Assembly: GCA_020073385.1 (NCBI GenBank)
Contig: JAIQFH010000020.1
Coordinates: 1 to 64,000, forward strand
Source of the DNA: Terriglobia bacterium
GTDB taxonomy: Bacteria; Acidobacteriota; Terriglobia; Terriglobales; Acidobacteriaceae
Direction of reading: 5' to 3'
Length of the DNA: 64,000 nucleotides
A model generated the notes under the pieces. The model was not told the DNA's origin and ran no database searches. It worked only from the letters and a program-made list of their open reading frames with translations. Positions within the stretch are counted from its first letter, which is position 1; each line of letters opens with the position of its first letter. Made by a program: the position numbers and the translations under genes. This document shows, piece by piece, positions 1 through 64,000 of the stretch.

Positions 1-169
1 CGCTCGGCGCTGCAACCGGATAGCTTCTCGTCGGAAACCAAAACACTCAGCAACAATACCCCGCACCAGAAGACGACTGTGGCACAACTGTCTCTGCAAT
101 CCGGCGATCGGCCTCCAAGGCGTCGGAACTCCGCAAACCTTCGCCATACCAAGCCCACCTGCCGGATCT
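1..169. other. Left edge, no supported gene
   Basis: No reading frame here resembles a known family. The minus-strand neighbour (VirB6/TrbL) ends at 170 after losing family resemblance near 225, so this edge may be foreign sequence joined to the truncated gene, or shifted remains of it. Confidence 0.4.
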
Positions 170-808
170 CTACCCACTTTCCGCCCCATATCCGCAGCCA
201 GGCTGAGCTTCATGCATAATGCGGGTTAGCCAACCCCAGAACAGCCAATCGAGCTTGTCGAAGACAAGAAAAGGGATAAAGATCGGCCCAAGTAATCCGA
301 TGATCGTTGCCGCAATTGCGCCGTAGGCCAAGATGGCAGAGATGATTGCGGCCAGCATGGCTAATAGGAATTGCACCACGAAGTACACGATCGCGTAATA
401 GGGATTCATCATGCTGTTCAGTATCGACGGCCCTGTCTTGGAAGATGCAGTATGGATCTCGCTCAACATCGATGTAGAGCCATCGGCACCAATCAAGTTC
501 ACTAGGCTTGTTGTTCCGCCGTCGATGAGGCTCTTGATGGAAAAGCCTAGTCCAGGAATCGAGCTGTCGTAGTAGCTCACCATCACATAAGCGAAGGTGA
601 GCAGCATGAAGAGGTTCAGAAACCTCCCCATGCTGAACCCTGGCCCACCGTGCGCCGATGCCAGTGCTTCCTGCACGCCGAACCAAACCAGCATGATGGT
701 CGCCAATGCTAGGACGATGTGAACTCCCATCGCTGTAATGGAGGGAGCGGCCGTGGCTGCAAGCGACTGGCACCCTTGCGCGATCAATTCGAAGAGCCCT
801 GTACCCAT
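170..808 (-). pseudogene. trbL: TrbL/VirB6-like channel protein, C-terminally truncated
   Basis: Polytopic inner-membrane component of a conjugative type IV secretion system. The 212-residue product has a hydrophobic helix near residues 25-45, another near 65-80, and a long hydrophobic block around 135-190 that ends in the VirB6-like stretch FDKLDWLFWGWL. Just after this, around position 225, the sequence turns polar, is rich in G and C, and stops. VirB6/TrbL proteins are usually 300 residues or more, so the C-terminal part is missing, by frameshift, deletion or a junction. It is the last gene of the minus-strand T4SS block, 37 bp after trbJ. The family call rests on topology, the FWGWL region and position next to TrbJ. 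Confidence 0.7.
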
Positions 809-845
809 GTTCCATGCCCTCTAGTGTTCTTCTGCTTGGGCTTAC

Positions 846-1724
846 TCAGTACGCTTGCGTGAGGAGATTCGCCGCTCCACCGCTGGTTGTTGTTATGTTG
901 GCGTTGTAATAGCTCTCATATCCAGAAGAGTCACGGAAGGCCGATTTCATGGCGTCCTGCTGCTGCTTTTGGGCAACGATCTGCTGTAGGGCAAGATTGG
1001 CATTTATTTGGTTTGCGTCCTGCAAAGTGCGCAGTTGGAGAAGCAGGGCCTGATTGATGCGCTGTAGTTCGGCCATGATGGTCTGCTGGGACACGTCCTG
1101 GCTTTGTGTCGCAGCCTCCAGATTCGCAATGTCCGTCTGCCTTGCGGTCTGGTTGGCACGAATGGTCCCGAGGGCTTGGAGGTTGTTGGTCATTATGGAG
1201 TCGGTAATGTCAACGGTGGCGCCCTGCGCGGCAATCTGCAACTGCCCGGCCATACTCGCCGTGCCGTAGCCGGGAATCATGTTATTGGTGTTGGGAACGC
1301 TAACTTGTTGGTACGCGGATGCGGCGCCCTTCCCGGTGTTTGCCGAATTGAGCCAACCCATCGAATTGCCATAGGTATTCGAGATTTGCTGCAGGAGTAG
1401 CAAGTCAGAGGTTGGAGACAGAAACCGCGCATAAAGCATCCTGGGCGCGAGGATCATCTGGTGGGTGAGTTCGTATTGCTGCTTTGCGACGTTGTAGGCT
1501 TGTAGCGCAGTAGTGGCGATCTTCACGGTATTCGTGAAGATCTGTTGGCCTTGCTCAATCTGGCGGACTTCGTTGGCGATCGATCTCTGTTCGTTCTCGA
1601 TCTGCGTGACGGCGTGACCTGCCTGTGTAGGATCGAAGACGATGCCGGAACCGAATTGTGCATTTGCGAATGGTTGCAACGCCGCAAAGCCAACGGCGAG
1701 CACGGTAAGGGCTAGTTTCTTCAT
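846..1724 (-). CDS. trbJ: TrbJ/VirB5-like conjugal transfer protein
   Basis: Periplasmic minor pilus or adhesion component of the T4SS. The 292-residue product starts with a Sec signal peptide (MKKLALTVLAVGF..ANAQ), followed by FGSGIVFDPT, a segment typical of TrbJ. It has long helical, Gln-rich stretches near residues 45-75 and 195-255, as expected of the VirB5 coiled-coil fold. An in-frame ATG nine bases upstream (1733) is also possible, but there the AGGG sequence abuts the start codon, so 1724 has better spacing. It sits between the small lipoprotein and TrbL, the order expected for a pilus-tip module. Confidence 0.8.
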   Translation of the reverse strand: MKKLALTVLAVGFAALQPFANAQFGSGIVFDPTQAGHAVTQIENEQRSIANEVRQIEQGQQIFTNTVKIATTALQAYNVAKQQYELTHQMILAPRMLYARFLSPTSDLLLLQQISNTYGNSMGWLNSANTGKGAASAYQQVSVPNTNNMIPGYGTASMAGQLQIAAQGATVDITDSIMTNNLQALGTIRANQTARQTDIANLEAATQSQDVSQQTIMAELQRINQALLLQLRTLQDANQINANLALQQIVAQKQQQDAMKSAFRDSSGYESYYNANITTTSGGAANLLTQAY

Positions 1725-1778
1725 TTGTCTCATCCCTTCGTCGCCGTTGGTTTCGCGATGCCTTACAGCGGTACGGCT

Positions 1779-2078
1779 TTACTGCTGTGCAGCGAGAATC
1801 TCTTTCTGGAGCTGCGCAAGACGGTCCGCCTGCGGCTTACACCGTGCGTCGCGTTCTTTCTTCTTGGCTTCTAGGGCTGCGATCTCTTCTTGAGTCAGTT
1901 TCTTTCCCGTCAGAAGATCCGCCGATCCGGCGGTCTCCGGATCGATACAATCCTTGGCATAGGCCGGGTATTCGGCGTTGTATTGATCCTGCAACTGCTT
2001 CACTTTTGCCGCTTTGCTCTGACAGCCGGCAAGGGTGAGAGTCCACAGAACTAATAAGGAGAGGGCAACGATTCGCAT
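1779..2078 (-). CDS. Small T4SS-associated lipoprotein (TrbK/EexN-like)
   Basis: A 99-residue protein with a lipoprotein signal peptide and lipobox LAGC (Cys near residue 18), then a charged helical tail with two further Cys residues. Small lipoproteins in this place in Trb and VirB operons often act in entry exclusion or envelope anchoring; that role is inferred from position. An upstream ATG at 2093 is in frame, but its first codons form a perfect AGGAGG five bases before the ATG at 2078, so 2078 is the better start. The Shine-Dalgarno lies at the very end of the VirB10 gene, suggesting translational coupling. Confidence 0.7.
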   Translation of the reverse strand: MRIVALSLLVLWTLTLAGCQSKAAKVKQLQDQYNAEYPAYAKDCIDPETAGSADLLTGKKLTQEEIAALEAKKKERDARCKPQADRLAQLQKEILAAQQ

Positions 2079-2089
2079 GGACAGCCTCC

Positions 2090-3406
2090 TCAAAACGTCT
2101 GTGGAATAGTGTGGTTGGAGTACGCAGGAAGAAGCAAGTCCTGCGTGAAATACACTTTCACGCGGTGGCCCTCTCGAATTGTGATGGTGGGCGGTATCTG
2201 TATGAAGCGGTCAAGGATCGTGGTCGCAGACTGGGAAACACTGCCCGCCGCCCCGTTGGTGAACGCTTGGGAACCGCTCGTGGTAATCGCGCCGCCACCC
2301 CGAGTGATCTGGCTTGCTCCAGCAATCACACCCAAAGCTATCGAGGTGCCGAAAATCTGAAGGTAGTGATTGTTGACCTTGCCTTTCAGTCCTTCCTCTC
2401 CGATCTGATCGAGACCTTGAAATTGATCGAGATCGACGGAGTAACCGTCAGGCATAATCAGGCGGTGGAAAACCACGGCCATCCGGCGTTGTTGGCCAAA
2501 GCCCGCCGCTCCAATCTTCTTTGCCTCGCCCAAAACAACCGTTCCCTCAGGAATGATCACGTGTTGATGATCGTGGGAATACAACGGATTTGAGACCAGG
2601 ACTTTGACCGGTCCTGCGGCATCCCCATCCAGGCGATTCATGAGAACCGTATCGAGAACCGAACCCTCGTAGACGAGATAGGGCTGACCGAGGGCTGAAT
2701 CAACATTGGCTTCTAGTGGGCGTTTATAGCCTCCGGATGTGTCCTCCTGTTTTCCTTCGGCTGGTGGGGAGACAAAACTGTTGTTTGTCTGTCGTTCGGC
2801 AGGGCCATATTGGGCGGGCATCGTCTGGCCTTGCTGCTGTTGTTGCGGCGGACCGGCAGAGCGGGAGTACACAAGATTGGAAGCGAAACGGGAGTTGTCA
2901 GCCCGTTCGCGTTCTTTCGCAGCGATCAACTGTGCCTGCTGTTGTACAGGCGTGAGTTGCATCTGCATATTGCCCTGCTGCGCTTGCGCGCAAGGCTGGC
3001 CCGGAACGCACGGGATGGCAACGCCGGTCGGGCCGTAGGCCGCGGCTGCGGAGCGCTGCTGCGGCGTCGCAGATGCGAGTGTCGGATCTGCTGTCGCAGC
3101 AGCGGCCATTGTTGCCTGCTCTTTCTGACGTTCGGCCTGAAGCTGGTTTTTCAACTCCTGCACGTTGCTGTCGGTGTTGTCCTGCAAGGTTGGTTGTGGT
3201 GGTTGCCCTTTCGTGGCAGTCGGCTGTCCAGGCGTCTTCTTACCGGACGAGCTGAAGAGCGCCGCCACAATCACCAGCAAGGCCGCGCCCAGATACACGA
3301 AGGTCTTGAGGTTCTTCTGCAAGACACCCTTTGGCAGTTCGAGGTTGCGGCGCAACGTTGGCTCGGGGTGCGGTTCTGTGTGGGGAGTGAAGGCATTCTC
3401 GGTCAT
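2090..3406 (-). CDS. trbI: TrbI/VirB10 T4SS core-complex protein
   Basis: A 438-residue protein that spans from inner to outer membrane in the T4SS core. It shows the VirB10 plan: a short cytoplasmic N-terminus, one transmembrane helix near residues 33-50 (TFVYLGAALLVIVAALF), a Pro/Gln-rich periplasmic linker to about residue 225, then the conserved beta-domain (YEGSVLDTVLMNRLDGDAAG, VSNPLYSHDHQHVIIPEGT) and the C-terminal IREGHRVKVYFTQDL. Its start overlaps the VirB9 stop by 4 bp (ATGA), so the two are translationally coupled, matching their physical interaction in known systems. Confidence 0.92.
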   Translation of the reverse strand: MTENAFTPHTEPHPEPTLRRNLELPKGVLQKNLKTFVYLGAALLVIVAALFSSSGKKTPGQPTATKGQPPQPTLQDNTDSNVQELKNQLQAERQKEQATMAAAATADPTLASATPQQRSAAAAYGPTGVAIPCVPGQPCAQAQQGNMQMQLTPVQQQAQLIAAKERERADNSRFASNLVYSRSAGPPQQQQQGQTMPAQYGPAERQTNNSFVSPPAEGKQEDTSGGYKRPLEANVDSALGQPYLVYEGSVLDTVLMNRLDGDAAGPVKVLVSNPLYSHDHQHVIIPEGTVVLGEAKKIGAAGFGQQRRMAVVFHRLIMPDGYSVDLDQFQGLDQIGEEGLKGKVNNHYLQIFGTSIALGVIAGASQITRGGGAITTSGSQAFTNGAAGSVSQSATTILDRFIQIPPTITIREGHRVKVYFTQDLLLPAYSNHTIPQTF

Positions 3407-4170
3407 GACGGTGATCCCTTGCGCGTGAATTCCATCCGCTTCTTGCCCAGCTCCACATAGCCGCTGTCCATGATCTTCGGGATGATGTAGGTCCCTTCCC
3501 TCAGGTCATAGGTGACGAGGTTGGGCTTGCCGTCCTTCATTTCGTACACGCTGAACTTTTCAGGCGCGTTGGTCTTGATGTAAGTGAACTTGTCATCGTG
3601 ATAGATCGACTGGATGTTGAAGGGAGACTCGTTCGCTTTGTAGGCATAGTCGAACTTGAGCTGTGTTGGATAGGCGCTTTTGTACTCGTCCACGGCCTGT
3701 TCAACATGCGATTGCAGAGCGGCAAGCTGCTGCCGCGATTGTTCGAGTTGGGCGGCGGGCACGAACTGGGGAGGGCCGCTCGCGGCCACAATCGCAGAAC
3801 GGTCGGCGGGCTCGACGATCACCTTCAGATCAGGCGTCGTCGATGAAGCAGAGATATCCTGGAGGGTGAAACTGTAGATGTTCCCCTTGTCCGTAATGAG
3901 ATTCAAGTTGGAGCTGATGCCTTGCTTCGCCGGATGCACAAAGCAAAAGTTGCCAACCACATCCACGATCCAGAACTCCTTGTCACCCGTGGCGGCTTCC
4001 ATGATTTTCTCGGTGGGGGGTAGTTCGATCAGGGTCGTATATTTCAACTTTGCGCGGATGGGAACGATGTCCTCGGAGTGATACTGCACAGTGCGCGCAG
4101 AGTCTTGGGCAAAAGCACCGAAGGAAGAAACAACCAAAGCGCAATTGACGACGAATTTCAGATGCCGCAT
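3403..4170 (-). CDS. trbG: TrbG/VirB9 T4SS outer-membrane core protein
   Basis: A 255-residue periplasmic protein that pairs with VirB10 in the T4SS core. The chosen start at 4170 follows a GGAGAG ribosome site and gives a clean Sec signal peptide (MRHLKFVVNC..GAFAQ). The mature part has the VirB9 N-terminal beta domain (LIELPPTEKI near residue 45, then GDKEFWIVD) and the C-terminal domain with YDLREGTYIIPKIMDSGYV, characteristic of TrbG. The open frame continues upstream into virB4, but that extension is an antisense-like Arg/Ser-rich stretch and is not used. It lies 10 bp after virB4. Confidence 0.88.
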   Translation of the reverse strand: MRHLKFVVNCALVVSSFGAFAQDSARTVQYHSEDIVPIRAKLKYTTLIELPPTEKIMEAATGDKEFWIVDVVGNFCFVHPAKQGISSNLNLITDKGNIYSFTLQDISASSTTPDLKVIVEPADRSAIVAASGPPQFVPAAQLEQSRQQLAALQSHVEQAVDEYKSAYPTQLKFDYAYKANESPFNIQSIYHDDKFTYIKTNAPEKFSVYEMKDGKPNLVTYDLREGTYIIPKIMDSGYVELGKKRMEFTRKGSPS

Positions 4171-4180
4171 AGAGCTCTCC

Positions 4181-6673
4181 TTAGCGGTTGTCGTTCGAAG
4201 TTGATACGGCCAGCGCGCGCGGCTGGAATGGCCATTCTTCCGCGAGCTGGCGAAGGCCATCCGCAAAACCGTGGCGGTCGAAATACTCCTGCTTCTTGAG
4301 GTTGTCGCGGGCATTGTTGGTTGCCATCCAGTGCGAGACCGAATCGACGTTCAAATGCACTTTCTTTGACGTCTGGGCTTTGCGAATCAGCATTTGGCCC
4401 GGCGGAACAAGGCCGTCGATAAGGTCCAGTTCGGTGTCGTTCAGATGAAACGCTTCCCGGTAAACGTCCCGGTTCATATCCGGGTTGGCGAGGAAGATCT
4501 TTGTCGGACAACTCTCGGCCACTATCGCCAGCATCCCCGACTCCTCAAGCTCTTTGATGGATTGCGTCGCCAGGATCATCGCCGCCTTGTGCTTGCGCCA
4601 GGTCTTCTGCGCCTGCACCACGTAATTGCGGATGGTCTCGTTCTTGATGAAGAGCCACGCTTCATCGAGCAGGAAGAACTTGGAGGTGCCGAGGCTCTTC
4701 GGGTCAGTGATCTCATTCGATGCCCGATGCAAAACATAAAAGAGCAGTGGTTCCAAGACTTCCGGCGCATCGTTCCAGCCGTGGAAATTGAACGTCTGAA
4801 AGCTTTTGAACGAAAGCGTGTCCTCGGCGTTGTCAAAGAGGAAGCCGTATTGTCCACCGCGGGTCCAGCGGTGGAGGCGTTCTTTCAACTCGCCGATGAT
4901 GTTCCCAAAATTCGAGATGGTGCGCTGGTTCGGCTCCAGTACGTAAATCCGCTCGATCGCGTCCCACAATCGGCGTTCCTCCTTGAAGTCGATCCGGTAA
5001 CGTTGCTCGTTACCCTCAATGAGCACGCGGCAGAAGCTGAAGAGAAACTGCAGGTTCTCTTTGGTCTGAGGCAGTGAGAAGGGGTTAATGGTGAAGTCCC
5101 GCGCTTCCTGACCCACATTGAGATACGAGCCCTTGAATATCGTCGTAAGCGACTGGAAGCTGCCGCCGATATCAAAGATGAAAGTCAGCGGCTTGTACTT
5201 CTGCGCGTTCTGCAGCAGAAAAACGCAGAGATAGGACTTGCCACTGCCGGTCATCCCGAGAATTAGCGTATGACCAACGTCGCGGGTATGCAGGTTGAGG
5301 AAGTAGGGCGTGCTGTTGTCGGTTTCGAGCACAGCCAGATACTCGGTGCCGAGATGCGCGTTTGTCTTCTCGCCGGGAAGGATAGTAAACAGAAAAGACA
5401 GATCGGCGTAATTCGTGTTCAGCAGATACAACTTGCGAAGGTTCAGCGCATAGTTGCCGGGCACGGTGGCAAAATAGGCGTTCAGCTGGTTATAGGTTTC
5501 CGCAAACAGATTGCCGTCCGCGTTGGTGAAGACGCCAGTAAATTCCGCCTCGAGTTGATCGAGTTCCGTTCGTGACCGGCCATACAGCACAATCGTGAGC
5601 GAGAAGTCGCCGAGCGATTGACCGTCACCCAGGGCGCGAAGGCAATCCCCAAGATTTTCGATGTCGGCCTGCTTTGACTCGTCCACCAGCACATCGCGTG
5701 GGTTCGTCTTGGTGGTGTCATTGCCCATCTGCGAGACGAATCCCGTCTTCGACATATTGAAGTGGCGGCGGCGCTTGTTCACTTCTTTGCGGGCCTTGTC
5801 CGCGGGGAGCGGCGTCCACTCCGTGACCACATAGAAGTTGGCGGGGATCTTCAACAGCGCGTCCAGTACCAGAGGCCTCGTTTCGGTGATGGCCTCTTTC
5901 ATTGTCAGCACACGGACGATGTGATCGCCTATCCGCAGATGATCGCGTTCCGCTTCGATGTCGGAGTTGACGACCTGATAGTCGAGGAACTGCGTGGACT
6001 GCGGCCGCCCGGCAACACGCCAGTCGTCATAATTCAGCAAACGACGAAAGAACTGGAACTGCCCCTGCTGATTCAGGACCTCGATTTGCATGAGATCCGC
6101 AAGTTGCCGAGCGAACGCCTGCACATGCTGGTCGAGTCGCTGAAGATCGCGCTCGATGTGCGCACGCAAGAGCGTTTTGATGTTGTCATTGGTGAACTGC
6201 GATTTGAGTTCGGCAATGGCGCCTTCTGGGTCGCGCAAGATCCGAGCTAGCGCCGTGCCGATGCCGGTCTTCGACCGGACTCCTTCGAGCAGGATGCAAT
6301 AGAAGATTTCAACCTGATAAAGATGGTCTCGCTTCGCTTCAAAGAACTTCCGCCGTTGGTCGATGGCTGCATCCACAACAGGGTCGTCATACGTTGCGAA
6401 TGGTATGTCCGGGCGATTCGATTTGAAGAGGTACTGGTAAACATGGAAACCTGGGCCAAACGCTTTCAGGGCTGCTTCCAACCGCTTCACTGCATACTCC
6501 TGTTCCGACCGGTCGAGACTTTCGTAGTCCACACCGGAAACACTGAGAACCATGCCTAGATCGCCGCTCTTGGTAAGGAAGGCCGTCTGATTCCAGAAGC
6601 CGTAGAGGTTGATGTGGTCGTTCAGCGCAGCACTTTCTTTCCACGGTTTGATGACCTTGTCGAGGCGCAGCAT
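4181..6673 (-). CDS. trbE: VirB4/TrbE conjugation ATPase
   Basis: An 830-residue cytoplasmic ATPase that energises pilus assembly and transfer. The N-terminal CagE/TrbE/VirB domain covers roughly residues 1-420. The motor domain follows, with Walker A GMTGSGKS near residue 470 and Walker B FFLLDEAWLF near 670, and a later LATQSIKEL motif typical of VirB4 arginine-finger regions. It starts at an ATG seven bases after GGAGG; a GTG directly before it (6676) is possible. The TGA of virB3 overlaps this start. Length is normal for VirB4, so this gene appears intact. Confidence 0.95.
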   Translation of the reverse strand: MLRLDKVIKPWKESAALNDHINLYGFWNQTAFLTKSGDLGMVLSVSGVDYESLDRSEQEYAVKRLEAALKAFGPGFHVYQYLFKSNRPDIPFATYDDPVVDAAIDQRRKFFEAKRDHLYQVEIFYCILLEGVRSKTGIGTALARILRDPEGAIAELKSQFTNDNIKTLLRAHIERDLQRLDQHVQAFARQLADLMQIEVLNQQGQFQFFRRLLNYDDWRVAGRPQSTQFLDYQVVNSDIEAERDHLRIGDHIVRVLTMKEAITETRPLVLDALLKIPANFYVVTEWTPLPADKARKEVNKRRRHFNMSKTGFVSQMGNDTTKTNPRDVLVDESKQADIENLGDCLRALGDGQSLGDFSLTIVLYGRSRTELDQLEAEFTGVFTNADGNLFAETYNQLNAYFATVPGNYALNLRKLYLLNTNYADLSFLFTILPGEKTNAHLGTEYLAVLETDNSTPYFLNLHTRDVGHTLILGMTGSGKSYLCVFLLQNAQKYKPLTFIFDIGGSFQSLTTIFKGSYLNVGQEARDFTINPFSLPQTKENLQFLFSFCRVLIEGNEQRYRIDFKEERRLWDAIERIYVLEPNQRTISNFGNIIGELKERLHRWTRGGQYGFLFDNAEDTLSFKSFQTFNFHGWNDAPEVLEPLLFYVLHRASNEITDPKSLGTSKFFLLDEAWLFIKNETIRNYVVQAQKTWRKHKAAMILATQSIKELEESGMLAIVAESCPTKIFLANPDMNRDVYREAFHLNDTELDLIDGLVPPGQMLIRKAQTSKKVHLNVDSVSHWMATNNARDNLKKQEYFDRHGFADGLRQLAEEWPFQPRALAVSTSNDNR

Positions 6674-6975
6674 CACACTACCTCCACGCGGGGAATTTGC
6701 TGCTTAGCGGCGTCATAGCGCAGCTTGTAGCGTTCGGACTTTTCTAGGATGCGGAGGAATGCCGGATCGCTGTTTGTGACCCAATGGCCGAAGGCAAAGC
6801 CGCCAATGAAGATAGCGATCCCGGCGAGGATGGAATTGAAAAGGTTAAAAGCTCCCACCGCTCCGACGCAGACGAAGTAGAAGAGGGTGCGTTCCACGCC
6901 CAGGTATGTGAGTGGCTTATGCAGGCTCTTGAAGACCCGATTTGTGCGTTGCTTCCGCTGTGCGCTGTCGGACAT
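6673..6975 (-). CDS. trbD: TrbD/VirB3 inner-membrane T4SS protein
   Basis: A 100-residue protein with the compact VirB3 plan: a basic N-terminus (KSLHKPLTYLGVERTLF), two closely spaced transmembrane helices around residues 30-65, and a polar tail with DPAFLRIL near residue 70 that is characteristic of TrbD. It lies between the pilin gene and VirB4, the usual order, and shares its stop with the VirB4 start. In known systems VirB3 works with VirB4 in pilus assembly. Confidence 0.88.
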   Translation of the reverse strand: MSDSAQRKQRTNRVFKSLHKPLTYLGVERTLFYFVCVGAVGAFNLFNSILAGIAIFIGGFAFGHWVTNSDPAFLRILEKSERYKLRYDAAKQQIPRVEVV

Positions 6976-7006
6976 AAGTCCCTCGTCTAAGCAGGACTCA
7001 AGGGCG

Positions 7007-7342
7007 TTACACGCCCCAGAGCCAACTCAGGACATTCACGGCGAGAACCGCAATACCCGTTCCGGCGGCAACGCCGGCGAGCGCCTTTTTTGCACCAGGT
7101 TCGCCGTGCGCGAAGCCGTAGCCGCCGATCACGATGGCGATGAGGCTTGCAACCTTCGCGACCGTTCCTGTGAAGAGTGTTTGTAGCGCGTTAAAGCCCG
7201 TGTCGAAGGGTGAACCCTGTGCCATCGCGGCCACGGGCATGACACAAAGCAGGACGAAAAGAGCGGCGGTTGGACGCGCCCACTTCGAGCGAGGATTGGT
7301 CTCGCTTCGGCGGATGAGATGGACTTGGAAGCAACGTGGCAT
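7007..7342 (-). CDS. trbC: TrbC/VirB2 pilin precursor
   Basis: A 111-residue conjugative pilin precursor. A long basic N-terminus (about 25 residues) precedes a hydrophobic signal helix ending in AMAQG, the likely signal peptidase site. The mature part has two hydrophobic helices around residues 60-105 and ends in WLWGV, as in TrbC/VirB2. The ATG at 7342 lies five bases after GGAGG; an upstream TTG at 7357 is in frame but unnecessary. It is the first gene of the eight-gene minus-strand T4SS run, so the promoter should lie in 7343-7651. Confidence 0.88.
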   Translation of the reverse strand: MPRCFQVHLIRRSETNPRSKWARPTAALFVLLCVMPVAAMAQGSPFDTGFNALQTLFTGTVAKVASLIAIVIGGYGFAHGEPGAKKALAGVAAGTGIAVLAVNVLSWLWGV

Positions 7343-7651
7343 ATGCACCTCCAGCAACAGCTCAAACTGGCTGCTTTTGGCGCAAAGCTAACCTCACTCA
7401 ATCACGCTGTCCAATGAATGTTCGGCGGACAGCCATTCCTGACGGGAATAGCTGGGGAAGATCGGAGTGATTGCTTTTTCGCGCTGCCATCCTAAGGCAG
7501 GATCTAGATAACTGTCTATTTGCCGACCATTCACGAACTGACTGCGGGAGACTGAGTGTAATTCGAGTTGGTGCAAAACTATCGAATCGCACCTAACTTT
7601 CTAATTGCAGATTGTGGATCTTACTTGGAATTGAGCCGGGTGCTCGGACGT
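7343..7651. other. Intergenic region upstream of the T4SS operon
   Basis: About 300 bp between the pilin gene start and the 3' end of the tetR gene. It must hold the promoter for the T4SS run, which reads leftwards, but I cannot point to a convincing -35/-10 pair. No supported coding frame. Confidence 0.4.
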
Positions 7652-8320
7652 CTATCGAGGCGCATGTTCCTTCGGCAGCGGATGAAGTTGCAGGAAGGCG
7701 GCCGCGGCGTCGCGGGCACGTCCCGCGATTTCGCGGGGGTTCGGTCGCTCGGCGACGCCAAGAAGCAGGCTGACCATCAAATCGCCACAGAGCAGCCCGG
7801 CAAACTGCTGGGCAAGTTCGGCAGGACGGCCTGCGAGCAGTCCGGACGCCTGGGCCTGGGCCATGATTTTACGCAAGGCGGTGCGGCTTGCCCCGCGTCC
7901 TATAGAGTTGAGTGTACGCGCCACTTCGGGGGCCTGGACCGCCTCGGCGATCGCCAGTCGGAATACCGCAATGACCGTGGGATCACTTATCTCGCGGACG
8001 AGCTTCGTCCCGAAAGAAACCAGCACCTGCTCTAGGGTCTCGCGATCGCGCAGCACGGGCAGGTCAGCGGGCACGTCAAATCGCTTGGCGCGCTCGCTTA
8101 TGCAGGCGATCAGCGTTTCTTGTTTGTTGCCAACCAGCGCGCAAAGCTCTCGCTTCGAAACGCGCGCGCGCGTCGCGATCTCAAGCGTGCTGGTCGTTGC
8201 GTAGCCGCTCTTCATGAACGCCGCAAAGGCCGCCTCAAGGATGCGCTCGCGCACCGCGGTTTCGTCGCCGCGTTCCTGGCGGTGTTTTGAAGGAGTCACG
8301 ACTGATGGGCCGTCAGTCAT
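7652..8320 (-). CDS. TetR-family transcriptional regulator
   Basis: A 222-residue DNA-binding repressor. The N-terminal TetR helix-turn-helix spans about residues 20-70 (ILEAAFAAFMKSGYATTSTLEIATRARVSK), and the C-terminal ligand domain (RLAIAEAVQAPEVARTLNSI) resembles AefR-type TetR_C domains. A near-perfect 17-bp palindrome, ACTGATGGGCCGTCAGT, covers codons 2-7 at its own 5' end (8301-8317), and two relatives occur at 9524 and 11571. These could be its operators. No efflux pump or enzyme that it would control remains nearby, which fits a decayed region. Confidence 0.85.
   Translation of the reverse strand: MTDGPSVVTPSKHRQERGDETAVRERILEAAFAAFMKSGYATTSTLEIATRARVSKRELCALVGNKQETLIACISERAKRFDVPADLPVLRDRETLEQVLVSFGTKLVREISDPTVIAVFRLAIAEAVQAPEVARTLNSIGRGASRTALRKIMAQAQASGLLAGRPAELAQQFAGLLCGDLMVSLLLGVAERPNPREIAGRARDAAAAFLQLHPLPKEHAPR
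8301..8317. promoter_or_regulatory. 17-bp palindromic box, copy A
   Basis: ACTGATGGGCCGTCAGT, with arms ACTGA/TCAGT around a GGGCC core, preceded by ACG on the plus strand. It overlaps the first codons of the tetR gene. Likely TetR operator by form; inferred. Confidence 0.5.
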
Positions 8321-8356
8321 AGAGAGAGCCGGGAGCTGACATTCGGTTCCGGCTCG

Positions 8357-8758
8357 CTACCTCAAAAAGACTCCCTCGTCTTGCAAGGCTCTCCGTACGG
8401 CAACGACCTCTGGGGCGTTAATCATCAGCACCGCGAGCGTTACCCTACCAATCAGTGTTCGGGCCTTTAACTCGGGCCCGTCCCAGACGAAGTGGTCCGC
8501 CCAGCTGTCGCGTCGAGGATGGAAAAGGCGAACAATCTCGCTGGTGTCAGCATCAAGCCCAGCTACGTTCGGCCCCTTGAAGCGATTGCAATGGATACAG
8601 GCGAGGGCGAGATTTTCAAATTCAGTTTTGCCACCATGTTGTCTTGCAATGATGTGATCGATCTGGAAGGGCGCCGGATGAAAAGCTGAAGGCAACTGAC
8701 AGTATTCACAGCGATCCCCGGCGCGCTCCCAAACCCGGCGGATGAGATCGGCGTTCAA
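8357..8758 (-). CDS. HNH endonuclease
   Basis: A 133-residue HNH nuclease. It has a zinc-binding CEYCQ at residues 17-21, the HNH core DHIIARQHGGKTEFENL around residues 33-48, and the second metal pair CIHCNRFKG around 53-61. These are the full complement of the CxxC-type HNH fold, so it should be active. It starts 9 bp after the stop of a 93-residue protein, and the two are surely one transcript. Compact HNH genes of this kind recur in Acidobacteria and Cyanobacteria next to such a small partner; the function of the pair is not known to me. Confidence 0.9.
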   Translation of the reverse strand: MNADLIRRVWERAGDRCEYCQLPSAFHPAPFQIDHIIARQHGGKTEFENLALACIHCNRFKGPNVAGLDADTSEIVRLFHPRRDSWADHFVWDGPELKARTLIGRVTLAVLMINAPEVVAVRRALQDEGVFLR

Positions 8759-8767
8759 GATGTCTGA

Positions 8768-9049
8768 TTACTGAGTGGGGCGCTGCAAGGCGCTGCGTCC
8801 TTTAGATTGCATGACCGCTAGCAGATTGCTCACGTGGAGGTAACTATCGAGCTCAGCTTGTTCATCAGTGGTCAGTTTGCCTTGCCGAGCCAACTCAGAC
8901 AACTCGTTCATGCGTGCGACATCGCGTTCGCCAAAGCGAATGGACAACAAATACTCGGCTGCGCCGCGCGACAAGGCCCCTTCCTCGACCTGAATCACGC
9001 GGGAGAGAATCGCCGCTTCGGTATTGGGGCTTGTGATTTGCGAACTCAT
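8768..9049 (-). CDS. Conserved small protein preceding the HNH nuclease
   Basis: A 93-residue soluble, helix-rich protein without signal peptide or Cys. Features: VIQVEEGALSRGAAEYLLSI near residues 18-37, then DVARMNELSELARQGKLTTDEQAELDSYLHVSNLLAVMQSKGR. The second half (helical hairpin ending LLAVMQSKxR) is a pattern I recognise from small proteins encoded just before HNH nucleases. It could be a regulator or an inhibitor of the nuclease. Function unknown; the role is inferred only from the tight gene pair. Confidence 0.65.
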   Translation of the reverse strand: MSSQITSPNTEAAILSRVIQVEEGALSRGAAEYLLSIRFGERDVARMNELSELARQGKLTTDEQAELDSYLHVSNLLAVMQSKGRSALQRPTQ

Positions 9050-9570
9050 CTCGGTTTCACCTAGTCAATTGTGCCATCGCCTTCGATTCATGTCACGCCT
9101 ATATGTGCTGGGAGCGAATAGATAGCGAATACGGTTTCGCTGACCGTGGATAGATGAAGGGCTAGCCGTTTCTTTGTCACGAGGACGATCACACCGTTTT
9201 GGGCCCACGTTTCCGGCCGCCGATAATCTGGTGATTGAATCGGCCCACACCAGGCACACAAATGGTCACGAAACTCCGGGGAAGCTCGTTGTTGCGGCTG
9301 TCCGACAGTCAGCCGGCACGATCGCCGCTGCAGAAATTTCGCCGAGGAGAGGGTCAATACAAGATGGGCATTCGAAAACTGAGGATGTGTCGGACCTATA
9401 AGCCCAATTCTATCCGCCGCCGTTTACTGTGGACTGTCATCAAAATACTGCTGATTCCGGAGCCATTGAGCACACTACTTGCGCACTATTGGAGCGTTCA
9501 CAACCACCTTCAGGGGTTTAACGACTGATAGGCCGTAAGTCGAGACCATCCAGCCGGACACGATGTAGCG
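9050..9570. other. Intergenic region, no supported gene
   Basis: About 520 bp between the HNH cassette and the end of hipA. Short open frames exist on both strands but none has a ribosome site with a family-like protein. The only feature I can support is the palindromic box at 9524-9540. Confidence 0.5.
9524..9540. promoter_or_regulatory. 17-bp palindromic box, copy B
   Basis: ACTGATAGGCCGTAAGT, 15 of 17 identical to copy A, again preceded by ACG. It lies in a gene-free stretch 30 bp beyond the hipA stop, so no obvious promoter uses it now. Confidence 0.4.
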
Positions 9571-10818
9571 TCACTTGACCGTGGCGGCGACCGCGAGAAT
9601 CTGCTTGTCGATGGAGGCGCGCTGATCCTTTGGCAGAAGGTCGGCCTGTTCGAGGCCCTTCCACGCAGTGGCGGCGCGCTCCGCCGTCTCGACTGCAATC
9701 TTCCAGAGCGGGCTTGCGGGAATCCGAGCCGTGTCGGCAAAGCGCCGCATCTGGCCTGGCGTGATTTCGGACAAGCTGCGGCTGCCGCCGAAGCTCAGGG
9801 CGAGCTTGTCGTTGGGAATATAAGGAAGCGTCGCCACAAAATCGTATCCCGGCGACAGGGCCGGCTTACGCCGGTCGGGATAGAGGAGTGACCAATTCTT
9901 GAGATGCATATCGGCGTTGCCGATGACAACGGAGAACACAAGGCGGCGGACAAATTCCACGATGGCCTCCTCGCCCGCCTCCGCCCATAGGACAGACGCG
10001 ATGTTGGCATAGCTGTGAAAGCGGTACTTGTCATTAGGAAATTGGCCAAATACTTGCGCGAAATCCTCCATGTGAACGGGATCGCCTCCGGGGACGCGGT
10101 CGAAGCGCTGTACGGCGAGAGCCTTGCTTCCCGGCGCGCGCGCCTCTTCGGGGAGTCCCTTGATCTCCGACACTTCGACGAGGCGGTTATCCGGCACCAC
10201 GATGCCCGCGCGGCGCGCGAGTTCCAGCATCACGAATTCATTCTCGGGGACGGCGGCGAAGCGGGCGGAGGGAAGCTTGACGATCCATGACCCGCCCATG
10301 CCACCGGCGGGGACGGTCAGGCCGCCGGATGCTTCCATGACGGCGGAAAACTTCAACTGCACGCCGGCGAGAGAGAACCGCAGCACGGCCTCGCGCGAGG
10401 GACCATCATCATGGTCGGCGTCGGCATCATCATGATGGGCATCGTCCTCCTTGGCATCGCCATCAAGCGGCGCGATGACAAGCGCTCCAGGGAGATCGGC
10501 GCCGAGGACCGCGAGGAGGAAGAATTCGCGTTCGGGATTCACGGCGGCAAGCTTTGCGAGATACTCGCGCAGGTGCGCTTCGGGAAGCAGGTTCGAAAAG
10601 AACGGCGGCACGCGGCGCGGCACCGGGCGCAGGGCCGTAACGAGCCCGCCGGTGCGGCCCTTGAACGAGAGGCTTAAAGTCGGACGCTGCGGGTCGTCGA
10701 TGTAGTCCTGCTCGAAGGCAAAAATCTGGCGGTCGCCCGCAAGGCGGTTGATGACACCGATCTGGTTCCCGTGCAGGCGCACCGAAAGCGCGTTGAGCTT
10801 CTTGGGATCAAACTTCAT
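9571..10818 (-). CDS. hipA: HipA-family serine/threonine kinase toxin
   Basis: A 415-residue HipA-like toxin kinase. The N-terminal HipA domain covers about residues 10-110 (VRLHGNQIGV, GLVTALRPVPRRVPPFFSNL). A Gly-rich ATP loop follows (LTVPAGGMGGSWIVKLP, near residue 165) with a Lys in the KLP motif, then the catalytic loop VIGNADMHLKNWSLL and the metal-binding SPGYDFVATL. All key kinase residues seem present. In E. coli, HipA phosphorylates glutamyl-tRNA synthetase. The ATG at 10818 overlaps the end of the hipB gene by 11 bp. The frame upstream of it is a low-complexity shadow of hipB. An acidic His/Asp-rich insert near residues 120-140 is unusual. Confidence 0.93.
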   Translation of the reverse strand: MKFDPKKLNALSVRLHGNQIGVINRLAGDRQIFAFEQDYIDDPQRPTLSLSFKGRTGGLVTALRPVPRRVPPFFSNLLPEAHLREYLAKLAAVNPEREFFLLAVLGADLPGALVIAPLDGDAKEDDAHHDDADADHDDGPSREAVLRFSLAGVQLKFSAVMEASGGLTVPAGGMGGSWIVKLPSARFAAVPENEFVMLELARRAGIVVPDNRLVEVSEIKGLPEEARAPGSKALAVQRFDRVPGGDPVHMEDFAQVFGQFPNDKYRFHSYANIASVLWAEAGEEAIVEFVRRLVFSVVIGNADMHLKNWSLLYPDRRKPALSPGYDFVATLPYIPNDKLALSFGGSRSLSEITPGQMRRFADTARIPASPLWKIAVETAERAATAWKGLEQADLLPKDQRASIDKQILAVAATVK

Positions 10819-11182
10819 CGCGCGGCTCCTGCATGCTGTCCTCGTCGCCGTCGGCATAGAGGGAGCGTTCCTCGCCTTCGCCCTTCTGGTCCGGCTGCAG
10901 ATGATCGCGTATGAGCGACTGCACGACGGGGACGAGGGCACGGGGGACCATGAGAAGATCGCGGTCGAGAATACGGACCAGCTCAAGAAGGGTGTCGTAG
11001 CGCGGCACGATCTTGCCGGACTCGATGCCGGAGATGTGCGTCTGGGTTAGCCCGATGCGGCTGGCCAGATCCCTCTGGGTCCAGCCGCGCTTTTCCCGCA
11101 CCTCCTTCAAGGCCCGGCGCATGTCCTCTGGAAGGCCCTCTAGGCGCAGCGGCCTGATATGTTTTGCTATATGTGCATTCAT
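10808..11182 (-). CDS. hipB: HipB-like antitoxin, Xre-family HTH
   Basis: A 124-residue antitoxin and autorepressor. The HTH_3 domain spans about residues 20-75 (ALKEVREKRGWTQRDLASRIGLTQTHISGIESG). The C-terminal tail is acidic and probably disordered, longer than in E. coli HipB (88 residues), and could fold on HipA. The start at 11182 lies 3 bp from a 20-bp palindrome (11186-11205), so binding there would block both transcription and translation. The gene overlaps hipA by 11 bp. Confidence 0.9.
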   Translation of the reverse strand: MNAHIAKHIRPLRLEGLPEDMRRALKEVREKRGWTQRDLASRIGLTQTHISGIESGKIVPRYDTLLELVRILDRDLLMVPRALVPVVQSLIRDHLQPDQKGEGEERSLYADGDEDSMQEPRDEV

Positions 11183-11185
11183 CTT

Positions 11186-11205
11186 TGATATAATATAGCA
11201 TATCA
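11186..11205. promoter_or_regulatory. hipBA operator box 1
   Basis: TGATATAATATAGCATATCA, with TGATAT/ATATCA arms, immediately upstream of the hipB start codon. A second copy lies 65 bp upstream, and a weaker relative sits just inside the gene near 11154-11172. It also contains TATAAT/TATATTA-like -10 sequence. Confidence 0.65.
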
Positions 11206-11250
11206 ACGACAAACAGTAAATATATATTAAAATATATCACGAAATTACAT

Positions 11251-11270
11251 TGATATACTTTAGCATATCA
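11251..11270. promoter_or_regulatory. hipBA operator box 2
   Basis: TGATATACTTTAGCATATCA, 17 of 20 identical to box 1 in the same orientation. The 65 bp start-to-start distance is about six helical turns, compatible with two HipB dimers on one face of the DNA. Confidence 0.6.
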
Positions 11271-11299
11271 GGCAAGGAGGATTAGATGGAAAATGCCAA

Positions 11300-11505
11300 T
11301 TAGAGCCGCATGCCAATTCCCTGCGCGATCGATGAAGTTTGATTGATTTCCAGGGCGGGAGGTCTTCGAGACCTCGGCTCCGAGTTGGGGCCCGAGTTTT
11401 GCCAAAGCGTCAGTGAAGAGCGTGGCCTCGTGGCTGGCGCGAGAGATTGAGACGTAGCCGATACGGGAGTTGAGCAGGTCCGGGTGGACACTGGTATCGG
11501 CGGAC
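11300..11505 (-). pseudogene. C-terminal remnant of a MobF/TraI-family relaxase, frameshifted
   Basis: Read on the minus strand, one frame gives ADTSVHPDLLNSRIGYVSIS followed by RASHEATLFTDALAKLG, the C-terminal helicase-motif region of MobF relaxases, where YVSxSRA is the conserved motif. Near 11362 the frame breaks within a run of Cs. The natural ending, ALEINQTSSIAQGIGMRL and a stop at 11300, continues in the next frame, so one extra base accounts for the break. Upstream of about 11505 the similarity ends, so at least 700 residues are gone. It is the relic of the mobilisation gene that would have gone with the T4SS at 170-7342. Confidence 0.75.
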
Positions 11506-11570
11506 GACCGGGATAATGATCCGGCTCTTAAAAGTGTATGACTGGCAAACCGGACGTTGATCCGAAAACG

Positions 11571-11587
11571 ACTGATGGGCCCTCAGT
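11571..11587. promoter_or_regulatory. 17-bp palindromic box, copy C
   Basis: ACTGATGGGCCCTCAGT, 16 of 17 identical to copy A, and the most symmetric of the three (8 of 8 pairs but one). It lies just upstream of the relaxase remnant in the minus direction, with no intact gene to control. Confidence 0.45.
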
Positions 11588-11653
11588 GGAAGGCAGAGTC
11601 CAGTTAAGAGCTAAGACTCCTCCCTGCAGTCGTGTATTCGGGCATTCATTGAG

Positions 11654-12052
11654 CTACGACAGCAAACGGGCACGGCTGCCCTGTGCTTGCAGTAAAGAAA
11701 CCGCCTTCGAGTCAAACGAGACAAATTCCTCGGCACCCAGCCACTCCCCTTCGTGGGCAATTACGCCATCCGCAAAATCCCCGCCCGCATCGAGTGCGGA
11801 CAAGCCGGCCTCCACTGCGGTTCGATTCATTACCACATTAGGGCTCCTCATGAGGCGGCGAATCGCGTCGGAAACATCGGTCGCTGATTTCCTGTAGCCT
11901 CGACGAAGCACCCACACGAATTCACAAAGAACCGGCACCGGCACGGCAACGAGATCGGCTTCCGCCAAGATCTTTGCCGCTCGCCGGGCTTGATGAAGAT
12001 CATCTTGAACAGCAGCGCGAATGAGCACCTTGGTATCGGCAGTAACTTTCAT
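11654..12052 (-). CDS. vapC: VapC-type PIN-domain toxin
   Basis: A 132-residue PIN RNase toxin. The PIN acidic residues are visible: Asp in TADTKVLIRAA (residues 5-7), Glu in PVLCEFVWVL near 46, and Asp in DFADGVIAHEGEWLG near 97 and FDSKAV near 114. The ATG at 12052 overlaps the antitoxin stop (ATGA), the usual vapBC coupling, so the five codons upstream are not used. The partner belongs to the AbrB/SpoVT fold, unlike that of the second vapBC at 12563. Confidence 0.9.
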   Translation of the reverse strand: MKVTADTKVLIRAAVQDDLHQARRAAKILAEADLVAVPVPVLCEFVWVLRRGYRKSATDVSDAIRRLMRSPNVVMNRTAVEAGLSALDAGGDFADGVIAHEGEWLGAEEFVSFDSKAVSLLQAQGSRARLLS

Positions 12053-12300
12053 TTGGCCTTCGCCCATCCCCGGGTTGCGATCTCGTTCAGCTCATCGATG
12101 GTGAATTTCGGCCCACGCCGCTGTGCCAGACAACCAAAAAAATCGGTAATAGCGCCATCTTGCGCAATCGCTCTCACGACGATCCGGCCGTCAGGCAGTT
12201 TGTCAGCCTCAATCTTTTCCCCGGGACTGACACCAAGATGTTTGAGAAGATCCTGCTTCAATGTGACCTGCCCTTTAGCGGTAATGGTTAGAACGGTCAT
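12049..12300 (-). CDS. vapB: VapB-type AbrB-fold antitoxin
   Basis: An 83-residue antitoxin. The N-terminal swapped-hairpin AbrB/MazE domain is clear (LTITAKGQVTLKQDLLKHLG, then GEKIEADKLPDGRIVVR), followed by a C-terminal toxin-binding tail (GPKFTIDELNEIATRGWAKA). The start follows a perfect AGGAGG at 5 bp. A perfect 20-bp palindrome (12325-12344) lies 25 bp upstream and is a good candidate for the autoregulatory operator. Confidence 0.92.
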   Translation of the reverse strand: MTVLTITAKGQVTLKQDLLKHLGVSPGEKIEADKLPDGRIVVRAIAQDGAITDFFGCLAQRRGPKFTIDELNEIATRGWAKAK

Positions 12301-12324
12301 TCTGCCTCCTGAGCCAGTTTTAGT

Positions 12325-12344
12325 GTAAGGCAATATTGCCTTAC
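12325..12344. promoter_or_regulatory. Perfect 20-bp palindrome upstream of vapB (AbrB type)
   Basis: GTAAGGCAATATTGCCTTAC is identical to its reverse complement. It lies between the vapB ribosome site and the upstream region, the expected place for a VapBC operator. Confidence 0.7.
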
Positions 12345-12534
12345 TATCAAGCTTATCGAAACCTGTGGTTGTGCGCCTCAGACTTAAGGGCCCCGCATTC
12401 GCGATTCGCGAATGGCGAACGCAAAGAGTGGCGATGCACGCCAAGCCGAACAGGCGCCTGACGAAGCCCGACAGATGCTTGGGTCTCCCACGTCATTTGA
12501 TCTGCCATTAATAGTTGCGATCCGCAATTTCCTT

Positions 12535-12553
12535 GTATTACACGCCGTAATAC
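12535..12553. promoter_or_regulatory. Inverted repeat upstream of the RHH antitoxin
   Basis: GTATTAC, five bases, GTAATAC: perfect 7-bp arms, ending 9 bp before the first possible start codon. Spacing and placement fit a ribbon-helix-helix operator. Confidence 0.6.
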
Positions 12554-12562
12554 GGTAAACTC

Positions 12563-12838
12563 ATGGGTATTAGCAATATGGCTTCTCCTCTGACTTTGAG
12601 ACTTGACGCAAAGACCAGAAAGCGGATCGAGCGCATCGCTCGCCGCAGACAAGTCTCCGTCTCCGAAGTGATACGTCTCGCGATCGCAGCGTGGGCGGAG
12701 CAGCAAGAGCCGATCACCGCGCCCTATGAGGCGATTGCTGATTTGATCGGGGTGGCCAATGGCGGGATGCCCGGTCGCTCCACTCAGATGGGCCGCCGAT
12801 TCTCCGAGATCCTCAAGAAGCGGCGGAACCACAAGTGA
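12563..12838 (+). CDS. Ribbon-helix-helix (CopG-like) antitoxin
   Basis: A 91-residue antitoxin with an N-terminal RHH motif (LTLRLDAKTRKRIERIARRR, then SVSEVIRLAIAAWAEQ) and a C-terminal toxin-binding segment (GRRFSEILKKRR). The start may be ATG 12563 or ATG 12578; the protein motif begins right after the second. No good Shine-Dalgarno precedes either, so the message may have a very short leader. The stop overlaps the GTG start of the PIN toxin gene by 4 bp (GTGA). Confidence 0.85.
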   Translation: MGISNMASPLTLRLDAKTRKRIERIARRRQVSVSEVIRLAIAAWAEQQEPITAPYEAIADLIGVANGGMPGRSTQMGRRFSEILKKRRNHK

Positions 12839-13239
12839 TCCTCATCGACGCTGGACCACTTGTGGCGCTGGTCGATGCTGACGATCAGTATCACGAGAAG
12901 TGCGTCGATTGCTTGAAGAGCTTGCGAGAGCCCTTGGTCACCGTGTGGCCTCCCCTCGTCGAAGCCGTCTATTTGCTAGGGGATCTTCCACACGCCCAGG
13001 AAGCTCTGTGGGAGATGTTGGCGCGAGGAGCTGTGCGACTCCTCACCCTCGACCTGGTAGACATACCCCGCATACGAGAGCTCATGATCAAATATGCCGA
13101 CCGCCCGATGGATCTCGCGGACGCGGCACTGGTCAGAGTGGCTGAGCGAGAAGGCATCAGGAGGATCTTCACAGTGGACCGCAGCGATTTCATGGTCTAT
13201 CGCCTTCACGGACGGATCGGTCTTGCAATCGTCCCATAG
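12835..13239 (+). CDS. VapC-type PIN-domain toxin, second copy
   Basis: A 134-residue PIN RNase toxin starting at GTG. PIN residues: Asp in ILIDAGPLVALVDADDQYH (residue 5), Glu in PPLVEAVYLL (near 44), Asp in MDLADAALVRVAE (near 97-100), and TVDRSDF near 118. It is only distantly similar to the first VapC and its partner is an RHH rather than an AbrB protein, so this is an independent module, not a duplication. Confidence 0.92.
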   Translation: MILIDAGPLVALVDADDQYHEKCVDCLKSLREPLVTVWPPLVEAVYLLGDLPHAQEALWEMLARGAVRLLTLDLVDIPRIRELMIKYADRPMDLADAALVRVAEREGIRRIFTVDRSDFMVYRLHGRIGLAIVP

Positions 13240-14000
13240 GAGAACTCGGGAATACGGGTCACCGTTGACCCGATCAGCTCGACCCAGTCGGGTTGCTCAG
13301 CCGTCTTTGGCTGGTGGTCGGTCGATTGCGCTAACTTCTTCAGGCGGGGAGTGCGGAAAAAAAGGCCGAAGCGTACCGGGAAGAGCATGACATTCTGGGT
13401 AAGCTCATGCCCATGTGGCAACGCCAGTAGATGGCTTTTGGATGTTTCTGCAATCAGCGCATTCCCACGTTTTTCACTGGCGTAAAGAACCAACTCCTTC
13501 ATTTTCGATGGCTTTTCACAGCACGCGCGTAGCCTTTCGGGCACCTGTTACTATTGGATCGGGGATTGCGGAATGTAGCCGGCCGCAAACCAACGTTCTC
13601 AATTTAGCCCCGATGGGCGCTTACAAGTAACTTGTTTCCCCCAGGGCCATGCGCCTTTCCTCTTTCTTCGCTGCTTCGCGTCGGCATCGCTCCTCGATAG
13701 ACAGAACTGCTTCTGGGGAAGTCTTGCCGAACTGTTTGGAGTAGAGCTCCTCGATAAACTGCGGCAAGGGCAGCTTCCATCTCGCCTCAAGCCCCACTGC
13801 CGAAAAATAGATCGAGTTTTTTATCGATCAACCTAGCAAACCTGTGGGATACTTACGTCGCTATGTGGCGTCAGCAGGGACCCAGAACGAAAACATTTTC
13901 GTACAATAAACGTACAATGGATTAGGCAATGTGGCCGTTTTCGCCCATGTGGCACTTCCTAGAATCAATAACTTACGTGCTGTCAACATAGTGATTAGTC
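13240..14000. other. Mostly non-coding junction region
   Basis: A 760-bp stretch between the second vapC and the attachment-site-like sequence. It holds a small minus-strand frame (13621-13797, listed separately) and two direct copies of CGTACAAT spaced 14 bp (start to start) around 13899-13920, which could be recombinase arm sites. I find no integrase gene here. Confidence 0.4.
13621..13797 (-). CDS. Small unknown protein or C-terminal gene fragment
   Basis: A 58-codon frame starting at GTG gives a protein-like sequence: LEARWKLPLPQFIEELYSKQ, then a charged coiled helix (IEERCRREAAKKEERRMALG). The frame is open for ten more codons upstream (to 13827), so it may be the tail of a broken gene. 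No clear ribosome site precedes the GTG. I do not recognise the family. Residue composition is unlike the shadow frames around it, which is the reason for listing it. Confidence 0.3.
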   Translation of the reverse strand: MGLEARWKLPLPQFIEELYSKQFGKTSPEAVLSIEERCRREAAKKEERRMALGETSYL

Positions 14001-14021
14001 CGACTCCCGCCGCCTCCACCA
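14001..14021 (+). other. tmRNA-like 3' end fragment, probable att site
   Basis: The last 20 bases are GACTCCCGCCGCCTCCACCA. Read as a tmRNA 3' end this gives T-loop ending CGACT, T-stem CCCGC, acceptor strand CGCCTCC, discriminator A and CCA. The 5' half of the T-arm is absent (ATTAG where GCGGG is needed), so this is not a whole gene. It is the form left at the far end of an element that integrated into ssrA. The intact gene would then lie left of the window. Confidence 0.65.
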
Positions 14022-14187
14022 GTCTTACCAAAGAACGTCAAAAAAAGCGCGGGGAACCTGTGGCAAGCCTTTTCCTCCCCACCTCAACGCCTAAAACAGT
14101 CGAAGCGCTCTGAATCGCAACCCGCCGGACGCATCTGACGGTGCATCCACATGCCGACTAAAATCGTCGCCTGGGTGTAAATATACC

Positions 14188-14217
14188 TTGACACGTATAT
14201 GCCTTGTAGCGTATATA
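14188..14217 (+). promoter_or_regulatory. Sigma70-type promoter of the arsR-like gene
   Basis: TTGACA (14188-14193), 18 bases, TATATA (14212-14217). The predicted start of transcription falls at about 14224, on the GTG start codon, so the message is probably leaderless. Two CGTATAT copies (14194 and 14210) lie within and could be the repressor site. Confidence 0.65.
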
Positions 14218-14223
14218 CAGAGC

Positions 14224-14589
14224 GTGCAATCCGTATTTGAAATCATTGCTGAGCCGAACCGCCGTGCGATATTGAGCCTCCTGGTCTCGTCCAAGCAGTC
14301 GGTGGGAGAGATCGAGCGTCAACTTCGGATGCCGCAGCCGACCGTCTCAAAGCACCTGCGCGTGCTGCGCGACGCCGGTTTCGTGGAATCCACGGTCGAC
14401 GCACAGCGCCGTCTCTATCGGCTGAAACCAGAACCATTTCAGGAGGTGGATTCCTGGCTGGATCAGTTCCGCCGGTTCTGGTCCGTTCACATCGATGCTC
14501 TCGAACGCCACCTCGACCGCATGGATCAATCAACACAGACGAAAGGGAAGACAAAGGAGAAGACGACGCGGCCCAAACCGCGAACGTGA
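14224..14589 (+). CDS. ArsR-family HTH regulator
   Basis: A 121-residue winged-helix regulator of the ArsR/SmtB type that usually precedes SRPBCC or VOC genes. The HTH is clear (VFEIIAEPNRRAILSLLVSS near residue 4, GEIERQLRMPQPTVSKHLRV near 31). No metal-binding CxC is seen. The C-terminus includes FWSVHIDALERHLDRMDQ and a Lys-rich tail. The GTG at 14224 is chosen because the promoter places the transcript start there; the in-frame TTG at 14188 is the -35 box itself. It leads a run of co-directional genes to 16272. Confidence 0.88.
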   Translation: MQSVFEIIAEPNRRAILSLLVSSKQSVGEIERQLRMPQPTVSKHLRVLRDAGFVESTVDAQRRLYRLKPEPFQEVDSWLDQFRRFWSVHIDALERHLDRMDQSTQTKGKTKEKTTRPKPRT

Positions 14590-14604
14590 TAAAGGAGAAG
14601 TGAA

Positions 14605-14997
14605 ATGAAAATCAAAGTGACCAGCCTATACGTGGACGACCAGGACAAGGCCTTGCGCTTCTATACCGAGGTACTCGGCTTTGCCAAGAAAGTCGATTTC
14701 AGTCAGGGCCCATATCGCTGGCTGACCGTGGCCTCGCCCGAGGAACCGGACGGCACTGAACTGCAACTCGCTCTGAACAACAACCCCGCAGCCAAAACGT
14801 ATCAGCAGGCGATGTTTCAACAGAACCAGCCCGCGGCCATGTTTTTCACCGACGACCTGCAGGCCGATTACGAGCGCATGAAGGCGCGGGGGGCCCAGTT
14901 CACCATGCCACCCACGGACGTGACGGCATCCAAGATCGCCATGGTGAACGACACCTGCGGCAATCTCATTCAGGTGACGCAGCTGAAGCACTCGTAG
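14605..14997 (+). CDS. VOC-family (glyoxalase-like) protein
   Basis: A 130-residue vicinal-oxygen-chelate protein built from two beta-alpha-beta-beta-beta units: VTSLYVDDQDKALRFYTEVL at residues 4-23 and AAMFFTDDLQADYERMKARG at about 72-91, then NDTCGNLIQVTQL. Such proteins bind metals and act as lyases, dioxygenases or resistance proteins. A strong AAAGGAG lies 6 bp before the ATG, and the gene follows arsR by 15 bp. The substrate cannot be read from sequence. Confidence 0.9.
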   Translation: MKIKVTSLYVDDQDKALRFYTEVLGFAKKVDFSQGPYRWLTVASPEEPDGTELQLALNNNPAAKTYQQAMFQQNQPAAMFFTDDLQADYERMKARGAQFTMPPTDVTASKIAMVNDTCGNLIQVTQLKHS

Positions 14998-15006
14998 GAG
15001 AAATGG

Positions 15007-15234
15007 ATGACCGATCGCGAGCAGTACGCAATGTCTCTGGCCAGCAGGGCGCAGTTGTGCCGGTTCTGGTCCGCTCATGTGGATGCTCTCGAGCGCCACC
15101 TCTCGGCCAACACGTGGGCACTGATGGCCTCCACGGTGCTAGTGATCGCGTATCCGATTGCACGGATTGTGATTCCCGCCATACTCCATGGCATTGTGCC
15201 CGATGTAGTTCGGAACGTCCTCAACTTGATCTGA
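15007..15234 (+). CDS. Small membrane protein with an ArsR-tail-like N-terminus
   Basis: A 75-residue protein. Residues 18-32 (CRFWSAHVDALERHL) nearly repeat the C-terminal segment of the ArsR protein 590 bp upstream, at both protein and DNA level. The rest is a hydrophobic stretch (TWALMASTVLVIAYPIARIV) and an amphipathic end. GGAGAA precedes the start by 4-8 bp and the gene lies 9 bp after the VOC gene, so it is probably translated. Function unknown. Confidence 0.6.
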   Translation: MTDREQYAMSLASRAQLCRFWSAHVDALERHLSANTWALMASTVLVIAYPIARIVIPAILHGIVPDVVRNVLNLI

Positions 15235-15342
15235 GTTCGACTGGGGCACTGCGGCAAAGATCGTACGCGCATCGCCAGTCGCTCGTGAGAGTCGTCGAGT
15301 TGAGCTCACCATCTGGCAGGCTATTAAGACAAGGAGAAGAAG

Positions 15343-15894
15343 ATGACCGAGCAAGCGCAATATATACCGGGTCCGGCCAGCGGAGCGCAGGTGCGTAAGG
15401 ACGGAGATAAGTGGACGCTGATTCTCGTTCGACAATTGCGCCACTCGCCGGAAAAAGTGTGGGAGGCGCTGACGGATCCGGCACAACTGCGCGAGTGGGC
15501 TCCCTTTGTGGTCGACGGCAGCCTGGGCACGGTTGGAGCGGTGAATATGACTTGGGTGGGGAATCCGCAGTCGTTGGAGACGAGGGTGACGCGAGCCGAT
15601 GCTCCCAGGCTGCTGGAGTACGGCGACATCCGGTGGGAACTCGAAGCCGCGGGCAGCGGTACGCGCCTGACGCTGTGGCACAGCATCGATCGCTGCTTCG
15701 TCTCATGGGGCGCTGCGGGCTGGCATATCTGCTTCGACGTCCTGGATCGCTTCCTCGAGGATGATCCCATCGGACGCATCGCCGGCGCTGACGCCATGAA
15801 GTTCAACGGCTGGCAGCGGCTGGTCGCGGAATATGCCAGGCAGTTCGGCGCTGAAACACCGGGCTGGTCGCCTCAGCCGGCTCAAAAGTCGTGA
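15343..15894 (+). CDS. SRPBCC (AHSA1-like) domain protein
   Basis: A 183-residue protein with the START/Bet v1-like AHSA1 fold: QLRHSPEKVWEALTDPAQLR near residues 31-50 and the helix-grip strands RWELEAAGSGTRLTLWHSID around 97-116, followed by a long C-terminal helix with GWQRLVAEYARQFG. Such proteins typically bind a hydrophobic ligand and are often regulated by the neighbouring ArsR gene; that link is known for this gene arrangement. AAGGAGAAGAAG precedes the ATG. Confidence 0.88.
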   Translation: MTEQAQYIPGPASGAQVRKDGDKWTLILVRQLRHSPEKVWEALTDPAQLREWAPFVVDGSLGTVGAVNMTWVGNPQSLETRVTRADAPRLLEYGDIRWELEAAGSGTRLTLWHSIDRCFVSWGAAGWHICFDVLDRFLEDDPIGRIAGADAMKFNGWQRLVAEYARQFGAETPGWSPQPAQKS

Positions 15895-15941
15895 GTCGAG
15901 GGGATCAGAACAATGCACCAACCACGCTCCCGGAGGCGACC

Positions 15942-16001
15942 ATGAATAGCGCATTTTGGACCATGCAAGTGTTGAAAGAAGAGAAGACCACCAAGGAGTG
16001 A
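15942..16001 (+). CDS. Possible 19-residue leader peptide
   Basis: MNSAFWTMQVLKEEKTTKE with GGAG 8 bp upstream; its stop lies 4 bp before the next start codon, so it could couple translation of the 88-residue gene. Too short to judge by composition. Confidence 0.3.
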   Translation: MNSAFWTMQVLKEEKTTKE

Positions 16002-16005
16002 CGTC

Positions 16006-16272
16006 ATGGCCACATCAGCGAATGCAGCCAATATCGTGAGCCGAGGCATCACGCGTTCGATTTTTCGCTGGATTCACCTCGTCTTCAGCATTCCCATACT
16101 CGGCTATATCTATAGTCCGTTTGACAAGATTCCGAACTACGCCTTCCCTACCCGGTATGTCTTTGTTCCTGTGATGATCCTTTCAGGATTGTGGATGTGG
16201 AAAGGCCATGTCGTTCGACGGCTCATTTCGAGACGATCGGCGAGTGGCACAGGTTCGTACGCGAACCTGTGA
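16006..16272 (+). CDS. Small two-helix membrane protein, unknown
   Basis: An 88-residue protein with two hydrophobic segments (residues 23-36, HLVFSIPILGYIYS, and 47-63, TRYVFVPVMILSGLWMW) and a basic C-terminus. AAGGAG lies 8 bp before the ATG. No family recognised. It ends the arsR-led gene run and is followed by a repeat-like stretch. Confidence 0.6.
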   Translation: MATSANAANIVSRGITRSIFRWIHLVFSIPILGYIYSPFDKIPNYAFPTRYVFVPVMILSGLWMWKGHVVRRLISRRSASGTGSYANL

Positions 16273-16414
16273 TCTTCGAGTGTAGGGGCGCACGCCTCGT
16301 CCGACCCGCGGAGCGAAGCGACGCGTGAGGGTCGCTGCGGATGACGCGGCAGCATCAGGTGGTGGTCAATCTTGAATCGTTTTCCTGCAAGCCCTTCGAT
16401 TGTGAGAGAGAACT

Positions 16415-16975
16415 ATGCCAAATGTAACCCTTTCAAAAAAACAACGTGAAGAGATCCTCAAAGTATTGAAAGCCCGCTTTGAGCAAAACATGAACCGCCA
16501 TCAAGGTCTGGAATGGGTGAAGGTACAAGCAAAGCTCGAAGCGAATGCCGAAAAACTGTGGTCACTCCATGAAATGGAAAAGACTGGCGGTGAACCGGAC
16601 GTCGTTGGTCATGACAAAAAGACCGGCGAATACATTTTTTATGATTGTTCAGCGGAAAGCCCCAAAGGCCGCAGAAGTCTTTGTTACGACCGTGAAGCGC
16701 TGGATTCAAGAAAAGAGAATAAACCGAGAGATAACGCCATGGATATGGCAGCGGGCATGGGCATTGAGCTTTTAACGGAAGAGCAATATCGGGAGTTGCA
16801 AACTCTTGGAAACTTCGATACGAAAACGTCGAGCTGGGTGAAGACCCCTTCTGCTATTAGAAAACTCGGGGGCGCCCTCTTTTGCGATCGTCGCTTCGAC
16901 ACTGTTTTCCTGTACCACAATGGTGCGGAATCTTATTATGCCGCCAGGGGATTCCGTGGCTCACTAAGGGTCTAA
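16415..16975 (+). CDS. DUF4256 domain protein
   Basis: A 186-residue soluble protein that matches the DUF4256 pattern: LKARFEQNMNRHQGLEWVKV near residues 18-37, GEPDVVGHDKKTGEYIFYDC near 59-78, and the C-terminal block (LGGALFCDRRFDTVFLYHNG, ESYYAARGFRGSLRV). Proteins of this family are cytosolic and of unknown function, found widely in soil bacteria. The gene stands alone with its own upstream space and is lower in GC than its neighbours, suggesting a separate origin. Confidence 0.8.
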   Translation: MPNVTLSKKQREEILKVLKARFEQNMNRHQGLEWVKVQAKLEANAEKLWSLHEMEKTGGEPDVVGHDKKTGEYIFYDCSAESPKGRRSLCYDREALDSRKENKPRDNAMDMAAGMGIELLTEEQYRELQTLGNFDTKTSSWVKTPSAIRKLGGALFCDRRFDTVFLYHNGAESYYAARGFRGSLRV

Positions 16976-17005
16976 TTTGGATTTTGGTTATTGGAGAATA
17001 TCCAA

Positions 17006-17407
17006 ATGAAGCATAACCTCATGCTAACCATCTCGTCTCTGCTCACGATCCTGTTCATGACGTTGCACCTGACTAGCGATACCATCCACGCCAAGGTCGG
17101 GACGCCCGAAGCCGGGGGCTCAACCCTCGTTGCGGTGCCCGTCCTAGCTCTCTGGCTGTACGGGACGCTGGTGCTCGCCGAACGGCGGTCGGGGTACATC
17201 ATCATGCTCGTCGGATCGATCCTCGGGTTGGGCATGCCTGTCATCCACGTGATCGGAGCGGGAGGCATCTTTCACGGCCAGATCGCAAGGTCCAGCCCAG
17301 CCTTCTTGTTCGTCTGGACGCTTCACGCGCTCGGCGTGACTGGGATGTTCTCCCTCATCCTCTCGGTGCGCGGACTGTGGGGCCTGCGACGGAGCGAACC
17401 CCGGTAG
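17006..17407 (+). CDS. Four-helix membrane protein, unknown
   Basis: A 133-residue protein with four hydrophobic helices (about residues 6-24, 40-58, 66-88 and 100-122). GGAGA lies 8 bp before the ATG at 17006; a TTG at 16991 is also in frame but the ribosome site favours 17006. No motif that would give a function; it resembles small acidobacterial membrane proteins of unknown role. Confidence 0.7.
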   Translation: MKHNLMLTISSLLTILFMTLHLTSDTIHAKVGTPEAGGSTLVAVPVLALWLYGTLVLAERRSGYIIMLVGSILGLGMPVIHVIGAGGIFHGQIARSSPAFLFVWTLHALGVTGMFSLILSVRGLWGLRRSEPR

Positions 17408-17437
17408 TCGAGCAACCCTGGAACGCCCCACCGGTGG

Positions 17438-17466
17438 CCACTCAAGCCCGGTTTTGGCTTGAGTGG
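17438..17466. repeat. Palindromic repeat, family 1 copy a
   Basis: CCACTCAAGCC and GGCTTGAGTGG form a perfect 11-bp stem with a 7-base loop (CGGTTTT). It occurs again at 18902-18932. There is no T run, so it is a dispersed hairpin rather than a standard terminator. Confidence 0.7.
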
Positions 17467-17575
17467 GGATCTTCACGACCGGAAAAGGCGATTTCGCGTT
17501 GTAACATCGAATGCAACATCAACTGATGGTTGCACGGATCCCAGAACACTCCCGAGTTCTCCGCGAAGAGGAACT

Positions 17576-18148
17576 ATGTCAAGCAGCGAAGGAAACGCAA
17601 AAAAAACAAGTGTAACCTTGCACGTAGTTTCCAGTCTCGATGGTTTCATCGCGAAGAAGGACAACAGTGTCTCCTGGCTGGATAGCCCTGGAGGCGTCTA
17701 CGAAGCGGGGGTTTCCATTTCGGAGGAAGAAATTGCGACCTTCGTCAAAACGATCGACTGTTATGTGCTCGGTTCCCGCACGTATGAACACGCGGTTGAG
17801 CTAGGCTGGCCCTACGGCGATACTCCGGTCGTGGTGGTGACCGGCAGAGAATGGCCGTCGGCGAAGAAGAGCGTCGAGTTCTATTCCGGCGATCTCAAGA
17901 CATTAGTTGACGTGAAACTCGCGCCTCGATATCGAAACATCTGGCTCGTAGGCGGGGCCATGTTGTGCCAGCGTTTTCTCGAACTCGGCCTGGTGGACGA
18001 AATCCGGTTGACGATAGCTCCTGTCCTCTTGGGTGAAGGGCTCCGACTGTTCGGTGGTTCCCTGACGGAGGAGAGGTGGAACTTGAAGAACGTGGTCGCT
18101 TACAAGAACGGATTTGTTGAGCTTTCGTACTCCGCCCCCACGGCGTGA
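17576..18148 (+). CDS. Dihydrofolate reductase / RibD-C-like protein
   Basis: A 190-residue protein of the RibD C-terminal (DHFR-like) fold. Visible marks: LHVVSSLDGFIAKKDNSVSW near residues 14-33, the nucleotide-binding VLGSRTYE near 63-70, VVVTGREWPSAKK near 84-96, the Gly-rich IWLVGGAMLCQRFLELGLVD near 121-140, and PVLLGEGLRLFG near 150. Such stand-alone proteins are NADPH-dependent reductases of unclear substrate, often annotated as dihydrofolate reductase family. The start at 17576 follows GAGG; the frame is open further upstream without family similarity. Confidence 0.88.
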   Translation: MSSSEGNAKKTSVTLHVVSSLDGFIAKKDNSVSWLDSPGGVYEAGVSISEEEIATFVKTIDCYVLGSRTYEHAVELGWPYGDTPVVVVTGREWPSAKKSVEFYSGDLKTLVDVKLAPRYRNIWLVGGAMLCQRFLELGLVDEIRLTIAPVLLGEGLRLFGGSLTEERWNLKNVVAYKNGFVELSYSAPTA

Positions 18149-18224
18149 AAGAATCAGAGGGGATCTCCGGTCACAACTAACAGATGGCGAGCCGCAAAAA
18201 GCGCTCGTGCGAGAGAAAACATTC

Positions 18225-18800
18225 ATGTCGAGAAGAGGAATCATAGGAGTGTCGGATCACGGCGGCTGGGCCGTGCTGGTGACGGCTGATGGCCATGGGA
18301 CACTTCTTGATCGCCGACGCGTTGAACTTGTAGACGAAGGGCTGCCCAAGATCCCACACCACAGCGAAGCGCAGGGGCTCCCACTCGATCAGGCAGTTCG
18401 ACTGGTCGAACGCGTGCGAGCATCGGCGGAGCGGCACGCAACAATTGTTCTCGACGTTGTCGCCATGGCTTTGCCTGAGAGCATCCTCGGCATCGCGCTT
18501 CGCCAGTGCCCGGAGCTTCCACCAACCATCAGCGAGCGGATCACGAACTACCGCGCGCAGAATGTGGCCGACTGGGTGATGTATCGCAAAGCGCTCGCCG
18601 CCGCTGCGGAGGCGCGGGGTTGGCCCGTTCATTGGTTCGATCCGCGGAAGGTGCAGGACATGGCAAGTAAAACATTGGGAGTCAAGAATCTCGACGCTCA
18701 CTTCGCACAGCTCAGGCGATCTTTTGGTCCGCCCTGGGGGCAGGATCACAAGATGGCAATGGCGGCGGCCATTGCAGCGATGAATGCGTGCTCAATGTAG
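18225..18800 (+). CDS. Unknown protein, possible RNase H-like fold
   Basis: A 191-residue protein I do not recognise. Layout: GIIGVSDHGGWAVLVTADGH (5-24) reads as a beta-strand with an early Asp followed by a second strand, RRRVELVDE a third, ATIVLDVVAMALPESILGIA (near 78-97) a strand ending in Asp, and GPPWGQDHKMAMAAAIAAM at the C-terminus a helix with Asp/His. Acidic residues in these places recall RuvC/RNase H-like nucleases and IS110 transposases, but no known signature is complete. Ribosome site weak (GAGAG). The frame upstream of 18225 is not protein-like. Confidence 0.6.
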   Translation: MSRRGIIGVSDHGGWAVLVTADGHGTLLDRRRVELVDEGLPKIPHHSEAQGLPLDQAVRLVERVRASAERHATIVLDVVAMALPESILGIALRQCPELPPTISERITNYRAQNVADWVMYRKALAAAAEARGWPVHWFDPRKVQDMASKTLGVKNLDAHFAQLRRSFGPPWGQDHKMAMAAAIAAMNACSM

Positions 18801-18827
18801 TGGCCCCCGAGTATGTCGACCCTCTGT

Positions 18828-18885
18828 GGAAGAGCGGCGCTTCAGCGCCGCGTCAATGCAAACATGCAGAGGGCTTTAGCCCTCG
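18828..18885. repeat. Acidobacteria-type double-hairpin repeat, copy 1
   Basis: GGAAGAGCGGCGCTTCAGCG is followed by CCGCGT and, after 20 bases, by AGGGCTTTAGCCCT: two short hairpins (GCGGCGCTtcaGCGCCGC and GGGCTttAGCCC). The same plan recurs at 52960 and, diverged, at 57403. Confidence 0.65.
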
Positions 18886-18901
18886 TCCGACATGGCCGTG
18901 G

Positions 18902-18932
18902 CCCATTCAAGCCCGGTTTTGGCTTGAGTGGG
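18902..18932. repeat. Palindromic repeat, family 1 copy b
   Basis: CCCATTCAAGCC .. GGCTTGAGTGGG around the same CGGTTTT loop as copy a at 17438; one mismatch in the arm. Confidence 0.7.
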
Positions 18933-19037
18933 CAGTTCCATCCCTGGACAAAGACTTTCACCCACGTTTTTGTGTCGCCCATTCGGACTCGATATCGCCC
19001 TTCGCTCACGCTTATCGTTTTAGATCAGCCTCCAAAT

Positions 19038-19080
19038 CCCCACTCTAAATTTCGCAAAGAGCGCGAAATTTAGAATGGGG
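19038..19080. repeat. Palindromic repeat, family 2 copy a
   Basis: CCCCACTCTAAATTTCGC, a 7-base loop AAAGAGC, then GCGAAATTTAGAATGGGG: 17 of 18 pairs match. The second copy is at 19619-19661, so the pair brackets the DUF1801 gene. Confidence 0.75.
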
Positions 19081-19194
19081 CACCGTCCGAACGTTCAAAA
19101 GTCGACAGATACAGAAGCGGCTTCAACTGGCGGAGGTTGCAGGTTAGGTGAAGCGCAACTAAATTAGGTGCTGTACTTGAAAAGGAGCGTTCCG

Positions 19195-19629
19195 ATGGAT
19201 TCTGCCTCTGCAATCATCGACGCGAGGATCCGGGAGCTCGGCGACTGGCGCGGGACGATGCTCGCGAAAGTGCGCGAGATCATACGCCAGGCAGACCCTG
19301 AGATCGTCGAAGAGTGGAAGTGGGTCAAGCCGACATCGCCGGGAACGGCCGTCTTTTCCCGCGGCGGCATCATCTGCACGGGAGAGACATACAAGAACGC
19401 CGTCAAGATGACTTTTGCCAAGGGCGCTGCATTGAAGGACCCGTCCCGTCTATTCAACTCCAGCCTCGAAGGGAATGTCAGGCGCGCCATCGACATCCAT
19501 GAAGGCGACAAGGTCGATGAGGCGGCCTTGAAGGATCTCATCCGCGCTGCCGTGGCGCTCAATCTCATGGGCAAGGGCAAACCGAAATCCAAGCCCAAGA
19601 CAAAGGCTCGGCGCAAATCCCCACTCTGA
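19195..19629 (+). CDS. DUF1801 (YdhG-like) protein
   Basis: A 144-residue cytosolic protein of the DUF1801 fold (iron-chaperone-like, as in YdhG/Fra). Key blocks: DWRGTMLAKVREIIRQADPE (residues 17-36), EEWKWVKPTSPGTAVFSRGG, and FAKGAALKDPSRLFNSSLEG near 85-104. AAAGGAG lies 7 bp before the ATG. The tail is Lys/Pro-rich, and its last codons (KSPL plus stop) lie inside the palindromic repeat at 19619, so the natural C-terminus was probably altered when the repeat arrived. Confidence 0.85.
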   Translation: MDSASAIIDARIRELGDWRGTMLAKVREIIRQADPEIVEEWKWVKPTSPGTAVFSRGGIICTGETYKNAVKMTFAKGAALKDPSRLFNSSLEGNVRRAIDIHEGDKVDEAALKDLIRAAVALNLMGKGKPKSKPKTKARRKSPL

Positions 19630-19661
19630 ATTTCGCAAAGAGCGCGAAATTTAGAATGGGG
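19619..19661. repeat. Palindromic repeat, family 2 copy b
   Basis: CCCCACTCTGAATTTCGC .. GCGAAATTTAGAATGGGG with the same AAAGAGC loop as copy a; one base differs (A to G), and that base creates the TGA stop used by the DUF1801 gene. Confidence 0.75.
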
Positions 19662-19755
19662 CACCCGCTGCATGGGGCACCCGCAGGATGCGGGCCGACT
19701 AGCTTCAAAAGTCGTGAATCGAGATGGATCGGCCAATAATCCGGGCCAAAGCGGC

Positions 19756-20703
19756 TCATAGCATCGACAAACGTCGGGCACAGTCCGCCATCACTTCCGC
19801 CTCCCAAGCGGGACGCTGTGGATTTTGAGGGTGTGTTCGATCGCTGGGAATCCGCCCGATCAGATTCAGGAACACCGCGGCAGAATGCTTGTACGCCGGA
19901 ACCGGCGCGCGAAAAGCGACGTTTCCCAAATACTGCAGAGCGTCGGATAGGGCGTAGTACTCGGGATCCCCAGCCTCCCAGAGACGATCGCGGGCGGCGA
20001 ATTTCTCAGGCGCGAAGGCAGCAAGCCCCAGCAAATAGTCCGACCCGTATTCAATCATGTTGATTCCCAGGTCATTCCCCGTGTAGATACGGAAGTCCGG
20101 CCGGCATGCATCGCGAAGGGCGAGTCGTTCAAGTTCCAGAATACGGTCGAGGGACGAGTGTTTCATCCCTTTAATCTCTGGGATGTCCATCAGGCGCCGC
20201 ACCGTTTCGTTGTCATAGATCTCCCCGTTCGCGGCAAACATCGGACCTAATTCGAACGCGAGCACATGCGGATAATCTCGACATATCGCTCGATACGCGT
20301 CAGCTATTTTTTCCGGTGATTTACCGTGAAGGCGAGCTGTCTGGAACAGAATCGGAATGCCGTCAAAACGAAGAATCGTGTCGATCTGGCGTCGATACAA
20401 CGTGACCACGTCATCGCCGGCCTGATGTTCGATGTACGCGCCGGCCACGAATGGGATCCCTCTTCCAAGAGCCTGCCGCGTCCAGTTCAATACTTCTTGT
20501 TTTTCCGAATCGCTTAAGTAGTTCACATAGCCGGTGTCCATGTTGACAGCATTCATCAGCCCGCCTCGATGGGTGGAAGTCAACTGCTTCGCAAACGCGT
20601 CGACAGCGATCCCCCCGTCTGCCTCGTACGGCAGCAAGGCGGCGGCAATGCCCTGAACTTTGCGTCGCGGCTTCTGGCGCGCGATCAGATCATCAATCGT
20701 CAT
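19756..20703 (-). CDS. Dihydrodipicolinate synthase-family aldolase
   Basis: A 315-residue class I aldolase or lyase of the DapA/NanA/KDG-aldolase superfamily, a cytosolic TIM barrel. The Schiff-base lysine is visible in IKGMKHSSLD (near residue 177), and YTGNDLGINMIEYGSDYLLG (near 207-226) is the usual C-terminal barrel region with the substrate-binding Gly. Such enzymes split 2-keto-3-deoxy acids into pyruvate and an aldehyde. It is the last gene of a leftward run (MFS, OYE, this gene), so it may act on a product that the other enzymes of the island make. The family substrate cannot be read from sequence. Confidence 0.85.
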   Translation of the reverse strand: MTIDDLIARQKPRRKVQGIAAALLPYEADGGIAVDAFAKQLTSTHRGGLMNAVNMDTGYVNYLSDSEKQEVLNWTRQALGRGIPFVAGAYIEHQAGDDVVTLYRRQIDTILRFDGIPILFQTARLHGKSPEKIADAYRAICRDYPHVLAFELGPMFAANGEIYDNETVRRLMDIPEIKGMKHSSLDRILELERLALRDACRPDFRIYTGNDLGINMIEYGSDYLLGLAAFAPEKFAARDRLWEAGDPEYYALSDALQYLGNVAFRAPVPAYKHSAAVFLNLIGRIPSDRTHPQNPQRPAWEAEVMADCARRLSML

Positions 20704-20745
20704 CGTTTTCCATTTGTGGGCACGAGTGCGCGCAGACAACCAATG

Positions 20746-22209
20746 TCAACGCTTCTTGGCCTCCTTCAGTTTTTCCGCCAGGTCAGAGTCCTTGTAATAG
20801 TCGTCCAACGGGTAGCAACCGGAGGGTAATCCTTTGCGTGGAGCCGTGGTGCAATCGCTGAAGGTTCTGCAAATACGCTTGCGTTGAATCTCGACTCCCT
20901 CGGATGCTTCCCAAAGGAACTCGGGATAAGTGAGCACCATCCTGCCCAGACCCACGAAGTCAACCCAGCCTTCGCGCACCGCAGCTTGCGCTACATGAGG
21001 GAGGAAGTCTTGCAGGTAGGTATACGCGGATCCAACCACGAGCAATTCTGGGAACCGCTGCTTGAGTTCACGGGTCACTGCCATCTGCCGGGCAACTCCA
21101 GCCAATGGGTCTTCTGGTGGCAGATATCCATCAGAAGGTGGGTACAGCGCCGGGCGCTGGATATGCGGATTGTAGTAAGGGCTGCCAGCGGTGATGTTCA
21201 CCAACTGAATTCCAAGCTCCTCGAGTAGAGACAAGAAGCGCTCCGGCTCACTCAAGTCGCTATCCGTGGGATCGAGCGGATTCACACCAAAGCCCCAACG
21301 GTAGGGGAGTAGATCGGGGCGCGTCTCCGCTACTCCGGTGGAGGGCTTCGCGTCGATGCTCCGACTCGAATCACTACTGAAGGGCACAGTATCGATCGCC
21401 GAGAGCCGCACACCGATGTGCAATCCCGGACAGCGCGAACGGATCCCTTGCACGACCTCGCGAAGAAAGCGGGTTCGGCCTTCGAAGCTGCCGCCGTAGC
21501 GTCCTTCACGCGTGTGCGCGCTGAGGAATTCATGCCCCAGATAGCCGTGGCAATGCTTGATATCCACGAAATCAAAACCTGACTGCCACGCCAGGAACGC
21601 GGCGCGATGGAAGTCCTCGATGATCGACTCGATTTCCGCGTCGGTGAGCAGGGGATAGTCGGGGGGCAACTTCAGGCGCCGGTCCAGCAATGGATGGTGA
21701 TAAAGAATGCGTGGTTCCGGGCGTGTGTGTTCGTTGGGGCGGCAGTAACGCCCGGAATGCGTCAACTGCAAACCAATGACTAGCCCGTCGTCGCTACTGG
21801 TTGTCAGGACATGTTCGCGCCTTAGAACAGTTCGCAAGTTTGCAAGGCTTTCCTGCGTTCTTGGCGCGGCGAGAAGCTGATTCGGGTTCGCCCGTCCTTC
21901 GTGGGAAACCGCAACCGCTTCTCCGCCCCAAATCAGCTTCCCACCGCTACGACCGAAGCGTTGCCAGCGCCGAACAGTATTTTCCGAAGGCGCACCGTCC
22001 GGAGTCGCATCCCAACCCTCCATCGGCTGAACGGCAATGCGGTTGGCGATTTTGAATGGACCGCGTTTCAAGGGCCAGCGCAGCGGGGATTGGTCTCCCA
22101 TCGCAATCTGAAGATCGCACGGGATCTGCAGCCCGAGGGCCTGCACGTGATCCTGAAAGCGGCCGACGTCCTTGAGGCTTCCCAGGCGAAGGATTACTGC
22201 AGCGCTCAT
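20746..22209 (-). CDS. Old-yellow-enzyme-family NADH:flavin oxidoreductase
   Basis: A 487-residue FMN enzyme. The OYE barrel is recognisable: IANRIAVQPMEGWDATPDGA near residues 54-73, GGEAVAVSHEGRANPNQL, LQLTHSGRYCRP, the catalytic pair in DIKHCHGYLGHEF, and HTREGRYGGSFEGRTRFLRE for FMN phosphate. The late VGLGRMVLTYPEF is the FMN-binding end. The C-terminus has three Cys (CRTFSDCT..GCYP) and could hold a metal or disulfide, but lacks the usual dienoyl-CoA-reductase NAD domain. The start at 22209 overlaps the MFS stop by 4 bp. Probably an ene-reductase in the same pathway. Confidence 0.85.
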   Translation of the reverse strand: MSAAVILRLGSLKDVGRFQDHVQALGLQIPCDLQIAMGDQSPLRWPLKRGPFKIANRIAVQPMEGWDATPDGAPSENTVRRWQRFGRSGGKLIWGGEAVAVSHEGRANPNQLLAAPRTQESLANLRTVLRREHVLTTSSDDGLVIGLQLTHSGRYCRPNEHTRPEPRILYHHPLLDRRLKLPPDYPLLTDAEIESIIEDFHRAAFLAWQSGFDFVDIKHCHGYLGHEFLSAHTREGRYGGSFEGRTRFLREVVQGIRSRCPGLHIGVRLSAIDTVPFSSDSSRSIDAKPSTGVAETRPDLLPYRWGFGVNPLDPTDSDLSEPERFLSLLEELGIQLVNITAGSPYYNPHIQRPALYPPSDGYLPPEDPLAGVARQMAVTRELKQRFPELLVVGSAYTYLQDFLPHVAQAAVREGWVDFVGLGRMVLTYPEFLWEASEGVEIQRKRICRTFSDCTTAPRKGLPSGCYPLDDYYKDSDLAEKLKEAKKR

Positions 22210-23480
22210 GCGGCGCTCCGCCGGCCTGGTAAGCCCAACACGGCAACTCCGCCCAGCAACGCGACCACCACCAGGACAATGCAACTCTCGCGATAGCTTC
22301 CCGTAGCGTCTCGTAAGTGGCCTATCAACCAGGGCGCAGCCGCTTCCGCAATACCTCCCGCGGTCAGGATAACGCCCAACAATCGTCCCAGGATTTCAAT
22401 CCCAAAGATTTCCGCGGTCATGAGAGGAATGATCATGTAATCGCCGCCCAGACCGATTCCAAAAATCGCAGCGGAGACATAGAGGGCCAGATGCGACGTC
22501 CCGAGGAACAAAAGAGGAATGCCCGCGGCAACGAGCAGGTACGTCAGGAGCATGACGTGTTTCTTTGAGAACCGATCAGCGAGCCAACCCATGAGTAACC
22601 GGCCAGCGATACTGAAGGCCAGCACCATCGACAAGACGCTTGCGGCATCCCGTTGCGTAAAGTGGCGGTCGAGACTCAACAAGAGCTTCAGATTCTGCTG
22701 CGTGCCACTGATGGCAGCAATTGAGCACATACTTCCCAGAGTGAGCAGATAGAACGACAGTTGCTTGAACGCTGCCTTCGGATTTGGAACGTTAACCGAT
22801 CCGCTGGTTGTGATCACTCGTGGCGTCTCTTTTACCAACCATGCCAGGGGGAATGAAACGACCACTATTGTGAGGCCCAGAATTTGCAGAGCGGTCTGCC
22901 ATCCGAAATGCTGGACGAGCGAGTGCGATATCCACGGGACTGTTGCCCCTCCGATGCCAATTCCGAGATAAGCGAAACCCATCGCCTTTCCGCGCGACCG
23001 GTCGAACCGCTGCGTCAGCAAAACCTGGTTAGGAAGTGGGCCCCCACAGACATAGCCCAACGCGTTAAAGAAGTAGAAGAAGTAAAACATGCCGAGGCTT
23101 GAGATCGAGCCCAGCCCAACCAGGGCAGTCCCCGCCATCAATATGCCGATCATCATCACCCGACGGGGTCCATAGCGGTCGACAATCCATCCTGCGAGGA
23201 AGCCGAAGATAGGACCGACGATCAGTTTGCTCAGAGCGTTGCCTGACGTCACTTGAGCACGCGTCCAACCGAATTGTTGGACCATGAAATCGTAATAGAA
23301 AGGTAGCCCCCAGAGAGCAACACCAACGATGAAGAAGAGCACCACAAAAGCCGTCGCCAGTGCCTGGTACGCCTCGCGCTGGTTCGCAGGAGATGGAATG
23401 ACACTTTGCCCGGACTCTTTCGGCACCTCGCAGATGGATGCCGCCGACGCTACCTTCTCTTCGCTTCCCGGTTCCATCAT
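22206..23480 (-). CDS. MFS transporter (OFA/MCT-like)
   Basis: A 424-residue inner-membrane carrier with twelve predicted helices. The loop 2-3 signature is present as GWIVDRYGPRRVMM near residues 98-111 and a second as GWLADRFSKKHVML near 298-311. The general form (QFGWTRAQVTSGNALSK at the start) is that of the oxalate-formate/monocarboxylate group, so a small carboxylate is the likely cargo. Coupled to the OYE gene by a 4-bp overlap; the pair plus the aldolase form one operon. Confidence 0.88.
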   Translation of the reverse strand: MMEPGSEEKVASAASICEVPKESGQSVIPSPANQREAYQALATAFVVLFFIVGVALWGLPFYYDFMVQQFGWTRAQVTSGNALSKLIVGPIFGFLAGWIVDRYGPRRVMMIGILMAGTALVGLGSISSLGMFYFFYFFNALGYVCGGPLPNQVLLTQRFDRSRGKAMGFAYLGIGIGGATVPWISHSLVQHFGWQTALQILGLTIVVVSFPLAWLVKETPRVITTSGSVNVPNPKAAFKQLSFYLLTLGSMCSIAAISGTQQNLKLLLSLDRHFTQRDAASVLSMVLAFSIAGRLLMGWLADRFSKKHVMLLTYLLVAAGIPLLFLGTSHLALYVSAAIFGIGLGGDYMIIPLMTAEIFGIEILGRLLGVILTAGGIAEAAAPWLIGHLRDATGSYRESCIVLVVVALLGGVAVLGLPGRRSAA

Positions 23481-23567
23481 GGGGTGTCAGTGTAGCGTAC
23501 AGAGAATTGATCCGGCGGACATTTTAGTGCCGGCCTGAGCGCGGAGACGCTACGACAATGAAGAGCG

Positions 23568-25739
23568 TCATCGTACGGCCGGGCCGAGGTTTCCGCGAAG
23601 TACTGTGACAGATGCGGCCGGCAGATCGTAGTTCGTGTCTTGCCCAGCTTGGAGCGTTGAAGTCCTGGGCGGCCCGTCGGGATCGGCGTGTCCCTTCCTT
23701 CGATCCGGATGCCACTGATATTGCTCTTTGCCGAACGTGATCATTGTGACTTGGCCGCTGAACGATACATCGCGGTTGGCTTCTGAATCATGAAACACAA
23801 CGCGTACAGGATGGGGATGATCGTGATCCTTATTAATCAGCATCAGAGCCCACTGGCCGTCTGGACGATGTAGAGCATAGGCGGTCACCAGCACGTTTCC
23901 CTCAGCGTCACCCACATCGCTCGCGGCCCGGTAAAGCTGATGTTCGGCGTCTTTCGGCTGCGACCACTCCTGGGTCAGGAGTTGAGCGGCGAAAAACTGC
24001 GACGTGGGCTGAACGATCTGGTAGTGATCATCGACCATGAAGAGGTGATATGTTCCCCAACTGTTGCGGCAAATTGGATGAGGCGGAGAGTAGGACAGAG
24101 CGTGGTAATAGTGCGTAGATTGTCCGCCCGCGGCAAGAAATCCAGCAAAGGAATCGGCAAGCCACAGAGCACCGAAAATATCGACCGAAGCCTCGCCTCC
24201 GTGCGCGTTGGTTTCGGTGTCAAGCAGAGGCATGCCCGGCGGCAATCCATCATCCCTCCACACCTTCATGATGTGCGTAATCAACTCCGGCTCTTGATAC
24301 AGGTTCTTCCACGGCGTTTCGCACCCGTCGTACGGATAATGCTCGAACGACATGAACGCCAAATCCTGCAATCGATTGTGGGCTCGCAGATAGTCGAGAA
24401 ATCGCCCCAGCCACGAGCTGCGCCCTTGCGCATCGGGCCACGCCTTGATGTCTTCTGTGACGCCCTGAAAAGAAGGTCCGCCGAGTTTGAAGCCACCGTC
24501 CACCTGATGAAGAGCACTGGCAAATTGTAAGTACAGGGAACCGTAGTCCTCCGGGAGCATGTACTGCCCGTCGGCCTCCTCACCCATCTCGATATACGAA
24601 ACCGGATAGCCCCGCTTCTTGATGTAGGCCATCTGCGCGGCCGCGTCGTCGGGCGTGCTGTAAAGCAATGCGACGGGCACAATGGCGGGAAGCCCGCGAG
24701 TGATTCCGCTCGTGAAGAAGAGATCGAAGCCCGGCTGATCACCCGATTCCATGCGATCGGGGGCGACGTACAAATCGGATGGCTCGTGCCACGGATCAAC
24801 CGACGAGCACAACGTGAGCGTCTGCTTCTGGTCGGGAGAGTGGCGGAGGATGTCTCTGAATTCGTGTTTCTCGTTGATTGTTCCGAGATAAACTTCGCGA
24901 ATCGCATATCCCACGCAGTTGCGGCGATCCGAAGAGCCATGAGTGTCGCAGGTATTCGAGGAACGAGTCATCAAGACTCGCACAAACTTCGTAGATGTAG
25001 CCGATGATGACAAGGGCAAGGTCGAGTCGCCGCCCTTCCCCTCTGTAACCGTCCCCGAAGGAAAATCCTTCCACTCGCCTTTGCTCTGCTCGTCCATGGC
25101 ATCACCGTCTCCAACCCAGTACTGGATCCGGAAGTCGCGGGCATACGGATCCGCCCACTGGATGCGGATTCCATTGATGCTCTCTTTTTTGTCGAGCGCA
25201 ACAACCACCCACTGGGGATGAAGAGAATCTTCTTCCCCGGTGAACGTACTCGTCAGATACGGATTGCTCTTCCAGTACGTGTTGACGTCTCCATCGTCGA
25301 GGCGGGAATAACCGTCGAACTCGGACCCACCATTGCGCGTGAATCCACGGTGGGGCAGTGAGTAGCCGTAAGAGTGGCGGATCATCTCGCCGGTTGGCGT
25401 CTTGTCTCCCGTGAAATATCCTTTGCCGGCGGGATCGCTCCATGTGCCTTTCGGATTCCAATGCCAGGCTTGCACGAACAAGTCGGTGTTCTGCCGATAG
25501 CTGATGGTTCCCCACCCTGCCGAGAGCACCTTCTGGATTTGATCCGGACGAAAGAAGACGTCGGTGGCGTTGCTGGGAACACGATCGACGGTGGATCCCA
25601 ACGCATATTGCGGGATGAATCGGTTCGCAACGTGGCTTGGCGTGGCGTCGACCGTCACAGTCTGCGCAACGGACGGAGCGTTACCAAGAAGAATATTGGT
25701 AAGAATGAAGACAGGAAGCATCCGGACAGGCATTCTCAT
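23568..25739 (-). CDS. Secreted glycoside-hydrolase-like protein with a discoidin-type insert
   Basis: A 723-residue exported protein. A signal peptide (MRMPVRMLPVFILTNILLGN..VAQ) leads into an N-terminal region (residues 25-130), a discoidin/F5-8C-like carbohydrate-binding module (about 150-300: FDGYSRLDDGDVNTYWKSNP, KESINGIRIQWADPYARDFR), and a barrel whose motifs YIEMGEEADGQYMLPE and PLLDTETNAHGGEA could supply the acid/base and nucleophile Glu of a clan GH-A enzyme (GH39/GH5-like). GGAG lies 8 bp before the ATG. The catalytic assignment is inferred. It faces nagB across a divergent promoter region. Confidence 0.7.
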   Translation of the reverse strand: MRMPVRMLPVFILTNILLGNAPSVAQTVTVDATPSHVANRFIPQYALGSTVDRVPSNATDVFFRPDQIQKVLSAGWGTISYRQNTDLFVQAWHWNPKGTWSDPAGKGYFTGDKTPTGEMIRHSYGYSLPHRGFTRNGGSEFDGYSRLDDGDVNTYWKSNPYLTSTFTGEEDSLHPQWVVVALDKKESINGIRIQWADPYARDFRIQYWVGDGDAMDEQSKGEWKDFPSGTVTEGKGGDSTLPLSSSATSTKFVRVLMTRSSNTCDTHGSSDRRNCVGYAIREVYLGTINEKHEFRDILRHSPDQKQTLTLCSSVDPWHEPSDLYVAPDRMESGDQPGFDLFFTSGITRGLPAIVPVALLYSTPDDAAAQMAYIKKRGYPVSYIEMGEEADGQYMLPEDYGSLYLQFASALHQVDGGFKLGGPSFQGVTEDIKAWPDAQGRSSWLGRFLDYLRAHNRLQDLAFMSFEHYPYDGCETPWKNLYQEPELITHIMKVWRDDGLPPGMPLLDTETNAHGGEASVDIFGALWLADSFAGFLAAGGQSTHYYHALSYSPPHPICRNSWGTYHLFMVDDHYQIVQPTSQFFAAQLLTQEWSQPKDAEHQLYRAASDVGDAEGNVLVTAYALHRPDGQWALMLINKDHDHPHPVRVVFHDSEANRDVSFSGQVTMITFGKEQYQWHPDRRKGHADPDGPPRTSTLQAGQDTNYDLPAASVTVLRGNLGPAVR

Positions 25740-25870
25740 CGAGAATCTCCAAGCTAGGTGTTGGCTAGAGTGATACAACAGTACCGGTCTCTCGTGCCAC
25801 GACACAGGCTATTCGTTTTCACGCCGTAAGATTGCGATTCGTATCAGCGTCAGTTCCAATGACTGGCTTG

Positions 25871-25876
25871 TATAAT
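25871..25876 (+). promoter_or_regulatory. Likely -10 box of nagB
   Basis: TATAAT following CTTG, 37 bp before the nagB start; no clear -35 at 17 bp, so an activator or extended element may be needed. Confidence 0.4.
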
Positions 25877-25912
25877 TTGCCGTTTCCATATTCCCGATCA
25901 TCGGATCTTGCC

Positions 25913-26695
25913 ATGCTCATTAAAGTATTCAACGACAGAACCGCGTTGGGCCGCGCGGCCGCCGAGCAGGCGGCCACAGCGATTCGGCGCGCTATCTCAG
26001 AGCGCGGAGCGGCACGCATCATCGCCGCCACGGCTGCCTCGCAACTCGAGTTCCTCGATGCACTCACGAAGGCCCCGGGAATCGATTGGACAAAAGTTGA
26101 GGCCTTCCATCTCGATGAATACATCGGTTTGCCGATCACGCACCCGGGCAGCTTTCGCAAAATGCTGATGGAACAACTGGTCAGCAAAACTGGAATCCGC
26201 CGCTATCACCTGCTCGCCGGTGATGCTGCCGATCCGGGCGCAGTGGCGCGTGAGGCCAGCAAGCAGATTGCCTCGGCACCCATTGATATCGCCTTCCTCG
26301 GTATTGGGGAGAACGGACATATCGCATTCAACGATCCCCCGGCGGATTTCAACACCGAAGAACCGTACATCATCGTCAATCTCGACGAGGCGTGCCGCCA
26401 GCAGCAGGTCGGTGAGGCGTGGTTCGCAGATATCTCCCAAGTTCCGAAGCAAGCCCTTTCGATGTCGGCGAAACAAATTCTCAAGGCGAAAGAAATTCTC
26501 GCCGTGGTACCGGACAAGCGCAAAGCTCAGGCCATAAAAGCCTGCTTCGAAGGAGAGATCAGTCCCATGGCCCCGGCTTCGATCATACGAAGACACTCCA
26601 ACGCCACTATCTATCTCGACCGGGATTCGGCCTCGCTGCTAGGGCCGGCTCTCCAGTCGGTGCTGGCGAAGGACTCCCAAGCGACGCTGGGCTGA
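25913..26695 (+). CDS. nagB: Glucosamine-6-phosphate deaminase family protein
   Basis: A 260-residue enzyme of the NagB/6-phosphogluconolactonase family, cytosolic, converting glucosamine-6-phosphate to fructose-6-phosphate and ammonia. Motifs: [12 protein letters not shown] near residues 61-72 (the active-site Asp-Glu), [14 protein letters not shown] near 129-142 (catalytic His region), and [20 protein letters not shown] near 189-208. The start at ATG 25913 matches the family N-terminus ([17 protein letters not shown]). The last 89 bp overlap the 3' end of the oppositely transcribed MFS gene. Its presence points to amino-sugar use. Confidence 0.92.
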
Positions 26696-27977
26696 GTGTC
26701 TTGGTTGGGTCCACGACCAACCAGCTCGCAGCACCCACCACGCACAAAGCGGCTGCGACCAGGAAAGAAGATGTCCACCCGAAGTGTTCCGCGATCCAAG
26801 GGGTCAGCATAGCCGTAAGAAAGGCGCCGAACTGGTTGCCCGTGTTCATGATCCCGGAAACCGTGCCCGACGATCCGCCGGCGATGTCTGCGGTCACGGA
26901 CCAGAAAGAACTCTGCGACAAGTAAAGCGCGCCTGCGCCGCCGGCGAGGACAACGCTCGCCAGGCGCGCACTCTGCACTTGCGTCCCGCAGGCGATGAAG
27001 ATGCCAGCAACGCAAATCGAAAGCACCGCAATTCCGCACCGCCCGACCCGTGGGCCGCGCGATTTCGTCAGGCGGTCATTGATCCACCCACCCAGAAGGC
27101 AGCCCACGAGCATCGCAAGAAAGGGCAGCATCGAATAGAACGCGCTTGCCTTGAGATCCAGTCCTCTTACCTTCGACAGATACCGGTAAAACCAGCTAAA
27201 GAACATCCAGGCAACATAGCCGTAACAGAAATAACTGATGGTGAGGGCCCACACTTCTCCGCTCCGCACAACACGCGACCACGGCATGAGCTCTGACTCT
27301 CGACTCGAAGGCTTTTCACGCGGAGTTGTGACGGTAAGCCGAGACTCAATGAACGCACGCTCCGAGTCGGAAACCCCGGGATGTTCGGCTGGAGTATCGC
27401 GAGCCGATGTATACCAGATCGCGCCGGCGATTAACCCGATCACGGCGCACGCCCAAAACGAGGAGCGCCATCCATAGTGGACCATCAGGTATGTGATGAA
27501 CGGTGGCGTGAGGCCGGCACCGGCTCCTACTCCGGCGAAGATCCAGCCGTTGGCGATTCCGCGCTCGTGAACAGGAATCCAGCGGGAGAGAAACTGATTC
27601 GCGGAAGGATAGATGACCGCCTCTCCCGCTCCGAGAAGGAAGCGGACTGCCATGAACAGGAACAGGGCGCCCGTGATGTTCGCCGGAACGAGCGCAGTGA
27701 GAGCCGTGAAGATTCCCCACCAGATCACTCCACCTGTGAGCACGATTCGTGGGCCGAAACGATCGGCGAGGCGGCCGCCGATCGTTTGAAACAGCATGTA
27801 ACCCAACAGCATCGCGCTGAAGACCTTGCCCAACTGTACGTCGCTGAGATGGTAGGCATCGACAATGGCCCCGCCCGCGATGGAGATGTTGACGCGATCC
27901 AAATACGACACGGCGCTGAGGACAAACAACCAGAAGACCAGAAACCAGCGCACGCGCGTTATTTTCGCCGGGGCCAT
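26607..27977 (-). CDS. MFS transporter of the anion:cation symporter type
   Basis: A 456-residue carrier with twelve helices, in the ACS group (hexuronate, glucarate, galactonate carriers). The N-terminal [13 protein letters not shown] is diagnostic for this group, with [17 protein letters not shown] in loop 2-3 and [21 protein letters not shown] in helix 4-5. Sugar-acid transport is thus expected. The gene follows the PLP enzyme by 18 bp, at the end of a five-gene run. The C-terminal tail (Pro/Ala-rich) runs 89 bp into the end of nagB in antisense. Confidence 0.9.
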
Positions 27978-27995
27978 GAGTACGGTATCGCGATC

Positions 27996-29252
27996 TTAAA
28001 CGGAGTGTTCCTTCAGGATATGCTCCAACCGTTCGGCGACGATCTTGTCCTCACCCGGTTGCAGCATGAATGAGCACATGCTGAGCCCAGGCTTGCCCTC
28101 ACCGCCGCCGATGACAATCGCGGGCTTGGACTCCCGCAGTAATTTCGAAACCTGCTTCGGTTCCAGAGAGACTCTCGAATCCCACGTGATCTGCATGTGA
28201 GGCACGTGGTTCGCGATGTCAGGGACGAAGAACGAGGTGCTCACGCCCGGAACCTTGGTGAGTTCGCGCGAGATCCGCTCGAGCCGCTCCTGCCATTCCC
28301 GTGCCAGAGCGTCGTGATCTTCCTTCAGATAAAGTTCCAGCGCCTTGACCATCCCGATAATTTCTTCTTTACCGACTTTCTGACTGCGGCCCAGCGTGTC
28401 TTCGTGCGGGCTGTTGTTGAGAAGCGCATAAGCGACCAGGTCCTTGCGCCCGATCAGCAATCCTGCACACTGCGGCCCGCGCATGGCCTTGCCGCCGCTG
28501 AAAGTGACGAGATCGTATCCCATGTTGGTGTAGTCCCAAAGATGCGACACCGGGGGTGTATCCGCAGCAGCATCATTCATGCATGGAACGTTATACTGCT
28601 TGGCCAGCTTCACCCACTCGTCGACTTTGATCTGCCCGGCAGCATTAGCAAAATTTGAGAAATGCATCATCGCCGTCCGGTCGTTCACGGCCTGGCGGAG
28701 TTCATCGCGAGTCTCAACCTCGATCAGCTTGATGCCGGTCGACCGCAACTGGTGATCGAACGGGTTGCGATGCGATTTTTGAATGATGACTTCCGACTTC
28801 ATGCCGCTAAGGTCGGGCAGTTGTTGGATCAGCTTTTCGTTATCGCCGGTGAGAATGCCTGCCAGTCCGGATTGAATCGCGGCGGCCGCGCCTGAAGTAA
28901 CCAGCGCGGAGTAGCCTTCGGGGAGTTTCAGCATCTCCGCGATGCGCTTCCCCGCAGCCACTTCGAGTTCAGGAATGTTCACAAAGTGGCGACCCGCCAT
29001 GGCCATCACGGCTTCGAGTTCCGGCCGCAGAATGGAACCGCCCAGCATGGTCATGGTTCCCTCGCAGTTGATGACGGTGGTCACCCCGAGTTCGTCATAT
29101 GGATTTCCGCTCTGCCCAAAGCCGCTCACAGCATTGCTTCCAGCCGTTGCAGGAACTTTTGAAAAGAGCTTGCGAGGCGCTAAGATAGACCCCACCATCG
29201 CTGCAGCGGTCCCGAGAAATCCGCGCCGGTTCCACGTCGAGTTCAGCCGCAT
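27996..29252 (-). CDS. Tat-exported SelA/DgaE-like PLP enzyme
   Basis: A 418-residue PLP-dependent protein of the SelA-like family that includes D-glucosaminate-6-phosphate ammonia-lyase (DgaE). The start carries a twin-arginine motif (NRRGFLG, residues 8-14) and a hydrophobic stretch with ILAPRKLFSK after it, so it is probably folded with its cofactor and sent to the periplasm. The fold is clear: YDELGVTTVINCEGTMTMLG near 52, ALVTSGAAAAIQSGLAGIL near 117, PCMNDAAADTPPV near 225, and the Schiff-base lysine in FSGGKAMRGPQCAGLLIG near 252. It sits 28 bp after a RidA gene. SelA itself is cytosolic, so export is unusual. Confidence 0.85.
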   Translation of the reverse strand: MRLNSTWNRRGFLGTAAAMVGSILAPRKLFSKVPATAGSNAVSGFGQSGNPYDELGVTTVINCEGTMTMLGGSILRPELEAVMAMAGRHFVNIPELEVAAGKRIAEMLKLPEGYSALVTSGAAAAIQSGLAGILTGDNEKLIQQLPDLSGMKSEVIIQKSHRNPFDHQLRSTGIKLIEVETRDELRQAVNDRTAMMHFSNFANAAGQIKVDEWVKLAKQYNVPCMNDAAADTPPVSHLWDYTNMGYDLVTFSGGKAMRGPQCAGLLIGRKDLVAYALLNNSPHEDTLGRSQKVGKEEIIGMVKALELYLKEDHDALAREWQERLERISRELTKVPGVSTSFFVPDIANHVPHMQITWDSRVSLEPKQVSKLLRESKPAIVIGGGEGKPGLSMCSFMLQPGEDKIVAERLEHILKEHSV

Positions 29253-29280
29253 AAATTCTCCTCGTTTCTACCAGCGCGTC

Positions 29281-29784
29281 TTACTTGTGAGCCACAGCGG
29301 CAATGCAATTGATTTCGACCAGCGAATCTCCCGGCAGTGCAGCCACCGCCACCGTGGTGCGGGCCGGTCCGCCATGAGGAAAATACGTCCCGAACACTTT
29401 GTGCATGCCGTCCCAGTGCTCGATCTTCACTAGAAACACATTGGCCTGAAGAACGGTATCCATCGTTCCTCCGCCGATTTCAACCATCTTCTTCAACTTG
29501 TCCATGACCATGCTGGTGTGAGATTCGATCGTCCACTCTTTCTGATCCCGCGAGTCGTGCGCACCTATCCCGGAAACGTAAATCAATCCGTTGTGGACAA
29601 TCACGGGCATGATGACGTCTTTTTCGCCGCCCGGCTTGCCTTCTGCGTTGAGCTTCCGTATGGCGTTCGCATCCTGAGAGCTCTGCGCCATTCCGCGCGT
29701 AGCCGCAGCCGCAGTAAGGCCGAGAGCCGAGAGAACTGAACCCATCTTCAGGGCAAAAGTCCGTCGTGTCGAAGTGAAATCCAT
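29281..29784 (-). CDS. Tat-exported RidA-family deaminase
   Basis: A 167-residue YjgF/RidA protein that hydrolyses enamine or imine intermediates to keto acids. The N-terminus TRRTFALKMGSVLSALGLTA is a Tat signal with a twin-Arg, cleaved near RGMAQ. The RidA domain follows with GLIYVSGIGAHDSRDQKEW near residues 66-84 and the substrate-binding Arg in GGPARTTVAVAALPGDSLVE near 138-157. The ATG at 29784 is chosen since AGGAAG lies 6 bp before it; ATG 29790 abuts that site. Placed directly before the PLP enzyme in the same transcript, which suggests they work in series. Confidence 0.87.
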   Translation of the reverse strand: MDFTSTRRTFALKMGSVLSALGLTAAAATRGMAQSSQDANAIRKLNAEGKPGGEKDVIMPVIVHNGLIYVSGIGAHDSRDQKEWTIESHTSMVMDKLKKMVEIGGGTMDTVLQANVFLVKIEHWDGMHKVFGTYFPHGGPARTTVAVAALPGDSLVEINCIAAVAHK

Positions 29785-29846
29785 GTTCATCTTCCTTTCA
29801 ATTTGCGATTTTGAAATCCGTCATTCGTGGCCAGCGCAGCTGTGTG

Positions 29847-30698
29847 TTACACAGCCATTCTGGCAAGTTGCAGTGCAGTTTTGCCGTCGCGGCCTTCCAC
29901 TGACGAACGGGAACGAAGGCCAGCCGGCTGATAGCCCAGTTCTGCCGAGATCTGCAATCCCGCCGTCTGGATAAGCGGCGCCAGCTGGCGAAGGCGTGCT
30001 ACGGGCATCCGAAGACTCGGCGCCGTGATGCTGACGCTCGATTGCACGCTCCCCGTGTGATCCCAGATCGGAGCAGCGACACAGCGGATGTGCAACTCGT
30101 GTTCCTCCAGGTCCGAGGCATATCCGTTCTTGCGGACGCGGAACAACTCAGCTTTGAGTTCCTGGAGACTGCCGGCCGTGTTCGGCGTCAGGCGTTTCAG
30201 TTCGAGTTGCGAGAGAACATGATCCTGTTCGTCAGCCGGCATGAAGGCCAGCATCACCTTTCCGACGGCGGTGCAGTAAAGCGGAACAGACGCGCCAATT
30301 CGCGAATGGATACGCAGAGGTTCCGGCGAGTCCAACTTCTCCACGTACACTGCAGACATGCCATGCCGCACCGTGAGATGTATGGTCTCGCGAGTCTGCT
30401 GGTTCAACTCCCGCAGATGCGGCAAACTTAAGCGTCGAATATCCAGTTGCCCTGCGGCGGCTTGCCCAATGGCAAAGCATGCGATCCCGAGGTGGTGGGT
30501 GCCTTCCAGATCGCGGTTCAGGAATCCTGCGGTGACTAGATTGGCCAGGAAGCGGTGAACGGTGCTCACTGGCAGTCGCGACGAAGCTGCGACCTGTTTC
30601 GCGGTAAGTCCGCGCGGAGATTCACTGAAGAGATTCAGAAGCTTCAGCCCACGCTGCAGAGCGGTAATATCGTAATTGCGTTTCGGTCGCGCTGTCAT
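29847..30698 (-). CDS. IclR-family transcriptional regulator
   Basis: A 283-residue regulator. The N-terminal winged HTH (LQRGLKLLNLFSESPRGLTA near residues 15-34, RLPVSTVHRFLANLVTAGFL near 40-59) is typical of IclR, and the C-terminal effector domain shows ELNQQTRETIHLTVRHGMSA and GVxVPLYCTAVGKVMLAF-like features (SVPLYCTAVGKVMLAFMPAD). It lies between the RraA and RidA genes and 54-56 bp from each, so it is in the operon it probably controls. A 14-bp palindrome (30732-30745) lies just upstream of its start and recurs before the TonB receptor gene. Confidence 0.92.
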   Translation of the reverse strand: MTARPKRNYDITALQRGLKLLNLFSESPRGLTAKQVAASSRLPVSTVHRFLANLVTAGFLNRDLEGTHHLGIACFAIGQAAAGQLDIRRLSLPHLRELNQQTRETIHLTVRHGMSAVYVEKLDSPEPLRIHSRIGASVPLYCTAVGKVMLAFMPADEQDHVLSQLELKRLTPNTAGSLQELKAELFRVRKNGYASDLEEHELHIRCVAAPIWDHTGSVQSSVSITAPSLRMPVARLRQLAPLIQTAGLQISAELGYQPAGLRSRSSVEGRDGKTALQLARMAV

Positions 30699-30731
30699 AG
30701 CAAACAAAAATGAAAACGCTGGATTATCTGA

Positions 30732-30745
30732 TGAAAATCGATTTT
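30732..30745. promoter_or_regulatory. 14-bp palindromic motif before iclR
   Basis: TGAAAATCGATTTT, of which AAAATCGATTTT is a perfect palindrome, 34 bp upstream of the iclR start. The identical 14 bases recur at 40285-40298. Candidate IclR operator. Confidence 0.55.
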
Positions 30746-30752
30746 ATGCAAC

Positions 30753-31538
30753 CTACAGCCGCCCTACTTTCTTAACGGCCTGCACGATCGACTTGAATTG
30801 CTCGATCAGCGCGTACATGGAATGCTCTTTGTAATCCATTTGTTGAGCCAAGGTGAGCACCGCCTGCGCCTGAGCTTTTGGGACCACAGCGACGCCATCG
30901 CTATCTGCGACGACGATATCTCCAGCGTTAACGGCAACTCCATTGCACACCACTGGGATCTGCGATCCCGCAAACCGGTAGTGATGTACCGAGGTGGAGG
31001 GAACTATGCCGGTGGCAAAGACTGGGAATGCGATCTTGCGCAGATACGCGACATCCCGCACTCCGCCCTCAATCACCGCTCCGGCGTAGCCACGCGCCGC
31101 CATGGCTGTGCCCATCAGGCCGCCCATCCCGGCGATGTCTTCGCCGTCTTCAACCACCATTACATACACCGAGTCGGTCGATCCCTGATCGATGGCCTCC
31201 AGCATTCCCGTGAGCGCCTCAGGATCGTTGTTGCCCTCGTCTTTCTTGAGTAGAACGGTTCTCGCAAACCCCGCAAATTTGGCGGTGAAGATCGGCTGCA
31301 TGCGGTGGCTCATGTACATCTTCTTATGAGTAATCTGCTCCAGCGCATCCGAAACGGAGGCTACTTCCACATGTCGATATTGCGCAACCATATCGCTGTC
31401 CGACAGAGGGGTCGCAGCCGTTGAATTGGATTGCGCGCGCACAAGATGAACTTGGGCGGCACCTGCAAAAATGAAAGTGAGCGCTGCAAAAGCAAGTATC
31501 AGGATACGAATTCTCGAGAACAGATGATCCAGATTCAT
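30753..31538 (-). CDS. Exported RraA-family protein (aldolase-like)
   Basis: A 261-residue protein of the RraA/HMG-aldolase fold, formerly annotated as dimethylmenaquinone methyltransferase. A Sec signal (about residues 10-35, ILILAFAALTFIFAGAAQVH) precedes the domain. The conserved GGVRDVAYLRK near residue 158-168 holds the metal- and substrate-binding Arg/Asp of pyruvate aldolases in this family, and GIVPSTSVHHYRFAG follows; VADSDGVAVVP near 212-222 is also typical. Some members split 4-hydroxy-4-methyl-2-oxoglutarate or oxaloacetate; others bind RNase E. Export is odd for this fold and argues for a periplasmic enzyme here. Confidence 0.82.
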   Translation of the reverse strand: MNLDHLFSRIRILILAFAALTFIFAGAAQVHLVRAQSNSTAATPLSDSDMVAQYRHVEVASVSDALEQITHKKMYMSHRMQPIFTAKFAGFARTVLLKKDEGNNDPEALTGMLEAIDQGSTDSVYVMVVEDGEDIAGMGGLMGTAMAARGYAGAVIEGGVRDVAYLRKIAFPVFATGIVPSTSVHHYRFAGSQIPVVCNGVAVNAGDIVVADSDGVAVVPKAQAQAVLTLAQQMDYKEHSMYALIEQFKSIVQAVKKVGRL

Positions 31539-31702
31539 TCCTTCCTCCTCAGCTCTGTGCGTCCGCGGACTTAATCGCTGCAGGCGCGGTCTTCGATTTG
31601 CCGATCAGCCTCTTGCCGATCGATGCATCGTGGTGGACAACTTCCCATCCAGTGAAATCGAAAGAGAGCAGTTTTTCGCCCTCTCTTTTTCGATGCGATA
31701 GA

Positions 31703-32560
31703 ATGTGGCCGTTTGCTATGCTCCCCATTCGCCACTCTTTATATCAGGTCGCGCTCTTCTTCGTTCTGTCGGTCTTCTCAATTTCCATTTTGCAGGCAGG
31801 ACAAAATCTCCCTTCAAGCCATAACTCACAGCCGGCTACCGCGACGGGTCGAACTACTTTTAACTCTTCCTGCGCAGGATGTCACGGCCTGGATGGCACT
31901 GGCAGCGACAAAGCTGTCAACATTTCAGGGAGTGCCAGAGCGCGGCATCTCTCCGATGCCCAACTCTCGAGCATCATTTCAAACGGCCTGCCAGGAACGG
32001 GCATGCCCGCGTTTCACAGTCTTACTGCTAGACAGCTTCGCGCAGTAGTCGACTACCTGCGATCGCTGCAGGGCAAGGCGGAAGGACGCGTTCTTCCCGG
32101 CGACCCGAAACGCGGCAAAGGAATTTTCTTCGGCAAAGGTGATTGTTCCGCTTGCCACACCATTTCCGGCCAGGGTGGATTCCTCGGCCCCGATCTCACG
32201 GAACACGGAGCTACTTCGTCAGCGGACGCGATTCGCGATGAAATCGTAAGAGCACCGAGAGTGCCGCCGATAGGCTACCGGACGGCCGTTCTCACCACAG
32301 AAAGTGGTGAGCACATGGAGGGACTCGTTCGAAACGAAGACAACTTCTCCGTGCAGTTGCAAACCAAGGATGGGAGTTTCCATTTTTTCAAAAAGACCGA
32401 CCTACGGAGCTTTGATCGTCAGGATGGCTCCCTGATGCCAGCCGATTACCGCAACCGCCTCAGTGAAGGCGAACTGAATGATCTGGCCAGCTATCTGATG
32501 ACCACTCCATCGCCCAACAAAGCCGCGCCTCCTCGTAAGAAAGTCGACGACTACGAATGA
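31703..32560 (+). CDS. Dihaem cytochrome c with C-terminal extension
   Basis: A 285-residue exported electron-transfer protein. Signal helix near residues 13-34 (VALFFVLSVFSISILQAG). Two c-type haem motifs: CAGCH (near 56) with Met ligand candidates in GTGMPAFHSL, and CSACH (near 152) in KGIFFGKGDCSACHTISGQG. The part after about residue 175 has SADAIRDEIVRAPRVPPIGY and a small beta-domain (GEHMEGLVRNEDNFSVQLQT), a form found in haem-binding domains of secreted acidobacterial and planctomycete proteins. The start could also be ATG 31718. Its stop overlaps the SMP-30 gene start (ATGA). It could accept electrons from the PQQ enzyme nearby. Confidence 0.85.
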   Translation: MWPFAMLPIRHSLYQVALFFVLSVFSISILQAGQNLPSSHNSQPATATGRTTFNSSCAGCHGLDGTGSDKAVNISGSARARHLSDAQLSSIISNGLPGTGMPAFHSLTARQLRAVVDYLRSLQGKAEGRVLPGDPKRGKGIFFGKGDCSACHTISGQGGFLGPDLTEHGATSSADAIRDEIVRAPRVPPIGYRTAVLTTESGEHMEGLVRNEDNFSVQLQTKDGSFHFFKKTDLRSFDRQDGSLMPADYRNRLSEGELNDLASYLMTTPSPNKAAPPRKKVDDYE

Positions 32561-33519
32561 AAATTCGGTCTGCTCTCTGCCTCGCTTCTTTAGCCGCATT
32601 CCTCTCATCCGCAATTGCTTCAGCACAGGAAAAACGCGGCTTCAGACTCGAGCCCCTCTCTCCTAAATTTGCTGGGCTTATCGGCAGTGATGCAAAACTG
32701 GAAACCATTGCCACCGGCTTCGGATTCACGGAAGGGCCGATGTGGGATCCGTCGGGGTTTCTCTACGTCAGCGACGAGACGCTAAACAAGATTTTCCGTG
32801 TTTATCCGGACGGCAAGAAAGAAGAAGTCATCGCACTGGGCGACCCGGACGGAAATACTTTCGACCGCCGGCACCGCTTGATCGACTGCGCCAGCGTGTT
32901 GAGAGCCATCATCGAAGTAACTCCAGACGGAAAATACAAAGTGCTGGCCGATCGCTACGAGGGAAAGCGTCTCAATAGCCCGAACGACGTCATCGTCGGG
33001 CCGGATGGCGCGCTCTATTTCACCGATCCCACGCTCGACCTGGTCGCAGGAGAGAAGCAGGAAATTCCGTTTCAGGGGGTCTACCGGCTGGACGACGCCG
33101 GAAACCTGCGCTTGCTAACGCGGGACATGGGGCAACCCAATGGATTAGCTTTCTCTCCCGATGGCAAAAATTTCTACGTGGACGATGACGAGAAGCGAAA
33201 TATCCGCGTCTACGACGTGGCGGCCGACGGAACGCTTAGCCATGGCCGGATTTTCGGCGAAGAGCCTGGAGGCAAGGGCGACGGCGTCCCGGACGGAATC
33301 AAGGTGGATGACAAAGGCAATCTCTTCGTGACAGGCCCCAAGGGCATCTGGGTGTGGGACGCCAACGGAAATCACCTGGGCACGATCGTGATGCCCGAAC
33401 AGCCTGCCAACCTGACTTGGGGCGATGCGCAATACGACACCCTTTACATCACAGCGACGACATCGGTGTACAGGCTCCGAACCAAGACCAAGGGCTTCGT
33501 TCCTTATCTTCAACACTAA
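32557..33519 (+). CDS. Secreted SMP-30/gluconolactonase
   Basis: A 320-residue six-bladed beta-propeller lactonase with a Sec signal (MKIRSALCLASLAAFLSSAI..ASAQ). Metal ligands of the family are visible: Glu in GFTEGPMWDPSG (near residue 59), Asn in RLNSPNDVIVGPDGALYFTD (near 148), Asn in GQPNGLAFSPDG (near 197), and Asp in VPDGIKVDDKGNLFVTGP (near 248). All four are in place, so it is probably active and opens sugar lactones to aldonic acids. Coupled to the cytochrome gene by 4-bp overlap. Confidence 0.92.
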   Translation: MKIRSALCLASLAAFLSSAIASAQEKRGFRLEPLSPKFAGLIGSDAKLETIATGFGFTEGPMWDPSGFLYVSDETLNKIFRVYPDGKKEEVIALGDPDGNTFDRRHRLIDCASVLRAIIEVTPDGKYKVLADRYEGKRLNSPNDVIVGPDGALYFTDPTLDLVAGEKQEIPFQGVYRLDDAGNLRLLTRDMGQPNGLAFSPDGKNFYVDDDEKRNIRVYDVAADGTLSHGRIFGEEPGGKGDGVPDGIKVDDKGNLFVTGPKGIWVWDANGNHLGTIVMPEQPANLTWGDAQYDTLYITATTSVYRLRTKTKGFVPYLQH

Positions 33520-33531
33520 TCGTGCCACTAC

Positions 33532-35166
33532 TCAGTGCGATAGCGCGAAGCTGAACACGTCGCTCCCAGCGGCGATTGCCACGTACTGAACTCCATTAAC
33601 CGCATAGGTCATGGGAGACGCGGTGAATGACTGGCCGGTGTTGAAGTGCCACAGAGGCTGTCCCGTCTCTGCGTCGACCGCTTCGAAGGACTCGGCATCG
33701 TCAGCGAAGAAGACGAGCCCACCCGCTGTGGTAAGCGTTCCTCCCCACGAGTTGCCATGACCCGCCTGCGGATACTGCCAGACCTTTTTCCCATCCGAAG
33801 GAGAGAGCGCCAAGAGAATTTTCTTTGAGTCTTCGCCCACAGGATGCTTAGTGCCAGTTCCGTAGAAAGTTTCTCCTAGAGTGAAAGGCTTCGGCTTCGA
33901 AAAGTAAAGATTGCAGTTTTCGAGAGCCATCACATAGAAGAGGCCGGTGTTCGGATTGTAAGAAGGCGAAAACCAGTTCGTCGCACCGACAATGCCGGGA
34001 CAGATGTGCGTGCCCTCTTTGGTCGGGATAAGTCCAGAAAGCGCCGGACGGCCGGAGGCATCAATCCCAGTAGCCCAGGTCAACTTCTCCACAAACGGAG
34101 TCGCCCGCAGAAACTTGCCATCCGTTCTGTCGAGCACATAAAAGAAACCATTGCGGTCGGTCTGGAGAAGCAGATGACGCACAGCCCCGTTCTCTTCCTT
34201 GTCGACCAATACCGGCGTTTCGTTGGCGTCATAGTCATACACGTCGTGCGGAGTGAACTGGAAATACCACTTCAACTTCCCGGTATCGGGATCGATGGCA
34301 AGGACGCAGGCGGTGTAAAGGTCGTCGCCCGGCCGCGAGCTTCCATCGAAATCGGGTGCCGCATTACTGGTGGTCCAATACACAGTGTCGAGCGCCGGAT
34401 CGTAAGTTCCAGGCATCCAGGTCGTGGCGCCGCCATGCAAGTACAAATCACCTGGCCAGCTAGCCGAGCCAAATTCTCCCGGGCCGGGGATCGTCCACAA
34501 ACGCCACTTCAGAGTTCCCTTCTTCGCATCGTAGGCCGCGACAAACCCGCGCACTCCGGAATCTCCACCCGATGTGCCCACGATTACTTCGTCTTTGACA
34601 ATGAGAGGTGCGCTCGTCGCGCCGTACTGTTTGACCTTGTCCGCGTATTCGACGTCCCAGAGCAGGTTCCCCGAGCGGGCATCGAGGCAGAGCAGATGGG
34701 CATCGTCGGTTTCCGAATAAACGAACTCTTCCCACACTGCTACACCGCGACTCTTATGGGCTGCGGCATCATCGAGCAGTCCGGAACTTACGGGCCGGGA
34801 ATAGTGCCACAAAGTTCGTCCGGTGCTGGCGTCAAGAGCAAAGACGTCATTGGCCGAAGTTACGTACATGACGCCGCGAATCACTACCGGCGTTACCTCA
34901 AGCTTCTGAGAATTGCCAGGATGGAAGACCCATGCCGCCCGTAGTTGGGCGACGTTAGAGCGGTTAATTTCACGCAAACTGCTGTAACGGCGCCCGGTGT
35001 AGTCTCCGTTATACGAAGGCCAGTTCTCGCCCACCGGCATTATCAGCAGATCGTCGGCAGTCACCTGCAGCGCGGAACTGGAGTTACCTGCCTGCTCCTC
35101 CCCGAACAACTCTTGCCCCGTAGAAACCAGGAGGAAAAGAATGATTGCTGCAGCGTGCCGTTTCAT
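33532..35166 (-). CDS. PQQ-dependent dehydrogenase (quinoprotein)
   Basis: A 544-residue periplasmic quinoprotein with a Sec signal (MKRHAAAIILFLLVSTGQELFG). The eight-bladed propeller is shown by W-motifs such as ALDASTGRTLWHYSRPV, CLDARSGNLLWDVEYADK and AIDPDTGKLKWYFQFTPHDV. The PQQ/Ca region VIVGTSGGDSGVRGFVAAYD and the catalytic-base region PHDVYDYDANETPVL are both present, but the vicinal Cys pair of methanol dehydrogenases is not. Substrates in this group include alcohols and sugars. It forms an operon with DUF4380 (1 bp gap) and meets the SMP-30 gene tail to tail. A PQQ synthesis gene is not seen. Confidence 0.88.
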   Translation of the reverse strand: MKRHAAAIILFLLVSTGQELFGEEQAGNSSSALQVTADDLLIMPVGENWPSYNGDYTGRRYSSLREINRSNVAQLRAAWVFHPGNSQKLEVTPVVIRGVMYVTSANDVFALDASTGRTLWHYSRPVSSGLLDDAAAHKSRGVAVWEEFVYSETDDAHLLCLDARSGNLLWDVEYADKVKQYGATSAPLIVKDEVIVGTSGGDSGVRGFVAAYDAKKGTLKWRLWTIPGPGEFGSASWPGDLYLHGGATTWMPGTYDPALDTVYWTTSNAAPDFDGSSRPGDDLYTACVLAIDPDTGKLKWYFQFTPHDVYDYDANETPVLVDKEENGAVRHLLLQTDRNGFFYVLDRTDGKFLRATPFVEKLTWATGIDASGRPALSGLIPTKEGTHICPGIVGATNWFSPSYNPNTGLFYVMALENCNLYFSKPKPFTLGETFYGTGTKHPVGEDSKKILLALSPSDGKKVWQYPQAGHGNSWGGTLTTAGGLVFFADDAESFEAVDAETGQPLWHFNTGQSFTASPMTYAVNGVQYVAIAAGSDVFSFALSH

Positions 35167-35167
35167 C

Positions 35168-36589
35168 TCAATGATTGTCCTGGCCAGTCAATTGAACCTC
35201 TTGCAGCGCGCCGCGGTCTATGCCGCTATCGTCTGAGAGGTGGAGCGACACCCGCGAAGTTTTTCCGGGCGAAGCAATCTCAGTCTCTAGTGACACTCGT
35301 TCGTTTGGGCTTACGTCGGCAACCGGAATCGCCGCCGCTGCGTGCCCGTGCTCATCGTAAACGCGGGCGACGATATGCCCCGAATAAAAAACTCCAAAGG
35401 ATCCCGAGAGGCCGATCTTGCCACCCTGAGTAGTCGTCGCTCTCAGTGGCTGAATCAGAATTCCCGCGTCGCTGACGCCGTGGAATTCGTTTCCGGATCG
35501 CGCGGGGAACCAGTCCGTCTCAAAACTACAGCTCTCCCCGGCACGCAAACGGCACATGGGGCTATTGAGCTCAGCTTCCAGGTAGTAGGGACTCGCATCC
35601 GGATCGGCACTCATCGACGGATTTCCATCACTGTTAAGTCTCATCTCCGGACCGTTTGTCCAGAAGATGACAGAAGCTTTTCCCGGATAAGGCTTGCTCG
35701 GTTCGTATTGAAAGCGCTCGACCATGGCGAACTGGCTGCTGCCGTCGACGACCGCCAGCCATCCGTCGGTCGAATCGAGCCACAATTCGGCAGCCATGTG
35801 AACGTAGTGGACGGTGAAGAGATCGTCATCTCTCACCCGCACCGCCGGATTTTCGGCCGGACCGAAGCGGACGTGGTAGCGGTTTAGATAGCTGCTCGAT
35901 CGGTTCGCCGGGGTGAACGTCCAGAAATCGTGGTTGATGTGTGCGGTCTGATCGGAACCCGCTGCGCCCGGAAGAGAAGTGTCGTACTGCGACACAGATT
36001 GCATCGACCACTCGAGAGTGTGGCCCGTAACGTTCTTCATCGACGCGTGAAATGCGATGTGCGGAGAATCAGCATCTAAACGGATCGTACGTGTAAATTG
36101 AATGCCGGTTTGCGGATCGGACGGACTCGTCAATTCGATTTCGCAGCGCTGCCCTTCCGAGACTTTCCTGAATGTATAGGGCCCGTCATCCAGCAGGTCC
36201 GAGTTTCCCACCCAATGCTGTTCATCGTTGTTTCCTTCAGGCAGGAGCCATAGTTTGTCGCCGCCGTAGTTGAACCACTGACTGGAACTTGGCGGAAAGT
36301 ACTTGCCGGCCAACTTGGGATTGACGAACAGGTACGCGTGCCCAGCAAAAGTGACCTGCATCAGGCGACCGCCATTCTGCGGCACAACAATCAACTGCAC
36401 CCATTTGTTCGAGAGCTGCTGCGCGTGCCATCCCTTATAGTCGACGGCCTCAACCCGGCAATCCGGATTCTTTGGCGGATTCGATTGGCCGAATGCCCGA
36501 GCGATATTCACTGTCGGCACCAAGGCCAGGGCAACGAGCACTGCACAGACGATTCGCATTCGATTCAACGGCACAGGATGGAGTGTCAT
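35168..36589 (-). CDS. Secreted DUF4380 protein
   Basis: A 473-residue exported protein with a Sec signal (MRIVCAVLVALALVPTVNIA, near residues 11-30) and the aldose-epimerase-like DUF4380 beta-sandwich: LIVVPQNGGRLMQVTFAGHA near residues 65-84, NYGGDKLWLLPEG near 107-119, and a second Ig-like part after about residue 340. Function unknown; related folds bind sugars. Start 36589 is used, with ATG 36559 as an alternative that starts right at the signal. First gene of an operon with the PQQ dehydrogenase, suggesting a sugar-binding or isomerising role for the dehydrogenase substrate (inferred). Confidence 0.75.
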   Translation of the reverse strand: MTLHPVPLNRMRIVCAVLVALALVPTVNIARAFGQSNPPKNPDCRVEAVDYKGWHAQQLSNKWVQLIVVPQNGGRLMQVTFAGHAYLFVNPKLAGKYFPPSSSQWFNYGGDKLWLLPEGNNDEQHWVGNSDLLDDGPYTFRKVSEGQRCEIELTSPSDPQTGIQFTRTIRLDADSPHIAFHASMKNVTGHTLEWSMQSVSQYDTSLPGAAGSDQTAHINHDFWTFTPANRSSSYLNRYHVRFGPAENPAVRVRDDDLFTVHYVHMAAELWLDSTDGWLAVVDGSSQFAMVERFQYEPSKPYPGKASVIFWTNGPEMRLNSDGNPSMSADPDASPYYLEAELNSPMCRLRAGESCSFETDWFPARSGNEFHGVSDAGILIQPLRATTTQGGKIGLSGSFGVFYSGHIVARVYDEHGHAAAAIPVADVSPNERVSLETEIASPGKTSRVSLHLSDDSGIDRGALQEVQLTGQDNH

Positions 36590-36691
36590 GATTGTTCGTC
36601 CGCGAGCCAACGGCTGCGGCGATTGAGAGTAGCATGCAACCCCACCCCCAAAATTCGTTCCTCGATCTAAACGAAATGAATCCTAATAAAA

Positions 36692-36703
36692 CGAAAGATT
36701 TCG
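36692..36703. promoter_or_regulatory. Small inverted repeat in the divergent DUF4380/cupin promoter region
   Basis: CGAAAGATTTCG followed by ATTTG, in an AT-rich stretch between the two divergent genes. It is loosely similar to the 14-bp motif at 30732 and 40285, so it may be a weak site of the same regulator. Confidence 0.3.
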
Positions 36704-36757
36704 ATTTGCGTCAAGAAGATTCTGTGGTATACCAGCGTTCACGCGCAGGCACCAAGT

Positions 36758-37651
36758 GTGAGCACCTTCAAATCAAGAATGTCCGAAACCCTGGTGTTCT
36801 TAGTGTTACTGAACCCAGCCAATCTGCTGGCTCAGGATCGAACCGTCGACCCAACTTGGCTGCATCGGTTCGTTCCGCGCTTGAGCGAGGCCAAAGCTGA
36901 TTTTTCCTCTTCGACCTGCCACTACAAGCCAATTTTCGGCGCAGGCGACGCTGACAATCGCATTCTGAGAAGCGTTTCTCATTTTGGTGAAGTTACCGTG
37001 GAAGCCCACGGCAATTGCCAAAGCGTCGTCCACGATCGCGAGGAAGAACTCTATTTTGTTCTCCAGGGTACAGGCAGCCTGCAGTACGGAGACGGCACCA
37101 ATCCCCTGCGCGCGAATGACTTCACCTACCTGGCTCCGGGTGCGAAGTTTGCTTTGGCCAACAATTCAGACCAGCCGTTACGGGTCCTGGTGATGGGATT
37201 CAAGATTCCCACCCGTGTCACGCTTAGCCCGCCGCCTCAACACGCCAAAGTTGTGAACCTGGAAGATGTAAAAGAAGAGCCCGTGCAAGGTCATCCGACC
37301 TCAGTTTTGTACAAACTGCTGGTCGGTCCGCGCAGCGGAAAGCGCGATGCCATCGATGACGCGTACGTGATCACGAGTTTTTTCTGGATGGACTTCGCCC
37401 CGGGAGGAACAAACTTCCCGCACCATCACGAGACGGCAGAAGAAATTTATCTAGTGGTTGATGGGGAGGGAGAAATGGTCGCTGGAAGCGGAATGGATGG
37501 ACTTGAAGGCCGCTTTCCCGCCAAGGCCGGGGATGCTTACTATTTCCGCCCGAACTGCACTGTCGGTTTTTACAACCAGGATAAGCCGGGATCGAAGGCC
37601 CACATTCTCGCGGTACGGTCACGTATTCCTCTTAGCAACGAGGAAGACTAG
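36758..37651 (+). CDS. Secreted double-cupin protein
   Basis: A 297-residue bicupin with a signal peptide (about residues 9-25). Cupin 1 at about residues 75-150 (HDREEELYFVLQGTGSLQYG) and cupin 2 at about 205-285 (APGGTNFPHHHETAEEIYLV). Cupin 2 has the full metal set HHH..E plus a later His or Asn region; cupin 1 has only H..E so may not bind metal. The GTG at 36758 gives a positively charged n-region; ATG 36779 is the alternative. Such bicupins include isomerases and dioxygenases. It precedes the second PLP gene by 68 bp and is probably co-transcribed. Confidence 0.8.
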   Translation: MSTFKSRMSETLVFLVLLNPANLLAQDRTVDPTWLHRFVPRLSEAKADFSSSTCHYKPIFGAGDADNRILRSVSHFGEVTVEAHGNCQSVVHDREEELYFVLQGTGSLQYGDGTNPLRANDFTYLAPGAKFALANNSDQPLRVLVMGFKIPTRVTLSPPPQHAKVVNLEDVKEEPVQGHPTSVLYKLLVGPRSGKRDAIDDAYVITSFFWMDFAPGGTNFPHHHETAEEIYLVVDGEGEMVAGSGMDGLEGRFPAKAGDAYYFRPNCTVGFYNQDKPGSKAHILAVRSRIPLSNEED

Positions 37652-37719
37652 TAGGCAGCCGGGGATTCGCAGGAGATTGGTTGACGTTAGCATGAGGACT
37701 TTTCCATCAGGAGGCATTG

Positions 37720-39015
37720 ATGCCTATCCGGAACTCTAGCCGGAGATCATTCGTAAAACTGCTTGCGGCCACTCCGCTGCTTAGCCAGATCGCCGCGCGC
37801 GATCTGTACGCACAAGCCGCGTCCGCCGTCGGTCGCGACCCGCGCCAGAATGTCTACACCCGGCTTGGCGTGAAGACGGTGATCAATTGTCGCGGCACCT
37901 GGACTTATCTGAGCGGCTCGCTCGAATTCCCGGAAGTTCGCGAGGCCCAGGTGGAAGCGGCACAACATTTTGTGAACATGCTCGAGTTGCAGCGCGCCGT
38001 CGGCAAACGACTGTCCGAATTGACGGGCGCCGAGTCCGGCATCGTCACTTCCGGCGCTGCGGGCGCCATGGCCGCTGCCTCCGCCGGATGCATGGCCGGC
38101 ACCGACGACAAGTACATCTGGCAACTTCCCGACACGACTGGCTTGAAGCATGAAGTAATCATGGTCGGCGGACGCAGCGCGTTTGACAGCGCCATCCGGC
38201 TGACGGGGGCCAAACTGGTGCTCGTGTATTCCCCGGAAGAACTCGCCAACGCAATCAACGAAAATACGGCGATGATCTATACCACCGATCTCGGGGAGAA
38301 ACTCCAGAAGAGCTTGTCGATCGCGAAAGAACACAAGGTCCCGATGCTGCTCGACGACGCCGCCGGCATCCCGCCTGTCGACAATGCCAAACTTTACGCC
38401 AGGATGGGAATCGATCTCTACTGCTTTTCGGGCGGAAAGGGACTCCGGGGCCCACAGTGCAGCGGCCTTCTCCTTGGGCGCAAAGATCTGATCGAAGCGG
38501 CGCTGTTGAATTCCGCTCCTCGCGAAGGAGCCGTTTGCCGCCCCATGAAAGTGGGAAAAGAAGAAATCATCGGATGTCTCACTGCACTCGAGACATGGTT
38601 GAAGATCGACGACAAAAAGCTTTACGCCGAATGGAATGACCGCCTCGACCGCATTCGAAAGCTGGTGGAGACCGTGCCAGGGGTCAAGACAGACACATTC
38701 ATTCCAGAGGACGGCAACCGCTATCCCACGCTGAGGATCTACTGGGACCAGCAAAGTTGGCAATACAAGATCTCGGACTGCGTGCAGGAACTGCGCTCCG
38801 GAGATCCCGTCATCGAAGTGCTCGGAGCCGACAATCCCAGCTTGGTCAAGGCGGTTCGCGAGGGCAATCCGAATCCGAAGCCGAATCGGAAAGAACTCAA
38901 GGAGCCCGATCACATTGAACTTGTTTCGATGACTATCAAGCCGGGAGAAGAGATCATCGTTGGACAAAGGCTACGGGCCATCTTGGGCGCAGCGCAGAAG
39001 AAGGCAGCAGCGTAG
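37720..39015 (+). CDS. Tat-exported SelA/DgaE-like PLP enzyme, second copy
   Basis: A 431-residue PLP enzyme homologous to the one at 27996. The N-terminus has an almost ideal Tat motif SRRSFVK (residues 7-13), followed by a hydrophobic LLAATPLLSQIAARDLYAQA signal. Family marks: YTRLGVKTVINCRGTWTYLS near residue 46, IVTSGAAGAMAAASAG near 110, LLDDAAGIPPVDN near 209, and the Schiff-base lysine in CFSGGKGLRGPQCSGLLLGR near 230-249. It differs from copy one by an insert near residue 370 (GNPNPKPNRKELKEPD). AGGAGG lies 6 bp before the ATG. Followed 15 bp later by the triple RidA gene, repeating the PLP-RidA pairing. Confidence 0.87.
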   Translation: MPIRNSSRRSFVKLLAATPLLSQIAARDLYAQAASAVGRDPRQNVYTRLGVKTVINCRGTWTYLSGSLEFPEVREAQVEAAQHFVNMLELQRAVGKRLSELTGAESGIVTSGAAGAMAAASAGCMAGTDDKYIWQLPDTTGLKHEVIMVGGRSAFDSAIRLTGAKLVLVYSPEELANAINENTAMIYTTDLGEKLQKSLSIAKEHKVPMLLDDAAGIPPVDNAKLYARMGIDLYCFSGGKGLRGPQCSGLLLGRKDLIEAALLNSAPREGAVCRPMKVGKEEIIGCLTALETWLKIDDKKLYAEWNDRLDRIRKLVETVPGVKTDTFIPEDGNRYPTLRIYWDQQSWQYKISDCVQELRSGDPVIEVLGADNPSLVKAVREGNPNPKPNRKELKEPDHIELVSMTIKPGEEIIVGQRLRAILGAAQKKAAA

Positions 39016-39030
39016 ATACGCGAGATCGTT

Positions 39031-40287
39031 TTGAGAATTCTCAGCCCACAACTCGGTTTACGAATCCTTGCCGCGCTATTGCTCTGCTCGACGCTCGCAG
39101 CACAGGATCACATTCGCGCCGTCGTTCCCGCACAGGCGGGCGTTCTCGCGAATCGCTTCTACTCGCCGGGTGTTGACGCTGGTGATTACCTCTATGTCTC
39201 GGGGCAGGGACCTCGGAAACCGGACGGCAGCCTGCCCGCAAATTTTCACGACCAGGTCAGGCAGGTCCTCGACAACGTTCAGGCAATCGTAAAATCTGCC
39301 GGTTTGAGTATGGACCATGTCGTCTACATGCAGGTCTACCTGGAAGACATGACCAAGTACGCCGAGGCAAAGAAGGCAATTTCTGAATATTTCGGAAAGT
39401 CTCAACCGGCGCAAGCTGTGCTGGGCGTTGCCCGCACTCCCAACTCACCGATTGAGATCAACGCAGTTGCCGTGAGGAGCCTTGAGAAAAAGAAACCGAT
39501 CTATCCGGCCAATTACAAATCGGACGATCCTGCTCCTCCGGGAATGCTGACTCATGATCGGTTGTTCGTATCCAGCATGACCGGCGCCGATCCTGCGAGC
39601 GGAAAAATTCCCGATGACCCGGCATCCCAGGTAGACCTCGCGCTCGATCGCATGGAAGCCGTAGTCAAGGCCGCGGGTCTCGAACTCAAAAACATGGTTT
39701 TCGTGAATCCGTATTTGACCACCGAGATTCCGACGCGCCTGATGAATGAGCACTATGCAAAGCGGTTTGAGTTCGGGAACACTCCGGCGCGCGCCACAAT
39801 CGAAGTGTCAAGCCTGCCCGGTGGCGCCCACATCGAGTACACAGGTGTAGCCGTGCGCGATCTCACACAAAGAAAAGCGGTGCGCCCGAAGAACATGCCT
39901 CCGAGCCCCACTGCGAGCCCGTGTGTTTTCGCCGGAGATACTCTGTACTGCTCCGCCAAAGACGGTTTTATTCCCGGGCCGCACGGCGGAGTTTACGCCA
40001 CCAGCACGCAGCATCAACTTCGCCAGACGATGCGCAATCAACTCGACAACCTGGAAGAAGCCGGTATGAACTTCGATCAGGTGGTAGCCACAAACGTCTA
40101 TCTCGACAATCTGTCCGAGTTATCGGCATTCGACGAAGTGTATGCGCAATATTTCGGCTCCGTGCCGCCGGCGCGAACGACGGTCCAGCAAATCGCACCG
40201 ACCGAACGCAAAGCCGACAAGGATGATCACTTCCCGGGACTGGAACAGGTCTCGCTGATTGCGGTGCGCAATCGAGGTGGCCATTGA
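39031..40287 (+). CDS. Secreted protein with three tandem RidA domains
   Basis: A 418-residue exported protein with a Sec signal (LGLRILAALLLCSTLAAQ) and three YjgF/RidA domains. Domain 1 is about residues 40-150 (GDYLYVSGQGPRKPDGSL .. SPIEINAVAV), domain 2 about 165-280 (HDRLFVSSMTGADPASGKIP .. ARATIEVSSLPGGAHIEYTG), domain 3 about 300-415 (GDTLYCSAKDGF .. ARTTVQQIAP). RidA proteins normally are homotrimers of a single domain, so one chain could form a whole trimer. The active-site Arg is present as ARA in domain 2 and ART in domain 3; domain 1 has AQA instead, so its site may be inactive. TTG start. Confidence 0.85.
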   Translation: MRILSPQLGLRILAALLLCSTLAAQDHIRAVVPAQAGVLANRFYSPGVDAGDYLYVSGQGPRKPDGSLPANFHDQVRQVLDNVQAIVKSAGLSMDHVVYMQVYLEDMTKYAEAKKAISEYFGKSQPAQAVLGVARTPNSPIEINAVAVRSLEKKKPIYPANYKSDDPAPPGMLTHDRLFVSSMTGADPASGKIPDDPASQVDLALDRMEAVVKAAGLELKNMVFVNPYLTTEIPTRLMNEHYAKRFEFGNTPARATIEVSSLPGGAHIEYTGVAVRDLTQRKAVRPKNMPPSPTASPCVFAGDTLYCSAKDGFIPGPHGGVYATSTQHQLRQTMRNQLDNLEEAGMNFDQVVATNVYLDNLSELSAFDEVYAQYFGSVPPARTTVQQIAPTERKADKDDHFPGLEQVSLIAVRNRGGH

Positions 40288-40298
40288 AAATCGATTTT
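40285..40298. promoter_or_regulatory. 14-bp palindromic motif before the TonB receptor gene
   Basis: TGAAAATCGATTTT, identical to 30732-30745, at the end of the triple RidA gene and 45 bp upstream of the -35 box below. Confidence 0.55.
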
Positions 40299-40342
40299 GC
40301 AATATCTGCACTATGACCAGCGGACCAGGATCAATTCCGTGC

Positions 40343-40372
40343 TTGACAGATTTCCATGCAGTGGAATATGTT
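40343..40372 (+). promoter_or_regulatory. Promoter of the TonB receptor gene
   Basis: TTGACA (40343-40348), 18 bases, TATGTT (40367-40372). Inside the spacer lies TTCCA-TGCAG-TGGAA, an inverted repeat typical of regulator sites. The leader to the start codon is about 140 bases. Confidence 0.55.
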
Positions 40373-40517
40373 TTCGCGCCATGGGAGTGGTGTTCGTGTC
40401 GCGCTGAGTCTGCCTCGACGTAGGAAACAGGCCCGTGCGAATCTGTAGATGGGGCTCCTCAAAATTTAGTGTGCTGGGCAGACGGTCGAAGCAGGCCGCC
40501 GCCCCGGGAGATGGGTC

Positions 40518-43500
40518 ATGCGAAATGGTCACAGGTTCGTCCTGATTTTCGCCGTCGTGTCGATGCTGTTACTCCCCAGTATGCTGCTAGCCGATGTCAC
40601 CGGCGCCATCCTTGGGGTAGTGCGCGATCCGTCGCAAGCCGTGGTCAAGGGAGCGCATATTCGGATCACCAACACGCAGACCAATCTCTCCCTGGAAACG
40701 GTTTCGGCCGATGACGGCTCCTATCGCTTTCTGGCCTTGCCTGTCGGGACCTACAAGGTGAACGCCACGATGACCGGTTTCCGGCAATACAACGCCACCG
40801 ACATCGTGCTGAAGGTGAACGACCAACTGCGATTAGATATCCAACTCACCGTCGGCAGTGTGAACGAGCAGATGACCATCGAGGCCAACGCCGTCCAGGT
40901 CGAAACCGAAAACACGCAACTGGGCGATGTGATCGACTCGAAAAAGATGCTGTCCCTGCCCTTGAACGGGCGCAGCTATATTGACCTTTTGGGATTGCAG
41001 GCCGGGGTGGCGCCCGATTCCGCGGGAACGATTGGCGGCGACCGTCCCATCTCGGGATACATTCAGAACGCGGGCAACATCTCGGTGAACGGCCAGCGCG
41101 AGACCGCGAACGCCTTTCTTGTGAACGGCGGCGACGTCAGCGAGGGACGCAACCTGGGCGCCGGCCTGGTGCCGAATCTTGATTCGGTCGAAGAATTCCG
41201 CCTCATCACTAACAGCTTCGACGCCGAATACGGAAAGTTCAGCGGCGCCGTGATGAATGCCATTACGAAGTCGGGAACAAACACCTTCCACGGGGATGTC
41301 TTCGAATTTCTGCGTAATGACGCGATGGATTCCGTTAGTTACTTCAACACTACCAAGTCTGAGCTCCGCCGCCACCAGTTCGGAGGCGTCGCGGGAGGAC
41401 CTTTCTGGAAGAACAAGCTGTTCTGGTTCACCGACTATCAGGGGACGAGGGAGATTAGGGGCGCGGAAACCGGCATCGTGAACCTTCCGAGCGTTGACCA
41501 GCTTCAGGGCAACTTTGGCCCCGAAGCATTGACCGGTACGGTCGATGGCGGTCCCGGTTCCGCCAGCAATTGTCCCGCGTCCGTCCAACCCTGTGTCGAC
41601 TGGCCAGCACGGCTTGGGCAGCGCTTGGGCTACACCGTGACCAGCGATGAGCCGTATTGGGTTACCGGCTGCAACACGCCCGCCGATGCTCAGGCTGGGA
41701 TGTGCGTTTTCCCCGGCGGCGTCATCCCGCCGAGTGCCTGGTCGCCGGCGGCGGTAGGAATTCTTCCGTACATTCCGACGCCCAATATAGACCCTGCGGC
41801 GGGTACATACTCGGATAATAGTCAGAAGACATGGATTCACGACAACAAGATTGGGGAGCGCGTCGACTTCAACAGCGGCAAGGCTGGCAATTGGTCGTTT
41901 TATTATCACTTCGACGATTCAACATTCTACAACTCCCTGCCCGAGGCAAGCGTACCGGGTTTTCCTTCGCTAACACCGACGCGAGCGCAGCAGTTCGTAA
42001 TGAGTAACACCAAGACCCTTGGACAAACCGCGGTCAACGAGGCGCGGGTGAGTTTCTTCCGCACCGCCACCCACTTGAACAAGCCGCAGGGTGGCCAGGC
42101 GTCGCTTGCCTCCCTCGGTTTTGTGACCGGTGCCGGTACCCTCGGGATCAACCCCGATGCCCTTCCCGGATTCGCGGAGTATGTGCCGCAGATGTACTTC
42201 AACAACTTCAGCCTCGGCATACCCTCTCTGGTCACCTTCCAGCCCAACAACACCTACATGGCATCCGACGGCTTTTCGAAGGTGCTGGGGAAGCATTCGT
42301 TGAAAATCGGGGGAGAGGCTCGCTATTTGCAGGTCAACGAGCGCAACCTGGCCAGCCCGGACGGGGCATTCGTCTTCGACGGCACCGTAACAGGCAACGA
42401 CTTCGCGGATTTCCTAATTGGGGCTCCGACCGGCGCAGGGGGCGGCTTCACGCAAGCGGCTTTGCAGTTGCTTGATTCGCGCACTCGCTACGGAGGCGCT
42501 TACGTACAAGACACATGGAAAGCAAGACCCAATCTGACTCTGAATCTCGGCCTGCGCTGGGAAGTCAGCATGCCTTGGTATGACACGCAGGGCAAGATCC
42601 AGACTTGGGTTCCGGGAAAACAGTCCGTAGTTTTTCCGAATTCCCCTACCGGCCTCGTATATCCGGGCGATCCAGGTATTCCCAAGACGCTTGCCCCGAC
42701 CAAATACAACAATTTCGGACCACGCGTCGGTCTCGCATATTCCCCTGATTTCCACGAGGGAGCATTGGGAAAAATCTTCGGCGGGCCGGGCAAGACCAGC
42801 ATTCGGGCAGCGTACGGCCTTTACTACACTTCCGTTGAAGATCTGAACCTGTTTTACGAAGTCGCTGATGCTCCGTTTGGCTTGTACTGGACTAGTCCCG
42901 GACCCGTTTTGTTTGAGGAGCCGTACCGAAATCGGCAGGACGGAACCACCAAGGACGAGGGACAACGCTTCCCATTCACTGTCCCGACTCCAGGAAGCCC
43001 GGCAAATAAGACTCTGGATTTCTCGGTTTATGAGCCGATGTCTTATTTCCCCGGATATGACATTCATAACAAGCTTGCCTATGCCGAGCATTTCAATTTT
43101 TCCATTGAGCGTGAGCTCAGCAAGTCCACCGTGCTGACGCTGGCGTACGTAGGCACGGAGGGTCACAGGCTTATCACTCAGATGGAGGCGAATCCGGGCG
43201 ATGCGGCTTTATGTATCCAACTCGCTGCTCAAGGAGCCGGCTGCGGACCTAATGGTGAGCAGGACACCTACACCCTTAATGGCTCCACGATTTACGGCAC
43301 CAGGGACACTCTTCTGAATCCGAACTACTGCCCCGGCGCGCAGACGCTGTGTTTTGGCTATGGCAACACATTCACGAAGCTAACTGCGAACTCGATCTAT
43401 CACGCCGGCGAATTCACACTGGAGCGCAAGGCCGGCGATGTGACATTGTTAGCCGCTTACACACTCGCCAAAGCTATAGACAATTCCTCAGGGTTCGGTG

Positions 43501-44210
43501 ACCTGGTCAATTTCGCTAACCCGAAGCTAAGCCGTGGCCTGTCATCGACTGATGTTCATCACAATTTCGTCATCAGCTATATCTGGGCTCTTCCGTTCGA
43601 TAAGGCCTTTCACGGCCTGCCCAAGCGACTGACTAAAGGTTGGCAGATCCAAGGCATTACCCGATTTGCAACGGGATTTCCAATCCAGATGGGTCAAGGG
43701 AATCCCATAGACGCCTCTCAAGCGAATGCCACTCAACTATGTCCGGGGTTGGCGATTCAGGACCCGACACTACAAGAGACGTGTCCGGGAGATGCCTCGC
43801 TTACTGGCAGTCCCTCCACCGATATGCCCAATCTCGTGGGTCCAATTCACAAACACAATCCTCGCGCAACTCCCGGCACGTGGACGTATTTCGACCAGAG
43901 CGCATTTACCGCAACGTCTTGCAATTTAAATTCCGATGGGGTTTTGATTGGTGCTGACTGCGGAAGTTTTGGAACGGCGAACCGACGATTCTTCCACGGC
44001 CCGGGCATCAACAACACTGACTTAGGAATACAAAAGATCATCCCGATCACGGAAGCGAAGTCTTTCGAGATTCGGGGTGAGTTCTTCAACATATTCAACC
44101 ACGCGCAATTTTATAATCCCAGCGGCGACATTAGCAGTGGCAACTTTGGAAACGTCACCAGCGCCCGTCCCATGCGCATCGGGCAGGTTAGCGCGAAGTT
44201 CATCTGGTGA
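40518..44210 (+). CDS. Oar-like TonB-dependent receptor
   Basis: A 1230-residue outer-membrane receptor of the acidobacterial Oar/TonB type. Signal peptide (FVLIFAVVSMLLLPSMLLAD), then a carboxypeptidase-regulatory-like beta-sandwich (about residues 28-110; GAILGVVRDPSQAVVKGAHI, DDGSYRFLALPVGTYKV), then the plug (about 120-250; SLPLNGRSYIDLLGLQ, SVEEFRLITNSFDAEYGKFS, GAVMNAITKSGTNTFHGDVF), then a beta-barrel ending in GQVSAKFIW with the C-terminal aromatic. No clear TonB box. Probably imports the oligosaccharide or conjugate that the island breaks down (inference from position). Own promoter at 40343. Confidence 0.93.
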   Translation: MRNGHRFVLIFAVVSMLLLPSMLLADVTGAILGVVRDPSQAVVKGAHIRITNTQTNLSLETVSADDGSYRFLALPVGTYKVNATMTGFRQYNATDIVLKVNDQLRLDIQLTVGSVNEQMTIEANAVQVETENTQLGDVIDSKKMLSLPLNGRSYIDLLGLQAGVAPDSAGTIGGDRPISGYIQNAGNISVNGQRETANAFLVNGGDVSEGRNLGAGLVPNLDSVEEFRLITNSFDAEYGKFSGAVMNAITKSGTNTFHGDVFEFLRNDAMDSVSYFNTTKSELRRHQFGGVAGGPFWKNKLFWFTDYQGTREIRGAETGIVNLPSVDQLQGNFGPEALTGTVDGGPGSASNCPASVQPCVDWPARLGQRLGYTVTSDEPYWVTGCNTPADAQAGMCVFPGGVIPPSAWSPAAVGILPYIPTPNIDPAAGTYSDNSQKTWIHDNKIGERVDFNSGKAGNWSFYYHFDDSTFYNSLPEASVPGFPSLTPTRAQQFVMSNTKTLGQTAVNEARVSFFRTATHLNKPQGGQASLASLGFVTGAGTLGINPDALPGFAEYVPQMYFNNFSLGIPSLVTFQPNNTYMASDGFSKVLGKHSLKIGGEARYLQVNERNLASPDGAFVFDGTVTGNDFADFLIGAPTGAGGGFTQAALQLLDSRTRYGGAYVQDTWKARPNLTLNLGLRWEVSMPWYDTQGKIQTWVPGKQSVVFPNSPTGLVYPGDPGIPKTLAPTKYNNFGPRVGLAYSPDFHEGALGKIFGGPGKTSIRAAYGLYYTSVEDLNLFYEVADAPFGLYWTSPGPVLFEEPYRNRQDGTTKDEGQRFPFTVPTPGSPANKTLDFSVYEPMSYFPGYDIHNKLAYAEHFNFSIERELSKSTVLTLAYVGTEGHRLITQMEANPGDAALCIQLAAQGAGCGPNGEQDTYTLNGSTIYGTRDTLLNPNYCPGAQTLCFGYGNTFTKLTANSIYHAGEFTLERKAGDVTLLAAYTLAKAIDNSSGFGDLVNFANPKLSRGLSSTDVHHNFVISYIWALPFDKAFHGLPKRLTKGWQIQGITRFATGFPIQMGQGNPIDASQANATQLCPGLAIQDPTLQETCPGDASLTGSPSTDMPNLVGPIHKHNPRATPGTWTYFDQSAFTATSCNLNSDGVLIGADCGSFGTANRRFFHGPGINNTDLGIQKIIPITEAKSFEIRGEFFNIFNHAQFYNPSGDISSGNFGNVTSARPMRIGQVSAKFIW

Positions 44211-44285
44211 GTTGACAGCGAGACCGCTGGAAAAGGGACGGCAGCCCGCCAAGCCGTCCCTTTCCATTTGGGATAAATTGTAAGG

Positions 44286-45971
44286 ATGCGGCGCTTTCCG
44301 ACGACCCGCACGAGTAGCACAGAGATACGTCAGCCGCTGGCCCGGCCTTGGGTCGTGGCCCTTTGTCTCTTTGCCTGCATTCATCCTACGCATATCCGGG
44401 CGCAGACTGCGGACACCTATCGCCAACGTGCAACCGATCTCTCCCAGGCCGGGTCTTGGGATGACGCCATCACGAACTACCGCAAGGCACTCGATCTCGA
44501 GCCCAACGACGCGGTCACGCACTACAACCTCGCGTTGGCGCTGAAGTACAAGGGAAACGGCCGCGAGGCCCTGAAAGAATTTCAAGCGGCAATCAATCTC
44601 AGACCGAAATGGGCCGAGGCTCATTACGGATTGGGCGCAACCTGGTACGACCTGCAAAATCAATCTGAGGCGGTCAGCGAACTCCGCACTGCCGAGTCGC
44701 TCGATCCCGCCCATGCCGCCACGCATCGCTTGCTGGCCCGAATCTACTCCCAGCAGAACAATCTCGCCGATGCCGAACACGAACTGAAGCGGGCGCTTCA
44801 ATTGAAGCCCTCGGCTGACCTCCACTTGGAACTTGGTGTCGTCGAAGGACAACTAGGCAATCTGACTGAAGCCGCGGCCCAGTTTCGTCGCGCGATCCAA
44901 CTCGATCCAAAAGTAGCAGCCGCCCACCTCATGCTAGGAATCGTTCTGCGTCGTCAGGCAGACCACAAGGGCGCGCTCGGTCAATTTCGCACGGCCGTAA
45001 CGCTCACTCCGAATGATGCCGACGCTCAGTACAACCTCGGTCGCGAATTGAAGGCTGACGGCGATGCGCCGGGCGCTATCGCCGCCTTTCGTCGCGCGAT
45101 CGAACTTAGACCCGACTTCGAGCAAGCGCATTACAGTCTCGCCCTCGCCTTGCGCAGCCAGGGAGACGCTGGCAGTGCCAAGAAAGAATTGGATGAGCTC
45201 TCAGGACTGCATGAATTTCGTTCCCGCCTGGCGCAATCAAAGCTCTTGATCCTGCAAGGCGTAGATGCCTTGAAGAAACAGAAATTCGACGACGCCCTTG
45301 CGCTGTTCCAGAAGTCCGCAGAGCAATCCCCCGAACTCCCAACCAGCTTCTACTACCTAGGCGTCACCTGGGAGGGCAAGAACGACCTGGCGCGAGCCAG
45401 AGAAAACTATGAAAAGGCGCTTGCACTCAAGCCGGACTACGCGCAAGCGCACGCCAGCCTTGGATTGCTCCTTTGGAAGTCAGGCGATCAAACGAAGGGT
45501 CTAGAGGAGCTTCAGCACGCCGTGATGTCCGATCCCGATCTGGCCGAGGCGCACTACAACCTCGGGGTCGCACTGGCACAGCTGCAACGCTTGCCAGAAG
45601 CCATTCGCGAGTTGAGGGACGCTGCCAGCCTCGATCCTCACAATATCGACGCGCGAGTGCAACTGGGCTTGGTCCTGAGCCAGAACAACGATACCGCGGC
45701 GGCCATCAATATCTTTCGCGATCTCATCCGGCAGAATCCAGAATTTCCCGAAGGACACAACAATCTCGGACTCGTGCTGCTGCAGTCAGGGAATGCCCAG
45801 AAGGCAGAGATGCAGTTCAGAGAGGCAACGCGGCTGAAACCAGGCTACGCCGAGGCGCATTACAACCTCGCCCTGGCGCTTCGTCAGGAAGGCAAGAAAG
45901 TGGACTCGCAACAGGAATTCGAAAGGGCTTATCAGCTCGCCCCCGAGTTAAGGAATCTTCCCCTTCCGTGA
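44286..45971 (+). CDS. Secreted TPR-repeat protein
   Basis: A 561-residue exported protein with a signal segment near residues 20-40 and about 14 tandem tetratricopeptide repeats filling the rest, for example GSWDDAITNYRKALDLEPND, YDLQNQSEAVSELRTAESLD and GNAQKAEMQFREATRLKPGY, ending in ELAPELRNLPLP. TPR solenoids act as protein-binding scaffolds. It follows the TonB receptor by 75 bp on the same strand and could serve its complex. No catalytic motif. Confidence 0.9.
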   Translation: MRRFPTTRTSSTEIRQPLARPWVVALCLFACIHPTHIRAQTADTYRQRATDLSQAGSWDDAITNYRKALDLEPNDAVTHYNLALALKYKGNGREALKEFQAAINLRPKWAEAHYGLGATWYDLQNQSEAVSELRTAESLDPAHAATHRLLARIYSQQNNLADAEHELKRALQLKPSADLHLELGVVEGQLGNLTEAAAQFRRAIQLDPKVAAAHLMLGIVLRRQADHKGALGQFRTAVTLTPNDADAQYNLGRELKADGDAPGAIAAFRRAIELRPDFEQAHYSLALALRSQGDAGSAKKELDELSGLHEFRSRLAQSKLLILQGVDALKKQKFDDALALFQKSAEQSPELPTSFYYLGVTWEGKNDLARARENYEKALALKPDYAQAHASLGLLLWKSGDQTKGLEELQHAVMSDPDLAEAHYNLGVALAQLQRLPEAIRELRDAASLDPHNIDARVQLGLVLSQNNDTAAAINIFRDLIRQNPEFPEGHNNLGLVLLQSGNAQKAEMQFREATRLKPGYAEAHYNLALALRQEGKKVDSQQEFERAYQLAPELRNLPLP

Positions 45972-46099
45972 ACTTACCGGGCAGATGCGACCACTCCGGA
46001 TTCGCGTGCATTCGCATCAGCGAATCAGAATCTTGCCGGGCAGGCCACTTTCAGACAAATTAGAGTCCTCATTCGAAAAAGCTAGCGCCTAGCCACTCC

Positions 46100-46291
46100 T
46101 CAAACTGCCCGAAGTCCGCACTTCTTCAGAAAATACATTGCGGGGCACCAGTTGGTGATTCCTGACTGAAACAAGTTCAGTCCGACGAAAGCCGTGAACA
46201 GATACCAGTACGGACTCACCCAATATCCCAAGGCTAGCGAGAGCAGGATGAACGTTCCCGCCATCAATCGAAGACCGCGTTCTACCGTCAT
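46100..46291 (-). CDS. DUF2892 inner-membrane protein (YgaP-like)
   Basis: A 63-residue protein of the DUF2892 type: a basic start (MTVERGLRLMAGTFILLSLA), two short hydrophobic helices, and the conserved GLNLFQSGITNWCPAMYFLK with its single Cys. Such proteins often accompany rhodanese or RND genes. GGAGG lies 8 bp before the ATG, 32 bp after the RND gene stop, so it is the last gene of the OsmC-TolC-MFP-RND run. Confidence 0.85.
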   Translation of the reverse strand: MTVERGLRLMAGTFILLSLALGYWVSPYWYLFTAFVGLNLFQSGITNWCPAMYFLKKCGLRAV

Positions 46292-46323
46292 TTGTATTCC
46301 TCCAAACGTTGAATTGTTAGCCT

Positions 46324-49300
46324 CTAAGAAACCGAGCATTCGGGTGTTTCGCACTCGGCGACGTTTTCCGGTGCACGAATATGAACCGAGGGACTCGGCT
46401 GATTCCCTTTCTGCGACATGTAGTAAAGGACCGGCACCGCCATCCGCGACAAAACTGTGGAGGCCACTTCGCCGGCCATCAGCGATAACGCCAGGCCCTG
46501 AAATATCGGGTCGAAAAGAATCACGCTTGCCCCCACAACCACGGCGGCCGCCGTCAAAAGCATGGGCCGGAAACGAACCGCACCAGCGTCAACAACTGCT
46601 TCCTCGAGCGACATGCCCTGCATGCGGCGCAGTTCAATGAAATCCACCAGGATGATCGAATTGCGCACAATAATCCCGGCTCCAGCAATGAATCCGATCA
46701 TCGACGTGGCAGTGAAGAAGGCGCCCACTATGGTGTGAGCCGGCAGAATCCCGACCAGCGTCAGCGGAATCGGGGCCATGATTACCAGCGGCGTCTTGAA
46801 ACTCTTGAACCATCCCACCACGAGTACATAAATAAGGACGAGCACGGCAGCAAATGCCAGGCCGAGGTCGCGAAATACTTCCACAGTAATGTGCCATTCG
46901 CCATCCCACTTCATGGAGTAGCGGTCGGTGCGTTCGGGCATCGTGGTGCCCTTGTATTGCTTGACCGCGTAACCCTCAGGCAGCTTGATCTTGTCGATCG
47001 CCTCGCTCATCTTTCCGATTGCATAGACGGGGCTTTCTTCTTCTCCGGCGACGTCTCCGGTCACGTAGACCACGGGCTGCAGATTTTTGCGATATACGCC
47101 CGTATCGATCGTGGTCTGATCCAGGCTGGTAAGTTCCTGCAGCGCGATCTGACCACCGGAAGGCGTCGGGAGCTTGAGATTCTCCAAATCCTGAATGCTG
47201 GAACGATCTGCGCGCGACAACCGGACATGGATCGGGACGTCTTCCCGCGAGCTTGGATCATGCAGCAGTCCGGCATCGGCTCCACCCACGCCGATCTGCA
47301 AGGTTCGCGTCACATCGGCAACCGAAATTCCGTGCAGAGAGGCTTTGTCGAGATCCACTTTCAGGTCGTACTTCGTCTGCGGATCTTCGACGTACCAGTC
47401 CACGTCCACCACACCCTTGGTCTGCTGGAAGACCTGCTTAATCTGACTGGCGAGTTGAATCTGGCCTTTGTAGTCGGGGCCGTAAACCTCTGCGACGAGT
47501 GTCTGGAGAACAGGAGGGCCGGGCGGCACTTCGGCCACCTTGATGCGCGCCGCGAACGGTACACCGAGCTTCACCAGTTCCGGTCGCAGGCGGCGGGCGA
47601 TTTCGTGGCTCTGCGCTTTGCGATCGTGTCGCGAAAGCAGATTCACTTGAATGTCTGCCTGATTCGGCTGCCGGCGGAGAAAATAATGGCGTACCAGTCC
47701 ATTAAAGTTATAGGGACCAGACGTGCCGGCATAGATCTGGTAGTTCGTGACCTCGGGCTGCTGGGCCAGATATTGGCCCAAGGTCTGTGCCACTCGCGTC
47801 GTCTGCTCCAGCGGCGTTCCGTCGGGCATATCAACCATGACCTGGAATTCGCTCTTGTTATCGAAGGGCAGCATTTTCACGCGTACCCACTTGAGTGGGA
47901 CGAAAGCTACTGCGGCCAATAAGAGGACAACAACCCCGCCCAGGAAGAACCAGCGTGTCTTCGTATTGAGGATGAGCGGGTTCATGATCCGGCGATAGAG
48001 CCGCGTCGTCCAGCCTTCGGCTTCATGATGCCCGTGTCCGTTATCACCGGCGTAGTGGCGCAGGAGCCGCAGCGCCGCCCAGGGGGAAACCACGAAGGCG
48101 ACGATCAGCGAGAACACCATCGCCGCCGAAGCGCCGACCGGAATCGGCCGCATGTACGGACCCATAAGTCCGCGCACAAAGGCCATGGGCAGAATCGCCG
48201 CGATTACAGCAAAGGTGGCGAGGATCGTGGGATTGCCCACCTCATCTACGGCTTCCACTGCCACGTCCACTAAAGAACGTCCGCGGCTTCCCGGCAGACG
48301 GAAATGGCGAACGATATTTTCGACGACAACGATCGCGTCATCGACGAGGATGCCGATGGAAAAGATCAGAGCGAACAGCGTGACCCGATTCAGTGTGTAT
48401 CCAAAGACGTAGAAGATCGCCAGAGTCAGAGCCAGGGTGACGGGGACGGCTAATAGAACGACGCCTGATTCGCGCCATCCCAGCGCCAACGCAATCAGCA
48501 GAGTGACCGATAGAGTCGCAATGAGCAGGTGCTTTAGAAGCTCGTCAGACTTGTCCTTGGCCGTCTCGCCGTAGTTACGGGTTACGGTGACGGTCAGGTC
48601 TTGCGGCAGCATGTAGCCGCGCAGTGCGTTGACTTTGCCCAGGACATTCTCCGCAATAACGCTCGCATTGGTGCCCTTGCGTTTGGCCAGCGTTATGGTT
48701 ACCGCTGGATACTCAGGATTCGCCGCCTGACCGCTTGTTCCCTTGGCATTGGCGAACAGAACATAGTTCTCAGGCTCGGCGGGACCGTCCTCGAGTTTTT
48801 CGACCACATCGCGCAGATAGACCGGACGCCCTGCGTGGACTCCGAGAACAACCTGCTTCAAATCTTCGGCTCGAGTGAAGAAGAGTCCCGCTTCCACCTG
48901 GAATTCGTGATTGTCACGGGCAAAGCTGCCGGCTTGTCCCCTGGTATTCGCATTCTGCAGCTGAGCGACTACTGCTCCGGGCGTGAGGCCATAAGCTGCG
49001 AGCCTCTGAGTGTCGAGCACCACGCGCACTTGCCGAGGCTGCCCGCCGATGATCGCTGTTTCGGAGATGTCATCCAGCTTCTTGAGTGAGTTCTCCAACT
49101 CGCCCGCGACGCGGCGCAAGCGGTAAGAATCGTAATTCTTGCCCCACAGAGTCAGGGCCATGATTGGGACGTTGTCGATCGAACGAACCTTAATTAACGG
49201 TTGCGACACGCCCGGAGGAATGCGATCGAAGTTGGAGTAGAGCTTGTTGTACGTCTGGATGATCGCGTCTTCTTCTTTTGTACCCACGTAGAAGCGCACA

Positions 49301-49626
49301 ATCAGCATGCTCATGCCGGGATGGCTGATGGAGTATATGTATTCGACTCCCGGGACTTCCCTGAGCAACTTCTCCATCGGCAGGCTGACGCGCTGGGCTA
49401 CTTCCTGCGCCGACGCTCCGGGCATTTGTACAAATACATCGAGCATGGGAACCACAATCTGCGGCTCTTCCTCGCGAGGGGTTTGCAGAATGGCGAAGGC
49501 ACCGAGCAACAAAGCAGCAACGATGACGAGCGGAGTCAGCTTGGAATCGATAAAGGCATGCGCAACTTCTCCTGCCAGCCGCAGAGCGGAGCGCGTGGCA
49601 GTATGCGAGTTCTTCTGGTCACTCAT
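46324..49626 (-). CDS. RND efflux transporter, permease subunit
   Basis: A 1100-residue proton-driven RND pump with twelve membrane helices, periplasmic porter and docking loops, in the AcrB/CzcA superfamily. The proton-relay pair lies in helix 4: [20 protein letters not shown] near residue 425. The N-terminal helix is followed by [20 protein letters not shown]. The first loop lacks a clear metal triad so the substrate is uncertain; the arrangement (permease last, TolC first) is common in Acidobacteria. It ends close to a DUF2892 gene and is 10 bp downstream of the adaptor gene. Confidence 0.93.
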
Positions 49627-49635
49627 TCCTGACTC

Positions 49636-50781
49636 CTAACGAGCCTCGATCTTCTTGCCGCTGAGTTCACGGTTGCTGGGATCGGCAACGAGGGTTTCGC
49701 CTGCCTGCAACCCTGCCAGCACCTCCACCTGTCCCGCCGATGGCCTGCCGAGAGTGATGTAGCGCAGGCCAGCGACCTTGTTCTGGTCAAGGACATAGAT
49801 CCCTTGGAGTTGTCCGCGCTCCACCACGGCGGTGCGCGGGATCAGGAGAGCCGATCGCTCCCCGCGCGCGAACTGCGCGCGGCCAAAGAGTCCTGAACGG
49901 AGCGAAGGATCGGATGGCAGTTCGACCTTCACCACAAAGCTGTGGCTCGCCGGATCGGCGGCTGGAACGATTTCGACCACTTTGCCTTTGAGTTGACGAT
50001 TGCCCAGGGCATCGACGAGCACGGGAACCTGCTGACCTTGGCGAACATACTGCAGGTCCGATTCATTCACGCTGGCTTCGAGGCGATGGCGCCGCAGATC
50101 CTCGACGGTAAAGATCGGCATGCCGGGATTGGCCAGCGTGCCGACGTCGGCCTTCTTCTCGGTGATGACGCCATCAAAGGGCGCCACGATGTGGGTATAA
50201 CTGAGCGCCGTGTGCGCCTGCTGGAGCACAGCTTTGGCCTGCGCCTGACCCGCATGGGCCATTTCGCGGCGCGCCTGGGCCGCCTGATACCGCGCCTTGA
50301 TCTCGTCGAATTCCTGTGGGCTGACAGACTTCCTGTCGTAGAGCGTCTGATATCGCTTGAAGGTCGCTTCCGCAAGCGCAAAATCAGATTCAGATGCAGT
50401 ACTCTCCTGTTGCGCCACTAACTCGCCCGCAGTGGCGCGGTCGAGAGCAGCGCGCGGCTGAGCTTCATCGATTACGGCCAGCACCTGGCCTCGCCGAACG
50501 CGGTCGCCTTCACGCACGCGGATCTCGACGATGTTGCCCATCATCTGGGCGGCGAGTTGGCTGGTCTCGGCCGCGCGGAGTGTTCCCACGGCTTCCACGA
50601 CATCGGGAACAACCACCGCCTGTGCGGAGACGACGGAGACGTTGCTCACCGTTTCCGGCGCGGCGCTGACCGTTTCACGCTCGCTGGAGCAGCCGAGCAA
50701 GTTAAGAAACAGAAGTATGGCCGCCGTGCCCAAGGCGATTTTCACGAGAGCTTTCAGTTTTGAAGCGAGAATCCAATTCAT
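49636..50781 (-). CDS. RND periplasmic adaptor (membrane fusion protein)
   Basis: A 381-residue lipoprotein adaptor linking the permease to the outer-membrane channel. Lipobox LLGC at about residue 31. Domains: lipoyl half (VVPDVVEAVGTLRAAETSQL, MMGNIVEIRVREGDRVRRGQ), a helical hairpin (about residues 105-180), second lipoyl half (ALSYTHIVAPFDGVITEKKA), then beta-barrel and membrane-proximal parts (LFGRAQFARGERSALLIPRT). The start overlaps the TolC stop by 4 bp, so they are coupled. Confidence 0.93.
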   Translation of the reverse strand: MNWILASKLKALVKIALGTAAILLFLNLLGCSSERETVSAAPETVSNVSVVSAQAVVVPDVVEAVGTLRAAETSQLAAQMMGNIVEIRVREGDRVRRGQVLAVIDEAQPRAALDRATAGELVAQQESTASESDFALAEATFKRYQTLYDRKSVSPQEFDEIKARYQAAQARREMAHAGQAQAKAVLQQAHTALSYTHIVAPFDGVITEKKADVGTLANPGMPIFTVEDLRRHRLEASVNESDLQYVRQGQQVPVLVDALGNRQLKGKVVEIVPAADPASHSFVVKVELPSDPSLRSGLFGRAQFARGERSALLIPRTAVVERGQLQGIYVLDQNKVAGLRYITLGRPSAGQVEVLAGLQAGETLVADPSNRELSGKKIEAR

Positions 50782-52196
50782 GGCGTAACCACCGGGGACT
50801 GTAGATTCAAAGTTCCACTGGCCAACTCCAGGTTGGCGTAGCTGATGTGATATTGAAAGACGGCTTGCCAGTAATCTGCCTGGCTGCGCCGGGCTGCTTC
50901 TTCGGCAGTCAGAAGATCCGTGATGGTGAGCAGGCCGCCGTCGTAGCGGTCCTGATTGATTCGCAGACTCTCCTGGGCCTGAGCGATCGCAGCTCGCGCC
51001 ACTTCGACTTGCTGGCGGCTCGCATCCTGATCGTAATAAGCCTGACGCACTTCGAGTCGCACGGCATCATTCGCTGCCTGCTTGAGCGCCGCAATTTTCT
51101 CGGCGATGGCACGCTCGCGTGACAATGCGGCTCGCTTCGCGCCGCCCTGAAAGAGATCGATTTGCAGTTCAATCCCTCCCAGCCAGTTATTTCCTCCACC
51201 GCCCGCGAGGAAGGTCGGATTGTCCAATTGCCACCCGGCAAAAGCGTTCAGCCGCGGGCCGAACGACGACTTGGCGATGGCGACGCTCAGTTCTTGCGCA
51301 GACTGCTGGGATTCAATCCGCTTCAGATCAGGGCGGGTCGTGAGGGCTTTCTGTTCCAGTTCTGGCAGGGACGCGGGAGCCAAAGACTTCTCCGCCGCGG
51401 GATCGACGGGTTGGTACTGCGCATCGCCCGGCACACCCATGGCCGTGTTGAGTTGGGCCCGGGCAAGGTCCAGATTGTTCCGCGCGCGGATCAACTCTTG
51501 TTCCCTGCCGGCCAGACGAACCTTGGCGCTTAGCAGGTCTGATTCGACGACCAGTCCAGCGTCAAAGCGAATCTGGCTACGGTCCATGATCGCTTTCGCT
51601 GTTTTCTCCGCTTGTTCTGCAATCTCTAGCTGCTTCGTTGCAAGCAAGACTCCGTAATAGGACTGCACTGCGCGGAAGAGAATTTCCTGGTCCGTACGCT
51701 CCAGTTGATGCGTGGCAGCGGAATCCATTTCCTTGGCGCGATCGACTCCACGCCAGGACGCAAATGAATCGAACAGGTTCCAGGTGCCGCCAAAGCGGGT
51801 TGTAAAGTTGCCGTACGGGCGAGGCGTGTTGAGCTTGTTCAGTGCAAAATCGTCGACCGAGAAGCGTTCCTGGCGCAGTTTGCTGCCGAACACGTATACA
51901 GGATCGTTTCCCCGGGTGGCTTGTTCGGAAAAAGTGACGTGCGGCATCAGGAACGACTGGGCTTCGCGCACTCCTGCCGACGCTACTTTCCGATCCGCCA
52001 GCGCTGCCTTGCGAACCGGGTTCTTCTCCAGTGCGATGCTCGCTGCCTGCTGCAGGGAAAGCCGGGAGGGCGCCGGCGTCTGTGAAAACATGATCCCTGT
52101 AGCACAGATCACAACCGCGGCCATAAACGAACGTCGGAAGTAAGAAATCATCTCGGCACGACCTAATCGAAAAGAGACGCTGTTGCTTGTTTCCAT
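50778..52196 (-). CDS. TolC-family outer-membrane channel
   Basis: A 472-residue trimeric efflux channel. The signal helix lies near residues 25-44 after an unusually long n-region; ATG 52148 (MISYFRRSF) would give a normal one, but AGGA before 52196 favours the longer form. The two OEP repeats are visible, with RLSLQQAASIALEKNPVRKA near the start, long coiled-coil helices with RSQIRFDAGLVVESDLLSAK and RINQDRYDGGLLTITDLLTA, and a Gly-rich strand segment between. First of the tripartite pump genes. Confidence 0.92.
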   Translation of the reverse strand: METSNSVSFRLGRAEMISYFRRSFMAAVVICATGIMFSQTPAPSRLSLQQAASIALEKNPVRKAALADRKVASAGVREAQSFLMPHVTFSEQATRGNDPVYVFGSKLRQERFSVDDFALNKLNTPRPYGNFTTRFGGTWNLFDSFASWRGVDRAKEMDSAATHQLERTDQEILFRAVQSYYGVLLATKQLEIAEQAEKTAKAIMDRSQIRFDAGLVVESDLLSAKVRLAGREQELIRARNNLDLARAQLNTAMGVPGDAQYQPVDPAAEKSLAPASLPELEQKALTTRPDLKRIESQQSAQELSVAIAKSSFGPRLNAFAGWQLDNPTFLAGGGGNNWLGGIELQIDLFQGGAKRAALSRERAIAEKIAALKQAANDAVRLEVRQAYYDQDASRQQVEVARAAIAQAQESLRINQDRYDGGLLTITDLLTAEEAARRSQADYWQAVFQYHISYANLELASGTLNLQSPVVTP

Positions 52197-52273
52197 CGTC
52201 TTCCTGCACGGAAACGAAAACCGTGATGCGGGTCACCGATCCGTAACGATTCCCGCCTTGGGGGAGAAATCGC

Positions 52274-52741
52274 TCACGCCCGTGTTGTAGCCGTCTCCGC
52301 CGCATTCACCCAGTCGGTCTTCTCTGCCACGATTTCGAAGGTAGTGTGGAAGGTAGCGGTCTTCTGCAGCATGGCTCCGACTGAGCAGTATTTTTCTTCC
52401 GACAAGTGAATCGCCTGCTCAATTGCCGAGGCGTCGATATCAACCCCTCGAACCACATGATGAATACGGATCGCCGTGAAAACCTGCGGCGGGCGTTCTG
52501 CCTGATCGGCTTCCACGCGCACTTCGTAGCCGGTAACTTTCTGGTGATATTTCTGACGCAAGATCGTGATCACGTCGAACGCAGTGCATCCCGCCAGTCC
52601 GACGGCCACCAGTTCAATGGGTTTCGGGGCCGTGCCTCCGGCGCTGTCGTCCATCAACAGGTAATGTTCACTTCCAGTTCGCGCGACAAATTGCCTTTGC
52701 TGGCTAAGAGGCTGAGTCAACTCTACTTTTGCGGAAATCAT
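52274..52741 (-). CDS. OsmC-family peroxiredoxin-like protein
   Basis: A 155-residue OsmC/YhfA-type protein that reduces hydroperoxides through two Cys. The pair is seen in GLAGCTAFDVITILRQ (near residue 52) and EKYCSVGAMLQKTATF (near 118), with the second on the long helix as usual. KPIELVAVGLAGC is the family core. It begins the run OsmC-TolC-MFP-RND-DUF2892, hinting that the pump deals with an oxidant or thiol-reactive compound (inference). Confidence 0.9.
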   Translation of the reverse strand: MISAKVELTQPLSQQRQFVARTGSEHYLLMDDSAGGTAPKPIELVAVGLAGCTAFDVITILRQKYHQKVTGYEVRVEADQAERPPQVFTAIRIHHVVRGVDIDASAIEQAIHLSEEKYCSVGAMLQKTATFHTTFEIVAEKTDWVNAAETATTRA

Positions 52742-53119
52742 CGCTTCTCCTTCGGGCCCCTCACGGATGCCACATGAATAAATGCAATCCCGTGGAATTT
52801 GTTACAAGACGGACGTGGGCGGGCCGAGGTTAAGCTCAAATCAGGCGGCGAAGAAGCGAGCCAGACTTGAAAGGGCAGGGCTTACAGCCGCGCCGCTAAG
52901 TGTCACAAATCAACCGGCTTTATAAGGTGCGCAAGAAACCCTGAATGCCGGTGGTAACGTGGAAGAGCGGCGCTTTAGCGCCGCGTAAACGGTGTTGAAC
53001 GATCGGGCTTTAAGCCCCAGTGGTCGCCTATCGCAGCGATTCGGAGTTTTCCCGCAACCTCTTTGGCCGCTTGGGGAGCGCTCAACGATCAACAGTGAGT
53101 GCGAGTAGCTTGTGATGAT
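52742..53119. other. Repeat-bearing intergenic region
   Basis: About 380 bp without a gene. It contains the double-hairpin repeat at 52960-53023 and a partial copy near 52869-52893 (GGGCAGGGCTTACAGCCGCG). Nothing else recognised. Confidence 0.5.
52960..53023. repeat. Acidobacteria-type double-hairpin repeat, copy 2
   Basis: GGAAGAGCGGCGCTTTAGCG followed by CCGCGT, then GGGCTTTAAGCCCC: the same two-hairpin plan and almost the same bases as 18828-18885, 34 kb away. Confidence 0.65.
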
Positions 53120-53992
53120 TCAGTTAGTTCCGGTGCCTGCCAGGGCCCGACTGTAAGCCGCCAGCAGTTGCTTCTTCAAAGTCGCTGCCCTCTTGCGATC
53201 AGGGCAATCAGCGGGCGACTGCCGGCACGTTTCGATGGCCGTTTCCAGACTCCGAAGGAATTTCTTGCAGGGTTCGCATCCGTCCAGATGGGCCTCAATC
53301 TCCTCGCACGAGAATTGGTCCAACTCACCATCGAGGTAGTCAGAGAGGCCGGCGAACATCTTCTTGCAGCGCCCAGGGCGTTGGGGATTTGGTGCCTTCT
53401 TTCCTGAGTTGATCTCGGCTTCTGCATTCTTGTTGGTAAGTTCTCTCCGGACGAACAGCCGCGCGCGATGCAACCGTACGCGAATCGTGCCGGGACGCAG
53501 TCCGGTGATCTCGCTTACCTCTTCGTCGGTGAAACCTTCCATATCGCGCAGCACCAGTACGATGCGGTAGTGCGGCGGCAGCCCTCGGATCGCTTCGCGC
53601 AGCCGAAGCCCCTGCTCTCCCCGCATAGCCGCGCCTTCCGGATTCAACGGCTGCTTGTCGAGTTCTTGCAACTCCGCTTGCCCCGGCATAAGCTCATCCA
53701 GCGATAAATCCTGCTTCGGAGCGAACTTGCTTCTTCGGCGGCTCATGAGGCAACGATTCCTGGCCACTTTGTACAGCCACTTTGCCAGCGCGGCGGCGTT
53801 GTCAAATTTCGGCAGGTACGGTATCGCCTTGAACAACACTTCCTGCATCGTGTCTTCAGCATCTTCCCGCTGCCCGCACACTCGCATGCCAAACGCGAAC
53901 ACCGCTTGTTGCAGGACGGTGATCGCCTTCTCCAGTGCGTGCTCGTCGCCCTTCTTCAGCAGGGCGATAGCTTCGTCCATATCGGATCGCAT
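53120..53992 (-). CDS. ECF sigma factor fused to a zinc-finger anti-sigma-like domain
   Basis: A 290-residue protein with sigma-70 region 2 (about residues 20-90; GMRVCGQREDAEDTMQEVLF, WLYKVARNRCLMSRRRSK), region 4 (about 120-180; LPPHYRIVLVLRDMEGFTDE, GLRPGTIRVRLHRARLFVRR), and a C-terminal zinc-finger block (about 205-250; LSDYLDGELDQFSCEEIEAH, then LDGCEPCKKF) with the H-x3-C-x2-C of ZAS anti-sigma factors. Normally sigma and anti-sigma are separate, so this one may control itself. The frame is open to a TTG at 54010, but ATG 53992 has GGAG at 8 bp. Divergent from the arsR gene. Confidence 0.87.
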   Translation of the reverse strand: MRSDMDEAIALLKKGDEHALEKAITVLQQAVFAFGMRVCGQREDAEDTMQEVLFKAIPYLPKFDNAAALAKWLYKVARNRCLMSRRRSKFAPKQDLSLDELMPGQAELQELDKQPLNPEGAAMRGEQGLRLREAIRGLPPHYRIVLVLRDMEGFTDEEVSEITGLRPGTIRVRLHRARLFVRRELTNKNAEAEINSGKKAPNPQRPGRCKKMFAGLSDYLDGELDQFSCEEIEAHLDGCEPCKKFLRSLETAIETCRQSPADCPDRKRAATLKKQLLAAYSRALAGTGTN

Positions 53993-54023
53993 TCGCGAGT
54001 CTCCGGACAATTCGATTTCTTAG

Positions 54024-54047
54024 CTATATGCTTGTATAATTATATAG
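54024..54047. promoter_or_regulatory. Divergent promoter/operator of the sigma and arsR genes
   Basis: CTATAT .. ATATAG inverted arms around GCTTGTATAATT; the TATAAT at 54035-54040 is a -10 for the rightward arsR gene. ArsR-type repressors often bind such AT-rich dyads, so autoregulation is likely. Confidence 0.45.
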
Positions 54048-54074
54048 TCATTCAATGCTTCATACGAACAATCG

Positions 54075-54458
54075 ATGATGCACACAAAGATGATCGATCT
54101 GGTGGCACGCCGGTTCCAGGTGCTGGGAGAACCGTGCCGCCTCCGTGTTTTGCAAGCCCTGCAAGATGGCCCCATGACGGTCAATCAGATCGTTGACCGG
54201 CTCAACGGGAATCAACCGAACATTTCGAAACACCTGCAGATCCTTTTCGACGCAGGACTCGTTGGCCGCGACCGTTCCGGAAACAGCATCTTTTACAGCA
54301 TTGCCGATCCCGTTGTCTTCCGGCTGTGCGAATTAGTGTGCCGCAGCACGGCCCGCCAGGCCGCATCGGTGCAAAAGTACGCCGCTATGCGGAGAAGCGC
54401 AATTCCGACGCGAAGCAACCGCAGGTTGAAGCGCAGCTCGCTGCAAGGAGCACGTTAA
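54075..54458 (+). CDS. ArsR-family HTH regulator
   Basis: A 127-residue winged-helix regulator: RRFQVLGEPCRLRVLQALQD near residues 12-31, then NQIVDRLNGNQPNISKHLQI near 37-56, and a wing with RDRSGNSIFYSIAD. Two Cys (near residues 21 and about 90) could sense a metal or thiol, but no CxC motif is seen. No clear ribosome site; a leader of about 30 bases from the TATAAT. The stop overlaps the start of a microprotein gene (TAATG). Confidence 0.88.
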   Translation: MMHTKMIDLVARRFQVLGEPCRLRVLQALQDGPMTVNQIVDRLNGNQPNISKHLQILFDAGLVGRDRSGNSIFYSIADPVVFRLCELVCRSTARQAASVQKYAAMRRSAIPTRSNRRLKRSSLQGAR

Positions 54459-54547
54459 TGCAAGACTGGGTGTGGATCGCCGCCTTCTTCGTCGTCTATA
54501 TTGTTCTGACTCAATGGCTGCTGCCCAAGCTGGGTGTGCCGACGTGA
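54458..54547 (+). CDS. 29-residue single-helix membrane microprotein
   Basis: MQDWVWIAAFFVVYIVLTQW followed by LLPKLGVPT. One transmembrane helix and a short LPKLGV tail. Translation is well supported: AAGGAG lies 7-8 bp before the ATG, and the ATG overlaps the arsR stop as TAATG. I recall very similar short proteins in other Acidobacteria but no assigned function. Confidence 0.65.
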   Translation: MQDWVWIAAFFVVYIVLTQWLLPKLGVPT

Positions 54548-54649
54548 CGCAGCAACTCCTGTTCCGTCGGGTCTCGACGGAGTGCAGAATCTCGGGAAAA
54601 GAAGGACTGAGCCCGCTGAGAGCTCACTCCAGCCCGAATCACTCGCAAT

Positions 54650-55120
54650 TCAGCCAGCAAGAGCACTGGGGAAGCGCGTCTGGAAATCCAACAGCCCCAC
54701 CCATTCCGGCGTAATCGTAATCCGCACCATCGAAGACACCATGGTGCGCAATTGTCCCAGCCACCCTTTAGCCATTACCGGATCAAAATACCGCTCCGCC
54801 GCTGCTGCGTATTCGGGAACGATTCCTTCCACGGGTTCGAGGCGGGCACTCCCGCGTATCAAAAGCACCTTGTGCGGAAAAGTGTTGTCGTCAATGGTGA
54901 GCGAAACTTTGGGATTCTTTGCCAGCGCCTTCAGCTTGGGAGCCTTAGGCGGAGTAGCCATCACAATCTCGCGCCCGTTCCAATGGAACCAGATGGGAAC
55001 AACCCGCGGCGTTCCATCCGTCGCAATATAGGCGAGGCGCGCCGGGATTTTCGAATGTAACAGCTCTTGCGACGCCGGATGCTGCAGCAAGCTCAGATCA
55101 CCTTGTTTAACGGCAAGCAT
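54650..55120 (-). CDS. Pyridoxamine 5'-phosphate oxidase-family flavoprotein
   Basis: A 156-residue split-barrel protein that probably binds FMN or F420. Marks: RLAYIATDGTPRVVPIWFHW near residues 28-47, KLKALAKNPKVSLTIDDNTF near 62-81, and VLLIRGSARLEPVEG near 85-99. The family covers oxidases, reductases and nitroreductase-like enzymes; the substrate is not clear. It converges on the ArsR/microprotein pair. Confidence 0.87.
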   Translation of the reverse strand: MLAVKQGDLSLLQHPASQELLHSKIPARLAYIATDGTPRVVPIWFHWNGREIVMATPPKAPKLKALAKNPKVSLTIDDNTFPHKVLLIRGSARLEPVEGIVPEYAAAAERYFDPVMAKGWLGQLRTMVSSMVRITITPEWVGLLDFQTRFPSALAG

Positions 55121-55310
55121 TGTTGCCTCTCCTTCTTCTCGCAGTCATTTGCGCAACAAATCGTCGGTCGCATTGTACTCCCGTTCCTTCCTCGGAAAGG
55201 ATGCATAGAGACGCGCTTCCCGGAGTTGACTAATCCGGGACCAGCCCCTTCACGGATGACTGCACGACTCGCGCTGCGATATGATTCAACACCGCAGCAC
55301 AAGAGGGACC

Positions 55311-57365
55311 ATGAAGATTCGCTGGGGAATGATTGCCGCTCTCGCCATGTTCGCCTTAAGCGTAGTTTTCTTGACCGCGCGAAAGAGCGCGATTGCCGCT
55401 CCGCAATCCCCGGTTCCGTCGAAAGCGGCCGCACCATCGCTCACGAACCAATCCCTTTCCATTCCCGACACTACCCTGGCCATTAACTCCCCAACCCCCT
55501 TGTCGCAGCGGGTCGTTCACTACGAGATCGACGCCAAGTACAACGCCGCGAAACGTATGGTTGACGCGACCGAGGTCCTCACGTATCACAATCTCACCGG
55601 ACAGGCGCTCGACCACTTCCCTTTTCACCTTTATCAGAACGCGTTCCAGCCAAACGCAACCTTCGTACGCGACGCCAAGCTCATGGGCAGCCGCGATACC
55701 AGTTACCGGAAATGGGAAGCAAAATACTATGGCTCGGAGGACATCAAGAGCATTGAAGTCGTGGGACAGGGCGACCTCACCCGGAATCTGCAGTTCATCG
55801 CCCCAGATGACAATAATAAAGATGACAAGACGGTAGTTGATTTACGCCTCTCCAAGCCGATACCCGATGGCGCATTTGTTCAGTTCAAGGTCGCCTTCCA
55901 GACAAAGTTTCCCGAAACGCAGGCCCGCTCCGGATGGAAGCGCGATTTTGTTCTCGGCGGCCAATGGTTCCCTAAAGTCGGAGTCTGGTGGCACGGGGCC
56001 TGGAACTGCCATCAGTATCACAACACGACGGAGTTCTTTGCCGACTTCGGCGTCTATGACGTGAAGCTGACCATCCCGCAAAATGAAGTCATCGGCGCCA
56101 GCGGGATTGAGGTCAGCAACGTAAACAACTCCGACGGAACGAAAAGTGTGACCTATCACGGCGACGACATTCACGACTTCGCCTGGACGGCCAGCCCTCG
56201 CTTCAAGGTCAAGGAAGCCGACTATCAGGCCCAAATGGGACCCATCAAGCTCCGCTTCCTGATGCAACCTGCGCACTGGGACCAGATCGAGCGCCACGAA
56301 CATATCACCCGCGAGACTCTCGACCGCTTCGAGAAATGGTACGGCCCATATCCATATAAAACACTGACCGTGGTCGATCCCGAGCCCGACTCCGCCGCCG
56401 GAGGCATGGAATATCCCACCTTCATCACCGGGGGCACAACCTGGTGGATGCCGGGCGGCCTGCACGAGGTCGAAGGCGTGGTCGAACACGAATTCGGACA
56501 CCAGTACTGGTACGGCATGGTCGCCACCAATGAATTCGAAGAGGCCTGGATGGACGAAGGCATCAACAGCTACACCGAAGTGAAGGTCCTCGACTCGATC
56601 CTCGGACAGAACACATCCACATTGAACCTGGCCGGGGCGACCTACGGCGAGCGCGAGCAACAGCGCGATTTCTACATCGGTACTGCCGACCGCGACGCCA
56701 TGACCCAAAACGCCTTCGCGTATGTCAATTCCTTTTCTTATGCGGGGGTCACCTACGGCAAGACCGCCAGCGTTCTGCTCACTCTCGAGGGCATCGTCGG
56801 CGAAGAAACCATGGCGAAGGCAATGCACACTTACTTCATGAAATATCGCTTCACTCACCCCACGAAAGAAGATTTCTTGAAGACGATCGAGCAGGTTTCT
56901 GGAAAAGACCTGCGCTGGTATTTCAACCAGGCTGTCTATGGGACGCAGGTTTTGGACTACGAAGTCCTCAGCGCAAATTCCTTCCCGACGGATTGGTTTG
57001 AAGAAAAGAAGAAAGACAGCAAGGATGGTAAGAAAGACAGCGATACGATTTATCAGTCGTACGTGACGGTACATCGCAAAGGCGACTTCATCATGCCCAT
57101 CGAGGTCGAAGTGGAATTTGACAATAACGAAAAGGTCCGCGAGCACTGGGACGGCCAAAGCCGCTGGACCAGATTCAGTTATCAGAAAAAGGCGAAGGTC
57201 GCATCCGTGGAGATCGATCCCGATCACACCATCCACATCGATCGCGACAACTTCAACAACAGCCTGGTCGTAGAGCCCAATCCGAAGCCCACGCATAAGC
57301 TTTCGACCTATTGGCTGTTTGTAACGCAGTGGATGAGTCAGGCAATGGCTTGGTGGGCAGTCTAG
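55311..57365 (+). CDS. M1-family metallopeptidase, secreted
   Basis: A 684-residue aminopeptidase-like zinc enzyme. Signal sequence at residues 5-30 (WGMIAALAMFALSVVFLTAR). The N-terminal beta-saddle precedes the catalytic part with VVEHEFGHQYWYGMVATNEF (HExxH near residue 393) and the second zinc ligand in EEAWMDEGINSYTE. A GMEYPTFI stretch before it stands for the GAMEN exopeptidase motif but is changed (GGMEY), as in several bacterial M1 relatives. The C-terminus carries DTIYQSYVTVHRKGDFIMPI, a beta-domain, and a hydrophobic tail (YWLFVTQWMSQAMAWWAV) that may anchor it. Confidence 0.92.
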   Translation: MKIRWGMIAALAMFALSVVFLTARKSAIAAPQSPVPSKAAAPSLTNQSLSIPDTTLAINSPTPLSQRVVHYEIDAKYNAAKRMVDATEVLTYHNLTGQALDHFPFHLYQNAFQPNATFVRDAKLMGSRDTSYRKWEAKYYGSEDIKSIEVVGQGDLTRNLQFIAPDDNNKDDKTVVDLRLSKPIPDGAFVQFKVAFQTKFPETQARSGWKRDFVLGGQWFPKVGVWWHGAWNCHQYHNTTEFFADFGVYDVKLTIPQNEVIGASGIEVSNVNNSDGTKSVTYHGDDIHDFAWTASPRFKVKEADYQAQMGPIKLRFLMQPAHWDQIERHEHITRETLDRFEKWYGPYPYKTLTVVDPEPDSAAGGMEYPTFITGGTTWWMPGGLHEVEGVVEHEFGHQYWYGMVATNEFEEAWMDEGINSYTEVKVLDSILGQNTSTLNLAGATYGEREQQRDFYIGTADRDAMTQNAFAYVNSFSYAGVTYGKTASVLLTLEGIVGEETMAKAMHTYFMKYRFTHPTKEDFLKTIEQVSGKDLRWYFNQAVYGTQVLDYEVLSANSFPTDWFEEKKKDSKDGKKDSDTIYQSYVTVHRKGDFIMPIEVEVEFDNNEKVREHWDGQSRWTRFSYQKKAKVASVEIDPDHTIHIDRDNFNNSLVVEPNPKPTHKLSTYWLFVTQWMSQAMAWWAV

Positions 57366-57402
57366 AACTTGGCCTCCATAAGTTCGTTTCAAGAGAAGTT
57401 GT

Positions 57403-57470
57403 TTTGAAAGGGCGCGGCTTCAGCCGTGCCGCCCAGAGCCAAAAAGGATTTGGGCTTTTAGCCCCTGAAG
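57403..57470. repeat. Acidobacteria-type double-hairpin repeat, diverged copy 3
   Basis: AAAGGGCGCGGCTTCAGCCG then TGCCGCC, and later GGGCTTTTAGCCCCTGAAGG: same two-hairpin layout as at 18828 and 52960 but with changed bases; it lies between the M1 peptidase and the next gene. Confidence 0.55.
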
Positions 57471-57504
57471 GCGCGATCAAGCAGGATCAGGATAAGGAAG
57501 ACGA

Positions 57505-58500
57505 ATGACCAACAAGAGCTTGCTAAGTACCGGCCTCGGCAAGGTCGCGCACAATAAACGATACATCATCTGGTTCTGGCTCCTGAACCTCACCCTCGCC
57601 GAATTCGGCACAGCCGCCTTCCGCCGAAGCACTCACGCGATTCTCGACCACACCCGGTTGGCCGAACGTCTCGTCAAAGGGTTCGACGTCGGTGTTTTCG
57701 GAGAACTGCTGTTCAAACCCGAATTTGGAAGCCTGAACTCCATGACGATCCCCGCCCTCTACTTCGGATTCACATTTTTCCTCGCCACCGCCCTTTTCCT
57801 GCCAGGTATTTTCTCCGGATACGCTTCGAACTATCGCCTGCCCCGTGAGGAATTCTTTCGTGCTTGCGGGCGAAACCTGTGGCGTTTCATTCGAATCATG
57901 ATCATCGCCGGCATTGTGATGGGCATCATTTTCGGCCTTCTGTTCGCGGCCAATGGCGCCATCGCCAAAAGGGCGGACGAGAGCACCAACGAGAAGCTTC
58001 CCTTCGAATTGCAGATGATCGGACTTGCAGTGATCTTCCTGATCATGACCACACTCCGCATCTGGTTTGATCTGGCCGAGGTAGACACGGTTTTGGACGA
58101 CCAGCGGGCGGTGCGCAAGTCGATAGCAGTGGCCTTCCGTCACACATTTCGCAGCCTTGCACGTCTCCTCACCAGCTACGTTGCCGTCACCATCGTCGCC
58201 GCCATCGTGTTAGTTGGCGGACTCTGGATCTGGATGAAGTTCGTGCCCCCTGATAGCGTGGTCGGCGCCTTTGTGATCGCGCAGATTACGCTCTTCCTTT
58301 TGCTGATACCACGCTTCTGGCAGCGCGGGATCGCGGTTTCGTACTGGCAGAGGCAAATGCTAGTGCCGGTGGTGGCAGTTCAGCCGATCGAAGCGGCCCC
58401 TCTGCCAGCGACCACAGTTCCGACTGCTCCGGTTCCGGACTCTGCTCCTGCGGTTTCTAATCCATCAATCCCGCCAACGGAAACACCACAATCGCAATGA
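57505..58500 (+). CDS. Polytopic membrane protein, unknown
   Basis: A 331-residue protein with about six hydrophobic helices (near residues 20-38, 82-105, 123-150, 168-190, 222-247, 250-272) and a Pro/Thr/Ala-rich polar tail (about 285-331). FRACGRNLWRFIRIMIIAGI and DDQRAVRKSIAVAFRHTFRS are notable. No known family motif. It follows the M1 gene by 139 bp and a repeat; AAGGAAG precedes the start. Confidence 0.75.
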   Translation: MTNKSLLSTGLGKVAHNKRYIIWFWLLNLTLAEFGTAAFRRSTHAILDHTRLAERLVKGFDVGVFGELLFKPEFGSLNSMTIPALYFGFTFFLATALFLPGIFSGYASNYRLPREEFFRACGRNLWRFIRIMIIAGIVMGIIFGLLFAANGAIAKRADESTNEKLPFELQMIGLAVIFLIMTTLRIWFDLAEVDTVLDDQRAVRKSIAVAFRHTFRSLARLLTSYVAVTIVAAIVLVGGLWIWMKFVPPDSVVGAFVIAQITLFLLLIPRFWQRGIAVSYWQRQMLVPVVAVQPIEAAPLPATTVPTAPVPDSAPAVSNPSIPPTETPQSQ

Positions 58501-58520
58501 AGGATCCCCTGGCCGAGCTA

Positions 58521-58877
58521 TCAGAGCTGGACGATCGTGATTCCGAGATTACGTCGGCCGAGGTCCGGGTCGTCCTTCAGTTCCGGATGTGACTGCAAGA
58601 GTCGCCAGGCTTCGTCGCAGGTTCTCGACCAGTCTTCTCCAAAGATGCACCCACGAATCTGGCCGTCTTCAGCGAGCTCGTGTAATCGCTTCTGCACGGC
58701 AATACGGATCTCTCCACCCACTCCCTTCGACCCATAACCATGGACAATTTTCAGAAGAGGACTGATTCCCTTACGCGCAGCCGCAATTTCTCGATCAAGC
58801 CGTTGCAGTGCCTCACGCACCGATGGCATATCAGATTTCAGGTCTACGGTCCTGATCGTTGGCTTCGAAGCACGCAC
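58521..58877 (-). CDS. Smr-domain protein
   Basis: A 118-residue small-MutS-related protein. VDLKSDMPSVREALQRLDRE opens the domain and LLKIVHGYGSKGVGGEIRIA (near residues 41-60) is its signature HGxGS/G loop. Smr domains nick branched or stacked nucleic acids. GTG start. Tail to tail with the membrane protein gene; the terminator at 58903 lies beyond its start. Confidence 0.82.
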   Translation of the reverse strand: MRASKPTIRTVDLKSDMPSVREALQRLDREIAAARKGISPLLKIVHGYGSKGVGGEIRIAVQKRLHELAEDGQIRGCIFGEDWSRTCDEAWRLLQSHPELKDDPDLGRRNLGITIVQL

Positions 58878-58902
58878 GACGACTATCCTATCCGAAACAT
58901 AA

Positions 58903-58933
58903 AAAGAGCCGGCCCCGCGGGGACCGGCTCTTT
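58903..58933 (-). terminator. Rho-independent terminator of the large secreted protein gene
   Basis: AAAGAGCCGGCCCC .. GGGGACCGGCTCTTT forms a strong hairpin (one bulge) followed, in the minus direction, by TTTTT. It lies 18 bp after the stop at 58951. Confidence 0.85.
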
Positions 58934-58950
58934 GGTTTGAGGCAAGACAG

Positions 58951-61900
58951 CTAGTTCACACCGAAGACCAGGTCATCATGATCGTCATACGCTCCGGTGC
59001 TGCATGACGACGCACTTCCCTGATAGCGGAAGTTCGCTCGCACAGCCTGCAAGGTCCCTGTGGGGAGTGTGTACGTCGCGGACAGCGCTTGTGCGCCGCC
59101 TGCCGGAGGCACCATGGTTCCGATGAAGACCCACGTTGGACTGTTGGCATTCGCGGCATAGTACAAGTCCAGCGAGTCAGCCGAACCCGTGTTCCACGCC
59201 CAGACCGTAGCCGTGACCCTCACAGTTTGGCCGTGAGTCATCGCACCGCCGCTGGTCGAGGCTACCACGATGCGATCGTTGGACTCATCGGAATGGAACG
59301 TTCCAGAAGTACCGTCCGCGCACGCTCCATTGATATTGTTGGGTTGATTAGATTCGGCACCGCCCGACATCGTATCGCGGCCCCGAAGCAAGCTTGCTCC
59401 CGAGTCGCAAGATGAGCCGACCGTCGCGCACTTCGGAGCCCTCAATGTCGAGTCGAAGACCGCCGTCTGCGCACCTCCGGCCGTGGTCACTGTCAACGAG
59501 ACAGTCGTGCTCGCCGTGGTTGTACCCGACGTACCTGTAATCGTCACCGTGCTCGTCCCAGCAGTCGCCGTCGAAGAGGCCGTGAACATCAAAGTTGACG
59601 TCGCATTGCCGTTCGCCGGAGGCGTAACCGGATTGGTGGAAAACGCCGCTGTCACGCCGCTCGGCAGTCCAGACAGACTCAGAGTCGTAGCCGAGTTGAA
59701 TCCGTTCTGACTTGTGACCGTGACGGTGCTGGTTGCATTCGTTCCCTGCTGTACGCTCACCGAACTCGGCGACGCCGATACGCTGAAGCCCGGAGTTCCC
59801 GCGCCCACGGCGAAGATCAAATCGTCGTGATCGTTGTAGGCCCCCGATGTGCAGGAGGACGCGGTGCCCTGGTACCGGAATTGTGCCCGCACCGCTTGCA
59901 GGCTTCCGCTGGGCAGCGTGTAGTTTGCCGAAAGGGTTTGGGCACCCGCCGCCGGCGGCGTAATAGTTCCGATCAGTGTCCACGTTGGGCTGTTTGCATT
60001 TGCAGTGTAATAAAGGTCGAGATGATCCGAGGTGAATGAGCTATATGCCCATACCGTCGCGCTCACCCTTACCGTTTTACCTGCCGCCAGTGAACTGCTG
60101 TCCGTTGTCGAAATAACGAGGCGGTCATTCGATTCATCAGAATGGAAGGTACCCGACGTGCCGTCGGCGCAGGAACTGTTGATCGTATTCGGTTGATTCG
60201 GTTCTGTTCCACCCGACAAGGTGTCACGACCGAGCAATAAGGAAGGACCGGAATCGCAGCCTGAGCTGACATTCACGCACTTCGGCGCCTTCAGGGTGTT
60301 GTCGAACACCGCCGTCTGCAATCCCACGGACGAATTCACCGTCAGTGAAATCGTCGTGCTATGCGTGAGCGATCCAGAGGTTCCAGTTACAGTCACCGTA
60401 GCCGTTCCGGTCGTCGCCGTCGCTGAAGCGGTCAGGGTCAGCGTAGAAGTTGCGCTGCCGTTGGCGGGTGGCGTTACCGGATTGGTCGAGAACGCCGCCG
60501 TCACGCCGCTCGGCAATCCCGACGCGCTCAGCGTCGTCGCCGAACTGAAGCTGTTCTGGCTCGTGATGGTCACCGTGCTCGTCCCATTGCCTCCTTGTGT
60601 CACCGCGACCGAAGAGGGCGATGCTCCGATAGTGAAATTCGGCTGCGCCGCCGTGTTCACGGTCAGGCTGATGGTCGTCGTGTGCGTCGTCGATCCCGAG
60701 GTACCGGTGATCGTGACTGTTGCCGTCCCGGTTGTCGCGCTCGAAGAAGCGGTCAGCGTCAATGTCGACGTCGCGCTGCCATTCGCGGGAGGCGTCACTG
60801 GATTGGTCGAGAACGCCGCCGTCACGCCGCTTGGCAAGCCCGAAGCGCTCAGCGTCGTTGCCGAGTTGAATCCACTCAAGCTCGTAATCGTGATCGTGCT
60901 CGTCCCGCTTGAGCCCTGATTCACCGTCACCGAACTCGGAGAAGCGCCGATGGTGAAATCCGGCGTGCCCGTCGAGCCGCAGTTCGCAAACTTGAAGTTC
61001 GCGATCCGCGTATTCCAGTTAAAGCTCCCCGTAGTCTTCATGTACTCTTCCGTGAACCAGAAGGTGCAGTCGTCTACCGGGTCGATCTGCATCGCGCTGT
61101 AGTCGCCCCAGCGAGACAGGCCGCCGGTCTGCGAACCAGCTCCGCTGACGATGCTGACCTCCGACTCCAGCGTGCTGGCCGGGTCCGTGGACACGCGACC
61201 GGCAAATCGAACCGATGGCCGTATCGAACTGCTCGACACGCTGTAGCCGACGGCCAGGTCTCCGGCCTGATCCATCGCCACTGACCCCATCCATCGGTAG
61301 TTGGAGTCCGGCGCAAACGTACTTTGTTGCGCCACCACGGGCGTACCGGACGGATTCTGGATTTCATACCAACGAATGCCTCCGCCCGATCCCGCAACTA
61401 CCGAGTGATTCACCACCAGCGATTCGTGCGACCCGAAATTGCGGTAGGCGAGTCGATACATCAATCGATCCGCCAGGGAATCGAGTTGCTGGGTTGTGCT
61501 CGGCTGCGGCACGCACGTGCCGCCTCCGCATAGCGGACTGAACGCCGCTACGTTGATGACCGTCGGCCCGGTAAATGTGGAGTTCGAGGGTGTCGTGAAA
61601 TCTACGTGGAACTTGAACAGGTTGAGATTATTCGTGCCGAAATAAAGCATGTAGTTCGGCGATCCCGCCGGAGGAGCGGTGGTGCCATCCAGATCGGACG
61701 GCAACAGTCCGCCCACCGAAGTACCTTGCTGGAAGCACACCTGTGTGGCCGCCGTGCCCGCCAGCATCGCACTGCGGTTATAGGCGCAGGCATCCGCTCC
61801 GACAAAAGTCGTTCCGCCCGCGAACATGTTGAAGGTCTCGTAGTAGGCGTCGGGCCATACGGACATCTTCGGATAATCATCAAAGTTCGAGTACTGAAAC

Positions 61901-62538
61901 GAGTACCGGTTGTAGGTTCCAGTCGCGTCCGATGTAGTCGACACTGCGATGCACTGCAGATACGGCGTCGTCGAAACCGAGAACTGGCTGAAGACCCATC
62001 GCTGAGCCAGCTTGTCGTAAAGCACGATCGGGTCGCCATCATTATTACTTTGGCAGCCCCCGCCAAAGCCTGACCATAGCGTGTTTCCGGCAGTCGGCCC
62101 GGCGATCAAGGCGCCGGTTGATTTGTTGAAAACCGCGAACGAAGTATTGACCCACTGAACGTATTGCGTCGCGCCAACCGCGCCTTCGGTATCAGGCGGA
62201 GCCCCGGTCACACTGAATCCGTATTGCCCGTTCCCCAATCCTTCAAAGCCTAAAGTCACAGGCGGCGTCGCTGGAGCGACGGTTCCCACCTGGATCACCG
62301 GATCTTGCTGCACTGCTTCAAGTCCGGGAGGAAGAGGAATCCGCCTCATAGGTTCAACCCGCCGCCGGGCAAGCGACGGAGGCGCAGCATGCTTGATCAT
62401 TTCACTGAGCGGCAGAGAAACATCATGGTGAACATCGTTGCGGATGGTCGTGGGGCCCGACTGCGCGAACAATGGGAGGGCAAGGCACAACATGGCCAGC
62501 ACGACGTGCTGGACCGTTCGACAGCGAGGGGTCGACAT
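58951..62538 (-). CDS. Large secreted protein with repeated Ig-like and novel modules
   Basis: A 1195-residue exported protein: Sec signal (HVVLAMLCLALPLFAQ), an N-terminal globular domain (about residues 50-520; GFEGLGNGQYGFSVTGAPPD, GDPIVLYDKLAQRWVFSQFS, beta-propeller-like strands) and then five repeats. Three are near-identical Ig-like units of about 100 residues (about 530-633, 634-736, 914-1019; FTIGASPSSVTVNQG .. SGLPSGVTAAFSTNPVTPPA). Two are about 170-residue units (740-910, 1024-1194; GTSGTFHSDESNDR, DLYYTANANSPTW). No sortase or membrane anchor. AGGAGAG precedes the start. Likely a cell-surface or extracellular adhesion or matrix protein. Confidence 0.85.
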   Translation of the reverse strand: MSTPRCRTVQHVVLAMLCLALPLFAQSGPTTIRNDVHHDVSLPLSEMIKHAAPPSLARRRVEPMRRIPLPPGLEAVQQDPVIQVGTVAPATPPVTLGFEGLGNGQYGFSVTGAPPDTEGAVGATQYVQWVNTSFAVFNKSTGALIAGPTAGNTLWSGFGGGCQSNNDGDPIVLYDKLAQRWVFSQFSVSTTPYLQCIAVSTTSDATGTYNRYSFQYSNFDDYPKMSVWPDAYYETFNMFAGGTTFVGADACAYNRSAMLAGTAATQVCFQQGTSVGGLLPSDLDGTTAPPAGSPNYMLYFGTNNLNLFKFHVDFTTPSNSTFTGPTVINVAAFSPLCGGGTCVPQPSTTQQLDSLADRLMYRLAYRNFGSHESLVVNHSVVAGSGGGIRWYEIQNPSGTPVVAQQSTFAPDSNYRWMGSVAMDQAGDLAVGYSVSSSSIRPSVRFAGRVSTDPASTLESEVSIVSGAGSQTGGLSRWGDYSAMQIDPVDDCTFWFTEEYMKTTGSFNWNTRIANFKFANCGSTGTPDFTIGASPSSVTVNQGSSGTSTITITSLSGFNSATTLSASGLPSGVTAAFSTNPVTPPANGSATSTLTLTASSSATTGTATVTITGTSGSTTHTTTISLTVNTAAQPNFTIGASPSSVAVTQGGNGTSTVTITSQNSFSSATTLSASGLPSGVTAAFSTNPVTPPANGSATSTLTLTASATATTGTATVTVTGTSGSLTHSTTISLTVNSSVGLQTAVFDNTLKAPKCVNVSSGCDSGPSLLLGRDTLSGGTEPNQPNTINSSCADGTSGTFHSDESNDRLVISTTDSSSLAAGKTVRVSATVWAYSSFTSDHLDLYYTANANSPTWTLIGTITPPAAGAQTLSANYTLPSGSLQAVRAQFRYQGTASSCTSGAYNDHDDLIFAVGAGTPGFSVSASPSSVSVQQGTNATSTVTVTSQNGFNSATTLSLSGLPSGVTAAFSTNPVTPPANGNATSTLMFTASSTATAGTSTVTITGTSGTTTASTTVSLTVTTAGGAQTAVFDSTLRAPKCATVGSSCDSGASLLRGRDTMSGGAESNQPNNINGACADGTSGTFHSDESNDRIVVASTSGGAMTHGQTVRVTATVWAWNTGSADSLDLYYAANANSPTWVFIGTMVPPAGGAQALSATYTLPTGTLQAVRANFRYQGSASSCSTGAYDDHDDLVFGVN

Positions 62539-62651
62539 AGATTCTCTCCTGGGCTTCGTGGTCATTCGGTTCTGACTTTGCGTAACGACACGAGCGCATT
62601 CTGTTCCGCACGCAGTGCGCTCTCTAAGTCACGGGGGCGCGAGAAATGTGA

Positions 62652-62670
62652 CTACTACCCAAAATAGTAG
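62652..62670. promoter_or_regulatory. Inverted repeat upstream of the large secreted protein gene
   Basis: CTACTACCCAAAATAGTAG: CTACTA/TAGTAG arms with a 7-base loop, about 115 bp upstream of the start. Candidate operator. Confidence 0.4.
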
Positions 62671-62874
62671 GCATGATAACGGCACCTGATTGTTTTGTTT
62701 CAGGAATATTTTCAAGTCACGAAAAACGAACAAGATTCCGGATTGGAGGGAAACCGGACGGACGGTTGGGTGGTTTGATCGCTGGAAACCCTTGCCGAAC
62801 GGGCTGTTTCGCTGTTTCTCAGGTGTGCTTCTGAGTTCTTGCTCGCCTGATGAAACGTTTGAATGCGGCACTTC

Positions 62875-62904
62875 AAGAAGAAGAAGAAGAAGAAGAAGAA
62901 GAAG
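62875..62904. repeat. (AAG)10 microsatellite
   Basis: Ten perfect AAG units, ending 8 bp before the smpB stop codon on the other strand. Prone to slippage; not coding in smpB. Confidence 0.9.
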
Positions 62905-62912
62905 CTTTCAGA

Positions 62913-63443
62913 CTATCCCCGCGCCCTCCCCCGTGCCACAGCTTCCCTCGCTTCCTTATCCGCGGTGCGCCGCCGTTCAGTCTCGCGTTTATCCCAGAGT
63001 TGCTTGCCTTTCGCCAGCGCCAGTTCGACCTTCACTCGTCCGTTCTTGAAATACATGCGAACCGGTATCAAGGTCAGCCCCTTCTGCTGCGTCTTGCCGA
63101 TCAGCTTGCGAATTTCTTCGCGATGCATCAGCAGCTTGCGGGTCCGCAGCGGAGCGTGATTATGAATGTTCCCATGCTCATAAGGGCCGATATGCGCGTT
63201 GAGCAGCCAAAGTTCCCCGTCCTTGATCAACCCGTACGAATCCTTGAGATTGGCCAGTCCGCCGCGGACGGACTTCACTTCGGTCCCGGTCAGCGCGACC
63301 CCCACCTCAAATTTTTCCAGCAAGAAATAGTTATGTGAAGCGATCCTATTAACGGCGGCATCTCTCTGCCCGCTCGCAGTGGGATCTCGCCGCGGAGTCT
63401 TCTCCGGATTCGGTTTCGTCTGATGCGTGGACTGGCGGGCCAT
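62913..63443 (-). CDS. smpB: SsrA-binding protein
   Basis: A 176-residue tmRNA partner. The OB-fold core is plain: NRIASHNYFLLEKFEVGVAL near residues 32-51, GTEVKSVRGGLANLKDSYGL near 53-72, NAHIGPYEHGNIHNHAPLRT, and RKLLMHREEIRKLIGKTQQK. The C-terminal GKQLWDKRETERRRTADKEA is the basic tail that enters the ribosome. An extra 30-residue N-terminal Pro/Thr/Arg-rich stretch is unusual. It delivers tmRNA to stalled ribosomes. Confidence 0.97.
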   Translation of the reverse strand: MARQSTHQTKPNPEKTPRRDPTASGQRDAAVNRIASHNYFLLEKFEVGVALTGTEVKSVRGGLANLKDSYGLIKDGELWLLNAHIGPYEHGNIHNHAPLRTRKLLMHREEIRKLIGKTQQKGLTLIPVRMYFKNGRVKVELALAKGKQLWDKRETERRRTADKEAREAVARGRARG

Positions 63444-63484
63444 AGGAGTGAAAGCGAAATTTCATCTTAACGCAGAACGGCGTC

Positions 63485-63547
63485 GGACCTAAGACCTCAG
63501 GCCTCAGTAGAGCGGTGGCGACGTCCAAGGCCTTAGGTCTGAGGTCC
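63485..63547. repeat. Inverted repeat between smpB and the next gene
   Basis: Arm GGACCTAAGACCTCAGGCC at 63485-63503 and its near-complement at 63529-63547, 17 of 19 pairs, with a 25-base loop. No T run follows, so a plain terminator is not clear. Confidence 0.6.
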
Positions 63548-63637
63548 GCGGTTCGAGGTCGGGGTGGCCCCGTTGGTCCTACGACTAAAGAGTGTAACTC
63601 TCGTGCGGGCAAGCACTTCGGGACCATAAAATGGCGA

Positions 63638-63646
63638 TGCTATAAT
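63638..63646 (+). promoter_or_regulatory. Extended -10 promoter element
   Basis: TGCTATAAT (TGN-TATAAT), about 135 bp before the start of the gene at 63781; no good -35 at the usual distance. Confidence 0.4.
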
Positions 63647-63780
63647 CGCCCTACCGCGAGTTTATTTCGTGAATTCAGTGGTTTCCCCCGCAAAAGCGTC
63701 GGTGAGACGGGTGGAAACGCCGGAAACCGCTGTCCGGCGAAGTTCGCATCTTTAAGGAGTATGGAGTGAGGAACAAAGAA

Positions 63781-64000
63781 TGAGACGCCTAATGCGTCCA
63801 GCTCTTTTTTTGTGGCTGGTCGCCGTAACCCTCCCCGCCGTCGCCGACAAGGCCAAAGACCTGTTTGCCAAGGGCCAGGACGCTCAGGCCCGCCTGCAGT
63901 ACGAGGCTGCTTACGATTTCTACAAGCAGGCTTACGACCTGAAGCCGAGAGATCTGCGCTATCGAGCCGCTTTCGAGCGCGCCCGCTTCGAGGCTGCATC
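63781..64000 (+). CDS. N-terminus of a secreted TPR/secretin-like protein (partial)
   Basis: The first 73 codons of a gene that runs off the window. A signal peptide (MRRLMRPALFLWLVAVTLPA..VAD) is followed by helix-turn-helix TPR-like sequence (KAKDLFAKGQDAQARLQYEA, AYDFYKQAYDLKPRDLRYRA). In Acidobacteria this pattern opens proteins annotated as TPR-bearing type II/III secretion secretins; that is a guess from a short stretch. GAGG lies 9 bp before the ATG. Confidence 0.6.

Follow-up and report, generated by a model that had tools for sequence, protein, structure and literature searches.

A stretch of 21 nucleotides within the 64,000-nt window analysed here (C77:1-64000, window base 1 being the first base of the contig) reads as the 3' end of a tmRNA gene, which raises the question of how it came to lie there and what it bounds. 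The sequence GACTCCCGCCGCCTCCACCA occupies window positions 14002-14021, and a C at 14001 extends the exact match with ssrA to 21 nt; bases 14001-14021 equal the last 21 nt of this genome's ssrA (C68:87257-87277). From the T-loop on, 23 of 24 nt agree, the window having GTCCGA where ssrA has GTTCGA, and the 5' strand of the T-arm is missing. Since neither ARAGORN nor Rfam detects a tRNA or tmRNA in the window, the 21 nt represent a fragment. An earlier note, made from the letters of the window, had described these bases as one half of a T-arm with acceptor strand and CCA, a description that the ssrA match bears out, and had proposed looking for a full ssrA with an identical end, which is present but on a separate contig, C68.

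14001-14021, forward strand: attR core, the displaced ssrA 3' end (T-loop to CCA) and right boundary of the element; exact 21-nt ssrA match, only two exact copies in the genome

These two copies constitute the att direct repeats that delimit the element, as in an ICE. Searching the whole 8.2-Mb genome for the 20-mer with up to 2 mismatches returned exact matches at ssrA (C68:87258-87277) and in the window only, plus one further match with two mismatches, and the reversed-pattern control returned 0 matches in the same genome. By arithmetic, about 4e-6 chance matches to a 21-mer are expected in 16.5 Mb (both strands). Additionally, the 21-mer (up to 1 mismatch) is present in 34 of the 45 genomes of the genus, against 0 of 45 for the control. 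On these sequence comparisons, chance is excluded as the source of the match. A tRNA 3' end was also considered, as the tRNA-Ala (cgc) gene has CTCCACCAGTCTT in common with the window; that match covers only 13 nt, compared with 21 exact nt and 23 of 24 for ssrA, and the left end of the element sits directly on ssrA. The tRNA origin was thus rejected, and the probability that the fragment is a chance 21-mer or a tRNA 3' end rather than a piece of ssrA is negligible.

The left end of the element lies on C68, where the single ssrA of this genome is intact, with CCA, at C68:86908-87277. A tyrosine recombinase (Phage_integrase PF00589, 403 aa) begins 88 bp past ssrA, so that a site-specific recombinase stands at one end of the element, as is characteristic of an ICE. 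The region after ssrA also encodes a TrwC relaxase with a helicase domain (978 aa; PF08751, E 4e-83), likewise an ICE hallmark, and Pfam identifies an ArdC-type antirestriction protein, a TrwB/VirD4 coupling protein (TrwB PF10412), a RepB-type primase, VirB11, and VirB8. From the translations, we further recognised SSB, the 3' half of virB6, a LysR regulator, sigma-factor-like genes, IS transposases, and a toxin-antitoxin pair. Mobile-element genes run from the integrase to the end of the contig, which terminates within virB6.

The same gene links C68 to the window. Specifically, virB6 is split by a 1,680-bp IS, of which C56 has a copy; one end of this IS makes up the final 249 bp of C68 (C68:114029-114277), and its opposite end makes up the first 229 bp of the window (1-229). 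The IS end occupies the first 225-229 bp of the window.

1-229, no strand assigned: IS end, with the 4-bp target duplication CTAA/TTAG, from a 1,680-bp IS that has a 458-aa transposase frame; identical to the C56 copy, and the point at which the assembly breaks
170-808, reverse strand: 5' half of virB6 (TrbL/VirB6, PF04610), broken by the IS; the 3' half lies at the C68 end, and the homologue in congener G004 is uninterrupted

In G004 (locus L040), C68 aligns with the uninterrupted virB6 up to 15653 and the window from 15656, and the overlap of the two on this gene is 4 bp and corresponds to the target duplication CTAA/TTAG. Because the virB6 halves overlap by 4 bp on G004 and the C56 copy of the IS supplies the middle, C68 and the window are neighbours across one IS insertion. 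Measured from the end of ssrA to window position 14021, the element is 42,223 bp long, counting 1,202 bp of the IS absent from both contigs. From this alignment, not from reads, we infer that both contig ends belong to one ICE of about 42.2 kb, which extends from ssrA to 14021. Since the IS interrupts virB6, the T4SS is probably non-functional and conjugation probably defective in this genome.

The part of the element within the window continues the T4SS cluster and ends in a block of variable genes.

846-1733, reverse strand: gene in the VirB5 position, assigned by its place in the T4SS cluster; no Pfam match
2090-3406, reverse strand: VirB10/TrbI (PF03743, E 8e-49)
3403-4314, reverse strand: VirB9/CagX (PF03524, E 2e-36)
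4181-6676, reverse strand: VirB4 ATPase (PF19044 and PF03135), 95% identical in G004
6673-6975, reverse strand: VirB3 (PF05101)
7007-7357, reverse strand: VirB2/TrbC pilin (PF04956)
7472-13815, no strand assigned: variable cargo by the right end, comprising TetR, an HNH nuclease, HipBA, PIN-type toxin-antitoxin pairs, and a relaxase fragment (Pfam)
11358-11504, reverse strand: relaxase relic matching residues 910-958 of the C68 TrwC relaxase (tblastn, 49% identity, E 1e-10)

Together, C68 and the window hold the coupling protein TrwB and a VirB4-type T4SS, as found in ICEs, with VirB2, VirB3, VirB4, VirB6, VirB8, VirB9, VirB10, and VirB11, VirB6 being interrupted by the IS. The DNA left of the fragment had been called mobile-element-like on account of a T4SS, a relaxase relic, and toxin-antitoxins; the first and last of these stand, and the relic turns out to be a side fragment, the intact TrwC lying on C68. 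A PIN-type toxin-antitoxin block of 794 bp occurs twice in the element, at window 11572-12365 and at C68:96117-96910, with 97.7% identity.

The relic and this repeated block are what fused elements could leave, and tandem arrays at the ssrA site are common in relatives, which would suit a composite of accreted elements in which the fragment closes a distinct, older tandem element on the right, whereas the C68 ICE has its end elsewhere. The genome, however, is without a third exact att copy, and its T4SS genes form a single set, divided between two contigs and collinear with that of G004, which makes such a composite very improbable.

Two further sequence features accompany the att core at the right end.

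13900-13923, forward strand: predicted right arm-type integrase site CGTACAATAAACGTACAATGGATT, made up of two CGTACAAT direct repeats; an identical 24-mer closely follows the end of ssrA on C68
13958-13979, forward strand: conserved right-end box resembling GAATCAATAACTTACGTG, some 36 bp upstream of the 24-nt att core; sequence and spacing kept across congener right ends

The 24-bp motif is identical at both ends: on C68 it follows the ssrA end at a distance of about 46 bp, and in the window it lies 98 bp to the left of the 24-nt att core. At the right ends in congeners, the arm motif starts 98 bp and the GAATCAATAACTTACGTG-like box 36 bp upstream of the core, and about 15 loci have exactly such spacing. 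Judged by sequence and placement, the motif is a likely arm-type and the box a candidate core-proximal integrase site.

The same element was observed in relatives. Both G001 and G004 have the same left end together with the integrase, located after ssrA in G001 (integrase 94% identical in amino acids) and after an att core in G004 (92%); in G004, the same T4SS also ends at the same right end. Between the T4SS and the right end, G004 has about 0.8 kb, compared with 6.3 kb of cargo in the window. Across the class, 46 of 299 genomes (this one included) have an integrase match at E <1e-60. The order ssrA, integrase, and ssrA-end copy 25-65 kb further on is seen in G305 and G339, whose contigs are whole chromosomes, and on the large contigs of G136 and G264; in G305, the ssrA-end copy is followed by a second integrase gene fragment, that is, a tandem insertion. 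Right ends and arrays of the same family also lie on contigs apart from ssrA in G011 (C43 and C27) and G349 (C32 and C160), and the downstream flank of ssrA itself has no recognised element end in these two genomes. In G009, locus L045 (C411:5014-5159) has two ssrA-end copies 125 bp apart, without the right-end motifs.

The sequence to the right of 14021 had been taken for chromosomal, which is plausible: the cluster at 14178-15900 (ArsR, glyoxalase, SRPBCC) is found in many congeners at about 75-88% identity, yet at a distance from ssrA in every case, and no two of the 11 genomes examined have the same upstream neighbour. Comparison of the right flank of the window with 60 relatives, and with the downstream flank of ssrA in each of them, gave no clean empty site, the two flanks never being adjacent in congeners. 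Some congeners have an apparently unoccupied ssrA (e.g., G034, G012, G021, and G008), and the sequence downstream differs among them; gene order in congeners is shuffled both around ssrA and around the right-flank cluster. The comparison was extended to other genera for which large contigs exist, where the flanks to the right of occupied sites did not match the ssrA flanks of unoccupied genomes. Because the cluster is always away from ssrA and its neighbours vary, synteny neither proves nor disproves that this flank once adjoined ssrA, and the case for the ICE therefore rests on the contig linkage. Further into the flank, two short repeats of about 47 bp (16280-16327 and 17430-17476) recur many times in this genome or among congeners.

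From the identity and uniqueness of the ends, the gene content, the contig linkage, and the conserved end sequences, we conclude with high confidence that window 1-14021 makes up the right-hand third of an ICE, some 42.2 kb in length, that has inserted at the ssrA 3' end. Integration into ssrA, as the earlier note had it, is supported by the identical ssrA end, the integrase adjoining ssrA, and the linkage of the fragment to it via one interrupted virB6. In the mechanism that we propose, the tyrosine recombinase just inside the left end would recombine the T-loop-to-CCA sequence on a circular form of the element with the identical stretch of ssrA; the gene would be restored by the copy brought in, and the displaced original 3' end would stay at 14001-14021 as attR. 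This integrase probably uses the paired CGTACAAT repeats as its arm sites, one pair lying 98 bp to the left of the attR core and the other some 46 bp to the right of attL, and the TrwC-type relaxase, the coupling protein, and the VirB-type T4SS would serve transfer.

The same right end also bounds elements without a tyrosine recombinase (PF00589 search) in G014, G285, G004, and G033, all of them flanked by ssrA-end copies and carrying the same right-end motifs. These cargo elements (1.8-25 kb) carry mostly metabolic genes and often have a second left-end type, about ATAACTCGTTTATTATCAATTGTTTA...TTTCGTACAATA.

L038 (G014:C23): two cargo elements in tandem, 4.6 and 5.3 kb; amidohydrolase, S9 peptidase, serine hydrolase (from translations)
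L154-L155 (G285:C10:1221781-1246469): cargo element, 24.7 kb; TonB-receptor-like proteins, sugar kinases, glycoside hydrolases (from translations)
L039-L040 (G004:C2:61368-81387): cargo element directly after the ICE, 20 kb; TonB-receptor-like proteins, sugar kinases, glycoside hydrolases (from translations)
L041 (G033:C139): cargo element, 1.8 kb

We tentatively suggest that the ssrA site in this genus may be a cassette array, in which the T4SS-bearing ICE provides integrase and transfer functions, either in trans or by accretion, and tandem cargo free of tyrosine recombinases (about 1-25 kb, including whole sugar-degradation loci) shares the arm sites and the att core and moves with the ICE. 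The ICE itself is ordinary in kind, a fresh example of a well-known element type, and the tandem cargo elements that share its ends are the more interesting part. That the same ends flank metabolic loci lacking a tyrosine recombinase points to a possible way for soil acidobacteria to acquire sugar-utilisation genes. The boundaries of a conjugative element are settled here in a group whose gene exchange is poorly described, and the precise end sequences (att core, arm motif, and right-end box at fixed spacing) can find further elements. A search of the literature on ssrA elements or ICEs in Acidobacteria found no title or abstract describing such an element.

Cargo bounded by partial copies of RNA genes, in some cases without an integrase of its own, is known from tycheposons and other helper-dependent or cis-mobilisable elements; the difference is that the ends here match those of an adjacent T4SS-bearing ICE, by which we propose that the cargo may be mobilised. 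The Islander database collects genomic islands and ICEs that tyrosine integrases have placed in tRNA and tmRNA genes (PMC4383910), and the present element resembles these islands in the integrase beside the restored gene, the displaced 3' fragment at the far end, and the T-loop-to-CCA identity block; nothing categorical separates it from them, the particulars here being an acidobacterial host and a VirB-type T4SS. The closest precedent for the cargo arrays is provided by the ssrA-specific genomic islands of Dehalococcoides, which are arranged in tandem with a 20-bp repeat, many of them without integration genes, and which rely on a serine recombinase (DsiB, CcrB-like) and are described as mobilizable, though not themselves conjugating (PMC3146451). 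Assignment to this class was considered and set aside, as the integrase here belongs to the tyrosine family PF00589 and not to the serine recombinases (DsiB/DsiA); in contrast to the Dehalococcoides islands, the present element encodes both a tyrosine recombinase and a T4SS.
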